This document shows, in pieces, positions 1 through 34,467 of a stretch of 34,467 bases of DNA. The translations under genes and the position numbers were made by a program. The DNA is from a virus. The first letter of the stretch is position 1. The number at the start of each line of letters is the position of its first letter. The notes beneath the pieces are model-generated. The model was not told the DNA's origin and did no database searches. It saw only the letters and a program-made list of their open reading frames with translations. Where the stretch lies: IMG/VR virus record IMGVR_UViG_3300020053_000033, positions 1-34,467 of that record. One strand, 5' to 3'.

Positions 1-398
1 GGGTAAAACTTAGCCAATGCCTCTGATGCCGCAGCACTTGCCGCCGACGACTGAGCATATGCAAGGGCACTATCAATACTCCCCTCCACTTGCTCGCGCA
101 AATACCCATACGGCACTACAAGTTGCGTCTGGCCGCCAAATTCAACTTCTACTTCAGCATCGGTGCTTGTCAGCACCTGAACTATTGAACTGTTACTATC
201 GAACTCAACTTGCTGAATTAAACTTTCCATTTCCCCCAAGCGCACTGATGAAAGTGACCCGGAATCAATTTGATTGTTGTAAGCAATAATCGCGTTCTTC
301 ACCCCCAACATTGCCGCATTCATTTTCTGTTGAAACTCTGAGCCGACATCCTCAGTCAGTAACTCAAATTCCGGCACCGGCAATTTTTCTATAATCAT
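1..398 (-). CDS. Phage tail protein, 3' part missing (tail-fibre or tail-tip candidate)
   Basis: An open frame starts at ATG 398-396 and runs off the left edge, giving 132 residues (MIIEKLPVPEFELLTEDVG at the N-terminus). The start abuts the TAA of the preceding tail gene, so the two are translationally linked. The C-terminal part visible here becomes very rich in Ala and Ser (about residues 111-128, AYAQSSAASAAASEALAK), a composition common in helical shaft segments of tail-fibre and central-fibre proteins. It is the most promoter-distal structural gene visible, where host-recognition proteins usually sit in siphophages. No named domain is recognised. The tail role is inferred from position and composition. 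Confidence 0.55.
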   Translation of the reverse strand, partial: MIIEKLPVPEFELLTEDVGSEFQQKMNAAMLGVKNAIIAYNNQIDSGSLSSVRLGEMESLIQQVEFDSNSSIVQVLTSTDAEVEVEFGGQTQLVVPYGYLREQVEGSIDSALAYAQSSAASAAASEALAKFY

Positions 399-1238
399 TT
401 AGCATTCCTCCACAGACACAGCAGTGCTGCTGTTGTTGAAACTGGTTGATGTAACGGGGGGCAAAGCAGTGAATTTGCAAGCAAACGAGTGCTCGATCTC
501 TTTGTGAGTACCTTCTTCGGGATATAGACTGATAAACCAGTCGCGGCTAAGCTTTGCATGCCGTATAGCAGCAATCAGCCCAGGCCTGTCCTCTTCATTT
601 ATATAGGCAAGCGAAAAGCTCACTTTGCGCCAGGTTGCGGTTGCATTGCTGAACAGCCCACCATCGTCGGTGCGCTGCTGGGTTTCGTTGCTGCCAAATG
701 CGAAGGTGCTGCCCCAGGAAAAATTGACGTCAGGCGAGTAATGCCTGCCCATATAAATGCGTGTTAAATCAAGCTGGCCGGATTCATTCAGCGGGTCTTG
801 CACAGTTAATCGGTAGGAGCTGGCAAATACGTCGCCAAACCAAAGCTGGCTGTATTTTGTTGCCCAGCCGTCCAGCAGCGAACTCACAACAGGCTGTAAA
901 CGCCAGTCCCACTCGCCGTAAGTAGTTTGGGGTAATGCATCCACCCAGCCGCTGTCAAACACCGTACTGCCTGTCTGATCTGCATTGCCAAAAAGCTCAA
1001 GCCTGAACTTTGCTGCTGCTGTCCAGTTATGGCGCCACAGCACCAGGGCAGTAATTAGTCGGATGTTAGTAAAGTCACCCTTAAGCACAAACTCGGTGGA
1101 TGTGACGCGAAAAATACGGCTGTTGTTGTAAAACTGCAGGTTGGTCACAGGCAACGTAGCAACTGCAGAGCCGGTGACAAGCTCTACACTGGCTTCATCA
1201 AAATCATTTACAACTAACATTCTGATGTTATTACTCAC
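399..1238 (-). CDS. Tail-tip / minor tail structural protein, unknown family
   Basis: About 279 residues from GTG 1238-1236. This start overlaps the upstream TGA (GTGA) and has GGAG 8 bases upstream; an in-frame TTG at 1259 is possible but less likely. The protein is rich in aromatic and beta-strand residues with few charges (for example RIFRVTSTEFVL, YSQLWFGDVFASSYRLTV, YINEEDRPGLIAAI), suggesting beta-sandwich folds, and it has no signal peptide or membrane segment. It lies between the hub-like tail protein and the putative fibre, so a distal-tail or baseplate-like role is likely. No family is named with confidence. A discoidin-like adhesive fold is possible but unproven. Confidence 0.6.
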   Translation of the reverse strand: MSNNIRMLVVNDFDEASVELVTGSAVATLPVTNLQFYNNSRIFRVTSTEFVLKGDFTNIRLITALVLWRHNWTAAAKFRLELFGNADQTGSTVFDSGWVDALPQTTYGEWDWRLQPVVSSLLDGWATKYSQLWFGDVFASSYRLTVQDPLNESGQLDLTRIYMGRHYSPDVNFSWGSTFAFGSNETQQRTDDGGLFSNATATWRKVSFSLAYINEEDRPGLIAAIRHAKLSRDWFISLYPEEGTHKEIEHSFACKFTALPPVTSTSFNNSSTAVSVEEC

Positions 1239-2662
1239 TGCCAGTACTCCACGTTGCAAGTGCCGTCTGTTGCGGCATCTATTAGTTTTGTTATTACCGC
1301 CCGGTCACCATTAATCCCTGGTTTATCCAACTGGGCGCACACGCCTGGCAACCACTGAAAAGGAGCTGCAAATTGCTTCAATTCATACACAAATCTTGGG
1401 ATTGCAGAGAGAGCAAGGCGGCGTGATATTTCAGCACTGGCAGCAGCTGCAGTGACAATCAGTGAGGTCACATTAATAGATGAAGCCTGCGGATAATTTT
1501 CAAGCACAGACGGCTGGGTCAGCGTTGCTGTTTTAGCGGCTGCAGCCAGCTCTGCAGCTAACTCAGGATCCGTTTCATGCACTACCCCGGCAATACTGCT
1601 GAGCTGTGTCCAGTTGCGTTTAAACGCCAATGTGATCGCATACAAAGGGTTAATAACCCGGCGAATTTTTGTGGTACCAAACACAGTCTGGTCGGCCGTG
1701 AGCTGCACCGCTGATAGTGCCGGAACACCATTAAATGCTCGCACTTGAAACTGGCCAGTGCGATCAAATAGCCAGTAGGCACCTACGCTGCTGCAAATTT
1801 CATCCAGTACTTGCTCTGCGGTTTGTTCAGTAGTGATGTACATGCCAAGCAAGTAGCCTGGCAGCGCGCTGATATCGACGGCAATGCCCCGTAATGATGC
1901 TATGTAACCAATAAAATCCGCAGCTGTTTGCAGCCATAGCCCACTGACAACAGCGCCATCCACGTCTATTGTTACGTCGCCAATCGGGTAAACAGTAAAG
2001 GTGATCGTGCTGTCGTCAAGGTCTACGGTATAGTCAGCCTCTGGCACTGCGGCACCATTAAAGCGCACAGCTGTTACAGCGGCAGACTGTACTGTATTGA
2101 ATTGGTAGGTGTGTGTCGCTGCATCAATCAGCAGTGGTTTAATGTTAAAACACCGGCCCAGGCAGAGCGGTTTCAGCTGATCCACAGCAGCGCCGCCTGT
2201 ATAGCGGGCAGCAAGCAGAGAGGTTTGAAATACATCTGCAGCATCGCGGAATTTAATGCGGATTTTTGTTTGCTCGGGCGTAATGCCGTCACAGATACCA
2301 GCGATAATCTGCATAAAATCGGCTTTTGGCCATGCTTTGTCGCCCAGGTAAATCCGGACACTGCGGCCATACACGGCTTTGTTGACCAACTGCAATGTTT
2401 CTGGCTGCAAAATCAGTTCAATATCGCTACTTTTACTGACGCTGCGTCCAGTAAAAACTTCATTTAAAGAGCGTTCAAACTGAACAGTGCCGGTTACAAA
2501 CGGATCATATGATGTATGCGCCGGGCTATCTGTAGCAGTGCTGACAAACGCTGCATTGCTAAAGTACGCCGTTTTCAAAACACCAGCGTCGCGGTAATCC
2601 AGCTCTACCAGCACACAGCGAAAATTACCCTGGGCGTTTAACCAACTATTAAAATCAACCAT
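1235..2662 (-). CDS. Tail-tip hub-like structural protein
   Basis: 475 residues, starting one base inside the stop of the tape-measure gene (TGATG overlap). The N-terminal part (about 1-170) has alternating strands typical of distal tail proteins. A central motif around residues 165-190 (LCLGRCFNIKPLLIDAATHT) resembles a segment I associate with tail proteins encoded just after the tape measure in transposable siphophages of the D3112/B3 type. The C-terminal half contains a long alpha/beta region ending in a strand-rich part (GTCNVEYWQ). It probably closes the tail tube at its tip and joins the fibre or baseplate proteins. Position right after the tape measure supports the call; exact hub versus distal-tail identity is uncertain. 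Confidence 0.65.
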   Translation of the reverse strand: MVDFNSWLNAQGNFRCVLVELDYRDAGVLKTAYFSNAAFVSTATDSPAHTSYDPFVTGTVQFERSLNEVFTGRSVSKSSDIELILQPETLQLVNKAVYGRSVRIYLGDKAWPKADFMQIIAGICDGITPEQTKIRIKFRDAADVFQTSLLAARYTGGAAVDQLKPLCLGRCFNIKPLLIDAATHTYQFNTVQSAAVTAVRFNGAAVPEADYTVDLDDSTITFTVYPIGDVTIDVDGAVVSGLWLQTAADFIGYIASLRGIAVDISALPGYLLGMYITTEQTAEQVLDEICSSVGAYWLFDRTGQFQVRAFNGVPALSAVQLTADQTVFGTTKIRRVINPLYAITLAFKRNWTQLSSIAGVVHETDPELAAELAAAAKTATLTQPSVLENYPQASSINVTSLIVTAAAASAEISRRLALSAIPRFVYELKQFAAPFQWLPGVCAQLDKPGINGDRAVITKLIDAATDGTCNVEYWQ

Positions 2663-5600
2663 CAGCTCACCCTCTGCAACGCCATCAGCTGGGCGTTAGA
2701 ATCAGCGAGTTCTCTGCTCATTGTTTCGTTTGCTTCAGTCAATTGCTGTATTGCGCTATTAGTTGCCAGGGCGATTTGCTGTAGTCTTTGTAGTTCAGCA
2801 ACTGCGTTTGGTTCCGTTGGGCCACCTGGTCCTTCTGGCGGAGGGGTGTAGGTTACGTTGACGACAACATCAACTGTTGGAGCGGGCACTACTACAGGCG
2901 CTGGCGGGTTTGCCACTTGAATTGCTATGGTGCTCAAGCTGCTGTTGCTGACATCTAAATTATCCGCCACTTCACGCATCACTGTGCCTGTTTGCACCGT
3001 ACCGTCCCGTACACTCGTGTCCAATAGCAGCAACGCATCCAGTTGCTGCTGCAGAGCTTCAACAACCGCATCTGTTTGGGCAGGCATTTCCGCCCGAATA
3101 GCGGCAAGCTCCGTTTCAAGCAGGGCACTCACTTCCGCTGTGGATGTGTTGAACTGTGCAGTTAAGGCATTTACTGCAGCCGTGTTTTCGGAAGTGGCCA
3201 ACGCACCCAATGAATCAGTACGTCCTGCTAACAGCTCTAACTGAGCAATAGTTTGCCGCGCCAGGGCAATTTTGGTTTCTTCATAAGCCGCTATGGCGGG
3301 ATGTGGCGCTGGCGCTGTTGGTTCAGCAAACGTCATACCGCCCAGTTCGTTGAATGTACCCAGCACACTGTCAAACACAGCGCTATAGCCGGATGGGTCG
3401 TAGTCACGGCTCATCTGCAGCAGCTGTTCACCCAGGCTTTGCACCTGCCCATATGCTTCAGCATCCCCACCACGCGCTTTTGCCACTGCGGTATTGTATT
3501 GGCTTTGCAGCTGCTGCAGGCGCTCACCCGATGTCAGCGTCGACAAGTCGCTGTAAAGCAGTGCAGCCGCCGCATCCTTCATAGCAAGCGCGGCATCTTT
3601 TAGAGCGTTAAATTGGTCCAGTTGGGTTTCGTACAATTCTTCACGGGCGGCTTGCTCGGCATTGATTGCCTCCATGTTTTTGTCCATGGCCTCAAGCTCA
3701 GCGCTGTAGCGGTCTAACATGGCGGCTTTTAACTTGCCGATCACATCCAGCTGAGCAGTGGCAGTGCCGGTTCCCAGTTGCGCCGTTAACCCAGCAACCT
3801 GATCACCGTAGTAACTCACAGCGTCAAACTCAGGCAGCGTTTTGCGGATGTTTAAAATGTCAGCACGGATAGTTCCAGCCATTGCACTGATACTGTCAAG
3901 CACTTGCGCCAACGCCTGGCCTAACTGCTCAACAGTGCGCTGATAATCAGAAACCAACGAACTCATTGCAGTTTCAGCACTGGCAATGCTTTTGTTCATA
4001 TACTCGGAGGCAAGCGCATCGCGTTTTTTATTGTAAAGCTGCGCCAGCAGTGCAGTGCTTGCACCTAATTCTTCAGCTTCTGCTTTGGCGTCCATGTACC
4101 ACTGGTTTAAATCGTCCATAGCCAATTCAAACGGACTAAAGTCCATTCTCACCAGTTCGCTCTGAATATCGCTGTTAAACTTGTTGCGCTCTGCAGCCAG
4201 TTTTTGCTCAGCTTCTGCCGCTTTTTCTGCCGCTTTGGCAGCATCTTCTGCAGCGTCGTAAAACTCGTCCATCATTGGCACTAAGGACATCAGTGCGGCA
4301 AACATGGCTTGGCCTGCATCAGTAGTTAAGTCCAGGCCATCAACCAGGGCTTTAAACCCATCCCGTGTAGTAGGCAGAGTTAAACCCATCGACTTAAACT
4401 GCTCGTCAATTTGCTTCTGCATCGCCGCCATTTGCTCGCTTTCGCTGTAGAAAGCTTCAAAATACTTGCTGGTTGCACTGCTGAATTCTTCGATACCACC
4501 CATCAGTTCAATAAGCGACTGTGCAACACGGATCTGAACTTCTGACGTAACAGAGCCAAAGCGGGCCAGCTCAAGCCCAAGCGAATCCATGCTCGCATTA
4601 AAGACTGCCTGTTCCTGAGCAACACGGATCAGCGTGTCGTATAGTCCTTCACCCATTTTTTGGAATTCAGCAATGCCAGGCACCAGGTACTTGGCCATTA
4701 AATCGCCTTGCTGGCTGAACAGAGCTTGCAGCTCTTCTTCTATTTCATCACCTGACAAACCTTTAAAACTGATTTTCGGCAGGCTGATCACAAAGTTTTC
4801 TAAGTCGCGCGTGGTCGTAAGGCCCAGCAGCTTTACAGCATCAGTCACAGAGTTGCCTATGTAGCTAAACACACGACCAAATTCCGCACGCACTTCTTCA
4901 TCCAGATCACGATATTCGGTTTTTTCTGAGGTCTTTTTAGATAACCCGAATAACTTTTTCTTCGTCACTTTTATAGTGTCGTACAGCGTGGCATCAACCA
5001 AACCAGACGCTAAAATGTCTCCCAGCTCTTGGGCCGCAAATGAAATACCTGAGTCCACTAACTCTTTTTTAGTCGAACCGAAAAGCCCACCGAGAATTTT
5101 ATTGCCAATACTGCCAAGCAGGCCACCCAAAAACTTATCTGCGATACCACCCAATAACAGATCGTCCATCTGCAGGTTGTAGTCTTTACTTAAATCGCCC
5201 TGGTAATTGCCTTCATCAAAATTGCCGTAGCTAGCAACAAGGTTCACAGCGAGGTTTTTAATTCCCGCTGATAAATCCCTGATGGCCGTATTAATGCTGC
5301 GCAGCTCGGCATACTGATCCAGTTCTAAGCTTTCGATGCGTTCTAAACTGTTCGCAATTGATTCTGACTTGGCTGAGCTATCGCCCAGGACAGTGCCTGT
5401 GCCTTGACTTGCTTGGCGGTCTTGTGCAGACGGGCCACCTGATGATGATCCGGTAAAGACACCAAGGCCAGCCATGATCGCAATCATTGCTGCACCGGAT
5501 GCAAAGTTAAGCGGGAAAGGCGCAGCAAAGGCGCTTGTAATAGCTTCAAGTGCATTGGCTGCAGTACGCTGAATCGACATGGCCAGCTCAATAGCACTAA

Positions 5601-8169
5601 AGGTCATTTCCATTCTGTGCAGTGCCTGACGGCCTTTTGATTGCTCGCTAAACATTGACTTAGCAGCACCCGTAATGCCAGCCATGTGGCCAATCTGCGA
5701 CTGATAGTTTTCTTTTTCTAAGCGGCCTTTTTCCCTTTCAATATCAGTCAGCGCCTTGGTTTTTATGGCACTGTCTTTTAGCAGGTCAACTCTGGCTTTT
5801 TCCTTATCCAGCTTTTCCAGTTGTTTTGCGTATTCCAATTGGCCTTTGGTCATTTCGTTCAGCTGTTGAGCCACACGGCCAAAGGCTTCTACTATGACTT
5901 GGCCAGCGCCATCAGCAGCGGTTTGAATGGCAGTGATGCCTTCCAGATATTCATTAAAGGCTCCGCTGGTGATTTCTTCTGTAATAGTAATTTGTTCATT
6001 CAGCAGCTGCTGCGCCCGCACCTGGGCTTCTATGGCCTCCAGCATCGCTGGGTCGCCACCTTTAAGCTGGTACAGCGCCTTTTGCACTTCGTACTCTTTT
6101 GCGCCCTGGGTTAAACGGATGCCTAAAAGCTCGGTTTCCTTCTTCATCGCATCCAAAGTTTCTTTACCAGTCACTGCCAGCTTTTTCTTTTCCAGCAGCT
6201 TTAGTTCGTTCTCTGCAGCTTTCAAACGCTCCGGGTTAACACCAGTAAATTGTGCCAGGGCTTTTTGCAGTTCGTACTCGGCTTCGCCTTTTTGCAAGCG
6301 CACATCTAATAAGCCCAGCTCTTGCTGCATCTGCTTTAAATGATTGTCTAAATTCAGGGTGGCTGTGGCGGCTTTGTATTGCTCGGCATAGGCTTTGATA
6401 GCGGCAGCTGCGTTCTCTGGCAGTGTTGTGGCTTCTGTGAACTGGGCTTTAAACAACTCTAAGTCAACACCTGTTAGGACTGCACCAGTGGCACTAATAG
6501 CTTCAGCGTTGAGTTTTTGCTGGTTGTATAGCTTTAACAGCTCATCTTTGAAAGCGGTGGTGGACGTTGAGTTATTAGTTAGCCGGTCACTGTAGTCATC
6601 AAGTGCTGGCAAGCCTGCATTAAAGTTCTTATTCAGCGTTTCAATCACTGTATTCAGTTCAGCTTTTTTTGCATTCAACTGACTTAAAAGCAGCGTGGCG
6701 GCAGCCAGCTCTGCTGAATCAATTGGACTACCCACACCACCAAACTGCGACATGTTCACTGTTGTTTTACTACGAGCAGCATCTACTTTTGCCTGGGCAG
6801 CTTCAATTTGTCCGGCCAGCTCGTTCAACTGGCGGCTTGCGTCCTGGTATGTCGCTGCTTTCGCCTGGTTGCTCATGCGCTCAAACGATGCGGCCAGATC
6901 GTCGTTTTTCTTCTTCACTTCTTCGGCAGCGTCTTCGTAAACACTGAAAGCTACTGCAGCGGTACCAAGCACACCCACCAGCAACCCCACAGGGCCTAAG
7001 ACTAAGCGCTGCGCCATTGCTAAAGCATTTAAAGCGACAGTTGAAGTGCCAGCTGTGGTTGTTACTAAGCCCAGCGCCGACACAGTTCTGACAGACTGCG
7101 TATTCATTAACAGCGCATTTTGGAACACCAGGTACTGACTACCGGCATATTTTAAGAATGCCGCTGCGCCAGCGACGCCAACTATAGTGACCAGCAACTC
7201 AGCTGTTTGCACTATGGCTTGAAGTTGAGGGTTTAGCTCTTCCAATGGTTCGGTGCTGATGCTACTTAGCGCCTCAGCCACATCAACAATGCCTTCAGCC
7301 AAAAACGCAGTTGCGCCGTAAGCCTCGTTTTGTTTACCAATGTAATCGCTAGTGAAGTTAACCAGGCTTTGCAGTGCATCGCGCACTGTAGTGGGCATTT
7401 CTTTTACTGCAGCCAGGTTGGCCTGTTGGTTTTGCAATAAAGCATTGGTTAGCTCGGTGATGCTTAGCTTTCCTTCAATACCCAACTGGCGGATTTCAGC
7501 ACCTGTTTTGCCTGTCGACGCAGTTAAGTTGTCCAAAATGGTTGGCATGACGCCAAACAGAGTTTGCCAGGCATCTGACTCAACCCGGCCCTTTTGAATT
7601 GAGCCTGCCAAAGCGTCCTGCGCAGATGCAGCGCGGTCTGCACTAACAGCATTGGTAACTAACAACGCACTAAAGGAATCGGTAATGTCGATGCTTTGCG
7701 ATAACGAGTAGTTCATGTCGCGTAAAATAGGCGACATGCTGATAAAACCCTCACGGGTTTCAGTGATTGAGCGGAATGTATCGTTAGCACTTTTAATCAT
7801 GCGCTGCTGCACATAATCGTATTCGCCAGTAGTTTCTGTGGCCTGCTTTATCCTGGCAGCCATTTGGCCCCAGTCGTCTGATATATCAATTAATGCCAAG
7901 CCACCAACCGTACTGGCCATTAAACCTAACGCATTTCGCAAAAGCGACGTGTAGCGCTCAGCATTGGCGGCTGCAGTAGCGGTTTCTTCGGCGGCAGAGC
8001 TGGTAGTTTGTAATCCTGCAGCAGCCTTAGTACCGGCGGTTCCTACACCTGCAAGTTGCTGGGCTGTAGCGTTGGCAGACTGACCAACACTATTGATGTC
8101 TTTAACAACAACCTGACCACCAGCTGTCGTAAAGCGTATTGCGACGTTCAGGTCGTTGTTATCACTCAT
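2662..8169 (-). CDS. Tail tape measure protein (very long)
   Basis: About 1,835 residues from ATG 8169-8167 (MSDNNDLNVAIRF), chosen because the preceding frame ends at 8178 and GAGAGG lies upstream. A longer frame to 8241 would overlap that gene. Residues about 65-260 match the tape-measure N-terminal domain style (ALGLMASTVGGLALIDISDDW, then WQTLFGVMPTILDNL and GKTGAEIRQLGIEGKLSITEL). Two hydrophobic stretches follow (TIVGVAGAAAFLKY; LVLGPVGLLVGVLGTAAVAF) and another lies near mid-protein (GAAMIAIMAGLGVF); the rest is coiled coil rich in Ala, Gln and Glu. An internal duplication is visible at about 6040-6340, where QKGEAEYELQKALAQ and TQGAKEYEVQKALYQ recur. The protein sets tail length and is ejected with the DNA. 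It ends overlapping the hub gene by one base. Confidence 0.95.
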   Translation of the reverse strand: MSDNNDLNVAIRFTTAGGQVVVKDINSVGQSANATAQQLAGVGTAGTKAAAGLQTTSSAAEETATAAANAERYTSLLRNALGLMASTVGGLALIDISDDWGQMAARIKQATETTGEYDYVQQRMIKSANDTFRSITETREGFISMSPILRDMNYSLSQSIDITDSFSALLVTNAVSADRAASAQDALAGSIQKGRVESDAWQTLFGVMPTILDNLTASTGKTGAEIRQLGIEGKLSITELTNALLQNQQANLAAVKEMPTTVRDALQSLVNFTSDYIGKQNEAYGATAFLAEGIVDVAEALSSISTEPLEELNPQLQAIVQTAELLVTIVGVAGAAAFLKYAGSQYLVFQNALLMNTQSVRTVSALGLVTTTAGTSTVALNALAMAQRLVLGPVGLLVGVLGTAAVAFSVYEDAAEEVKKKNDDLAASFERMSNQAKAATYQDASRQLNELAGQIEAAQAKVDAARSKTTVNMSQFGGVGSPIDSAELAAATLLLSQLNAKKAELNTVIETLNKNFNAGLPALDDYSDRLTNNSTSTTAFKDELLKLYNQQKLNAEAISATGAVLTGVDLELFKAQFTEATTLPENAAAAIKAYAEQYKAATATLNLDNHLKQMQQELGLLDVRLQKGEAEYELQKALAQFTGVNPERLKAAENELKLLEKKKLAVTGKETLDAMKKETELLGIRLTQGAKEYEVQKALYQLKGGDPAMLEAIEAQVRAQQLLNEQITITEEITSGAFNEYLEGITAIQTAADGAGQVIVEAFGRVAQQLNEMTKGQLEYAKQLEKLDKEKARVDLLKDSAIKTKALTDIEREKGRLEKENYQSQIGHMAGITGAAKSMFSEQSKGRQALHRMEMTFSAIELAMSIQRTAANALEAITSAFAAPFPLNFASGAAMIAIMAGLGVFTGSSSGGPSAQDRQASQGTGTVLGDSSAKSESIANSLERIESLELDQYAELRSINTAIRDLSAGIKNLAVNLVASYGNFDEGNYQGDLSKDYNLQMDDLLLGGIADKFLGGLLGSIGNKILGGLFGSTKKELVDSGISFAAQELGDILASGLVDATLYDTIKVTKKKLFGLSKKTSEKTEYRDLDEEVRAEFGRVFSYIGNSVTDAVKLLGLTTTRDLENFVISLPKISFKGLSGDEIEEELQALFSQQGDLMAKYLVPGIAEFQKMGEGLYDTLIRVAQEQAVFNASMDSLGLELARFGSVTSEVQIRVAQSLIELMGGIEEFSSATSKYFEAFYSESEQMAAMQKQIDEQFKSMGLTLPTTRDGFKALVDGLDLTTDAGQAMFAALMSLVPMMDEFYDAAEDAAKAAEKAAEAEQKLAAERNKFNSDIQSELVRMDFSPFELAMDDLNQWYMDAKAEAEELGASTALLAQLYNKKRDALASEYMNKSIASAETAMSSLVSDYQRTVEQLGQALAQVLDSISAMAGTIRADILNIRKTLPEFDAVSYYGDQVAGLTAQLGTGTATAQLDVIGKLKAAMLDRYSAELEAMDKNMEAINAEQAAREELYETQLDQFNALKDAALAMKDAAAALLYSDLSTLTSGERLQQLQSQYNTAVAKARGGDAEAYGQVQSLGEQLLQMSRDYDPSGYSAVFDSVLGTFNELGGMTFAEPTAPAPHPAIAAYEETKIALARQTIAQLELLAGRTDSLGALATSENTAAVNALTAQFNTSTAEVSALLETELAAIRAEMPAQTDAVVEALQQQLDALLLLDTSVRDGTVQTGTVMREVADNLDVSNSSLSTIAIQVANPPAPVVVPAPTVDVVVNVTYTPPPEGPGGPTEPNAVAELQRLQQIALATNSAIQQLTEANETMSRELADSNAQLMALQRVS

Positions 8170-8177
8170 GCTGATGC

Positions 8178-8546
8178 TTACCTCTCTTGTTCGCTCCAGG
8201 CTGCCAACGCTGTTGATTCCAGCACTAACAGACCGCGCCATACTTTGTCTTTCAGCTCTACCGATAAATCAGCCCAGCCCGGCATCGAATTTGCCCGGCT
8301 TTCAACAGCCGTGTAGTTCAGTGCTACACGTACCGCCGACATACCGGCATAAACCCACTGTGTACATACCCTGTAAAACAGGCTGACGATATACACATTG
8401 CAGGGCTGTACCTCTGGCTCCTGGGATCTTTCATTAAAAACTTTCTGGATAATTTCCGGCGGCGCACCCGCAGCGGCCATAGATTCAGCAACACCCTGCG
8501 GGTTTTTCCGGCTGCCGGTAGCCCACCAGCGGGCTATTTCCTGGAG
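8178..8546 (-). CDS. Frameshift extension of the tail assembly chaperone (lambda T-like)
   Basis: This frame has no good start of its own. The first ATG (8480) has no Shine-Dalgarno, and the frame stays open upstream to the slippery sequence at 8546-8552. After a -1 shift the chaperone continues as LQEIARWWATGSRKNPQG and then MAAAGAPPEIIQKVF..., adding 122 residues to the first 136 for a 258-residue fusion. In lambda-like tails the longer product (gpGT) binds the tape measure and recruits tail-tube subunits. Here the extension lies directly before the tape-measure gene (8-base gap), as expected. The coordinates give the extension only; the full fusion spans 8178-8953. Confidence 0.82.
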   Translation of the reverse strand, partial: LQEIARWWATGSRKNPQGVAESMAAAGAPPEIIQKVFNERSQEPEVQPCNVYIVSLFYRVCTQWVYAGMSAVRVALNYTAVESRANSMPGWADLSVELKDKVWRGLLVLESTALAAWSEQER

Positions 8547-8552
8547 TTTTTT
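8519..8552 (-). promoter_or_regulatory. Programmed -1 ribosomal frameshift signal
   Basis: On the minus strand the zero frame reads ACA AAA AAC TCC AGG AAA TAG, giving the canonical heptamer A AAA AAC at 8552-8546. Nine bases downstream starts a 6-bp stem TAGCCC/GGGCTA with a 6-base loop (8536-8519) that contains the zero-frame stop. A second small stem CCGG-CAG-CCGG follows immediately. Slippery site, spacer and downstream structure all fit -1 frameshifting between chaperone frames. Confidence 0.82.
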
Positions 8553-8953
8553 GTGGCGATATCCTGTCTTCTGGCTTCGTTATATGCAGCCTGTATGGCA
8601 TCACTAACTTCTTTGCTGTTTAACAACTGCTTGATAGTTTCAGGGCTACTTACTGCGTCTTCTTGCCCATCTTTAAATGGCATTGGATGTTTTGGGTGCT
8701 TCTCAAAACCAAGAAAAACACGGCTCAGCTGTTCGCTAATGGTTTCAACCATGCCTTCGTAATCGCCAGTTTTCACTGCAGTTATTTTTTTTGCTAACTC
8801 AGTGCCTTCCTCAACAGAAACACTCTGGAATTTACCGATAAACCACGCCTCAGCGATAACCGTGTTACCTTTTTCGTCTAACTTATCTGTTGCCAAGCGA
8901 GCGCAGACCGGAAACTTAAAAACGTTTTTTGCCAACTCTGAAATTTGAAACAT
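8534..8953 (-). CDS. Tail assembly chaperone (lambda G-like)
   Basis: 139 residues from ATG 8953 with AGGAG six bases upstream. The protein is soluble and strongly charged, with a beta-rich N-terminal part (VFKFPVCARLATDKLDEKGN, AWFIGKFQSVSVEEG) and a helical C-terminal part ending ARRQDIATKNSRK. It lies between the tail tube gene and the tape measure, the universal place for the siphophage chaperone. The -1 frameshift site at its end lets a fraction of ribosomes make the longer fusion. Its family is assigned from position, size and the frameshift rather than from a recognised domain. Confidence 0.82.
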   Translation of the reverse strand: MFQISELAKNVFKFPVCARLATDKLDEKGNTVIAEAWFIGKFQSVSVEEGTELAKKITAVKTGDYEGMVETISEQLSRVFLGFEKHPKHPMPFKDGQEDAVSSPETIKQLLNSKEVSDAIQAAYNEARRQDIATKNSRK

Positions 8954-9000
8954 GGGTTACTCCTGGTTAATCATTTTTAAAAAGGTTTTTCAACTTAAGT

Positions 9001-9015
9001 GGGGCATCCAGCCCC
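9001..9015 (-). other. Stem-loop between tail tube and chaperone genes
   Basis: On the minus strand GGGGC-TGGAT-GCCCC forms a 5-bp GC stem with a 5-base loop, in the 103-base spacer after the tail tube stop (9057) and before the chaperone start (8953). It is not followed by a clean T-run (ACTTAAGTTGAAAAA), so it is more likely an mRNA-stabilising or attenuating structure than a strong terminator. It could let tail tube be made in excess over the chaperone. Confidence 0.4.
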
Positions 9016-9056
9016 ATACGATCCAGTCCCTTGTCTCTTCGCCGGGGTTTATTCTG

Positions 9057-9995
9057 CTAACGGAAAATCAGTTCAAAGTCGTTATCCCGTGCCGTTGGTA
9101 CCACATCCAGCACAATTTTCAGGTGGCTGATACCGTCGGCCATTGTTGGCTCAATACTTCTGAGCTGCAGGTTTGGCACGTTCAACTCGAAAATATGGCC
9201 TTCGTCCAGAGCGTCGTCACCCAGCTGATATTCCATATCGCCATAGGTACTCAGCTTGCCCCACCAGTCAAAGGTGTTCAGCTCCGGCTCTTCAATGGTG
9301 ATTTCCACTTGAGGCTTGCGGTTCGTGATCTCAACGCTAATGTTGTTGGTCACATTCCGGTGCACCACGGTATTACCCAGCTTGAACGTCAGCTCACTCA
9401 TGTTTACAGCCTGACCAAACAAGTTCATTTTGGTGACAAGCACAGCGTCACTGGTCATAGGCTGTTCAAATGCGGTGTAATCCGCGCTGATAAAGTTGGC
9501 AACCTGCGTTGGGTCAACAAAAAGTCCAATAAAACTATTAAAAGTGAACTTTGGCAGGGCCTTAGTACCCAGGCTTAAATCTAAGCTGGCTCGGGCACCA
9601 TGGATTGGGTGCTTGATTTTGCCCCTGTACACATGCGCCACCGCGCTGTCGTAGTCCTGCGACACTGGGGTGTATACAACCTTTTCACCCGCAGTAATTG
9701 CAGGCTTCAACCCGCACATTTGTAAAAATGGCGCATAGGCAGGCGCAGTACCTGCAGTGCCAACACCAGACAAATAGGTGGTAATGTCGCCGGTCACACG
9801 TTTAGTCAGCTGCATAGCGCCTTTGCTACCGCCACGGCCAGCGTCATAGTCCAGGTCTTCCTGGTCACCGTCCAAAAACTTCAGGTTAACTTTGGCGCGC
9901 ATTGCATTAGCGGCGCCGGTAAGTACTAAACCCGATCCATATGTTGTTTCGGTGCCTGCAAGAATTAATACATCCTGCTCGTATATTTTGCCCAT
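9057..9995 (-). CDS. Major tail tube protein
   Basis: 312 residues from ATG 9995 with AGGAG upstream. The sequence starts MGKIYEQDVLILAGTETTYG and has the two-part make-up of long-tail tube proteins: beta-rich segments (ISVEITNRKPQVEITIEEPE, FELNVPNLQLRSI) and large loops. It forms stacked rings making the DNA conduit. It sits between the head-completion genes and the chaperone/tape-measure set, and no tail sheath gene lies beside it, which argues for a non-contractile tail. The family name is not certain, but position and length fit well. Confidence 0.8.
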   Translation of the reverse strand: MGKIYEQDVLILAGTETTYGSGLVLTGAANAMRAKVNLKFLDGDQEDLDYDAGRGGSKGAMQLTKRVTGDITTYLSGVGTAGTAPAYAPFLQMCGLKPAITAGEKVVYTPVSQDYDSAVAHVYRGKIKHPIHGARASLDLSLGTKALPKFTFNSFIGLFVDPTQVANFISADYTAFEQPMTSDAVLVTKMNLFGQAVNMSELTFKLGNTVVHRNVTNNISVEITNRKPQVEITIEEPELNTFDWWGKLSTYGDMEYQLGDDALDEGHIFELNVPNLQLRSIEPTMADGISHLKIVLDVVPTARDNDFELIFR

Positions 9996-9998
9996 GGT

Positions 9999-10157
9999 TT
10001 ACTCCTGTACTTTTTTGGCTTTCTCAGCCCGCGCTGCGCGCTGAGCAGCTAAATAGCCGTTTTTGCTGTTGTCGGTGGATACCACTTTGGCTGCAGGTTT
10101 ATCAGCCTTGGTTGCTTTTTCTTTGGCTTGTTCAGTGCCAGCTGTAGCTGAGGTCAT
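9999..10157 (-). CDS. Small Lys/Ala-rich protein, unknown
   Basis: About 52 residues from ATG 10157 (MTSATAGTEQAKEK), chosen because AGGA lies 8 bases upstream and the previous gene ends two bases earlier; a longer frame to 10205 would overlap that gene without a ribosome site. The protein is almost entirely Ala, Lys, Thr, Glu and Gln, and probably disordered or helical. It lies between the tail terminator-like gene and the tail tube gene. Its composition and good ribosome site suggest it is real; its role is unknown. Confidence 0.55.
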   Translation of the reverse strand: MTSATAGTEQAKEKATKADKPAAKVVSTDNSKNGYLAAQRAARAEKAKKVQE

Positions 10158-10159
10158 AT

Positions 10160-10588
10160 TTAGTTTCCTGTGTTGAAGTAATTGACGTCGTACATATCTA
10201 TCCAAAGCAGCACGCTCTGGTCGTGTTCAAGCATTTTCCCGCTGCGCCATACACAGCTTCTAAACTCTCTGTTCGCTGGCATCCAGCCAATCAGCGCGTT
10301 ACGGGTGGCACCTATCAATATCCTGGCTGCAGCCATCAACTCATCAGGCCGACTATTTACTTCAGCCACGACCACTGCAAAACGGGCAGTCACTTGCTGG
10401 GTGTGCTGATGTTGGTCGGACTCGCCACTTTCGCTGTCTAAAACAACATAAGCACTGCTGGCTCGGAAACTACGCAAGCTTTCAAGACTGTCCAGAGCAA
10501 CGCCGTCTTCTACTATCTGAAGGGCTGGCACTTGCTCTTTAAGCCGGCTAATAATCAGCTGGATGTCTAACGGTAAATTGGCTGACAT
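10160..10588 (-). CDS. Tail terminator / Mu gp37-like protein
   Basis: 142 residues (MSANLPLDIQLIISRLKEQVPALQIVEDGVALDSL). Start ATG 10588 overlaps the preceding stop by one base (TGATG). The pattern of an N-terminal helix, a strand-turn-strand region (SAYVVLDSESGESDQHQHTQQVTARFAVVVAEV) and a C-terminal strand (SVLLWIDMYDVNYF) resembles Gp37/tail-terminator proteins encoded between the gp36-like connector and the tail tube in Mu-like phages. It probably caps the finished tail before joining the head. Family assignment is from position and fold-like pattern. Confidence 0.65.
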   Translation of the reverse strand: MSANLPLDIQLIISRLKEQVPALQIVEDGVALDSLESLRSFRASSAYVVLDSESGESDQHQHTQQVTARFAVVVAEVNSRPDELMAAARILIGATRNALIGWMPANREFRSCVWRSGKMLEHDQSVLLWIDMYDVNYFNTGN

Positions 10589-11091
10589 CAGAAGTCCTTT
10601 AGTGCGTCGCGTAATACGCTTTGCCCTGGTGTAAATTCCGGCATGCCTGCGCCCTGGATAATCACTTTGTCTTCAAGGCCCAAGCTAAATTTGCCTTCAG
10701 CTGTTAATTTCAAAAGCTTCATCGAGTCTGTATAGGCGCGTGTAATTGGGTCTTTGTCGTCGGCGTTTAGCCGGTTCTGGTGCAGCTTGTAGCGGGTGAT
10801 CGCACGGCACCAACTGCTAACAATATCTGGCACGCTCTGCAGAGGCAGGTAGCCGCGCGGGCTTAGAAAGCCGTCTATTTCAGCCACCGCTTCATTAATA
10901 GCGGAGTTAATTCTGGCTACAGCCAGATCAGCAACTGCAGTTTCTTCAGTTGTCCAGGCGCTGCGGTCAGCTCCGGTCAGCGTGGCCTGCATCAGGTCAT
11001 AATCAACCATGCGCAAATGCTCTGGGGTGGCTACCTGAGCCAACTCTTTTGCACCTGGTTGCTGTGCCAACTGGGCCAATGTGATGTACAT
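10588..11091 (-). CDS. DUF1320 (Mu gp36-like) head-tail connector
   Basis: 167 residues from ATG 11091 (MYITLAQLAQQPGAKELAQ) with AGGAG upstream. The central motif (IDGFLSPRGYLPL, then IVSSWCRAITRYKLHQNR) is typical of DUF1320/gp36 proteins, all-helical adaptors that sit under the portal. It lies between the capsid genes and the tail terminator-like gene, as in Mu. It overlaps the next gene by one base. Confidence in the family is high; the connector role comes from knowledge of the gene order. Confidence 0.88.
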   Translation of the reverse strand: MYITLAQLAQQPGAKELAQVATPEHLRMVDYDLMQATLTGADRSAWTTEETAVADLAVARINSAINEAVAEIDGFLSPRGYLPLQSVPDIVSSWCRAITRYKLHQNRLNADDKDPITRAYTDSMKLLKLTAEGKFSLGLEDKVIIQGAGMPEFTPGQSVLRDALKDF

Positions 11092-11169
11092 GCAGTTACT
11101 CCTAAAAATTCGGGCCGGTTCGAAAGGTAATTACCCGCTATCAACCGGAAACTTCGCAGGTGAACGGAG

Positions 11170-11634
11170 CTAGTCCTTAGCCTTTGCAGCGCCTTTATTG
11201 GCACCTTCAGCATCCTTTTTCTTTTGCGCTTCCAGCGCGGCAGCATCTTCCTGAGCTTTCTTTTGAGCAGCTTCTTCATCGGCCTTCTTCTGAGCTAATG
11301 CCGCTGCTTCTTCATCAGCCTTTTTCTGAGCTAATGCCGCTGCTTCTTCATCAGCCTTTTTCTGAGCTAATGCCGCTGCTTCTTCATCAGCCTTTTTCTG
11401 AGCTAATGCTGCAGCTTCTTCATCAGCCTTTTTCTGAGCTAATGCCGCTGCTTCTTCATCAGCCTTTTTCTGAGCTAATGCCGCTGCTTCTTCATCAGCT
11501 GACGGAACAACCACAGCTTCAAGCTTTAACAGCTGTTCGGCTTCTTCTGCTGTCAGCTCAATGGGGTCGCCTAACCCATAAGAAGAGCCGTTGTGGTCAA
11601 GCCTTGGGCGGTTAACTTTGAACTTCAGATACAT
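11170..11634 (-). CDS. Repeat protein in the Mu gp35 position
   Basis: 154 residues from ATG 11634 (MYLKFKVNRPRLDHNGSSYG), chosen for AGGAG upstream; an in-frame upstream start at 11658 lies in a hairpin. The first ~45 residues form a small domain (GDPIELTAEEAEQLLKLEAVV) followed by six tandem 12-residue units of KKADEEAAALAQ and a degenerate tail ending GANKGAAKAKD. The repeats should form a long charged helix resembling the TolA domain II type. The gene sits directly after the major capsid gene, where Mu has gp35. A capsid-surface or connector accessory role is plausible but unproven. Confidence 0.75.
   Translation of the reverse strand: MYLKFKVNRPRLDHNGSSYGLGDPIELTAEEAEQLLKLEAVVVPSADEEAAALAQKKADEEAAALAQKKADEEAAALAQKKADEEAAALAQKKADEEAAALAQKKADEEAAALAQKKADEEAAQKKAQEDAAALEAQKKKDAEGANKGAAKAKD
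11270..11498 (-). repeat. 36-bp in-frame tandem repeat array
   Basis: GCTTCTTCATC (plus-strand view) recurs at 11270, 11306, 11342, 11378, 11414, 11450 and 11486, a strict 36-bp period with six full units and a partial one. Units are nearly identical; the clearest differences are single silent changes at both ends and one altered unit near 11409-11413. The period equals 12 codons, so copy-number change keeps the reading frame. Confidence 0.95.
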
Positions 11635-11648
11635 TTTTTTCTCCTGCA

Positions 11649-11668
11649 GGTGGCCCATTCAGGCCACC
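11649..11668 (-). other. Stem-loop between capsid and repeat-protein genes
   Basis: On the minus strand GGTGGCC-TGAATG-GGCCACC is a perfect 7-bp stem with a 6-base loop, in the 60-base spacer after the capsid stop. It ends five bases before the AGGAG that serves the next gene. No T-run follows. It may protect the capsid message 3' end or lower expression of the downstream genes relative to capsid. Confidence 0.5.
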
Positions 11669-11694
11669 CACTTTGTTCTCAGTTACTGATGCGA

Positions 11695-12624
11695 TTAGTT
11701 AACTGCGTTTTCAAAGAAGAAACCTAAGTCTTTGGCTGTGATCAGTTCTTTCACCGATTCACCCACCCGCACCATTTCACCGCCACGCATACCTATGTTT
11801 TTGTCCGGTGTTGAACCCGCAATACGGTTGCCAAATTCAGCGGTAAAGCCAAAAGTGGTGCCATTGCTCGCATCCGCCAAACGGTCACGGTAGATAAATG
11901 AAGCGTGGTTACCCCATGCTCTTGCTAAGTTGACCGCTTGCCCTGGGCGCGCAATATTCAAGCGGGCTTCACCGACCAGAATTGCTTCCAGTTCCAACAA
12001 ATCACGCAGGAACTCCAATGGCACCATGCCGTCTTCACCAGCAGAACCGTTGTAAGCTTTCACAAGCTTTGGGTGGCGGCGTAAAATGGTCGATGTACGA
12101 CGACCAAAAACACCAATGTTTGGACGCAGAACACAACTATCCAGGGAGTCAATAATCGCAACCAATGGGTTACTGTCTGCGTCGCTCCACTGGCTAGTAC
12201 CCGATAGCGTGACCTTGTTATTCACACCGTAACTAGCGCCATTGAAGACTAACTGTGAGGCACGAACTTCACGGTCCAGAACAATCAGATTCGTGGTTTG
12301 CTCTGTGGCTTTGGCCAGTGGGTCGTAGCCAGGTGGGGCATTAGCAATATCATCATTTGGTACTGGCGCATCTAATGCGTAATCACTTGTGCTGGCGGTC
12401 TTCTCTTCGGCACCAAACTCAACTTGGTTCACACGGCCAGTACGGCTAACACTGGTATTTGGCACCGTGAAACCGTCTGCCAAGTTGTGAAGCATGTATT
12501 TAAAGTCTGCTTTACCAACAGTCACTCGCGGCAGTACTTCATCTGCGATCATCCGAGTGTTCCGGTAAGCAATTGCGATCGCTGTCAATTCGGCTTGAAT
12601 TGGAAATGGCGCTGCTTTACTCAT
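11695..12624 (-). CDS. Major capsid protein
   Basis: 309 residues from ATG 12624 with AGGAG 11 bases upstream. The sequence (AELTAIAIAYRNTRMIADEVLPRV, then FKYMLHNLADGFTVP, and DSLDSCVLRPNIGVFGRRTSTILRRHP) is typical of the HK97-fold major head proteins of Mu-like siphophages and related prophages. Gene order protease/scaffold, decoration protein, capsid confirms the call. The product assembles into the icosahedral shell around the scaffold. Stem-loops flank the gene on its 3' side, compatible with very high expression. Confidence 0.92.
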   Translation of the reverse strand: MSKAAPFPIQAELTAIAIAYRNTRMIADEVLPRVTVGKADFKYMLHNLADGFTVPNTSVSRTGRVNQVEFGAEEKTASTSDYALDAPVPNDDIANAPPGYDPLAKATEQTTNLIVLDREVRASQLVFNGASYGVNNKVTLSGTSQWSDADSNPLVAIIDSLDSCVLRPNIGVFGRRTSTILRRHPKLVKAYNGSAGEDGMVPLEFLRDLLELEAILVGEARLNIARPGQAVNLARAWGNHASFIYRDRLADASNGTTFGFTAEFGNRIAGSTPDKNIGMRGGEMVRVGESVKELITAKDLGFFFENAVN

Positions 12625-12669
12625 AATCTTTGTAACTCCTAAAGTCCGGCTGATTAGCCTGGCGATGAA

Positions 12670-13047
12670 TTAAGGTGCTGGGATAAAGCCAGGCACAATG
12701 TGGACCGAACCAATATCACCGAGCACACCACCGCCTTCAGAAAAGCCGATTGTGTAAGTTGCGACTGATACAGGTAATGTGACTGCAATAGCCCGACCTT
12801 GAGCGTCAGAGGTAAGCAAAGCGCCGTCTGCGGCAGTTCCGCCATATTCCACTGGCGCTAAGCCTGAGCGGATCACATCAGTAACTGCACCTGTAGCAGC
12901 TGGGATTTTTGGGCTAACGCCAATCATTGGTGCAGCTACACCAACCGCTTGTTTTGTGCCACCCACGGCAGCACCAGTGATTAAAATGCGATGGCCAGCA
13001 ATAGCGGCCTCAGCCAGTCGTGCTGTAACTAAACCTGGAATATTCAT
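12670..13047 (-). CDS. Head decoration / capsid cement protein
   Basis: 125 residues; ATG 13047 overlaps the protease stop by one base (TAATG). It is rich in Gly, Ala and Val with few charges (ARLAEAAIAGHRILITGAAVGG; ATGAVTDVIRSGLAPVEYGGTA), the make-up of DUF2190-like trimeric decoration proteins that lock capsomers after expansion. Position between protease/scaffold and major capsid is the usual one. Family assignment is by composition and context. Confidence 0.75.
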   Translation of the reverse strand: MNIPGLVTARLAEAAIAGHRILITGAAVGGTKQAVGVAAPMIGVSPKIPAATGAVTDVIRSGLAPVEYGGTAADGALLTSDAQGRAIAVTLPVSVATYTIGFSEGGGVLGDIGSVHIVPGFIPAP

Positions 13048-14177
13048 TACGAATTACCTTTCTGGACATGCTTGACCGCATCAGTAGCACTGATGGTCAC
13101 GCCTTTGTTTTGCATTTCAGCCTGGTACTGCGTTGCTGCTGCAGCTAAGGCTTTCGGATTTTCGGCAAAGTCCACAGTCTCTTTGTCTTTGCCTGAGTGC
13201 TCAGAGAAATCGACGCGGGCTGGCAGGTTTGATAAGAAGCCGCGCAACCATTCGCTGGCAGGTTTCTTCACTTCACCATCAGCGGCGGCAAAGCTGACTG
13301 TTTGCTCTTGATCAAGGCTGGCCATAAAGCTAACCAGGCCATCTTTTTCACCTGGTAACAACTTGCCTTCTGTTACCAGTTGCGCGGCGAAACTAACCGC
13401 CGCTTCCTGTTTGGCTGCCAGTTCTTTATCCGCCAGTGCTTTCTCACGCGCAGCCAATTGGCTTTCACGGGCAGCGAAGTCGGCTGTCTTGTCTTTGTTT
13501 GGGTCCACAGGGAGCACCTCCGGTTTATGGTTGTCTTTGGATACATCAGGGGCAGCAAAGCCTGGGTAAGCTTTTGAAAGCTCCATCATTGCTTCGGTTT
13601 GCTGGGTTTCTATGTCACGAACCACATAATCTGGTACCACCTTGTCGGCTGTTTCAGCACCAAACTGTTCTAACATCCAGTCACGTAGGCCACGGGCCAT
13701 TTTGCTGAGTGACCAAAGCGCCTGGTCGGCATTGCTTGCAGCAAAGTCGATAGTCACCAGCTCGTTGGTATCGGCACCAAATTCAGCCATTTTTAAGCCT
13801 GGTATTGCCGGAGCTGCAGCACCTAAAAAACCAACATGGCGCAGGTACCAAACACCAGGCTTTGGGTTGGCTGAATGTGTAGGTGGGAAAAAAGATGCGC
13901 TCATCTTTGGAAAACGTTTTTCATTTACCATTGCGGCGAACTGAGGTTCTACGTCCATTGGCTCTGCAACAACCAATTCACCATCCAGGCTGATTGACTT
14001 CACCAGGCCATAGGCCGGGTCTTCCATTTTAGGGTGACCGATCACCAGGGGAGCAGCAAAAATAACTGGGTCGTAAGCAGCCACAGACGCTTGCATCTGT
14101 TCTTTTGTAAAAGTCCATTCGCGGCCTTCGCTGTCTTTGTGAGTACCTGCACGGAAAATCTCAAGTAATTTGCTCAT
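13047..14177 (-). CDS. I: Head maturation protease with scaffold domain (Mu gpI-like)
   Basis: 376 residues from ATG 14177. Residues 1-130 form the Mu-like protease domain: MSKLLEIFRAGTHKDSEGRE, then PLVIGHPKMEDPAYG, FPKMSASFFPP and YLRHVGFLGAAAPAIPGLK, the last two being characteristic blocks with the likely catalytic Ser (in SASFF) and His (in LVIGHP). From about residue 215 a coiled-coil scaffold follows (ARESQLAAREKALADKELAAKQ). Internal in-frame starts could give a scaffold-only product, as in Mu (gpI/gpZ), but I see no convincing internal ribosome site. The Shine-Dalgarno candidate (GAGG) lies about 13 bases upstream, unusually far. A 19-codon frame in the leader ends in ATGA over this start and could give translational coupling. 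Confidence 0.9.
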   Translation of the reverse strand: MSKLLEIFRAGTHKDSEGREWTFTKEQMQASVAAYDPVIFAAPLVIGHPKMEDPAYGLVKSISLDGELVVAEPMDVEPQFAAMVNEKRFPKMSASFFPPTHSANPKPGVWYLRHVGFLGAAAPAIPGLKMAEFGADTNELVTIDFAASNADQALWSLSKMARGLRDWMLEQFGAETADKVVPDYVVRDIETQQTEAMMELSKAYPGFAAPDVSKDNHKPEVLPVDPNKDKTADFAARESQLAAREKALADKELAAKQEAAVSFAAQLVTEGKLLPGEKDGLVSFMASLDQEQTVSFAAADGEVKKPASEWLRGFLSNLPARVDFSEHSGKDKETVDFAENPKALAAAATQYQAEMQNKGVTISATDAVKHVQKGNS

Positions 14178-14258
14178 GGTTGCATGTCATCCTCGGCCAC
14201 AGAGTGAAAAGTCAAAAACGGGTTTGTGACCATCAGAATGCAGAATCGGGGCGGCAAT

Positions 14259-14280
14259 GTAATTTGAACGCGGACAAAAT
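14259..14280 (-). promoter_or_regulatory. Dyad element, late-operon copy 1 (candidate Mor-type activator site)
   Basis: A 22-bp segment identical to one at 22494-22515. Its core TTTGAACGCGGACAAA has dyad symmetry (TTTG..CGCG..CAAA; 14 of 20 positions symmetric in the 20-bp version), as expected for a dimeric DNA-binding protein. It lies 82 bases upstream of the protease start on the leftward transcript. No clear sigma70 -35/-10 pair accompanies it, which fits an activator-dependent promoter. Confidence 0.7.
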
Positions 14281-14288
14281 ATGCGGGG

Positions 14289-14305
14289 ATGCCTAAAACA
14301 GGCAT
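14289..14305. other. Short inverted repeat in the G-I spacer
   Basis: ATGCCT-AAAAC-AGGCAT, a 6-bp perfect stem with a 5-base loop, lies between the terminator (14363-14395) and the dyad element (14259-14280). No T-run follows in the leftward direction. It may be a weak second terminator or part of the promoter's upstream region; nothing more can be said. Confidence 0.4.
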
Positions 14306-14362
14306 TTATAAACGTTTACAAGGGGGTTAAAGGGGTTAACCAAAGCAAGGTTATAGCCCAGA

Positions 14363-14395
14363 CCTCTTAAAACGCGCTACAGCGCGTTTAAGAGG
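14363..14395 (-). terminator. Bidirectional rho-independent terminator after the gpG-like gene
   Basis: The arms CCTCTTAAAACGCGC and GCGCGTTTAAGAGG pair with a single bulged A around a TACA loop; the TAA stop of the gpG-like gene is inside the structure. In the leftward direction the GC core CGCGC-TGTA-GCGCG is followed by TTTT. The A/T-flanked symmetrical stem could work on both strands. It should end the lysis/terminase/portal transcript before the protease/capsid/tail operon. Confidence 0.8.
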
Positions 14396-14945
14396 ATGCG
14401 GAGTTCTTGAGCCATCTAACTGTTAAACGGCCAATATAACTGCTGTTATCGCTGCTCAAGCCCAACCATTGGCGTTTAGGCATATTAATTTCGTATGGGC
14501 CAACAGTGGCATCTTGGGCAAAGTTACTCTTTTTCCTTTTCACAAAACGGTTGCCTATGCTGCCGTCTTTGTTCTGCTGAAAGTAGACAGTAGTTTTACG
14601 GGCCTTTTGCTTGATCACTCCACCGAAGTTGTGAATGGCACCGTAAACATTATTGGTACCAAAGCTTAAACCAGAGTCATCAAACTGGCCCCGCAATGTG
14701 CTTTGCAAGTACGCCCTGAATGTAAGGACTTTGCCTTTGTTGCGATGCTTACGCTTTTGGTACCTGGCTGAAAGACGCTGCCAGGCTTTGCCATCAGGAT
14801 CAGTTTGGGTGCCAAAACGTGCGCGGGTGGTTCGCATCATGTATTCGTTTATTTGCGCAAACAACGGAGCTGGATGCTGTAGCCGGTGATTAATCTCTGC
14901 CAGCTTTGCTGCAACGTCTGATGTAATGTCTACCTTTGCTGCCAT
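14388..14945 (-). CDS. G: Phage virion morphogenesis protein (Mu gpG-like)
   Basis: 185 residues from ATG 14945. The family blocks of Phage_tail_S (PF05069, gpG) are clear: MRTTRARFGTQTDPDGKAWQRL near residues 37-58, VYGAIHNFGGVIKQ near the middle and INMPKRQWLGLSSDN near the C-terminus. Members act late in assembly, probably in tail completion or head-tail joining. It directly follows the MuF gene (8-base gap), as in Mu, and is the last gene before the terminator. The length is slightly above the family norm because of a Lys/Arg-rich middle (NRFVKRKKSNF). Confidence 0.92.
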   Translation of the reverse strand: MAAKVDITSDVAAKLAEINHRLQHPAPLFAQINEYMMRTTRARFGTQTDPDGKAWQRLSARYQKRKHRNKGKVLTFRAYLQSTLRGQFDDSGLSFGTNNVYGAIHNFGGVIKQKARKTTVYFQQNKDGSIGNRFVKRKKSNFAQDATVGPYEINMPKRQWLGLSSDNSSYIGRLTVRWLKNSASS

Positions 14946-14953
14946 GCTGGATC

Positions 14954-16189
14954 TTACTCCCTACGATAAACCCTAACACCAACGCGATAATCATCAATGT
15001 CGGTGTCCACTGTGGTGTTAATAGCTGACCAACCATCAGCACCCCATTCAAATACAGACAGTGCAGGAACGGTTTGGTCAGGCAGTTTGAAGCTTGCAAT
15101 GTAACGACGTTTTACCACTGCCTTTTGCTGATCTGCCATGTATTCCATACGCACCCATATTTCGTCTGGCTCCATCACAGCTTTGGCCATAACGCCCAGG
15201 AACTGGCCGCGACCATCTTTGTTGGCATTTATTTCGCCGCCTTTGCGGCTTACAAATAGATCCCGACCAATCACCAGGCTATCACCCAACACGTCTTTGA
15301 AAATAACGGATTGTTCCATCGTGGCCCCAAAGGGTTTTAAAAATGCTTCAGCATAAGCTGTGTCAGGTAAAGCTTTATCCAAAACAGCTGATGCTGGCAA
15401 AGCCCGTGGTTTTGGCAGTGCATCTTTAGGTTTGGTGTTAGGTAGGCCGTTTGCGCTCATTCCCTTTGGTGGCTCAGATAATTCAGGTGGTACTGCACTG
15501 TCTAACCGGCTGCGCCCTGGTGCATATTCAAAGCCCGGATCAATACCTTCCGGCACTTCAACAATGCGCGGGCCATCAGGGTGACGTTTGCCAATTTCAC
15601 GCTGCAGCATTTTAACTGCAGGCGCTTTGTCCGGGCCTGATTTACCTTCAGCTGCTAAATCTTCTTCGGTTAAACCTTCCACATAACACTGGCAGCCCCA
15701 GCCATTGGGAGGGTAATGAGTTTGCCACCACGGATCATCTGCAGACAAAATCAGGCCATCCCACTCAAGGTGTTCGTGGCGTGGATTTTCTACTGCGTCG
15801 CTATGTTTATAACGCCAGTAAGGCAAGGCTGCGGTTTGCGACTGCAGCTGCTCCTGACGCCCAGCGTTGTAGCTACTGAACAAGTTGGTTTCGTAGATAG
15901 TGCGGCTACGCCATTCACGGCCACCGTTATAGTCCCAGCCGTTCTCAGCCACTATGCGGTCAAAGTCTTTACGGAACTGCTCAAGGGTGCCACCGTCTGC
16001 GATCACCTTTTCGATAGCGGTGCGAAAGTCGGCCAGCATAGTGTCGCGTGTAACACCGGCTACCATAAAAGCCCAGTCATGTTCTGCGTTGTAAATATCA
16101 GTCCAATGGGTGGTTGGCATATTAAGCTTGCGCCGGAAGAACGCGATCTGCTGTTCAAAGGGCACAGAACCATAACTGGCTTCAGCCAT
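14954..16189 (-). CDS. F: MuF-like minor head protein with C-terminal PBECR-type nuclease domain
   Basis: 411 residues from ATG 16189 with GGAG upstream. Residues 20-170 are the Phage_Mu_F domain: helix LNMPTTHWTDIYNAEHDWAF, RTIYETNLFSSYNAGR (97-111), HLEWDGLILSADDPWW (140-155) and HYPPNGWGCQC (158-168). After a Pro-rich linker (228-268) residues about 270-395 form an alpha/beta domain (EQSVIFKDVLGDSLVIGRDLF; IWVRMEYMADQQKAVVKRRYI; SVFEWGADGW) resembling the phage Barnase-EndoU-ColicinE5/D-RelE nuclease group (PBECR) often fused to MuF proteins. MuF proteins sit inside the head near the portal and are thought to enter the cell with DNA, so the tail domain could be a delivered effector. It overlaps the portal gene by 8 bases. 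MuF assignment is firm; nuclease activity is inferred. Confidence 0.88.
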   Translation of the reverse strand: MAEASYGSVPFEQQIAFFRRKLNMPTTHWTDIYNAEHDWAFMVAGVTRDTMLADFRTAIEKVIADGGTLEQFRKDFDRIVAENGWDYNGGREWRSRTIYETNLFSSYNAGRQEQLQSQTAALPYWRYKHSDAVENPRHEHLEWDGLILSADDPWWQTHYPPNGWGCQCYVEGLTEEDLAAEGKSGPDKAPAVKMLQREIGKRHPDGPRIVEVPEGIDPGFEYAPGRSRLDSAVPPELSEPPKGMSANGLPNTKPKDALPKPRALPASAVLDKALPDTAYAEAFLKPFGATMEQSVIFKDVLGDSLVIGRDLFVSRKGGEINANKDGRGQFLGVMAKAVMEPDEIWVRMEYMADQQKAVVKRRYIASFKLPDQTVPALSVFEWGADGWSAINTTVDTDIDDYRVGVRVYRRE

Positions 16190-17900
16190 TGTTTTTAGCT
16201 CCCTGTTCGTCCAGTACTTCGGCCTGACCGGCTAATTTTGCAGTAGCTGTTGCAGTGGCCATAGCGTCGGCAAACTGCCCTAAGCTCAGGTTAGGGTAAA
16301 GAGCCATTAAACTGTCCTGCAGCTGCTCTAAGCTTTCAGCTTCATCAGCTAATTTCTTCACCTGGTTAATCCAGTCGCTGGTGGCCTTCTCTGAATTGGC
16401 ACGGGCCTGTTCAGCCATTTGAGCCGGGGCTGGCAGTGTTTCATCTGCAGCGGCAAAGTCGGCGATTCCAATTAGCTTGTCTATCTGCTCTGGTAATATG
16501 GCCGGGAAACCAGCCTCAATTAATGCCCTGGCGCGGCTGCGGTCTAATGTTTTCGCCTGCACCTGGGCAATAACATCCGACAGAGATTTAATCTGTGCGC
16601 CATTTAAAGCGGTTTGTTGCACCGAGGCAGCACCTGTTGCAGCTAATGGATCAATGGTTTCCGGTTGCGGTTCTGTCGCTGCAGGTAATTCCTGGCCTTC
16701 GATCACCTTGCCAGTGCCTGGCTCAGGTTCTTTCTCTACCCAGCCATCACCGTAGTTCTCCTGGATATATTCAAGCGTTGGTTTAAAGCCCAGACCAAAT
16801 ACTTTGGTGTCACGTTCTGCACGTTTGGCTGTGTCTTCATCTGGCGCCACCTGACGATAAACGCGAGGCGGTATCGCGCCAGGGAAATTCCATTCAGTTA
16901 GCCATTTGCCAACACTGCGGTTAAACGACTCACAGACTAAATCAGCATCGGCTTTAATCAGGTCGGTTCTTACATCACCCTGCAGCTCGTCATTTCCCAA
17001 CTTCCCTGGTGTGCCTTGTGTACTGGCAGTTTGCCCTAAGATCACTTTGGCTATGGCGTTATCCATAGTGCTGTACAACGACATATAGTCGGCGGTACCA
17101 GAGCGTGCCGCCTCTATCAGTTCTATTTGCATGCCCTCTGGCACGGCAATACCGCTGTCTGTTGCTATAGCGGCTAAAGCCTGCAGCAGTTTATTTATTT
17201 CGTCAGTTTTGGCATTCGGCCCATAAGTACCTTTTGCTGTGGGCTGACCAAACTTCTCTAAAAACAGCAGCCAGTACTTCAGGCCATTGCGCTTAAAGAA
17301 TGCTGGCCAGTAAAGCCAATGCCCTAAGCCCATTCCGTAGGGTTCGTCATCATGATCAGAGCCGGTACTGAAGTGCCAAAACTTATTGTCAGGCAGTAAC
17401 ATGCCTTTTGGCTCCGCCTGGGTTTTCATACGCAAACGGCCCATACCATCAAAACCAAAACGGCGACGGTCCCGCACTTTAAGATCAGCAAGCGCTATGG
17501 TGTTACCATCTGTTGCATACAGGGCTTCAGATACTGCAAAGCCGTAATACACGCCATACAGCATTTTGTCTGTCACGCGGTCCCAACCCACATTGTCGAG
17601 CTGTTCTTTCATGTAATCGGCGGCCATCTTATCGGCTTTGCTTTTGCCGCCAGCTTCGACTATCCAGTCTTTACCTATCACCGCCAGGCGGCGCTGAGCA
17701 AAGCAGGCAGATACTTGATCGTCACGCAGTACTTCGGCATAGATTTTTAAATCACCACCACGGGCCTTTAATACCGAGTCTGTTGGGGCAGCAATACTCA
17801 AAGGGTCGAGATAACCACGGGTAACGTCTTTGCCATCACCGGTAGTGGCCACTTCGGTCATTTCTGGTATCACCGCTTTTACTTTTTTCTCTTTGGCCAT
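16182..17900 (-). CDS. Portal protein, DUF935 (Mu gp29-like)
   Basis: 572 residues; ATG 17900 overlaps the terminase stop (TAATG) with AGAGGG upstream. DUF935 (PF06074) blocks are visible: DDQVSACFAQRRLAVIGKDW near residues 55-75, NKFWHFSTGSDHDDEPYGMG, RNGLKYWLLFLEKFGQPTAK and ILGQTASTQGTPGKLG. Twelve copies form the ring at one capsid vertex through which DNA is packed and ejected. The long C-terminal region (from about residue 390) is Ala/Glu/Gln-rich and helical, typical of the barrel/crown part. Order terminase-portal-MuF matches Mu. Confidence 0.95.
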   Translation of the reverse strand: MAKEKKVKAVIPEMTEVATTGDGKDVTRGYLDPLSIAAPTDSVLKARGGDLKIYAEVLRDDQVSACFAQRRLAVIGKDWIVEAGGKSKADKMAADYMKEQLDNVGWDRVTDKMLYGVYYGFAVSEALYATDGNTIALADLKVRDRRRFGFDGMGRLRMKTQAEPKGMLLPDNKFWHFSTGSDHDDEPYGMGLGHWLYWPAFFKRNGLKYWLLFLEKFGQPTAKGTYGPNAKTDEINKLLQALAAIATDSGIAVPEGMQIELIEAARSGTADYMSLYSTMDNAIAKVILGQTASTQGTPGKLGNDELQGDVRTDLIKADADLVCESFNRSVGKWLTEWNFPGAIPPRVYRQVAPDEDTAKRAERDTKVFGLGFKPTLEYIQENYGDGWVEKEPEPGTGKVIEGQELPAATEPQPETIDPLAATGAASVQQTALNGAQIKSLSDVIAQVQAKTLDRSRARALIEAGFPAILPEQIDKLIGIADFAAADETLPAPAQMAEQARANSEKATSDWINQVKKLADEAESLEQLQDSLMALYPNLSLGQFADAMATATATAKLAGQAEVLDEQGAKNNG

Positions 17901-19588
17901 TAGTCGTACCCTCTGTAATCGTTATTGCCAGAGACAACGCCAAAGCCTCTGTCGTTATTTATTTGTGTAGTTGTATCGCCAAGGGCATTGAGTGACTCAC
18001 GGCGGCCAGTGGTTTGAAAGTCGATAGGCAAAGGCATTTTCATGTTGTATCTGGCAAAGCAACCCAGACACAGCGTCACTGCAGAGTCGCCATGACGATA
18101 AAGCTCAGGCTCTTTTAAGTCTTTTTGCGTTACATTCGGCACCATTTTTATGCCGTCCACATCAACAACGGCGCGTAAGTCTTGCTCAATGTTTGCGTCA
18201 CGCGGCAGGTCTATTACTCCATCTTCAAACCACTGAATCATTTTGGGCATCCAGATCCCGTACCAGCTCCGGCTTAAATTAACCTGGTGTATTACCTCAT
18301 GGCCGTATCTGTCTGCTGTGTACTCGGCTAACGTTTGGCCTGGGCCCGTAGCATCCATCGCACCACCACGGAAGTTCGGTAGCCGGTCAACGATGTACCA
18401 TAAGATTTGTTCCTGCTGGCGGGTTGGTACCTTGTTCATTTCAATAACCCAAGGGCAAAAGATTCGTAAATCCGTCATGACCGCCAATGGTTTAATAATT
18501 GAAAAGTGGCGATGCCGGGCAAAATCCTGAGCAAATATGTGTTGTAGGGTTGGGTCTAATAATTTAATCAGCGGGTCTAAGTTTTCTTTTATCCATTGAT
18601 CACACCAGATTTCACGCTCTTCCGGTGTTTTATCAACAAAGTCTTCATCAAGCGCCAACCGCACAACTGGGCGTACTTCGCGCATTGAGTTATCTATCCA
18701 GATCCCTGGTATAGCTATGCCTGCACCATCACGAGGTATAGCGTCCAGTTCTTCCCGCATTGCGGCTTTACGAGGACCATAAGCACTACGAATGCCGGTA
18801 TACCATTTCTTCTTACCTTCTTCCGTTGGCGCTTCACCTTTCATCATGCAGCGGCGTTCGTACAAGCCATTCGCCACAGCATCGTCAAAAGTTACTGTAT
18901 AGACAGCCGCATCCGGGCCGTATCGGCCCTCTTCAATATCTTTGCAAAACTGGTTAAATGGGTTGTTCTTGCCGTTATGCGAGCTGATAACAACAATTTT
19001 ACCGCCCCAGATAAGTAAAGCAGTTGCAGCGTCTAATACGTCCTGCACATTGGCGTGGAATGCGGCTTCATCAATAATGACTATTCCTTGAAGGCCCCTG
19101 ATATTTTCAGGTCGGGATGATAATGCGCAAACTTGAAAACCGGAGCTAAAGCGAATGCGGTAGCTGGTGATGTATTTCGTGTTGCCTTTTTCGTCCTGAT
19201 CCTCAAACAGGAATTCTTCAATACTGGAAACCCCCTGGCCTTGAGCTTCAGCAATCAATCGGGCGAACTTGGCGCAGTAACCAACAAACTCTAAGCCTTT
19301 TTGCTTTGTATCACCTATGTAGTAGATGTTATCGCCACCAGATTCTTTCCGGCTGGCAGCTGTGATTGTAGAGTCAAGCGCCTTAGAGAAAGTCATGCCT
19401 GTCCGGCGACCTTTTGGCACTGCAATGATGGACTGTGGCATGGCCAGAAACTCAGCCTGGTGCTTCATCAATACACCGTCAGCCATAGGGTCAAAGTTGG
19501 TAGGTATGTTCCGTACTCGCGCAGGTAGTTCGTCCCACTCAACAGTGCGCAGAGTACTGGATAATTGATTCATCTTTGGCACGCTCAT
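17900..19588 (-). CDS. Large terminase subunit (Mu gp28-like)
   Basis: 562 residues; ATG 19588 overlaps the small-subunit stop (TGATG). The packaging ATPase has a deviant Walker A (VPKGRRTGMT, residues 58-66), Walker B IVIIDEAAF (169-177, D173/E174) and coupling motif VVISSHNG (199-206). The RNase H-like nuclease has acidic residues at D355 (FAQDFARHRHF), D412 (GGAMDATGPG) and D501 (YRHGDSAVTL). It drives DNA into the procapsid and makes the headful cut. Mu-type enzymes package integrated copies with flanking host DNA. All catalytic residues are present. Confidence 0.96.
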   Translation of the reverse strand: MSVPKMNQLSSTLRTVEWDELPARVRNIPTNFDPMADGVLMKHQAEFLAMPQSIIAVPKGRRTGMTFSKALDSTITAASRKESGGDNIYYIGDTKQKGLEFVGYCAKFARLIAEAQGQGVSSIEEFLFEDQDEKGNTKYITSYRIRFSSGFQVCALSSRPENIRGLQGIVIIDEAAFHANVQDVLDAATALLIWGGKIVVISSHNGKNNPFNQFCKDIEEGRYGPDAAVYTVTFDDAVANGLYERRCMMKGEAPTEEGKKKWYTGIRSAYGPRKAAMREELDAIPRDGAGIAIPGIWIDNSMREVRPVVRLALDEDFVDKTPEEREIWCDQWIKENLDPLIKLLDPTLQHIFAQDFARHRHFSIIKPLAVMTDLRIFCPWVIEMNKVPTRQQEQILWYIVDRLPNFRGGAMDATGPGQTLAEYTADRYGHEVIHQVNLSRSWYGIWMPKMIQWFEDGVIDLPRDANIEQDLRAVVDVDGIKMVPNVTQKDLKEPELYRHGDSAVTLCLGCFARYNMKMPLPIDFQTTGRRESLNALGDTTTQINNDRGFGVVSGNNDYRGYD

Positions 19589-20166
19589 CAGCGACGTACC
19601 CCTAAGAACTTCTCACGCCAGAACCGAACCTGCTCATCATCAAACCCTTTGGCTGTAGCAATTTCCTGCAGATTGTTTTCTTGCTCCTGCAGCAACTTCT
19701 GACGCCCACGCTCTTCAGCTTCTGCCTGGTACTTCTTCAGGGTTACAGAACTACGGGTTAAGGTGGCTATGTTTTTCGCGGCATTGGCCAATAGCCCAAC
19801 ACGCTCAGAGGCTGGCATTTCTTCTTCGCTGGCTTCTTGCAGCGTCATGATGGATTCAAACAGTTCCGACTGGATCATGGCAATCAATGCTTCTGATCGG
19901 GCGTCTTCTTTGTCACCCACCTGGTCACGAATAATTTTCGCGGCTTCGGTGCTGGCTCTGATGGCTGACAACCGGCTTTCTAACTTCTGGCCATAACGCC
20001 CCACAGCACTGCGGCTTGGCAGTTCGCCAGCTGCAGCTTCGTCAGGGAAGCACTTTTGCAAGTCGGCTATCAGTTCATCCAGGGTCATATTGCCTTTTGC
20101 AAGCTTTCCCTGGATGTATGATTTAATGACGTCCGGCAAACGGTCTAATGAGGATTTACGGGCCAT
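19588..20166 (-). CDS. Small terminase subunit, DUF3486 (Mu gp27-like)
   Basis: About 192 residues from ATG 20166 (MARKSSLDRLPDVIKSYIQ), the usual family N-terminus. A GTG three codons upstream (20175) overlaps the previous stop as GTGA and is an alternative. A helix-turn-helix-like N-terminal part (MTLDELIADLQKCFPDEA; LPSRSAVGRYGQKLE) recognises packaging DNA. A coiled-coil region (QAEAEERGRQKLLQEQENNLQ) and a conserved end (FDDEQVRFWREKFLGVRR) follow. It works with the large subunit encoded next. Confidence 0.9.
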   Translation of the reverse strand: MARKSSLDRLPDVIKSYIQGKLAKGNMTLDELIADLQKCFPDEAAAGELPSRSAVGRYGQKLESRLSAIRASTEAAKIIRDQVGDKEDARSEALIAMIQSELFESIMTLQEASEEEMPASERVGLLANAAKNIATLTRSSVTLKKYQAEAEERGRQKLLQEQENNLQEIATAKGFDDEQVRFWREKFLGVRR

Positions 20167-20171
20167 AGCAA

Positions 20172-20480
20172 TCACCAGTACTTAACTGGGCGGGCAATGC
20201 CTGGCGCACAGTCTACGGTATATTCAACTATGTCAGTGCCTAACCGTGTCAGGTCTAAATGCCAGCGACCATTTGGCTCTTTGACAATATCGACCATTTT
20301 ACGATCAGACAGGTAATCGGCTTCACGGCGCAGTTCCAATGCTGTTGCGTCCTGGTATTCACTTTGCACCACAGACAACGCAATCCCTTCATAAGCGCCC
20401 AGTGGCCGGGCATTATTCAAAGTCAGCAGAATTAACCACCGCATGTGTTCGCGTCGGATTTTTCCCATATCAATAGTCAT
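20172..20480 (-). CDS. Mu gp26-like protein
   Basis: About 102 residues from ATG 20480 (MTIDMGKIRREHMRWLILL), chosen because GAGG lies 6 bases upstream; a GTG at 20492 is possible. The sequence looks like a winged helix: LNNARPLGAYEGIALSVVQS, then TALELRREADYLSDRKMVDIV and a wing-like PNGRWHLDLTRLGTDIVEY. It sits between the gp25-like gene and the small terminase, the place of gp26 in Mu. A DNA-binding role in packaging or regulation is possible; the function is not established. Confidence 0.75.
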   Translation of the reverse strand: MTIDMGKIRREHMRWLILLTLNNARPLGAYEGIALSVVQSEYQDATALELRREADYLSDRKMVDIVKEPNGRWHLDLTRLGTDIVEYTVDCAPGIARPVKYW

Positions 20481-20492
20481 TTTCGGCCTCAC

Positions 20493-20840
20493 TTATTGTT
20501 GTCTTAGCTGGTTGCGCAACTGAATGTTTTCTATCTGCACAGCCACTTTGTCGATTTTGTTTTCCAGAATGGTCTGGCCGCGAATGTAGTCTTCCCGCCG
20601 GACGTATTGATCGGGTAGATGCGCCTTTAATTCCATCAGTTCGCGCTCTACCCGTTGCCACTGCTTAGCCTCTTCTTTGTTAGTTTCTTCTATGCCATCC
20701 AGCCGCTTTCCCATAGCTTCAAAGGCTTTATCCATATGGCTTTGAAACAAACTCATAAACCACTTAAAGGCGGCGATACATCCGCCCAAAAATGCCACCA
20801 GCAGCAGTACCAACTGCCAAAACTCAACCTGCATTTGCAT
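20493..20840 (-). CDS. DUF2730 (Mu gp25-like) membrane coiled-coil protein
   Basis: 115 residues from ATG 20840 with AAGGA upstream. An N-terminal membrane helix (residues 7-29, FWQLVLLLVAFLGGCIAAF) is followed by a coiled coil with the characteristic DUF2730 block LPDQYVRREDYIRGQTILE. Its function is unknown; genes of this family lie between lysis and packaging genes in Mu-like phages. It overlaps the 3' end of Rz by 17 bases. Confidence 0.9.
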   Translation of the reverse strand: MQMQVEFWQLVLLLVAFLGGCIAAFKWFMSLFQSHMDKAFEAMGKRLDGIEETNKEEAKQWQRVERELMELKAHLPDQYVRREDYIRGQTILENKIDKVAVQIENIQLRNQLRQQ

Positions 20841-21450
20841 GGCGTTTTCCTTGTTCTTCTAAGTAATCAATTAACGAATTCAGTTGGTCGGCGGTGTCCT
20901 GGCATTGCTGGCCTGCTTGAGTGGCGTGGCGCAGGATGTCGGACCGTTCAATGCTGCTGGGTTGCAACGAGGTGTCAGCAGTGGCAGCGGCTTGGGGCGC
21001 TCTATCAATTCCGGTGGCAGCACCAGTGGCGGGCATTCCGGTGGCAAGCTCACTGCTGGCACCGAAGGCGCTGTTGTACACCCGGACAAAACCATGAGTG
21101 AACATGCAAGCAGGCTGAGCTTCAGGCTTATCCGCGTTGGGCGGCGTCCATGTAGTGGTGACATAATCGATTTCCTCTTCAAGTTCTGCAGCCTTTTTGG
21201 CACTAGCTGCCTTTTCAGCTCTCAGCTTCTTAACGGTTTGGTCTGCCAGGCTAATTTGCCCTTGCAGATTGGTAATGGTTTGGTCTTTGGCGCGCAGCAA
21301 GGCTGCATCGTTTTTCTCTTTACAGGCGTCAGCTGCAGCTTTAAAACCGGCATCGTAGGAATCTTTTAGCGTGTCCTGGTATGCGTTGATACCGAAATAA
21401 ACCATCCCCAACAGGCCGATGATCAGCACCAAAATTCGACTAAAAGACAT
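20824..21450 (-). CDS. Rz: Inner-membrane spanin (Rz-like)
   Basis: 208 residues from ATG 21450 (MSFSRILVLIIGLLGMVYF), which has AGGAG six bases upstream; a GTG at 21465 is less likely. A single N-terminal membrane helix (about residues 4-24) anchors a periplasmic coiled coil (AKDQTITNLQGQISLADQ, VKKLRAEKAASAKKAAELE). The C-terminal region ends SLIDYLEEQGKRHANAG. It lies just after the endolysin gene (11-base overlap) and contains Rz1 in another frame. The Rz-Rz1 complex fuses inner and outer membranes in the last lysis step. Confidence 0.88.
   Translation of the reverse strand: MSFSRILVLIIGLLGMVYFGINAYQDTLKDSYDAGFKAAADACKEKNDAALLRAKDQTITNLQGQISLADQTVKKLRAEKAASAKKAAELEEEIDYVTTTWTPPNADKPEAQPACMFTHGFVRVYNSAFGASSELATGMPATGAATGIDRAPQAAATADTSLQPSSIERSDILRHATQAGQQCQDTADQLNSLIDYLEEQGKRHANAG
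20880..21164 (-). CDS. Rz1: Outer-membrane lipoprotein spanin (Rz1-like), embedded in Rz
   Basis: 94 residues from ATG 21164 (MSPLHGRRPTRISLKLSLL), with AGAGGA 8 bases upstream, wholly inside the Rz gene in a different frame. A basic N-terminus, a hydrophobic stretch and the lipobox LSGC (residues 26-29) predict cleavage and lipidation at Cys29. The mature protein is Pro-rich (SVPAVSLPPECPPLVLPPEL), typical of Rz1. A longer frame to 21203 exists but lacks a ribosome site and would spoil the signal peptide. This embedded arrangement is the same as in lambda. Confidence 0.87.
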   Translation of the reverse strand: MSPLHGRRPTRISLKLSLLACSLMVLSGCTTAPSVPAVSLPPECPPLVLPPELIERPKPLPLLTPRCNPAALNGPTSCATPLKQASNARTPPTN

Positions 21451-22144
21451 GGCATACTCCTGCACCCCAGCCAGCCGCTACGTAAAGCGGTTGGTGGCGG
21501 TAAATAATGGCTTTGGGGTAATGGCGGTTTTCAGCAAAGGCAGCTTTAGAGCGGCCAGCGTTGTAAAGCTCAGTGGAGTCAAACCAAGCCAGCGGATCGG
21601 CCCCTGAAGCCGAAGCCAGCGCTTTGTCACGGTTTAACCAACCTAAGCCGCCGTTGTAGCTGCTTAGCGTAAAGGCCCATTGTTGGCACGGGCTGCTGGC
21701 TTGGATTTGCTTAAACAAATGCTGGTTGTACAACACCAGGGCGCGCATGGCCCAGGCAGGGTTGTACGGTTGTGATGTGGTTAAATCACGCGGGTTACGA
21801 GAAGCAAACCATTCGCTGGTAGCTGGCATAAACTGAGCTAAACCTTCCGCTCCTGCAGGTGACCGGGCATCAATGCGCCAGCCGCTTTCCTGATGGATTT
21901 GGGCAGCGAACAAAGATACCGGCGCATCTAAGCCAGCATGGGCATGGGCAGTGCGGATTAAGGTGCGCTTATGGGCATTGGCCTGTTGTGGGACTGCTGC
22001 ATGGGTCTTGCCAGCCCATAAAAACAGAGCAACAAGCGCAACGGTGTAACTGGCCAAAATACATAAGATGAATAAATTCACACGCCACGATGGTTTTTTA
22101 ATTTGAGCTATTTTTGCAAAATGCTCCGCCAGTCTTTTATCCAT
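21440..22144 (-). CDS. Endolysin: lytic transglycosylase (SLT domain) with N-terminal membrane anchor
   Basis: About 234 residues from ATG 22144; a GTG two codons upstream overlaps the holin stop (GTGA) and is an alternative. A hydrophobic segment (VNLFILCILASYTVALVALFLWAG, with a break here: residues about 22-45) exports or anchors the enzyme. The SLT domain follows: IHQESGWRIDARSPAGAEG with the catalytic Glu in QESG, GLAQFMPATSEWF, and SSYNGGLGWLNRD. It cleaves the glycan strands of peptidoglycan. The segment could act as a signal-anchor or as a cleavable signal (GKTHAA follows). It is the second gene of the lysis cassette. Confidence 0.9.
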   Translation of the reverse strand: MDKRLAEHFAKIAQIKKPSWRVNLFILCILASYTVALVALFLWAGKTHAAVPQQANAHKRTLIRTAHAHAGLDAPVSLFAAQIHQESGWRIDARSPAGAEGLAQFMPATSEWFASRNPRDLTTSQPYNPAWAMRALVLYNQHLFKQIQASSPCQQWAFTLSSYNGGLGWLNRDKALASASGADPLAWFDSTELYNAGRSKAAFAENRHYPKAIIYRHQPLYVAAGWGAGVCHVF

Positions 22145-22146
22145 AA

Positions 22147-22437
22147 TCACAGCCCCAACGTCAGGCCAAGCACACAGGCCAGCACGATTAAGGCGCGGCG
22201 CAGCATAGCTAAACCACGGGGAATTAAGTCTTCGCCGGTTTCAGCGTAGGTATGGGGGCGGTCATAAGGGAATAAGGAACGGTCAACCCAGTAGGCTAAT
22301 ACTGCGCCCAGGGTAACCAGGGCAAGTTTGTACAGCACCACTGGTAAGTTGACTGGATTAACAAAGGCAATAGCAACCAGCAGCAGTGCGCTAAGCAGCG
22401 CCCACAGCCAAAAGCGTGGCAAAAATTGAAGGTTCAT
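22147..22437 (-). CDS. Holin (Phage_holin_8-like)
   Basis: 96 residues from ATG 22437 with AAGGA upstream. Three hydrophobic helices are visible (about 8-27, 32-50 and 77-95) and a conserved-looking middle (WVDRSLFPYDRPHTY, then LIPRGLAMLRRALIV) that I associate with the putative holin family found before SLT endolysins in Mu-like prophages. It would time lysis by forming holes or depolarising the inner membrane. It is the first gene after the late control site at 22494-22515, so lysis genes lead the late operon. Confidence 0.82.
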   Translation of the reverse strand: MNLQFLPRFWLWALLSALLLVAIAFVNPVNLPVVLYKLALVTLGAVLAYWVDRSLFPYDRPHTYAETGEDLIPRGLAMLRRALIVLACVLGLTLGL

Positions 22438-22449
22438 AAGGCATCCTTA

Positions 22450-22467
22450 GTGGTGAGTGATCACCAC
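22450..22467 (-). other. Perfect stem-loop in the late leader just before the holin ribosome site
   Basis: On the minus strand GTGGTGA-TCAC-TCACCAC is a perfect 7-bp stem with a 4-base loop, ending about two bases before the AAGGA of the holin gene. No T-run follows, so a terminator is unlikely. It could affect holin translation or protect the 5' end of the late mRNA. Confidence 0.55.
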
Positions 22468-22493
22468 CAACAATGCCTTTTATTTAGTTTTGA

Positions 22494-22515
22494 GTAATTT
22501 GAACGCGGACAAAAT
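22494..22515 (-). promoter_or_regulatory. Dyad element, late-operon copy 2 (candidate Mor-type activator site)
   Basis: Identical over 22 bp to 14259-14280, including the dyad core TTTGAACGCGGACAAA. It lies between the cargo gene stop (22535) and the holin start (22437). Downstream in the leftward direction a TAAATA that could serve as a -10 begins about 20 bases from the dyad centre. Two exact copies, each before a leftward late operon, point to one shared activator or repressor. Mor is the only late-activator-type protein seen here. Confidence 0.7.
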
Positions 22516-22534
22516 TATTCTGTAGCGAATATTC

Positions 22535-23032
22535 TTACAAAATCGTTGCACTGCAATTTGAATTTCTAACAGAAGCATCCACAGAGTTTGCAACTAAAGC
22601 TCCAAAAGAGTTTTTAGCCCTGTAGGTCATTAACAACTTATGTGCACCGCTTTCATCCACTGGAGTTATTCGGGTTGCCACATGCTCAAAGCTGGAAGGG
22701 TCTTTTAGATTCTGTTTAACATAGCGCACAACATCAGAGTTAGAACCATCCCAACCACTTAGGCAATGAAAGCCTTTGCGTTTATGATCTTCGGCCTTTT
22801 GAATTTCCTGTGCTTCTGCAGCCGCTTTTCTCTGTTTGTCTTCTGGGCTTTCATGCATACATGAGTAAAGCCCAAAGAGCGCTATCAAGACAATGCTGCT
22901 CATCGCTACGATACCAAAGTAATGAGAGGCATCCATACCAGGCACAGGGTCTTTAATGCCACAGTAAGGGCACTTTGGCGGTGCATCATTTACTTTGCCA
23001 CCACAGTTTTTACACTTTATATAATCCGTCAT
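22535..23032 (-). CDS. Membrane-anchored zinc-ribbon protein, probable lysogenic cargo
   Basis: 165 residues from ATG 23032 (MTDYIKCKNCGGKVNDAPP) with AGGGAA upstream. A zinc ribbon uses C7, C10, C21 and C24. A membrane helix follows at about 39-58 (YFGIVAMSSIVLIALFGLYS), then a charged helix (62-87) and a C-terminal domain with FHCLSGWDGSNSDVVRYVK and KDPSSFEHVATRITPV. The last motif occurs in many small bacterial secreted or membrane proteins of unknown function. The gene is 13 bases downstream of the repressor on the same strand and upstream of the late control site, so it is likely co-expressed with the repressor in the lysogen. Superinfection exclusion or host modification are possible roles; none is shown by sequence. 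Confidence 0.8.
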   Translation of the reverse strand: MTDYIKCKNCGGKVNDAPPKCPYCGIKDPVPGMDASHYFGIVAMSSIVLIALFGLYSCMHESPEDKQRKAAAEAQEIQKAEDHKRKGFHCLSGWDGSNSDVVRYVKQNLKDPSSFEHVATRITPVDESGAHKLLMTYRAKNSFGALVANSVDASVRNSNCSATIL

Positions 23033-23045
23033 ATAGGTTCCCTGA

Positions 23046-23504
23046 TTAGGTGTCTTTCGTTACTTTCTGTTGTGGAAATAAGGTACTGATTTTCATCAAA
23101 ACAACCTGTGCCTCAGCCTCTAAGTTGCGGTAGTTATTCACCAAAGTTTGTTCTTCTTCACTCAGTATTTGAGTTCTATATTGCTGTAAAACAGCCTCTT
23201 GTATCGCATGTGCTGATTCTTTGTCACCTGAAATAGATGAGGCTAACATGCCAAATTCAGTGCCTAATTTAAGCGCAGCAAGCATGGAATGAGTAGCTGT
23301 TTTTACCCCAGTTAGGACATAAAGTAAATCCACTCCAACGATTCCAAGTGCTGATAACTGCACCGCAGTTGGTGCAGTAGCCCCTTTTTCCCATTCAATC
23401 AAAGTTCTTTTGGCTGCGCCAGCTGCAGCTGCAAACTCTGGCTGCGTCATGCCCAATCTGGCTCTCTCAGTTTTTATTCTTTCAGCTATCTCTAAATTTT
23501 TCAT
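23046..23504 (-). CDS. XRE-family lysogeny repressor
   Basis: 152 residues from ATG 23504 (MKNLEIAERIKTERARLGM). Residues about 8-62 form an HTH_3/Cro-CI helix-turn-helix (LGMTQPEFAAAAGAAKRTLIEWEKGATAPTAVQL with the recognition helix around AAKRTLIEWE; broken for length: residues 17-50). There is no LexA-type protease domain; the C-terminal half is helical (EAVLQQYRTQILSEEEQTL), perhaps for dimerisation, so induction may not be by RecA-driven self-cleavage. No Shine-Dalgarno precedes the start, and an operator half-overlaps it, so it is probably weakly or leaderlessly translated and self-regulated. Position opposite the early operon marks it as the master repressor. Confidence 0.88.
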   Translation of the reverse strand: MKNLEIAERIKTERARLGMTQPEFAAAAGAAKRTLIEWEKGATAPTAVQLSALGIVGVDLLYVLTGVKTATHSMLAALKLGTEFGMLASSISGDKESAHAIQEAVLQQYRTQILSEEEQTLVNNYRNLEAEAQVVLMKISTLFPQQKVTKDT

Positions 23505-23521
23505 GCAGATTTCGGCACCAT
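23502..23521. promoter_or_regulatory. Operator O1 over the repressor start codon
   Basis: TGCAGATTTCGGCACCAT is an imperfect copy of the operator at 23531-23550; aligned 20-bp windows agree at 17 positions and lie 30 bp apart (about three helical turns). It covers the repressor ATG (23504-23502), so binding would limit repressor expression. Which protein (repressor or the small regulator at 23603) binds it is inferred from position. Confidence 0.75.
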
Positions 23522-23525
23522 CATG

Positions 23526-23554
23526 TTGACTGGTGCAGATTTCTGCACCATACT
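23526..23554 (+). promoter_or_regulatory. Early promoter, rightward
   Basis: TTGACT (23526-23531), a 17-bp spacer and CATACT (23549-23554) match a sigma70 promoter pattern (5/6 and 4/6 bases). The spacer is almost exactly the palindromic operator, so a bound repressor would block polymerase. The predicted start, about 7 bases past the -10, is some 40 bases upstream of the first early gene. Confidence 0.7.
23531..23550. promoter_or_regulatory. Operator O2, perfect palindrome inside the early promoter
   Basis: GGTGCAGA-TT-TCTGCACC with matching flanking T and A gives a 9-bp perfect inverted repeat around TT. It fills the spacer of the early promoter at 23526-23554 and shares sequence with O1 30 bp away. 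Such paired sites in the divergent region are typical of the lysis-lysogeny switch. Confidence 0.85.
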
Positions 23555-23602
23555 AAGTCCAAGATAACTTAATTAGTCCCAACATAATAACGGAGTTACA
23601 AA

Positions 23603-23824
23603 ATGACGCAAACTGCCACAGCCGATCAAGTCAAAGCGGCACTCTACAAAAAAGGCACCACTTTGAAAGGATGGTGCATCGAACATGAATTCAATTACCG
23701 CACCACCCTGAACGCAGTGAATCGCCACACCAGCGGTAATGCTCGTCAGCCTTGGGGTCCACTTACCCGAAAAATCCTATCTGCGCTGGAAAAAGAAACC
23801 GGCTTTCAGTTACTACCAAACTAA
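23603..23824 (+). CDS. Small Ner / BcepMu gp16-like DNA-binding regulator
   Basis: 73 residues from ATG 23603 with GGAG 7 bases upstream. A helix-turn-helix is apparent in KGTTLKGWCIEHEFNYRTTL (residues 17-36), followed by AVNRHTSGN and PWGPLTRKILSALEKETGF. The pattern of a short regulator with tryptophan-led HTH and a terminal helix resembles the BcepMu gp16 family and plays the positional role of Ner, the first gene of the early operon that turns down early and repressor transcription. Family assignment is tentative. Confidence 0.72.
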   Translation: MTQTATADQVKAALYKKGTTLKGWCIEHEFNYRTTLNAVNRHTSGNARQPWGPLTRKILSALEKETGFQLLPN

Positions 23825-23835
23825 CAGGTGACTAA

Positions 23836-24150
23836 ATGACTACGAAAAGTAATGACCGAATTAGCAGCAGCGCCTTAAAAGTGCTGACTGTTTTAAAAGC
23901 GTTAAAGGGTCACACCTTCGTTGGCCTGAGTAATTCTGATTTAGCCAAAGGGCTAGAGGAAACACCCACAACAATTAACCGCTGCTTGAACACGCTTATC
24001 GAAGCTGGTTTAGCGGTCAAACTTGATAATGGTCGATTTGCTTTAAGCGTTGGCATGTTGCAAATCGCAGTGGCACATGCAAACGAAATGGGCCGTGCGG
24101 CAGATCGCATTCAAGAGCTGACACAGCGCATTAACACTTGCAAGCTTTAA
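23836..24150 (+). CDS. IclR-type winged-helix regulator (N-terminal domain only)
   Basis: 104 residues from ATG 23836, with AGGTGACTAA before it. Residues 10-70 match the HTH_IclR domain: SSALKVLTVLKALKG, NSDLAKGLEETPTTINRCL and TLIEAGLAVKLDNGRFAL. The effector-binding domain of true IclR proteins is absent; only a short helix follows (HANEMGRAADRIQELTQRI), perhaps for dimerisation. It is in the early operon between the small regulator and the transposase-linked genes and may be a second control protein or a transposition accessory. Confidence 0.8.
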   Translation: MTTKSNDRISSSALKVLTVLKALKGHTFVGLSNSDLAKGLEETPTTINRCLNTLIEAGLAVKLDNGRFALSVGMLQIAVAHANEMGRAADRIQELTQRINTCKL

Positions 24151-24160
24151 GGGACAAATC

Positions 24161-25147
24161 ATGACCTCAAATAACGAACAAAATAAAACTGAAGTACAAC
24201 TGGACATGGCTTATGACATTGAAAAAGCCAATGAGCTGCAAAAGACAGCATCTATTCTTGGCCAAAACAATGATGACAGAGACTTAGCTAACCAGATCTT
24301 AGGTCAGGTGCAAATGGCTAACGCGTTGGCGAGATTCTCCGACGTCGTAAGTTTAACAAAACTGCAGTACATCAAAGAAACCAAGCTGTATCGGTCTTTG
24401 AAGGGCAAAAAGGGCATAACTCCTGATGGTGTTGAAATCTCCGATGTCGGAACTTTTGAAGGCTTTTGCCAAGCGCTTGGCATGTCTTACTCAAAGGTGA
24501 ATGAAGACTTAGTAAATCTGAAAGCATTTGGTGAAACCGCACTTAACAACCTAACAGCTATGGGCATTGGTTATCGTGAAATGCGCCAGTACCGCAAGCT
24601 ACCAGAAGACCAGCAACAAGCTCTGATTGAAGTAGCGAAGGCTGGCGACAAAGAAGCCTTTGTGGATTTAGCTGAAGAGATTATCAGCAAGCACACTTTT
24701 GAAAAACGCCAGTTGATTACCGACCTGGACGAAGTGAAAGCCGACTATGAAGCCCAAGGCGAACTGCTGTCTAACAGCCGCAAAGAGCTGGACGAAACCA
24801 AGCTGGAGCTGGAGAAAATCCGCCGCCGCATTCAAACCCAAAAGCCCAGCGAAGTAATGCAGCAGTTGCACATAGAAACCAGTGGCATGTTTGCGGAAGT
24901 CACCGCGCTTTTGGTCGGCAAAATTGCCCCTGCCATGCAAGCCCTTGCGGAGACAGGTAAAGAGATTGGCGACGACCAACGCCAGTACATGGCCAGCATG
25001 CTGAACTTAATTGAAAGCCGCATTAGTACCCTGCGTGAGGAATACGAACTAAACGACTTAGCTGCCACAGAACCTGACTGGTTACGCCCAGGCGCACTTG
25101 AAGAAGCGGAAGCCTTAGTGGCTACCCAGCAAAGTCAGGAGCAGTAA
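24161..25147 (+). CDS. Early coiled-coil protein upstream of transposase, unknown
   Basis: 328 residues from ATG 24161 (MTSNNEQNKTEVQLDMAYD), preceded by GGGACAAATC. Residues 55-140 look like a DNA-binding unit of the DUF3102/ParB-like style: TKLQYIKETKLYRSLKGKKG, then TFEGFCQALGMSYSKVNEDL (HTH-like) and a following GIGYREMRQYRKLPEDQQ. A coiled coil spans about 185-230 (SRKELDETKLELEKIRRRIQ), then a helical C-terminal part. It ends two bases before the transposase gene. I associate similar proteins with this position in other BcepMu-type prophages; role unknown, perhaps DNA bridging or strand-transfer support. Confidence 0.75.
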   Translation: MTSNNEQNKTEVQLDMAYDIEKANELQKTASILGQNNDDRDLANQILGQVQMANALARFSDVVSLTKLQYIKETKLYRSLKGKKGITPDGVEISDVGTFEGFCQALGMSYSKVNEDLVNLKAFGETALNNLTAMGIGYREMRQYRKLPEDQQQALIEVAKAGDKEAFVDLAEEIISKHTFEKRQLITDLDEVKADYEAQGELLSNSRKELDETKLELEKIRRRIQTQKPSEVMQQLHIETSGMFAEVTALLVGKIAPAMQALAETGKEIGDDQRQYMASMLNLIESRISTLREEYELNDLAATEPDWLRPGALEEAEALVATQQSQEQ

Positions 25148-25149
25148 GC

Positions 25150-26913
25150 ATGAATCCGGTTATTAACGAACGCATAACAGCACTGGCGCAGGCGGTGCGC
25201 TCTGCTGGCCACGGCGAAAAGCAGCAGTTAATTGCCGATGCAGCGCGCGAACTGGGCAAGTCAACAGGCAGCATTTACCGGCTGCTCGACAAGCTAACCA
25301 TAAAAACCCAAACCCGCAAACGCCGTGCCGATGCTGACCAAAGCAGCCTGACTATTGAAGAAGCCAGGTTGATCAGCGGTGTGATGATTGAAAGCTACCG
25401 CAGCAACAGAAAGCGCCTGTATAGCTTGAATGATGCGGTGGATCATCTGCGCGACAATGGCATGCTGCGGGCTGAGCGTGTAGATACCGGCAGCGGCGAA
25501 GTACTGCCGCTGAGCTACAGCGCTATAGCGCGTGCTATGCGTACTTATGGAGTGCATCCAGATCAGTTGGCACAGCCTGAGCCTCATGTAGAAATAGCCA
25601 CAGATCACCCAAACCATATGTGGCAAATCGACGCCAGTTTGTGTGTGCTGTATTACCTGAAGCCCAGTGCAGGCTCTAACGGTTTGCACGTCATGGATGC
25701 TGCCAAGTTCTACAAAAACAAGCCAGCTAACGTCGCCCGTATTATGGCTGACAGGGTGTGGTCGTACGAAATCACCGATCATGCTTCTGGCTGGATTTAC
25801 GTTGAATATGTAATGGGCGCTGAAAGCGGCTTTAACCTGTGCAACGTGTTTATCAACGCCATGCAAGAGCGTGGTGGTGCCGACATGATGCACGGCGTAC
25901 CAAAAATCCTCTACATGGACCCAGGCAGCGCTAACACCGGAGCCTTAACGCAAAACCTATGTAAAAGCTTAGGCATTAATGCTATTGCCCACGCTGCAGG
26001 TAATGCACGGGCCACTGGGCAAGTTGAAAACGCCCGTAACATTATTGAGCGTAAGTTTGAAGCGGGTTTGCGCTTTCGCCCTGTGGCGGATTTAGCTGAA
26101 CTAAATGCACTGGCCGCACAATGGCGCGCTGTGTTTAACGCCAAAGCTGTGCATAGACGCACCAACGCCACACGCAGCAGCGTATGGATGCGGATCACTC
26201 AAGAGCAGTTAGTAAAAGCCCCGAGCGCTGAAGTATGCCGCGAACTGGCCGTTGCTAACCCTCAAGAACGCAAAGTAACACCCAAGTTGCGGGTTAATTT
26301 TAACGGTGCTGAATACGACGTAAGTGGTGTTCAAAGCGTGATGGTTGGTGAAAAGATTCTGATCACCCGCAACCCGTGGCGAACCGATGCCGCTCAGGTG
26401 GTGATGCGCGACGTTGAAGGTAACGAAGTATTTTTCGTGGTACCAGAAGTTAAAAAAGACAATTTGGGCTACGCAACTACAGCTCAGAAAGCTGGCGAAG
26501 GTTACGCCCGAAAAGCCAATACACCAGCACAGGACGCCAAAGCCGAAATAGAAAAAATCATGACGGGTACCAGCACAGCTACCGAAGCTGAGGCGGCCCG
26601 TAAAGCCAAAGCTCTGCCACTGGACGGCAAGTTTAACCCTTACAAAGGGCTGGACGACGCGCAGCTACCTACCTTTATGCCGCGCAAAGGGACTGCACAC
26701 GAACTGAAAGCCCCGACAGTGGAAACCCCAACTTTGACCACAGTGCAACTCGCTATGCGTCTGCGCACCCGCATGGGTGCCAATTGGACTGCAGAGCATT
26801 TTGCCTGGTTGCAACAACGGTTCCCTGAAGGCGCTAAAGAAGAACAGCTGGACAGCATAGTGCAACAGCTAACTAAACCAGTAGCCGCCTTGCGCGTGGT
26901 AGGGAATGAATGA
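25150..26913 (+). CDS. A: DDE transposase (MuA / BcepMu TnpA-like)
   Basis: 587 residues from ATG 25150. An N-terminal HTH region (IADAARELGKSTGSIYRLLD, residues 28-47) should bind phage ends. The retroviral-integrase-like core carries D161 (NHMWQIDAS), D257 (LYMDPGSANTG) and E293 (GQVENARN), a D-D-35-E spacing as expected. A beta-barrel Mu C-terminal-like region follows (KVTPKLRVNFNGAEYDVSG; VMVGEKILITRNPW). Near the end is a linker and a B-interaction-like tail (LAMRLRTRMGANWTAEHFAWL). It carries out replicative transposition and integration. It is only distantly MuA-like and resembles the BcepMu type. Confidence 0.96.
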   Translation: MNPVINERITALAQAVRSAGHGEKQQLIADAARELGKSTGSIYRLLDKLTIKTQTRKRRADADQSSLTIEEARLISGVMIESYRSNRKRLYSLNDAVDHLRDNGMLRAERVDTGSGEVLPLSYSAIARAMRTYGVHPDQLAQPEPHVEIATDHPNHMWQIDASLCVLYYLKPSAGSNGLHVMDAAKFYKNKPANVARIMADRVWSYEITDHASGWIYVEYVMGAESGFNLCNVFINAMQERGGADMMHGVPKILYMDPGSANTGALTQNLCKSLGINAIAHAAGNARATGQVENARNIIERKFEAGLRFRPVADLAELNALAAQWRAVFNAKAVHRRTNATRSSVWMRITQEQLVKAPSAEVCRELAVANPQERKVTPKLRVNFNGAEYDVSGVQSVMVGEKILITRNPWRTDAAQVVMRDVEGNEVFFVVPEVKKDNLGYATTAQKAGEGYARKANTPAQDAKAEIEKIMTGTSTATEAEAARKAKALPLDGKFNPYKGLDDAQLPTFMPRKGTAHELKAPTVETPTLTTVQLAMRLRTRMGANWTAEHFAWLQQRFPEGAKEEQLDSIVQQLTKPVAALRVVGNE

Positions 26914-28064
26914 TGTTGAAGCTTAAAAGTTTACTGATTACTTGCAAAGCCAGTCAGGCGGAACTAGCCCGCCATCTGGTGTTAAGCCCAGCTGCTGTTG
27001 CGCAACTGGTGAACCATAACCAGCTACCAAAAAATGCCGAAGAAATTCAGCTGCAGGAAAAGATTTATCAGTTTCTGGTGCAACGGGGCATTGCTCTGAG
27101 TGAAGCGCACCAGGCGCTGGAAGAAGAGGCCGGGGCCGCTGAGAACAGCCCCAACCAACAACACACGTCCGTGGAGGACCTTTTAATGTTACTACGTAAA
27201 CAGCAATTAACACCAGCCGCCAGAACAGCTTTTGGCTTAGCACGTAACCCGTTTGATGAAGTACGCAGCAGCGACGAAGTATTTTTAACACCAGACAGCC
27301 GCTATGTGCGCGAAGCACTGCGCGCCACTGCACGCCACGGCGGTTTTATGGCTGTGGTTGGTGAATCAGGTGCAGGCAAAAGCACCTTGCGCCGTGACCT
27401 GATTGAATGGATTTCCCGCGAAAGCCAGCAAGTACTGGTTATTGAGCCTTACGTACTTGGCATGGAAAGCAACGACATTAAGGGCAAAACCTTAAAAGCT
27501 GCCCACATAGCCGAAGCCATTATGGCCACTGTTGCACCAGGTGTAAGCCCTAAGCGCAGCCCTGAAGCCCGCTTCCGTCAGGTACACAACGTGCTGAAAG
27601 AATCGCACCGCGTGGGCAACCGCCACTTGTTGATCATAGAAGAAGCGCACGGCCTGAGTATTCCTACGTTAAAGCACCTTAAACGCTTCTTTGAGCTGGA
27701 GAACGGCTTCAGCAAGTTGTTAGGCATTGTGCTGATCGGCCAGAGCGAACTGGCCGAGAACCTGGACGAGCGCAACCCCGAAGTGCGTGAAGTAGTTCAA
27801 CGCTGTGAAGTGGTGACTTTAAACCCGCTGGATAACGAGCTGGAGGGTTACCTGAAGCACCGTTTTAACCTGATCAGCAAACCACTGGCTGATGTGATGA
27901 ACAGTGCAGCCATTGAAGCGCTGCGCGCCAAACTGACTGGCTCTACTGGCCAACACAGCGTGTTATACCCGCTGGCCATTCACAACGTGCTAACTGCAGC
28001 GCTGAATTTGGCAGCTGAACTTGGTGCGCCGCAACTAACAGCCGAACTCATTCTGGAGGTGTGA
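26910..28064 (+). CDS. B: AAA+ target-selection ATPase (MuB / BcepMu TnpB-like)
   Basis: 384 residues; ATG 26910 overlaps the transposase stop. An N-terminal HTH (CKASQAELARHLVLSPAAVA, residues 12-31) is followed by an ExeA-like AAA+ domain: FGLARNPFDE (108-117), Walker A GESGAGKST (151-159), Walker B LLIIEEAH (240-247) and an arginine-rich region (QRCEVVTLNPL). MuB proteins form ATP-dependent filaments on DNA, choose target sites and stimulate the transposase. The larger-than-Mu size (Mu B is 312) is from the N-terminal HTH and linker. Order A-B is universal for these phages. Confidence 0.94.
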   Translation: MMLKLKSLLITCKASQAELARHLVLSPAAVAQLVNHNQLPKNAEEIQLQEKIYQFLVQRGIALSEAHQALEEEAGAAENSPNQQHTSVEDLLMLLRKQQLTPAARTAFGLARNPFDEVRSSDEVFLTPDSRYVREALRATARHGGFMAVVGESGAGKSTLRRDLIEWISRESQQVLVIEPYVLGMESNDIKGKTLKAAHIAEAIMATVAPGVSPKRSPEARFRQVHNVLKESHRVGNRHLLIIEEAHGLSIPTLKHLKRFFELENGFSKLLGIVLIGQSELAENLDERNPEVREVVQRCEVVTLNPLDNELEGYLKHRFNLISKPLADVMNSAAIEALRAKLTGSTGQHSVLYPLAIHNVLTAALNLAAELGAPQLTAELILEV

Positions 28065-28065
28065 T

Positions 28066-28326
28066 GTGAGAACAAATCAGCAGGTGATGGCAGAGCTTTC
28101 TGCTGCAATCACCGGAGTTCGCAAGTTAACAAAAAGCGGCTTTCAGGTGCTTGATGTGGCAATGGGCAACACCCGCCCGCTGATCACTATTAAGCCACCG
28201 TCAAAGCCAGTGAAAGGCAGCGCACCTGTGCGTATTCGCCACCAGTTCGGCATCACCGAGCAGGTCCATGTAGCTAAATTTGCCGGTTGCCTGATCACCT
28301 GGGCCGCCGAAGTTGTGAACGGTTAA
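28066..28326 (+). CDS. Small early protein, unknown
   Basis: 86 residues from GTG 28066, chosen because GGAGG lies 6 bases upstream, inside the end of B. The sequence is basic in the middle (PLITIKPPSKPVKGSAP) with a C-terminal strand-helix (HVAKFAGCLITWAAEVV). No domain is recognised. It is soluble and probably a minor early factor co-transcribed with A and B. Confidence 0.7.
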   Translation: MRTNQQVMAELSAAITGVRKLTKSGFQVLDVAMGNTRPLITIKPPSKPVKGSAPVRIRHQFGITEQVHVAKFAGCLITWAAEVVNG

Positions 28327-28335
28327 GGGGGCTTT

Positions 28336-28818
28336 ATGACGTCAGTTTTAAATACAGCCAAAGCGCCTACTGCAGAAGCGGTTTTGATGGAAATTGCAGT
28401 GGCTGCCAGCCTGCGCGAAAAGTACGGCACCAACCAGCCAGATAAAGCCTACGAAGATGGTGTGATGGATGCGCTGTTGTGGGTTCTTGGCAGCAAACAA
28501 CCGCAGCTGGTGGAGGATGACCAGTCGGAAACTATGCCAGTTATTGCCTGGGAAAAAGCGCCTGAAAACTGTGTTGGTTATTCAGTTGGCACTGCAGGAT
28601 CAGGCTATTGGGTAACGTACAACAGCATTGGCACCTTGCTGCAACCAACGAGATACCAGCATGCACTGAATGAAGTTGGCTTTTACCGCAGACCCTGCAG
28701 CGGCTGTGGCAAAACAGGTGGCGGAAAATGCCCCGACTGTGGTTCGGTGATGGGCGATGCAACCTATGCCGAAATGCTGGGCGCTGGCGTGTTTGCTATT
28801 GGGGGCTTTAAGGCATGA
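28336..28818 (+). CDS. Early protein with C-terminal zinc ribbon, unknown
   Basis: 160 residues from ATG 28336, with AAGGGGG upstream. An N-terminal helical part ([17 protein letters not shown], then [16 protein letters not shown]) precedes a Gly/Tyr-rich middle and a CxxC-GxGGGKCxxC pair ([15 protein letters not shown], about residues 120-134) that should bind one zinc ion, DnaJ-like in style. It overlaps the next gene by 4 bases (ATGA). Function unknown. Confidence 0.72.
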
Positions 28819-29501
28819 ACGAGAAAGCCCTGGATAAAATCAAAAAGTTGTTAGCTCTGGCCAAATCCACCAGCAGCGAACACGAAGCGGCGAATGCTCT
28901 GCGTAAGGCTCAAGCGCTTATGCGTGAGTACCAGCTCAATGAAACCGATGTGGCCCTGCACGAAATATCAGAGCAGCACACAAAACGCGCCAACAATGCC
29001 CAAAAACAACCTAAATGGGCATCGCTTCTTGCCTACACGGTTTGTCAGGCGTTTGGCATTAACCATTTCATTAACTGGCGCAGGGATATTGGCAGCTGTA
29101 TCACGTTTTATGGCCCGAAAGACAGGGTTGAAATTGGTACCTATTGCTATGAAGTGCTGGCACCTCAACTGGTGAAAGCTCGTAAAGAATTTCAGGCGGG
29201 ATTAAATAAACGCCTGCTAAAAAAAACCAAAATCAACAGAGCTGACTTGTTCGCTGAAGGGTGGATCACATCTGTCTATCGCAAAGTTGAGGCTCTGGTA
29301 CCTACCGAAGAAGAGCAGCAACTTATCCAGCTTTATCAGGAAAAGAACCATCCCGACTTAACCACAGTGAAGAACCGCTCTGCAGAACAGCGCAAGCGTG
29401 ACATGGGTGGATTTTTTGAAGGGTTAGTGCAAGGCCGCAAGGCTCAACTTAATGCCGGTGTTGCAGGTGCAGCACAAGGGCGCATCGCTAAAACGGAGTA
29501 A
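28815..29501 (+). CDS. DUF2786 protein
   Basis: 228 residues from ATG 28815. The N-terminal DUF2786 block is clear ([20 protein letters not shown], then [20 protein letters not shown]), followed by a central region ([40 protein letters not shown]) and a basic C-terminal part. DUF2786 proteins are common early genes of Mu-like and other prophages; no activity is known. The gene overlaps its neighbour upstream by 4 bases. Confidence 0.88.
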
Positions 29502-29505
29502 CACC

Positions 29506-30138
29506 ATGACAGAACAGCAAGCCATACCAACGCCAGAGGGGTATTGGAAAGACGCCAAAGGCAAATTAACCCACGAGTCTCTTATACGCCCGATCGACAG
29601 GGAACGCGACAAGTTGGTTAAAGAGTTATTCAGTAAATCGTTAGCCGTCAGTGCATGCCTGGCTGAATTTAAAAAGCGCGCCTTTGGTGACATTGAAGCC
29701 TTTGTTGCTTTGTCGCTGGAGCAATACAAGGTGGATGTTGGTGGTAAAAAAGGCAACGTTACGCTGTATAGCTACGATGGCCAGTACAAAGTCATGCGGG
29801 CCATACAGGACAGCATGAAGTTTGATGAACGCATCCTGGCAGCGAAGGAGCTGATTTATCAGTGCGTCACTGAATGGACACAGGGAGCACGGCCAGAGGC
29901 AAAAGCCATCATTGATCACGCATTTAAAACCGACAACGACGGCAATTTAAGTGTGTCTCGCATACTGTCCCTACGCAAGTTGGATATTAAGGACGCACGC
30001 TGGATACAGGCAATGGATGCCATCAGCGAGTCGCTGCAGGTAGTAAGCAGCAAGGCTTACATTCGGGTGTATGAGCGCATTGGTGAAACTGATCTATATC
30101 GCCAGATCCCCCTTGATTTATCAGCGGTGTCGTTATGA
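29506..30138 (+). CDS. DUF3164 protein
   Basis: 210 residues from ATG 29506 (MTEQQAIPTPEGYWKDAKG) with CGGAG upstream; a longer frame to 29452 overlaps the upstream gene and is rejected. Typical DUF3164 blocks are visible: GYWKDAKGKLTHESLIRP near the N-terminus, GNVTLYSYDGQYKVMRAIQD in the middle and SLRKLDIKDARWIQAMDAI near the C-terminus. This family is a regular early gene of Mu-like phages, encoded near Gam or GemA. Its function is unknown. It overlaps the next gene by 4 bases. Confidence 0.9.
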   Translation: MTEQQAIPTPEGYWKDAKGKLTHESLIRPIDRERDKLVKELFSKSLAVSACLAEFKKRAFGDIEAFVALSLEQYKVDVGGKKGNVTLYSYDGQYKVMRAIQDSMKFDERILAAKELIYQCVTEWTQGARPEAKAIIDHAFKTDNDGNLSVSRILSLRKLDIKDARWIQAMDAISESLQVVSSKAYIRVYERIGETDLYRQIPLDLSAVSL

Positions 30139-30404
30139 GCGCCGTTTCTATTCTCCAGCATCAGCCAGTGCAAGAATTGCCAGCAGCTCTGGTTGATAGC
30201 CAATACGACAACGACCTGCTGAACCGCATTGCTTGCGAATCGCCAACCTTTGCCAGGTTGGTGATTGACTCGCTGCAGTACCTGGACCAGTACGAAGACA
30301 ATCACCTGCCGACCTGGTTAGGCAGCTTTATGGATGGTCGACCAAAAACACAGGTTCAGCTGGTTTTAACCCAAAACCACCAATTCACTATTGACGAGGA
30401 CTAA
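30135..30404 (+). CDS. Small acidic early protein, unknown
   Basis: 89 residues; ATG 30135 overlaps the stop of the DUF3164 gene (ATGA). The protein is acidic and helical (ALVDSQYDNDLLNRIACES, RLVIDSLQYLDQYEDN) with a strand-like end (TQVQLVLTQNHQFTIDED). Acidic small early proteins in phages sometimes mimic DNA or block defence enzymes, but no such family is recognised here. Confidence 0.68.
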   Translation: MSAVSILQHQPVQELPAALVDSQYDNDLLNRIACESPTFARLVIDSLQYLDQYEDNHLPTWLGSFMDGRPKTQVQLVLTQNHQFTIDED

Positions 30405-30407
30405 GCC

Positions 30408-30752
30408 ATGTCACGCGATAAATACCACTGCCCAGTATGCGGCAAACTGAAAAGAATTGAAGGCCCGGTCACTATGGCATTAGGTGACAAAGTGAACTTT
30501 ACGATAACTGCTGTGAACGGCAGAGAAGTGCGGGCCAAAGCCGCTAAAGGAACATTAGTGGAGCTTCAGCCACTTTCGGCAATTGTGAGTTGCAAAGGCG
30601 TTCTTCATCAAGTAAAGCGCGATTCAGTTACCCCTGAAGACGCACCAAACCCGCTGACTTACGCCTTTTCAGAACTGTGCGAATGCCCGAAGGAAACAGG
30701 TGAAGATACCACAGCAATAGAAACCTCCGACTTCCCTATTGAAGAGGCCTAA
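30408..30752 (+). CDS. Early protein with N-terminal CxxC, unknown
   Basis: 114 residues from ATG 30408. It begins MSRDKYHCPVCGKLKRIEG and carries a second Cys pair (ELCECPKET) near residue 92-94, so a zinc site split across the chain is likely. Between them is a beta-rich segment (ALGDKVNFTITAVNGREV; GTLVELQPLSAIVSCKGVLH). No membrane segment. It follows its neighbour by 3 bases. Function not known. Confidence 0.68.
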   Translation: MSRDKYHCPVCGKLKRIEGPVTMALGDKVNFTITAVNGREVRAKAAKGTLVELQPLSAIVSCKGVLHQVKRDSVTPEDAPNPLTYAFSELCECPKETGEDTTAIETSDFPIEEA

Positions 30753-30755
30753 GCG

Positions 30756-31034
30756 ATGAATACCTTTGCGAAATTATTTGAAACCATACATGGACAACTT
30801 CTTGTAATGCTGCGCACTGACGGCGCAACTGAAGACAGTCCTTGCATCACTTTTACCATGCAGCCAGAAGGTTTAGGGTTATGTGAAACCAAGATAGCTT
30901 TCGTTGACACGGACCATGGTTATGACGCTGCCGAAAAAGCCTTTGAGAACATGAATGAAGAGGCGGCAATAGAAGGAGTCAGGCCTCTTTTGGATCTTCT
31001 TGAACGTGTTAATGAAACGGTTGAGGACGAATAA
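30756..31034 (+). CDS. Small acidic early protein, unknown
   Basis: 92 residues from ATG 30756, three bases after the previous stop. Strongly acidic, with a beta-rich core (GQLLVMLRTDGATEDSPCI, TFTMQPEGLGLCETKIAFV) and a helical, acidic end (EGVRPLLDLLERVNETVEDE). No domain recognised. Confidence 0.66.
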   Translation: MNTFAKLFETIHGQLLVMLRTDGATEDSPCITFTMQPEGLGLCETKIAFVDTDHGYDAAEKAFENMNEEAAIEGVRPLLDLLERVNETVEDE

Positions 31035-31036
31035 AA

Positions 31037-31315
31037 ATGGCCACTCCGATCATGATGAACATACACCCTGACGTCTTAGTCAGGGTTGCAAAAGAGGTTG
31101 TGCACCAGAACAAAAAATGGGGCACCGATCACATTAAAAGCCAGTCGGTACCAGGACATTTATTGGTACTGAAAAACCTGCTGCAACGCGCAGAACAGGG
31201 CTGGCTGCAGAACAACCAAGGCCGCACATCTGCAGAAGGTGAACTAGCACAACTTGCCGCTGTTGCACTGCAGGCGCTGAACAATATTCACCTGGAACGC
31301 GAAGCAAAGCGCTAA
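31037..31315 (+). CDS. MazG-like / small helical early protein
   Basis: 92 residues from ATG 31037. All-helical pattern with KEVVHQNKKWGTDH near residues 19-32 and SAEGELAQLAAVALQALNNI near 65-84. The KWG...GELAQLAAVA arrangement recalls phage MazG-like all-alpha NTP pyrophosphatase relatives, but the metal-binding ExxE pairs are not clearly complete. Call is tentative; it may only share the fold. Confidence 0.55.
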   Translation: MATPIMMNIHPDVLVRVAKEVVHQNKKWGTDHIKSQSVPGHLLVLKNLLQRAEQGWLQNNQGRTSAEGELAQLAAVALQALNNIHLEREAKR

Positions 31316-31338
31316 CCACAACTTAGGAGAACTGAATT

Positions 31339-31611
31339 ATGAACGTTATGAAAAATCAGTACGGCTATATGGACGGTTTAGGCAAATTTATCTTGATGGT
31401 GATTATAGTTTTGATGGTCGTTGCCGCGTTAATTGGCGCAGCCGTTGGCGCTTTTGCCACTGGCCTGCCGTCAGAACTCACCGAAATGAAGGAACACTGC
31501 GAAGCGGATCTGCCACGGGATGAAATTTGCGTGTTTATAGCTGTCCCTGAGCTGGAAGAAGATTCCTGCCCTGAAGCCGAAGTATTTAACCAGGCTGAGG
31601 TGCTGAAATGA
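31339..31611 (+). CDS. Small single-span membrane protein, unknown
   Basis: 90 residues from ATG 31339 with AGGAG 9 bases upstream. One hydrophobic helix at about residues 15-42 (GKFILMVIIVLMVVAALIGA) precedes an acidic C-terminal region with four Cys (HCEADLPRDEICVFIAV; EEDSCPEAEVF has another). The likely topology puts the Cys-bearing tail in the periplasm, where two disulfides could form. It overlaps the next gene by 4 bases. A role in superinfection exclusion or membrane modification is a guess. Confidence 0.68.
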   Translation: MNVMKNQYGYMDGLGKFILMVIIVLMVVAALIGAAVGAFATGLPSELTEMKEHCEADLPRDEICVFIAVPELEEDSCPEAEVFNQAEVLK

Positions 31612-32273
31612 AAACAATTGCAAACGCAGTGGCCGAACTGGTGACTTGGGGCAGCGTGTTTGATTACCTTTTTTGGAATACTAAAGACGGCTGGTTTTAC
31701 TCAACGCCAGAGCAATCTGCACCGGAGCGTGCAGTGTGCACCAGAGAACAATTTGAAATAGAGAAACGCCGTCAAAATCCATTGTTTCAGTGGATTTCAT
31801 GGCATCAGCCAACCGAAGACCATCGCCCACTTACGTACCCACCAAACAAAGCAATTATGGGCTGGTGGTGCAGTGGTTACAGTGGCCGTGATGCAATCAT
31901 TTGCGCACTTGTTGATGCACCAGACGAACCTACCGCGCAAGCTGCTGTTTTAAAGGATTGGCCTGAAGCAGAAAGATGGCGCTTTTGCGAAGTGCGCGAT
32001 AACGCGAACTTAGGCGACAGGTTTCCGCTAAAAGCATGGATGCTGGAGCGTATGCCAGTCACCCCTGCTAAGCCTGCTTTAGCTGAGCCAATCAAAGTGG
32101 TTTGTCGGTATAGAAGCGGCACTTACATCACAAACAAGGTCAATGGAAAGCAAGCCACTAACACTGCTGGTGCTCTTGGTGCAGTCAGAGCGCTTGGCAG
32201 AAAGCTGCTGCCTGATCAGGAGTTCGCTGTAACGAATGTTGATGGCGATAACTGGTTAATCATCCCCCAATAA
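31608..32273 (+). CDS. Early protein, unknown
   Basis: 221 residues; ATG 31608 overlaps the previous stop (ATGA). The N-terminal half is Trp- and Phe-rich (VTWGSVFDYLFWNTKDGWFY, FQWISWHQPTEDH, GWWCSGYSGRDAIICALVD), and a small C-terminal domain (about 160-221) reads VVCRYRSGTYITNKVNGKQA and FAVTNVDGDNWLIIPQ. The two-part layout suggests a fusion of two small domains. No family recognised. Confidence 0.68.
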   Translation: MKTIANAVAELVTWGSVFDYLFWNTKDGWFYSTPEQSAPERAVCTREQFEIEKRRQNPLFQWISWHQPTEDHRPLTYPPNKAIMGWWCSGYSGRDAIICALVDAPDEPTAQAAVLKDWPEAERWRFCEVRDNANLGDRFPLKAWMLERMPVTPAKPALAEPIKVVCRYRSGTYITNKVNGKQATNTAGALGAVRALGRKLLPDQEFAVTNVDGDNWLIIPQ

Positions 32274-32278
32274 GCGAA

Positions 32279-32328
32279 ACGCCCATCAGTATGGGGCGTC
32301 TATCCAGCGTTGTGGCTGGGTACTGATG
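32279..32328 (+). other. Alternative stem-loops in the leader of the 32349 gene
   Basis: ACGCCCAT-CAGT-ATGGGGCGT (32279-32299) forms a stem with one bulged G. CATCAGTA (32284-32291) can instead pair with TACTGATG (32321-32328). The two pairings exclude each other and lie 8-20 bases before the AGAGG ribosome site. No T-run follows the first stem. An attenuation role is possible but not demonstrated. Confidence 0.35.
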
Positions 32329-32348
32329 AGCAGCAAGAGGTAAAAACC

Positions 32349-32624
32349 GTGGAAACAAGCACTATAGACCACCTTTTTTTAGAGCTATCCCAGTTCTCAA
32401 AAGCGAAAACGAAACGTGAAATCGATTTAGAAAAAAAAATCAAATCTGCAGGCACTATTGCTGTTCGTCATTATCACGCGCACTTGGTTGCCCACTTAAT
32501 TGACTGCGGCATCGTGCTTTTTCCTGTGCAGATTTCAGCTCTGCAGAACATTTTAAATGCTTACGTTGAATCAATTAAGGATGCAGATCCACAGCAAGAG
32601 GTTTTACCTAGTGAGTGCAGATAA
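32349..32624 (+). CDS. Small helical early protein, unknown
   Basis: 91 residues from GTG 32349, chosen because AGAGG lies 7 bases upstream; an in-frame TTG at 32310 has no such site. Mostly helical and basic at the N-terminus (LSQFSKAKTKREIDLEKKI), then HYHAHLVAHLIDCGIVLFPV. It overlaps GemA by 14 bases. Function unknown. Confidence 0.62.
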   Translation: METSTIDHLFLELSQFSKAKTKREIDLEKKIKSAGTIAVRHYHAHLVAHLIDCGIVLFPVQISALQNILNAYVESIKDADPQQEVLPSECR

Positions 32625-33165
32625 AAAACGACTGATTGGCCTGATCCATGTAGCCAAAACCGACCTGGGCATGGCAGAAGAAAGCTACCGTGCCCACTTG
32701 CAGCACTATGGCCAACATAACAGCTGCAAAGACATGAATTTAAGCCAGTTGATCAGAGTGATGGACGGTATGACGGCTTTGGGCTTCAAAGCCAAGCCTG
32801 CCAAGGTTGGTAAGCCAAAATCAGGGCGTTTAAGCCCTAAAACCCCTATAGATGCCGACGAGCGCAGTGTAATCCGGGCAATTTGGATATTCATGCACCG
32901 CAACGGCTTTATTAAAGATGGTACCGAAACCGCGTTAAACAACTTCGTGAAGCGCCAGACCGCCGAACTGAACAACGGTGTAGGTATTAATGAGGTGGAA
33001 TGGCTGCAACAGGATCAGGCTATTCCGGTGCTGGAGTCACTTAAAAAGTGGTGCCGCCGCTGCATGTTCAACGCACTGCAGAAGCAAGGCCATTCGTTGT
33101 TCCCGCAGATCAGCTATTTCCAGCTTTTAGCAAAGTGGGAAAAGATTCACGGAGCCAAACCATGA
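32611..33165 (+). CDS. gemA: GemA-like regulatory protein (Mu gp16 family)
   Basis: About 184 residues from GTG 32611 (VSADKKRLIGLIHVAKTDLG), with AGAGG 9 bases upstream; earlier ATGs at 32557 and 32581 lack good sites. GemA/DUF1018 (PF06252) blocks are clear: IHVAKTDLGMAEESYRAHL near the N-terminus, LIRVMDGMTALGFKAK in the middle and AIWIFMHRNGFIKDG then VEWLQQDQAIPVLESLKKWC toward the C-terminus. In Mu, GemA modulates host gene expression and DNA topology. It lies two genes before Mor, as in Mu. Confidence 0.9.
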   Translation: MSADKKRLIGLIHVAKTDLGMAEESYRAHLQHYGQHNSCKDMNLSQLIRVMDGMTALGFKAKPAKVGKPKSGRLSPKTPIDADERSVIRAIWIFMHRNGFIKDGTETALNNFVKRQTAELNNGVGINEVEWLQQDQAIPVLESLKKWCRRCMFNALQKQGHSLFPQISYFQLLAKWEKIHGAKP

Positions 33166-33656
33166 AGTTGTTCCGATGCCCAGTCTGCCATTCAAGCATT
33201 CACCTGGATCAACTGGTCGCTGACGAAGCTGGCCGCCAGCTGCTGGGCGTCATGGCAAAACTGAATTACCGCATGGGTCCGGCACTGGTTTCATACCTGG
33301 CTATGTTCCGGCCACCAAAACAAGACTTGAGTAACGCCAAAGCATTAAACCTGGCCACAGACACGTTGGCCCTAACAACCAACCACGCTGTATTGGCTGA
33401 GGCCCTGCAGGATACTGTCAGTGCACTGCATGCCAGCCGCCATAACGCTCCGGCAAAGCAGTTAACCAACCACAACTACTTAAAGAAAGTACTGGCAGCC
33501 AAATTAGGTGAAGCAGCAGTAAAAGCCACTGGTACCACTGTTGAGATCAAACACCAGGCAACACTTTCTAAAGAGGCCGAACAGGCCGCGTTTGAAGAAC
33601 GCATGAAGTTATTAGGCGGCAATATTTACGGGAAGGTGCCAAATGACAGCAAATAA
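33162..33656 (+). CDS. Zinc-finger-like early protein, unknown
   Basis: 164 residues; ATG 33162 overlaps the GemA stop (ATGA), and the longer frame to 33048 is rejected. It opens with MKLFRCPVCHSSIHLDQLV, a CxxC near the start with a following His, then helices (EAGRQLLGVMAKLNYRMGP, ALVSYLAMFRPPKQDLSNA). The Leu-Ala-Met-Phe-Arg-Pro-Pro segment and the basic middle suggest nucleic acid binding. It resembles the conserved partner gene between GemA and Mor in many Mu-like prophages. No function known. Confidence 0.75.
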   Translation: MKLFRCPVCHSSIHLDQLVADEAGRQLLGVMAKLNYRMGPALVSYLAMFRPPKQDLSNAKALNLATDTLALTTNHAVLAEALQDTVSALHASRHNAPAKQLTNHNYLKKVLAAKLGEAAVKATGTTVEIKHQATLSKEAEQAAFEERMKLLGGNIYGKVPNDSK

Positions 33657-34008
33657 AAAAACCGGTATGAGCGCGCTGCGTAGCGAGCTGTTAGACGATA
33701 TAGTCACCCACGTATCAACCATATTGGAAGACAACGGCATAGCTGAAGACTTGGCAGAACAGAGCGCAATTGCAGCAGCCGACTTTTTGGCCGAGCATTG
33801 GGGCGGTCAGTTGATTTGTTTCCCTAAAAACTTCCTTTTCAAACTGGCCCAACGCGACTTGCTGATATATGATGAATTCAACGGACGCAACCACGCCCAG
33901 TTAGCTAAAAAGTGGCATATGTCTGTTAGAGGTATTTACAAGTTGGTCAATCGGGTTCAAAAACGAGTAGTAGCAGAGATTCAACCGGATTTATTCGCAG
34001 AAGAGTAG
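33643..34008 (+). CDS. mor: Mor, middle-operon activator
   Basis: 121 residues from ATG 33643, overlapping the previous gene by 14 bases. Mor family (PF08765) blocks: EHWGGQLICFPKNFLFKLA near residues 51-69, RDLLIYDEFNGRNHAQLAKK and the C-terminal HTH HMSVRGIYKLVNRVQKR, ending EIQPDLFAEE. Mor dimers bind dyad sites upstream of phage promoters and recruit host RNA polymerase. It is the last early gene and lies within about 70 bases of the likely phage end. No separate C activator is seen, so Mor may act on the late promoters itself. Confidence 0.95.
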   Translation: MTANKKTGMSALRSELLDDIVTHVSTILEDNGIAEDLAEQSAIAAADFLAEHWGGQLICFPKNFLFKLAQRDLLIYDEFNGRNHAQLAKKWHMSVRGIYKLVNRVQKRVVAEIQPDLFAEE

Positions 34009-34078
34009 TTGTTGCGTATTTTGAAAAGGTTTTTCATTTTTTGTTTCGTTTGATCCTTCTATATCCCCTTTGATCCCA
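34009..34078. mobile_element. Candidate phage terminus with transposase-site repeats
   Basis: Read from the right end inward (minus strand), the sequence begins TGGGATCAAAGGGG: a TG end as in Mu-type elements. GGATCAAA occurs at 34076-34069 and again at 34056-34049, exactly 20 bp apart, like tandem transposase-binding sites. The segment holds no gene and is A/T-rich. A TG at 34122 is a weaker alternative end. The partner end is beyond the left edge, so the target duplication cannot be checked. Confidence 0.5.
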
Positions 34079-34119
34079 TAATTATCTTACTTCTTTGGTG
34101 TTATTTATCTCACTCTCTT

Positions 34120-34467
34120 TCAAATGATATTTTCAATCAAGGCAATTTCTGGCTCCGCTTCAGTCAGTATTTCCCCGTAAATACTACGAACATCGCTGGC
34201 AGATATATCTGATTCAACTAACCCATTACTGGCAACAGAGCGAATAGCAAGCTCATGTCTTGGTGATGTTAAAAGGTCAGATAACAAATCTTTGTAGTTA
34301 TTAATTTCAGTACTGCGAGCAATAAGGTCAACTAATAAAATACGTAGATGAAACCCAGACTCCGCAGCTACTACTATTTCAGCCAACTCTGTTTTTAGAT
34401 CAGGTGTTATGAATCCACGGGCAAAAGTATCTGAATAGCCTCTGGAGTGGAACCAAGGATCATCTTT
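34120..34467 (-). CDS. Flanking gene, 5' part missing; possible STAND/HEAT-repeat protein C-terminus
   Basis: A minus-strand frame is open from the right edge to TGA at 34122-34120, giving about 115 residues (KDDPWFHSRGYSDTFARGF first). The sequence is all-helical: ITPDLKTELAEIVVAAESGF, RILLVDLIARSTEINNY, DLLSDLLTSPRHELAIRSVA. This repeat-like helical pattern and the DPWFxxRGY...RGFI opening resemble helical regions of large NACHT/STAND-type ATPases, some of which are anti-phage sensors, but the ATPase part is outside the window. It is probably host DNA next to the insertion. Its C-terminus may be native or altered by the insertion. Confidence 0.55.
   Translation of the reverse strand, partial: KDDPWFHSRGYSDTFARGFITPDLKTELAEIVVAAESGFHLRILLVDLIARSTEINNYKDLLSDLLTSPRHELAIRSVASNGLVESDISASDVRSIYGEILTEAEPEIALIENII

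Follow-up and report, generated by a model that had tools for sequence, protein, structure and literature searches.

Genomic context and a repeated element in two late spacers

The sequence analysed here, which we call the window, is a 34,467-nucleotide stretch of viral DNA (positions 1 to 34,467 of IMG/VR record IMGVR_UViG_3300020053_000033). Its early and late arms are divergent, with the lysogenic repressor gene between them and gemA and mor closing the early arm, and judged by this gene order the window is a B3-type transposable phage. On the late side stand an I-like head maturation protease gene and a holin gene followed in order by genes for an endolysin, a spanin, the terminase and the portal (PF06074). 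The only Mor/C-family gene found is mor (Table 1), whose product resembles PDB chains 9l0x and 9vw8 (Late transcription activator C) and 1rr7 (Middle operon regulator); a literature search found no paper on PDB entries 9l0x, 9l0y or 9vw8. The window and Fc02 each have one Mor-family ORF per record, and Mu has two. A first-pass annotation had claimed that Mor is present without a visible C, and the single PF08765 match bears this out: no separate activator C besides Mor was found in the window record, which may be a fragment.

Table 1. Features of the window bearing on late-gene control.
Feature	Position	Strand	Description
Copy 1, PI-like late promoter (predicted)	14259..14280	-	Exact repeat; late-strand reading ATTTTGTCCGCGTTCAAATTAC; dyad centre between 14270 and 14271
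-10-like hexamer CATTCT, copy 1	14235..14240	-	+31..+36 from dyad centre
Predicted transcript start, protease operon	14227	-	Base +44 from centre, A; placed from Mu Pm geometry
Head maturation protease gene, I-like	13047..14177	-	PHROG 976, E 1e-101; first gene downstream of copy 1
Copy 2, Plys-like late promoter (predicted)	22494..22515	-	Exact repeat; dyad centre between 22505 and 22506
-10-like hexamer CATTGT, copy 2	22470..22475	-	+31..+36 from dyad centre
Predicted transcript start, lysis operon	22461..22463	-	Placed from Mu Pm geometry
Holin gene	22147..22437	-	PF13272, PHROG 1528; first gene downstream of copy 2
Lysogenic repressor gene	23046-23504		Close to copy 2
Ner-like gene	23603-23824
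IclR-like gene	23836-24150
mor	33643..34008	+	PF08765, 117.6 bits; only Mor/C-family gene found; last long rightward ORF, early arm

The same 22 letters, GTAATTTGAACGCGGACAAAAT, occur in the same orientation before the protease gene and before the holin gene. The 16-bp core has only these two occurrences in the window when both strands are searched with up to 3 mismatches allowed. By eye, it is an imperfect palindrome with arms TTTG and CAAA complementary at 6 of 8 positions; written as a 16-bp dyad, also by eye, it consists of arms TTTGT and TCAAA (complementary at 4 of 5 positions) around the hexamer CCGCGT (G or C at 5 of 6). In the late-strand frame the 22 bp run from -10 to +12 relative to the centre of the dyad and nearly coincide with the block that the wider family keeps (-9 to +12). 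Neither surrounding spacer holds an ORF of at least 60 aa; copy 1 lies in 14178-14387, from the protease start to a G-like gene, and copy 2 in 22438-22534, from the holin start to the gene at 22535-23032. The first-pass description of two identical, like-oriented 22-bp copies sharing an imperfect palindromic core, each in a gene-free spacer before a late operon, is accurate on every one of these points. Two other structures were seen in the region: the repressor-ner spacer holds another repeated motif, TGCAGATTTCKGCACCAT, unlike the dyad, and an inverted repeat occupies 22438-22479.

Promoter-like layout at the two copies

Scored with a profile from which the window and its close relative had been left out, copy 1 reaches 36.5 and copy 2 reaches 30.5. 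The best score in the window off both copies is 13.5; this match falls in coding sequence and was rejected as a third site. The profile scan finds no tail-region site in the window.

The spacing from dyad to -10-like hexamer is equal at both window copies and in the relative G001. The gap between TTAC and GCATT(C/G)T is 17 nt at all of these sites, whereas the 17 nucleotides themselves differ between the Plys copies of the window and of G001. Across 25 phages, 4 of them mis-centred, A at +32 and T at +36 are conserved. A scan of both spacers found no sigma-70 -35/-10 pair within either. From sequence alone, then, each site has the layout of a Mor/C-type promoter, with no -35 and a -10 placed for a dyad centred near -43.5. 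The leader RNA predicted for the lysis promoter has a mean folding z of 0.11 against mononucleotide shuffles, with values below -1.5 in 3 of 27. A leader RNA hairpin, prompted by the inverted repeat described above, was set aside as not general, and the repeat extends upstream of the predicted start.

The element in related phages

Relatives were gathered from two portal scans (the best 80 of 125 and the best 80 of 479 relatives), and 82 of 169 sequences were usable, having correctly ordered protease and portal matches within 4.5 kb and at least 4.5 kb upstream. The 82 comprise the window, 8 phage records, 34 genome loci and 39 viral loci; pairs whose 48-nt keys were identical entered the count once. 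The profile class was picked by its CAAA-type arms, so this selection accounts for part of the arm conservation; the -10 columns played no part in the choice. Dyad centres were shifted by hand after inspection for L066, L125 and L138 in the leave-one-out set and for YPCBV1, L052, L160 and RR1B in the Mantel set, and the sites of Fc02, the window, L043, L129, L130 and L140 were entered from separate dyad and profile results.

At a score of at least 20, forward matches in the 82 sequences (1,729,110 bases, training members included) number 36 before the protease gene, 39 before the lysis genes, 14 in the tail region and 0 elsewhere. The check proposed with the first-pass annotation, a search for the dyad before holin and protease genes of relatives, thus succeeds in a large part of them. 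With leave-one-out profiles, both sites rank between 1 and 3 in the whole locus, both strands considered, in 24 of 24 phages, the lowest own score being 4.6 at the lysis site of L058. Outside the training set, 14 sequences have both sites at score 20; the clearly distinct phages among them are L140 and the L126/L129/L130 group, and the rest, the window included, are by inspection near-duplicates of training members. At score 15, 38 of the 82 sequences have no profile match at either promoter and 7 have one at a single promoter. Some of the 38 bear a different dyad, and no convincing dyad was found in KP12, L121, L065, L109, L180/L188 and others among them; in KP12 and L121 this is so despite a strong Mor.

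In ten named relatives we looked for a repeat that the protease spacer has in common with other parts of the locus. It is clear in phiSHP3, YPCBV-1, AFS-2018a, RcapMu and RR1-B and weak in B3, and no convincing one was found in JY19, KP12, PhiKM or KS10. The exact 16-mer occurs in 11 stretches of viral contigs, only one of which, L005 (record G001), belongs to a related phage; the DNA examined around the other ten matched 0 of 21 window proteins, and we therefore took these as chance. A near-identity DNA search of window positions 13000-23000 against phage records found nothing.

A single Mor-family ORF is present in 22 of 25 related viral records and in 10 of 10 further records. Among dyad-bearing sequences, Mor is absent from the record of L131, whose near-duplicate L044 has one in its genome where a contig begins, and no Mor match was present in the records of L198 and L187 or in the genome of L117.

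Covariation with Mor and alternative readings

Across 36 phages the dyad covaries with Mor (Mantel r 0.80, 0 of 2000 permutations), and the correlation persists at a partial r of 0.74 when GemA, portal and protease are controlled (0 of 2000); in the same number of phages, dyad and GemA given Mor correlate at -0.06. The Mantel tests excluded near-identical Mor proteins as well as L146, for which no lysis site was located, and L049, whose protease frame is broken; the GemA-controlled test also excluded phages without a GemA match. The earlier idea that Mor is the reader is upheld to the extent that the dyad tracks Mor more closely than it tracks neighbouring genes or the repressor. The N-terminal region of Mor predicts the dyad better than its recognition helix does (partial 0.59 versus 0.24), and the signal is therefore not helix-specific.

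Repressors often bind dyads, the lysogenic repressor gene lies near copy 2, and dyad and repressor show a marginal correlation across 28 phages (0.17, 50 of 1000 permutations; 0.18 given Mor, 44 of 1000), as might be seen if the dyad were an operator through which the repressor silences late genes in the prophage. We nevertheless consider such an operator very unlikely: in the same 28 phages the dyad correlates with Mor at 0.63, unchanged after control for the repressor, the repressor-ner spacer bears a different motif, and the constant distance to the -10 suits an activator. The IclR-like or Ner-like protein could also read the dyad, alone or with Mor, and both retain a partial correlation given Mor (0.30 for IclR-like, 5 of 1000 permutations, 27 phages; 0.36 for Ner, 0 of 1000, 26 phages). 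Mor, however, is the stronger correlate in those same phages (0.60 and 0.64, respectively) and keeps 0.53 and 0.64 under the corresponding controls, and a 16-bp dyad centred at -43.5 is the geometry of Mor as described in PMC4390567 and PMC4287176, which makes a role for either protein improbable.

A structural signal in RNA or DNA (a terminator, leader hairpin, packaging or recombination site) is suggested by the shared repeats of RcapMu and RR1-B, which are GC-rich hairpins followed by T runs. These could be terminators, as we first read them, or promoters, since their placement ahead of the lysis and protease genes, and also of two tail regions in RR1-B, suits promoters equally well. At the window dyads, however, no terminator was scored, the folding of the lysis leader RNA is ordinary, and terminator or packaging roles predict neither a fixed -10 nor covariation with Mor, so that we give a structural signal only a slim chance. 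That the repeat arose by chance has a negligible probability. The window does contain three further exact direct repeats of 15 bp outside its tandem array, the number expected by chance, but in 200 sequences of window length simulated with a first-order Markov model the longest exact direct repeat measured 13-20 bp, with 22 bp reached in 0 of 200, and the element is conserved in relatives.

A proposed single-activator late switch

We consider it highly likely that the repeat is the activator-binding half of two Mor-dependent late promoters, served by the host sigma-70 polymerase in an early-to-late cascade without a middle step. A Mor dimer, encoded at the end of the early arm, would bind the 16-bp dyad TTTGTCCGCGTTCAAA instead of a -35 box and let host sigma-70 RNA polymerase use a weak -10 (CATTST) and initiate about 43 bp away from the centre of the dyad. 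Copy 2 would drive the lysis and packaging genes, and copy 1 the protease, capsid and tail genes. One Mor-family protein would in this way read the late promoters directly, which would take the cascade from early to late with no middle step. The 22-bp element is very probably the docking site by which Mor alone switches on the late genes, and we strongly infer that Mor alone runs them; Mor binding, the start sites and the loss of the middle step are the parts of this scheme that we infer.

For B3-type phages more broadly, it seems fairly likely that one Mor-family protein replaces the two-activator cascade of Mu and recognizes dyads particular to each phage at two to four late promoters, and that Mor and its dyads evolve together in matched pairs. 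Because of this matching, the late switches of related prophages in one cell could fail to cross-activate. In a subset of these phages the predicted promoter stops exactly at the protease AUG, and a leaderless protease mRNA is accordingly predicted.

Our literature searches, which reach few subscription papers (the original B3 genome paper being an example), found no description of the element, and in the literature searched we found no account of late-gene control in single-Mor phages. The element would supply the missing cis-element for such phages, with a predicted start for each late operon, and offers naturally occurring Mor/DNA pairs with which to study DNA recognition by Mor. It also makes late operons of uncultured phages findable directly from their genomes.

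Comparison with Mu and with B3-type phages

The early-middle-late cascade of Mu, with its two related activators, is the textbook case: Mor activates Pm, where it is reported to protect about -56 to -36, and not the late promoters, and the late genes are activated by a second protein, C. At Pm, the 16-bp Mor dyad has two 5-bp arms around a G/C-rich hexamer and is centred at -43.5 (PMC4390567 and PMC4287176), and the late promoters of Mu are named Plys, PI, PP and Pmom (PMC4287176). The window sites resemble Pm in their 16-bp dyad with a G/C-rich centre, the lack of a -35, a -10 at the matching distance and a Mor-family protein. Unlike Pm, they precede late genes, come in two copies and are followed by no separate C. 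With the Mu late promoters they share corresponding positions (lys and I), late genes and an activator of the same family, but C is missing in the window, where a single Mor-family gene ends the early arm, and the Mu C-site sequence is not common to the window motif. The four best profile scores in Mu are 8.2-12.1, none of them a forward match before lys, I or P and none at Pm; a dyad scan of Mu neither recovered its own C sites as clean dyads nor placed the Pm dyad.

The B3-type phages (Beetrevirus, such as B3 and Fc02) have the same layout as the window, with an early arm that ends in mor and dyads before protease and holin genes, although the dyads of B3 (TTTCG..CGAAA) and Fc02 (TTTTCG..CCAAAA) are both unlike that of the window. 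Fc02 has three dyads, before its holin, protease and tape measure genes, the last of these a third site by which it differs from the window, and PMC9936078 describes three late clusters in Fc02 RNA-Seq data, the first beginning at the holin gene. Transcript starts 43-44 bp away from these three dyad centres would fall near 11753-11754, 20151-20152 and 25658-25659 of MH719189. Taken together, dyads that track Mor and the three late clusters and three dyads of Fc02 argue that the phage probably passes directly from early to late gene expression under one activator, which would be a new form of Mu-type activation.

Repeat and promoter architecture

The sequence record that forms the window belongs to a B3-type transposable phage. 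From about 23.5 kb, the repressor and late genes run leftward and the early genes (ner-like, IclR-like, transposase, MuB-like ATPase, GemA and Mor; some gene names in the window were assigned by position) run rightward to 34 kb, a layout shared with Pseudomonas phage B3 and Stenotrophomonas phage phiSHP3. The sequence bears out the first-pass annotation's report of two exact 22-bp copies in the same orientation within gene-free spacers, as no ORF of at least 60 aa occurs where either copy sits; 0 of 200 simulated sequences held such a repeat by chance. The annotation had also noted Mor with no visible C, and a PF08765 search likewise returned one Mor gene. The genes behind copies 2 and 1 correspond to those preceded by the Mu late promoters Plys and PI (PMC4287176).

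Features of the window (late-strand features read leftward)
Position	Feature	Direction	Description
22494-22515	Dyad copy 2	leftward	Upstream of holin-endolysin-terminase-portal
near 22462	Predicted transcript start	leftward	Holin side
22438-22479	Imperfect inverted repeat		19-nt arms, 84% complementary; across -10 and leader of holin promoter
14259-14280	Dyad copy 1	leftward	Upstream of protease-capsid-tail
near 14227	Predicted transcript start	leftward	Protease side
33643-34008	Mor	rightward	Mor/C family (PF08765)
23046-23504	Repressor	leftward
23504-23551	Repeat distinct from dyad		TGCAGATTTCKGCACCAT, 18 bp, present twice in the repressor-ner spacer
24161-25147	Gene compared with dyad
22535-23032	Gene between repressor and lysis promoter		Two N-terminal CxxC motifs, likely transmembrane segment (by eye)
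14954-16189	Mu F-like head protein		C-terminal PBECR2 nuclease-like domain (PF18810, 90 bits)
11231-11554	36-bp tandem repeat, about seven copies		In gene 11170-11658; encodes AAALAQKKADEE-type repeats

Each copy reads ATTTTGTCCGCGTTCAAATTAC on the late strand, and its central 16 bp, TTTGTCCGCGTTCAAA, consist of 5-bp arms (4 of 5 positions complementary) flanking CCGCGT. TTAC is followed after 17 nt by GCATTCT in copy 1 and GCATTGT in copy 2, and a simple scan of both spacers found no -35/-10 pair. In the relative G001 (49,008 bp), whose Mor and protease are 99% and 93% identical to those of the window, the Plys copy carries a single core change and its 17-nt stretch differs, with the spacing and GCATTGT retained. 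This matches the architecture published for Mu Pm (PMC4390567, PMC4287176), in which two 5-bp arms flank a G/C-rich hexamer to form a 16-bp dyad centered at -43.5, without a -35 and with the -10 downstream. The transcript starts in the table are predicted by analogy with Pm. An inverted repeat also lies in the holin promoter; no general structure was seen in the predicted leaders of relatives' holin promoters.

Conservation in related phages

Portal-alignment scans, in which the best 80 of 125 relatives and the best 80 of 479 were kept, yielded 160 loci; adding the window and eight phage records brought the set to 169 sequences, 82 of them usable (protease, portal and enough upstream DNA). Comparing the 300 bp ahead of the protease with the 9 kb ahead of the portal, the best ungapped repeat scored at least 16 in 42 of the 82 sequences, many of them redundant, versus 61 of 1533 coding-DNA windows used as controls. 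Forty-seven pairs had the right geometry when each 48-nt key was counted once, the weakest of which, such as that of locus L191, may be chance.

Column analysis used 25 phages with joined promoters less than 80% alike, chosen without any part played by the -10 columns. Both promoters contain TTTTGnCCnCGTTCAAAA and AC at +11/+12 from the dyad center; A at +32 and T at +36 carry 0.77 and 0.92 bits before the protease and 1.19 and 1.27 bits before lysis, with columns +13 to +31 at no more than 0.47 bits each. A leave-one-out profile of the element ranked both sites 1-3 within the whole locus in 24/24 phages. Built without the window and G001, the profile gave the two copies in the window scores of 36.5 and 30.5, compared with 13.5 for the next-best place; the full profile reached a maximum of 18.8 (median 7.2) on 40 block-shuffled sequences. 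Across the 82 sequences (1,729,110 bases), forward matches of at least 20, counted with training members and near-duplicates, numbered 36 before the protease, 39 before lysis, 14 in the tail region at 5-7 kb past the protease start and 0 at other places, and six reverse matches were mirror images at the same sites.

The expectation that the dyad would recur ahead of holin and protease genes in relatives held in a large part of them: at score 15, both sites were found in 37 of 82 sequences, one in 7 and none in 38. Other dyad classes are present in part of these 38. B3 has TTTCGGTC/CGCCGAAA and TTTCGAAC/TGCCGAAA, Bordetella-type and Pasteurellaceae prophages have GGTGAAGT/GCTTCACC and TCTAGACG/CGTCCAAA, respectively, ahead of the protease, and Pasteurella phage AFS-2018a has TTTAAAGC/ACTTTAAA-like sites at four places. 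Repeat comparison found no convincing dyad pair in KP12, JY19, loci L121, L065, L109, L155, L169, L175, L180/L188/L189 and others. GC-rich hairpin and T-run repeats lie ahead of the lysis and protease genes in RR1-B (L042) and RcapMu (L041), with RR1-B having them at two tail sites as well; these could be terminators, promoter dyads or both.

Of the 53 protease promoters examined, 13 have the protease AUG, judged by eye from a protease-like N-terminus, 43-44 bases from the dyad center: Fc02 (L241:20152, where it is the annotated start), B3 (L033), phiSHP3 (L034), L058, L059, L071, L072, L078, L085, L098, L119, L187 and L194, with L058, L059 and L187 being near-duplicates. Because this AUG coincides with the predicted transcript start, these 13 promoters suggest a leaderless protease mRNA. 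The annotated B3 protease start (L033:11950) falls between dyad and -10 and was probably placed too far upstream.

For Fc02, section 3.2 of an RNA-Seq study after induction (PMC9936078) describes an early operon that ends with mor, followed by three forward clusters, the first beginning with holin-endolysin genes and the second apparently bounded by a terminator; that text does not contain 'palindrom', 'inverted repeat' or 'transcription start'. Our model predicts three dyads for three clusters, in agreement with this number: TTTTCGCTCCTTCCAAAATAC ahead of the holin, TTTTCGCCCCTTCCAAAAGAC ahead of the protease and TTTTAGCGTCTTCCAAAAGAC, whose first T's are the T-run of a GC hairpin, ahead of the tape measure gene.

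Covariation of the dyad with Mor

With PF08765, Fc02 yields a single Mor gene and Mu yields two. Among 25 viral records, 23 match, 22 with one ORF; G022 has a second match below cut-off, and the records behind L131 and L198 have no match. Ten further records have one Mor ORF each (8/10 above cut-off), and 19 of 20 whole genomes match (18 above cut-off), the exception being that behind L117. Since the genome of L044, a near-duplicate of L131, has Mor at the start of a contig, the absence in L131 may reflect an assembly break. The 21.6-kb L187 record, like that of L198, has no Mor match.

Most dyads were located without use of Mor, a few being added from the profile. Dyad distance correlates with Mor distance across 36 phages (r 0.80; 0/2000 permutations), and at 0.74 (0/2000) when GemA, portal and protease are controlled for. 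Once Mor is controlled for, GemA (-0.06; 1617/2000), portal (0.15; 217/2000) and protease (0.04; 592/2000) are not significant in these phages. The partial correlation is 0.52 among 29 phages with strong Mor. In 39 phages, the N-terminal region of Mor retains 0.59 after control for the recognition-helix region, versus 0.24 for the converse (0.22 with portal and protease also controlled; 1/2000), so the signal is a property of the whole Mor and is not helix-specific.

Correlations with the dyad were lower than Mor's for the repressor (0.17), gene 24161-25147 (0.19), Ner (0.38) and the IclR-like protein (0.45). The TGCAGATTTCKGCACCAT pair between repressor and ner is likely a repressor operator pair. 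Taken together, these results make Mor the best candidate for reading the dyad. A second protein may have a minor role beside Mor, as 0.36 for Ner and 0.30 for the IclR-like protein remain after Mor is controlled for, although the correlations of both fall below Mor's.

Proposed mechanism and comparison with Mu

We consider it highly probable that a Mor dimer on the dyad would stand in for -35 recognition, and that a single early protein would therefore turn on the late operons. Confidence that Mor reads the dyad, and that a single Mor-family protein does so across the B3-type phages, is slightly lowered by the dyad-bearing records without Mor and by the N-terminal result. The literature searched yielded no published account of the element; it may be mentioned in the first papers on the B3 genome and the Mu promoters, which lay outside that search. 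What would be new here is a variant of Mu-type activation, with a Mor-type promoter put on late genes. In Mu, late promoters are not activated by Mor and Pm is not activated by C (PMC4287176). The window phage would therefore resemble the Mor-Pm pair, but used on late genes and without the C that Mu has.

What the first reader, a model, noticed from the sequence alone, without database searches (positions are those of the whole stretch)
14954..16189. MuF head protein fused to a PBECR-like nuclease domain
After the complete MuF region and a Pro-rich linker, about 125 C-terminal residues form an alpha/beta domain resembling the phage Barnase-EndoU-ColicinE5/D-RelE group. MuF proteins sit in the head and may be ejected with DNA, so this could be a toxin or RNA/DNA-cutting effector delivered at infection. 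No immunity gene is obvious beside it; if the domain is toxic to the host, a neighbour such as the gpG-like protein or the capsid interior would have to restrain it.
Basis: partly seen in the sequence, partly recalled or inferred. Interest (0 to 1): 0.62.

Follow-up and report, generated by a model that had tools for sequence, protein, structure and literature searches.

The report
Phage head RNase that lost its RNA
A phage head protein here carries a known RNA-cutting-type domain whose active site looks worn out, and comparing hundreds of relatives shows that working copies come with a small tRNA-like or tRNA-elbow-like RNA gene right beside them (probably the antidote), lost here and in phage Mu together with the active site.

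Summary
Confirmed: ORF 14954-16189(-) is a MuF head protein (PF04233) fused to PBECR2 (PF18810, E 1.5e-25, residues 282-409). That fusion is published. The domain is optional: relatives with 65-68% identical MuF stop at about 232 aa. The claim of an active effector is doubtful for this phage: residues invariant in its relatives are changed (K321N, T391N; also R360K, G389A, F393T). New: relatives with intact active sites carry a structured small-RNA gene, antisense, between F and G. In PBECR2 phages it is two hairpins with kissing loops (22 of 25 pairs doubly covarying). In Mu-gp30-type phages it is a tRNA mimic without a normal anticodon arm (Rfam tRNA above threshold; PGAP 'tRNA-OTHER' in E. 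coli prophages). The F-G gap that holds it and the active site are kept or lost together in all 180 scorable loci (116 both, 64 neither), with 7 of 7 independent supported contrasts (p=0.016). The window lost both: 8 bp remain between F and G. Phage Mu lost both too. Best model: a virion-carried, colicin-D/RelE-like RNase (probably a tRNase) neutralised by a cis-encoded RNA, i.e. MuF toxins with RNA rather than protein immunity. The pairing is shown statistically; inhibition, target and injection are inferred. The window holds a decayed member.

The parts
14954..16189 (-). F: MuF minor head protein with C-terminal PBECR2 domain, 411 aa
15680..16030 (-). Phage_Mu_F domain (residues 54-170)
   Evidence: PF04233, E 9e-15
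15407..15514 (-). Pro-rich linker (about residues 226-261); CTD-less relatives end at about residue 232
   Evidence: sequence
14963..15346 (-). PBECR2 domain (residues 282-409)
   Evidence: PF18810, E 1.5e-25; AF2 model pLDDT 94.7
15209..15229 (-). Residues 321-327: K321 is N here; K324 and R327 kept (basic helix motif, inferred active site)
15011..15025 (-). Residues 389-393: GxTxF of relatives reads AINTT here (T391N, inferred catalytic Thr)
15110..15112 (-). Residue 360, R in about 95% of RNA-bearing relatives, K here
14946..14953 (.). 8-bp F-G junction where relatives carry the antisense small-RNA gene (93 bp in the sister phage L002); deleted here
14388..14945 (-). G: virion morphogenesis / tail completion protein; present with or without the CTD, so not a dedicated inhibitor
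   Evidence: PF05069; phrog_26
16182..17900 (-). Mu-type portal, directly upstream of F
   Evidence: PF06074, E 2.3e-101

Best explanation
MuF proteins of Mu-like transposable phages carry interchangeable C-terminal BECR-fold RNase domains (PBECR2 here, another PBECR type in Mu gp30 relatives). A working domain is encoded together with a small structured RNA gene, transcribed antisense from its own promoter between F and G. I infer that this RNA binds and neutralises the RNase, either as a tRNA mimic that lacks a normal anticodon arm or as a smaller RNA copying the kissing-loop elbow of tRNA. The producing cell and lysogens are thereby protected, while the RNase rides in the virion and enters the next host with the DNA. 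When the active site decays, selection for the RNA ends and it is lost, or the reverse. The window phage is such a case: RNA gene deleted, active-site residues replaced, fold kept, perhaps as a structural or RNA-binding part. Shown here: domain identity, optionality, RNA structure and strand, and coupled loss. Inferred: RNase activity, tRNA as target, inhibition by the RNA, and injection.
For: Domain: Pfam; [quoted passage not shown] Coupling: PBECR2 phages 73 with a >=85-bp F-G gap and site intact, 33 with neither, none mixed; gp30-type 43 and 31, none mixed; at least 7 supported (11 in all) independent changes, 7/7 concordant, p=0.0156. Specificity: K321, K324, R327 and F393 vanish in most lineages without the RNA while P341, E343, W345, Y363, W387, R402 and G404 stay 100%. 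RNA: 22 of 25 pairs doubly covarying, kissing helix 6/6, 0 of 500 shuffles as high; antisense strand by 60 GU against 9 AC cells, a -10 box with at least 5/6 matches in 44 of 62 distinct gaps (6.7 expected) and T-runs after the last hairpin. tRNA mimicry: RF00005 above gathering in nine gp30-type gaps, antisense; PGAP tRNA-OTHER in E. coli prophages. Fold: best structural matches of the gp30-type domain are colicin D (1v74, Z 5.5; 1tfo, Z 5.4), BrnT, RelE and CdiA-CT RNases. Orphan mimics, one or two in tandem, lie in E. coli satellite-like elements with no MuF nearby, like orphan immunity genes. Window deletion against its sister L002.
Against: No activity, binding or expression was measured. 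The set of PBECR2 site residues was fixed after seeing the gaps, although helix-basic and C-terminal Thr follow the published description. The gap was used as a proxy for the RNA; model R1 directly recovers only the commoner RNA class and not that of L002, L003, L007, L012 or L058. PDB searches with the window's own PBECR2 model gave no BECR match, and Z about 5.5 for the other type is modest. Nine of 31 CTD-less loci also have F-G gaps of 64-930 bp of unknown content. The window keeps K324 and R327, and Asn at 391 occurs in other PBECR2 branches, so residual activity is possible.
Confidence: 0.55

Rival explanations
1. The RNA is the nuclease's substrate or a regulatory element: the PBECR domain cuts or senses it to control late-gene expression (RegB-like), so it is useless once the enzyme is dead.
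For: It sits between two late genes and overlaps the G leader on the opposite strand; coupled loss is expected here too. Targeting of phage transcripts was proposed for PBECR domains (PMC5512222).
Against: Own antisense promoter and terminator-like 3' end; tRNA mimicry without a normal anticodon arm; orphan copies in elements without MuF.
Confidence: 0.2
2. Here the PBECR2 domain is a non-catalytic virion part, for example an RNA- or DNA-binding or capsid-structural domain, derived from a former RNase.
For: Active-site residues changed and core kept in the window and several lineages; RNA gone; Mu gp30 was judged inactive in print. This is compatible with the best explanation and may be the window's present state.
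Against: CTD-less relatives assemble heads without it, so the role is not essential; K324, R327 and R402 remain.
Confidence: 0.6
3. An active toxin or effector in this very phage, restrained by gpG or by confinement in the capsid.
For: Strong PBECR2 match; R327 and R402 kept.
Against: K321N, T391N, G389A, F393T and R360K at conserved positions and loss of the RNA; gpG is present in relatives without the domain.
Confidence: 0.12
4. The F-G RNA is a general regulator of Mu-like late operons and its link to active sites is shared ancestry.
For: Related phages share both states.
Against: At least 7 independent, fully concordant contrasts in two domain families, including 93%-identical MuF sisters (window and L002); mostly absent in CTD-less relatives.
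Confidence: 0.08

Closest known systems
PBECR2 (PF18810) / phage-BECR predicted RNases on MuF (Iyer et al. 2017, PMC5512222)
   Same: Profile match over the full domain, fusion to MuF, Arg in the helix
   Different: The window's copy has changes at K321, R360, G389, T391 and F393; the paper as read here does not mention an RNA partner
MuF polymorphic toxins (Jamet et al. 2017, PMC5576092)
   Same: MuF N-terminus with variable, optional C-terminal domains on temperate phages; delivery with DNA proposed
   Different: Those were tied to small downstream immunity ORFs; here a structured antisense RNA takes that place in relatives, and nothing does in the window
Type III toxin-antitoxin systems (ToxIN, CptIN, TenpIN)
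   Same: RNase paired with a cis-encoded structured RNA, kissing or pseudoknot contacts, occasional tandem copies (L025)
   Different: Toxin fold is BECR rather than ToxN-like; RNA is antisense and downstream with its own promoter; protein sits in a virion structural gene
Colicin D and CdiA-CT tRNases
   Same: BECR fold; gp30-type domain matches 1v74 and 6cp8 in structure
   Different: Neutralised by proteins; delivered by colicin or CDI, not by a phage head

Membership tests
PBECR2 (PF18810) | Profile match above the curated cut-off | tested here: met
   90.2 bits against 27.1, profile 1-120/120
PBECR2 (PF18810) | His/Arg in the N-terminal helix | tested here: met
   R327, aligned with the Arg of diverse PBECR2 members
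PBECR2 (PF18810) | C-terminal catalytic Thr/Ser | tested here: not met
   T391, invariant in RNA-bearing relatives, is N; the profile match makes it a diverged, probably inactive member by sequence, not proof of activity
PBECR2 (PF18810) | BECR fold | tested here: inconclusive
   Helix plus four-strand meander in the model, but no BECR match in PDB searches; the sister gp30-type domain did match BECR RNases
Phage_Mu_F (PF04233) | Profile match, gene next to a Mu-type portal | tested here: met
MuF polymorphic toxin | Same MuF scaffold with swapped or absent C-terminal domains | tested here: met
MuF polymorphic toxin | Small immunity ORF directly downstream | tested here: not met
   F is followed by gpG after 8 bp
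MuF polymorphic toxin | Delivered into the host and toxic | not testable with these tools
   needs virion proteomics and activity assays
Type III toxin-antitoxin | Cognate structured RNA at the locus | tested here: not met
   Absent in the window; present in relatives
Type III toxin-antitoxin | RNA directly inhibits the RNase | not testable with these tools
   inferred only

The most novel reading that the evidence does not exclude
Mu-like phages carry tRNase toxins in their heads whose immunity factor is an RNA: antisense tRNA mimics or tRNA-elbow mimics encoded beside the head gene, gained and lost with the active site, and collected as orphan antidotes by satellites.
Probability: 0.5. Interest if true: 0.88.

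Novelty: new variant of a known kind. Interest (0 to 1): 0.68.

Why it matters
Phage-borne MuF nucleases of Proteobacteria lacked an identified immunity factor and a proven target. A conserved RNA partner that is lost whenever the active site is lost gives a strong lead to both, offers an explanation for the inactive domain of classical phage Mu, and turns a vague 'injected toxin' idea into a direct binding and cleavage test. It would extend RNA-based antitoxins to virion structural proteins and explain unexplained 'tRNA-OTHER' genes in E. coli prophages.

Tried and rejected
gpG as inhibitor: present without the domain. Small immunity ORFs in the F-G gap: none consistent; L034 has an extra 93-aa antisense ORF but keeps the RNA. 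Sense-strand reading of the RNA: rejected by GU/AC asymmetry and promoter/terminator placement. Known RNA family: PBECR2-type gaps have no Rfam hit. ARAGORN finds no tRNA in the gaps, because the anticodon arm is abnormal. PDB fold search of the window domain: weak EspG3 and unrelated matches only, not meaningful. The first His criterion for gp30-type gave 9 apparent exceptions; all have the His a few columns away (HP[ED] type), corrected. Literature searches found no report of such an RNA, but only open-access papers are held.

Full report
CHECK OF THE OBSERVATION. Pfam gives Phage_Mu_F at residues 54-170 and PBECR2 at 282-409, the latter over the full profile at E 1.5e-25. PHROGs files it as 'minor head protein and DNA pilot'. 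AlphaFold2 on 54 related C-terminal domains gives a confident model (pLDDT 94.7): helices followed by a four-stranded meander. So the domain assignment is right. The PBECR-on-MuF fusion was described in 2017 (PMC5512222), which also judged the domain of phage Mu gp30 inactive.

CONTEXT. The window is a 34.5-kb IMG/VR virus record with a Mu-type portal, terminase, gpG, an rve-type transposase-like protein and an AAA partner. The nearest isolated phages include B3-like Pseudomonas phages such as JBD25. The C-terminal domain is an accessory: relatives whose MuF part is 65-68% identical end at about residue 232 and run straight into gpG (L109, L111-L113, L145). Others carry a Mu-gp30-type domain, zincin-like or JAB-like domains on the same scaffold. 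This is the pattern of MuF polymorphic toxins (PMC5576092).

ACTIVE SITE OF THE WINDOW. Of the columns at least 93% conserved among 39 distinct relatives that have an F-G gap, the window departs at K321 (N), R360 (K), G389 (A), T391 (N) and F393 (T), while P341, E343, W345, Y363, W387, R402 and G404 are untouched. R327 in the helix and a C-terminal Thr/Ser correspond to the published BECR active-site description. The window keeps K324 and R327 but not T391. Asn at the 391 position does occur in other PBECR2 branches, so reduced rather than zero activity is possible. I judge it more likely inactive.

AN UNEXPECTED PARTNER. Relatives fall into two classes. In one, F and G are separated by about 92-126 bp (one 146, one 236); in the other by 14 bp or less, like the window. 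Every member of the first class keeps K324, R327 and T391, and every member of the second has lost at least one. The extra DNA encodes a structured RNA. An alignment of 26 copies, on the strand opposite to F, supports two hairpins joined by a loop-loop (kissing) helix: 93.8% of cells paired, 22 of 25 pairs with changes on both sides, covariation score 0.616 against 0.225 in shuffles (0 of 500 as high), and all six kissing pairs doubly covarying. The antisense strand is the structured one: 60 GU against 9 AC cells, a -10-like box near the G start with at least 5/6 matches in 44 of 62 distinct gaps against 6.7 expected, and T-runs after the last hairpin in 26 of 62. A covariance model built from these finds copies only in the F-G gap on that strand, two tandem copies in L025, and none in the window, in lineages that lost the site, or in CTD-less phages. 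It misses a second class of the same architecture, seen by eye in L002, L003, L007, L012 and L058.

A SECOND FAMILY SHOWS THE SAME. Among Mu-gp30-type domains, phages with a gap of at least 100 bp keep the helix His (typically LLHxDSxKH), and those with a gap of 32 bp or less have lost it, Mu and JBD67 included. In nine of these loci the gap, read antisense, scores above Rfam's threshold as tRNA (RF00005, 31.8-46 bits): acceptor, D and T arms are present but the anticodon arm is replaced by a variable hairpin, which is why ARAGORN is silent. NCBI's pipeline annotates it as 'tRNA-OTHER' in E. coli Mu-like prophages, for example HH35 and O157:H7, between F and gpG on the opposite strand. A 601-bp query over that region matches 226 of 5,426 complete E. 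coli genomes; 222 of them hold most of it, and not every one bears the tRNA label. Listed genomes with true Mu-type F show no such RNA. A third, smaller group with an HP[ED] His motif has a longer cloverleaf-like RNA whose two loops also covary (CTCTC/GAGAG, CTACC/GGTAG, CTGTC/GACAG; read).

STATISTICS. With the His scored correctly, the table is 73 with both and 33 with neither for PBECR2, 43 with both and 31 with neither for gp30-type, and no exception. On a tree of the MuF part alone, the RNA changes state 11 times; 7 contrasts rest on supported branches and all 7 go with the active site (sign test p=0.0156). The window and its sister L002 (93% identical in the MuF part) are one of them, with a clean deletion of the RNA gene. 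Weak points: residues were chosen after the gaps had been seen, loci are redundant, gap length stands in for the RNA, some rows lie on long branches, and 112 of 371 loci had no detectable gpG and were not scored.

MECHANISM. The gp30-type domain model matches colicin D (1v74 Z 5.5, 1tfo 5.4), BrnT, RelE and CdiA-CT RNases above other folds; colicin D and CdiA-CT Ec3006 cut tRNAs (for the family facts). A tRNA-type nuclease next to a tRNA mimic without a normal anticodon arm is what one expects of an enzyme and its decoy. That the RNA is lost when the enzyme decays fits an antidote. Orphan mimics, one or two per element, at the end of satellite-like E. coli elements (Mor activator, SSB, RepA or primase-type genes) without MuF resemble orphan immunity genes. 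Rivals (substrate, regulator, general operon element) are weighed in their sections. Injection of F remains an assumption carried over from the MuF literature.

NOVELTY. The window's feature is a known fusion, probably decayed. What is new is the coupled RNA gene, for which I found no report in the searchable papers and, for the PBECR2 type, no Rfam family.

Noticed in passing
L393:2996-3191 (E. coli STEC17-183, NZ_CP075652.1 2246443-2246638); also L395, L396: One or two tandem tRNA mimics, one 86% identical to that of Mu-like prophages, end satellite-like elements (Mor activator, SSB, RepA helicase or primase-type genes) with no MuF nearby; annotated as tRNA-Tyr and tRNA-OTHER. 13 E. coli genomes hold most of the query stretch.
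   Followed up: partly
window 14178-14387: About 210 bp without a gene between gpG and the protease gene, at the place where phage Mu has its strong gyrase site; a gap is conserved there in relatives.
   Followed up: no
window 11270-11499: 36-bp tandem repeat (6.4 copies, 96% match) inside ORF 11170-11658(-), giving a KADEEAAALAQK protein repeat near the major head gene.
   Followed up: no
L034:3254-3535 (- strand): Extra 93-aa ORF antisense in an enlarged F-G gap, next to a retained RNA element.
   Followed up: no
L025:4240-4321 and 4347-4430: Two tandem copies of the antisense RNA element between F and G.
   Followed up: partly
L127 and L131, downstream of short MuF: Phages with CTD-less MuF carry other inserted genes after F: a Dam-like methylase (L127) and a large AAA/RecN-like ATPase ORF (L131).
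   Followed up: no
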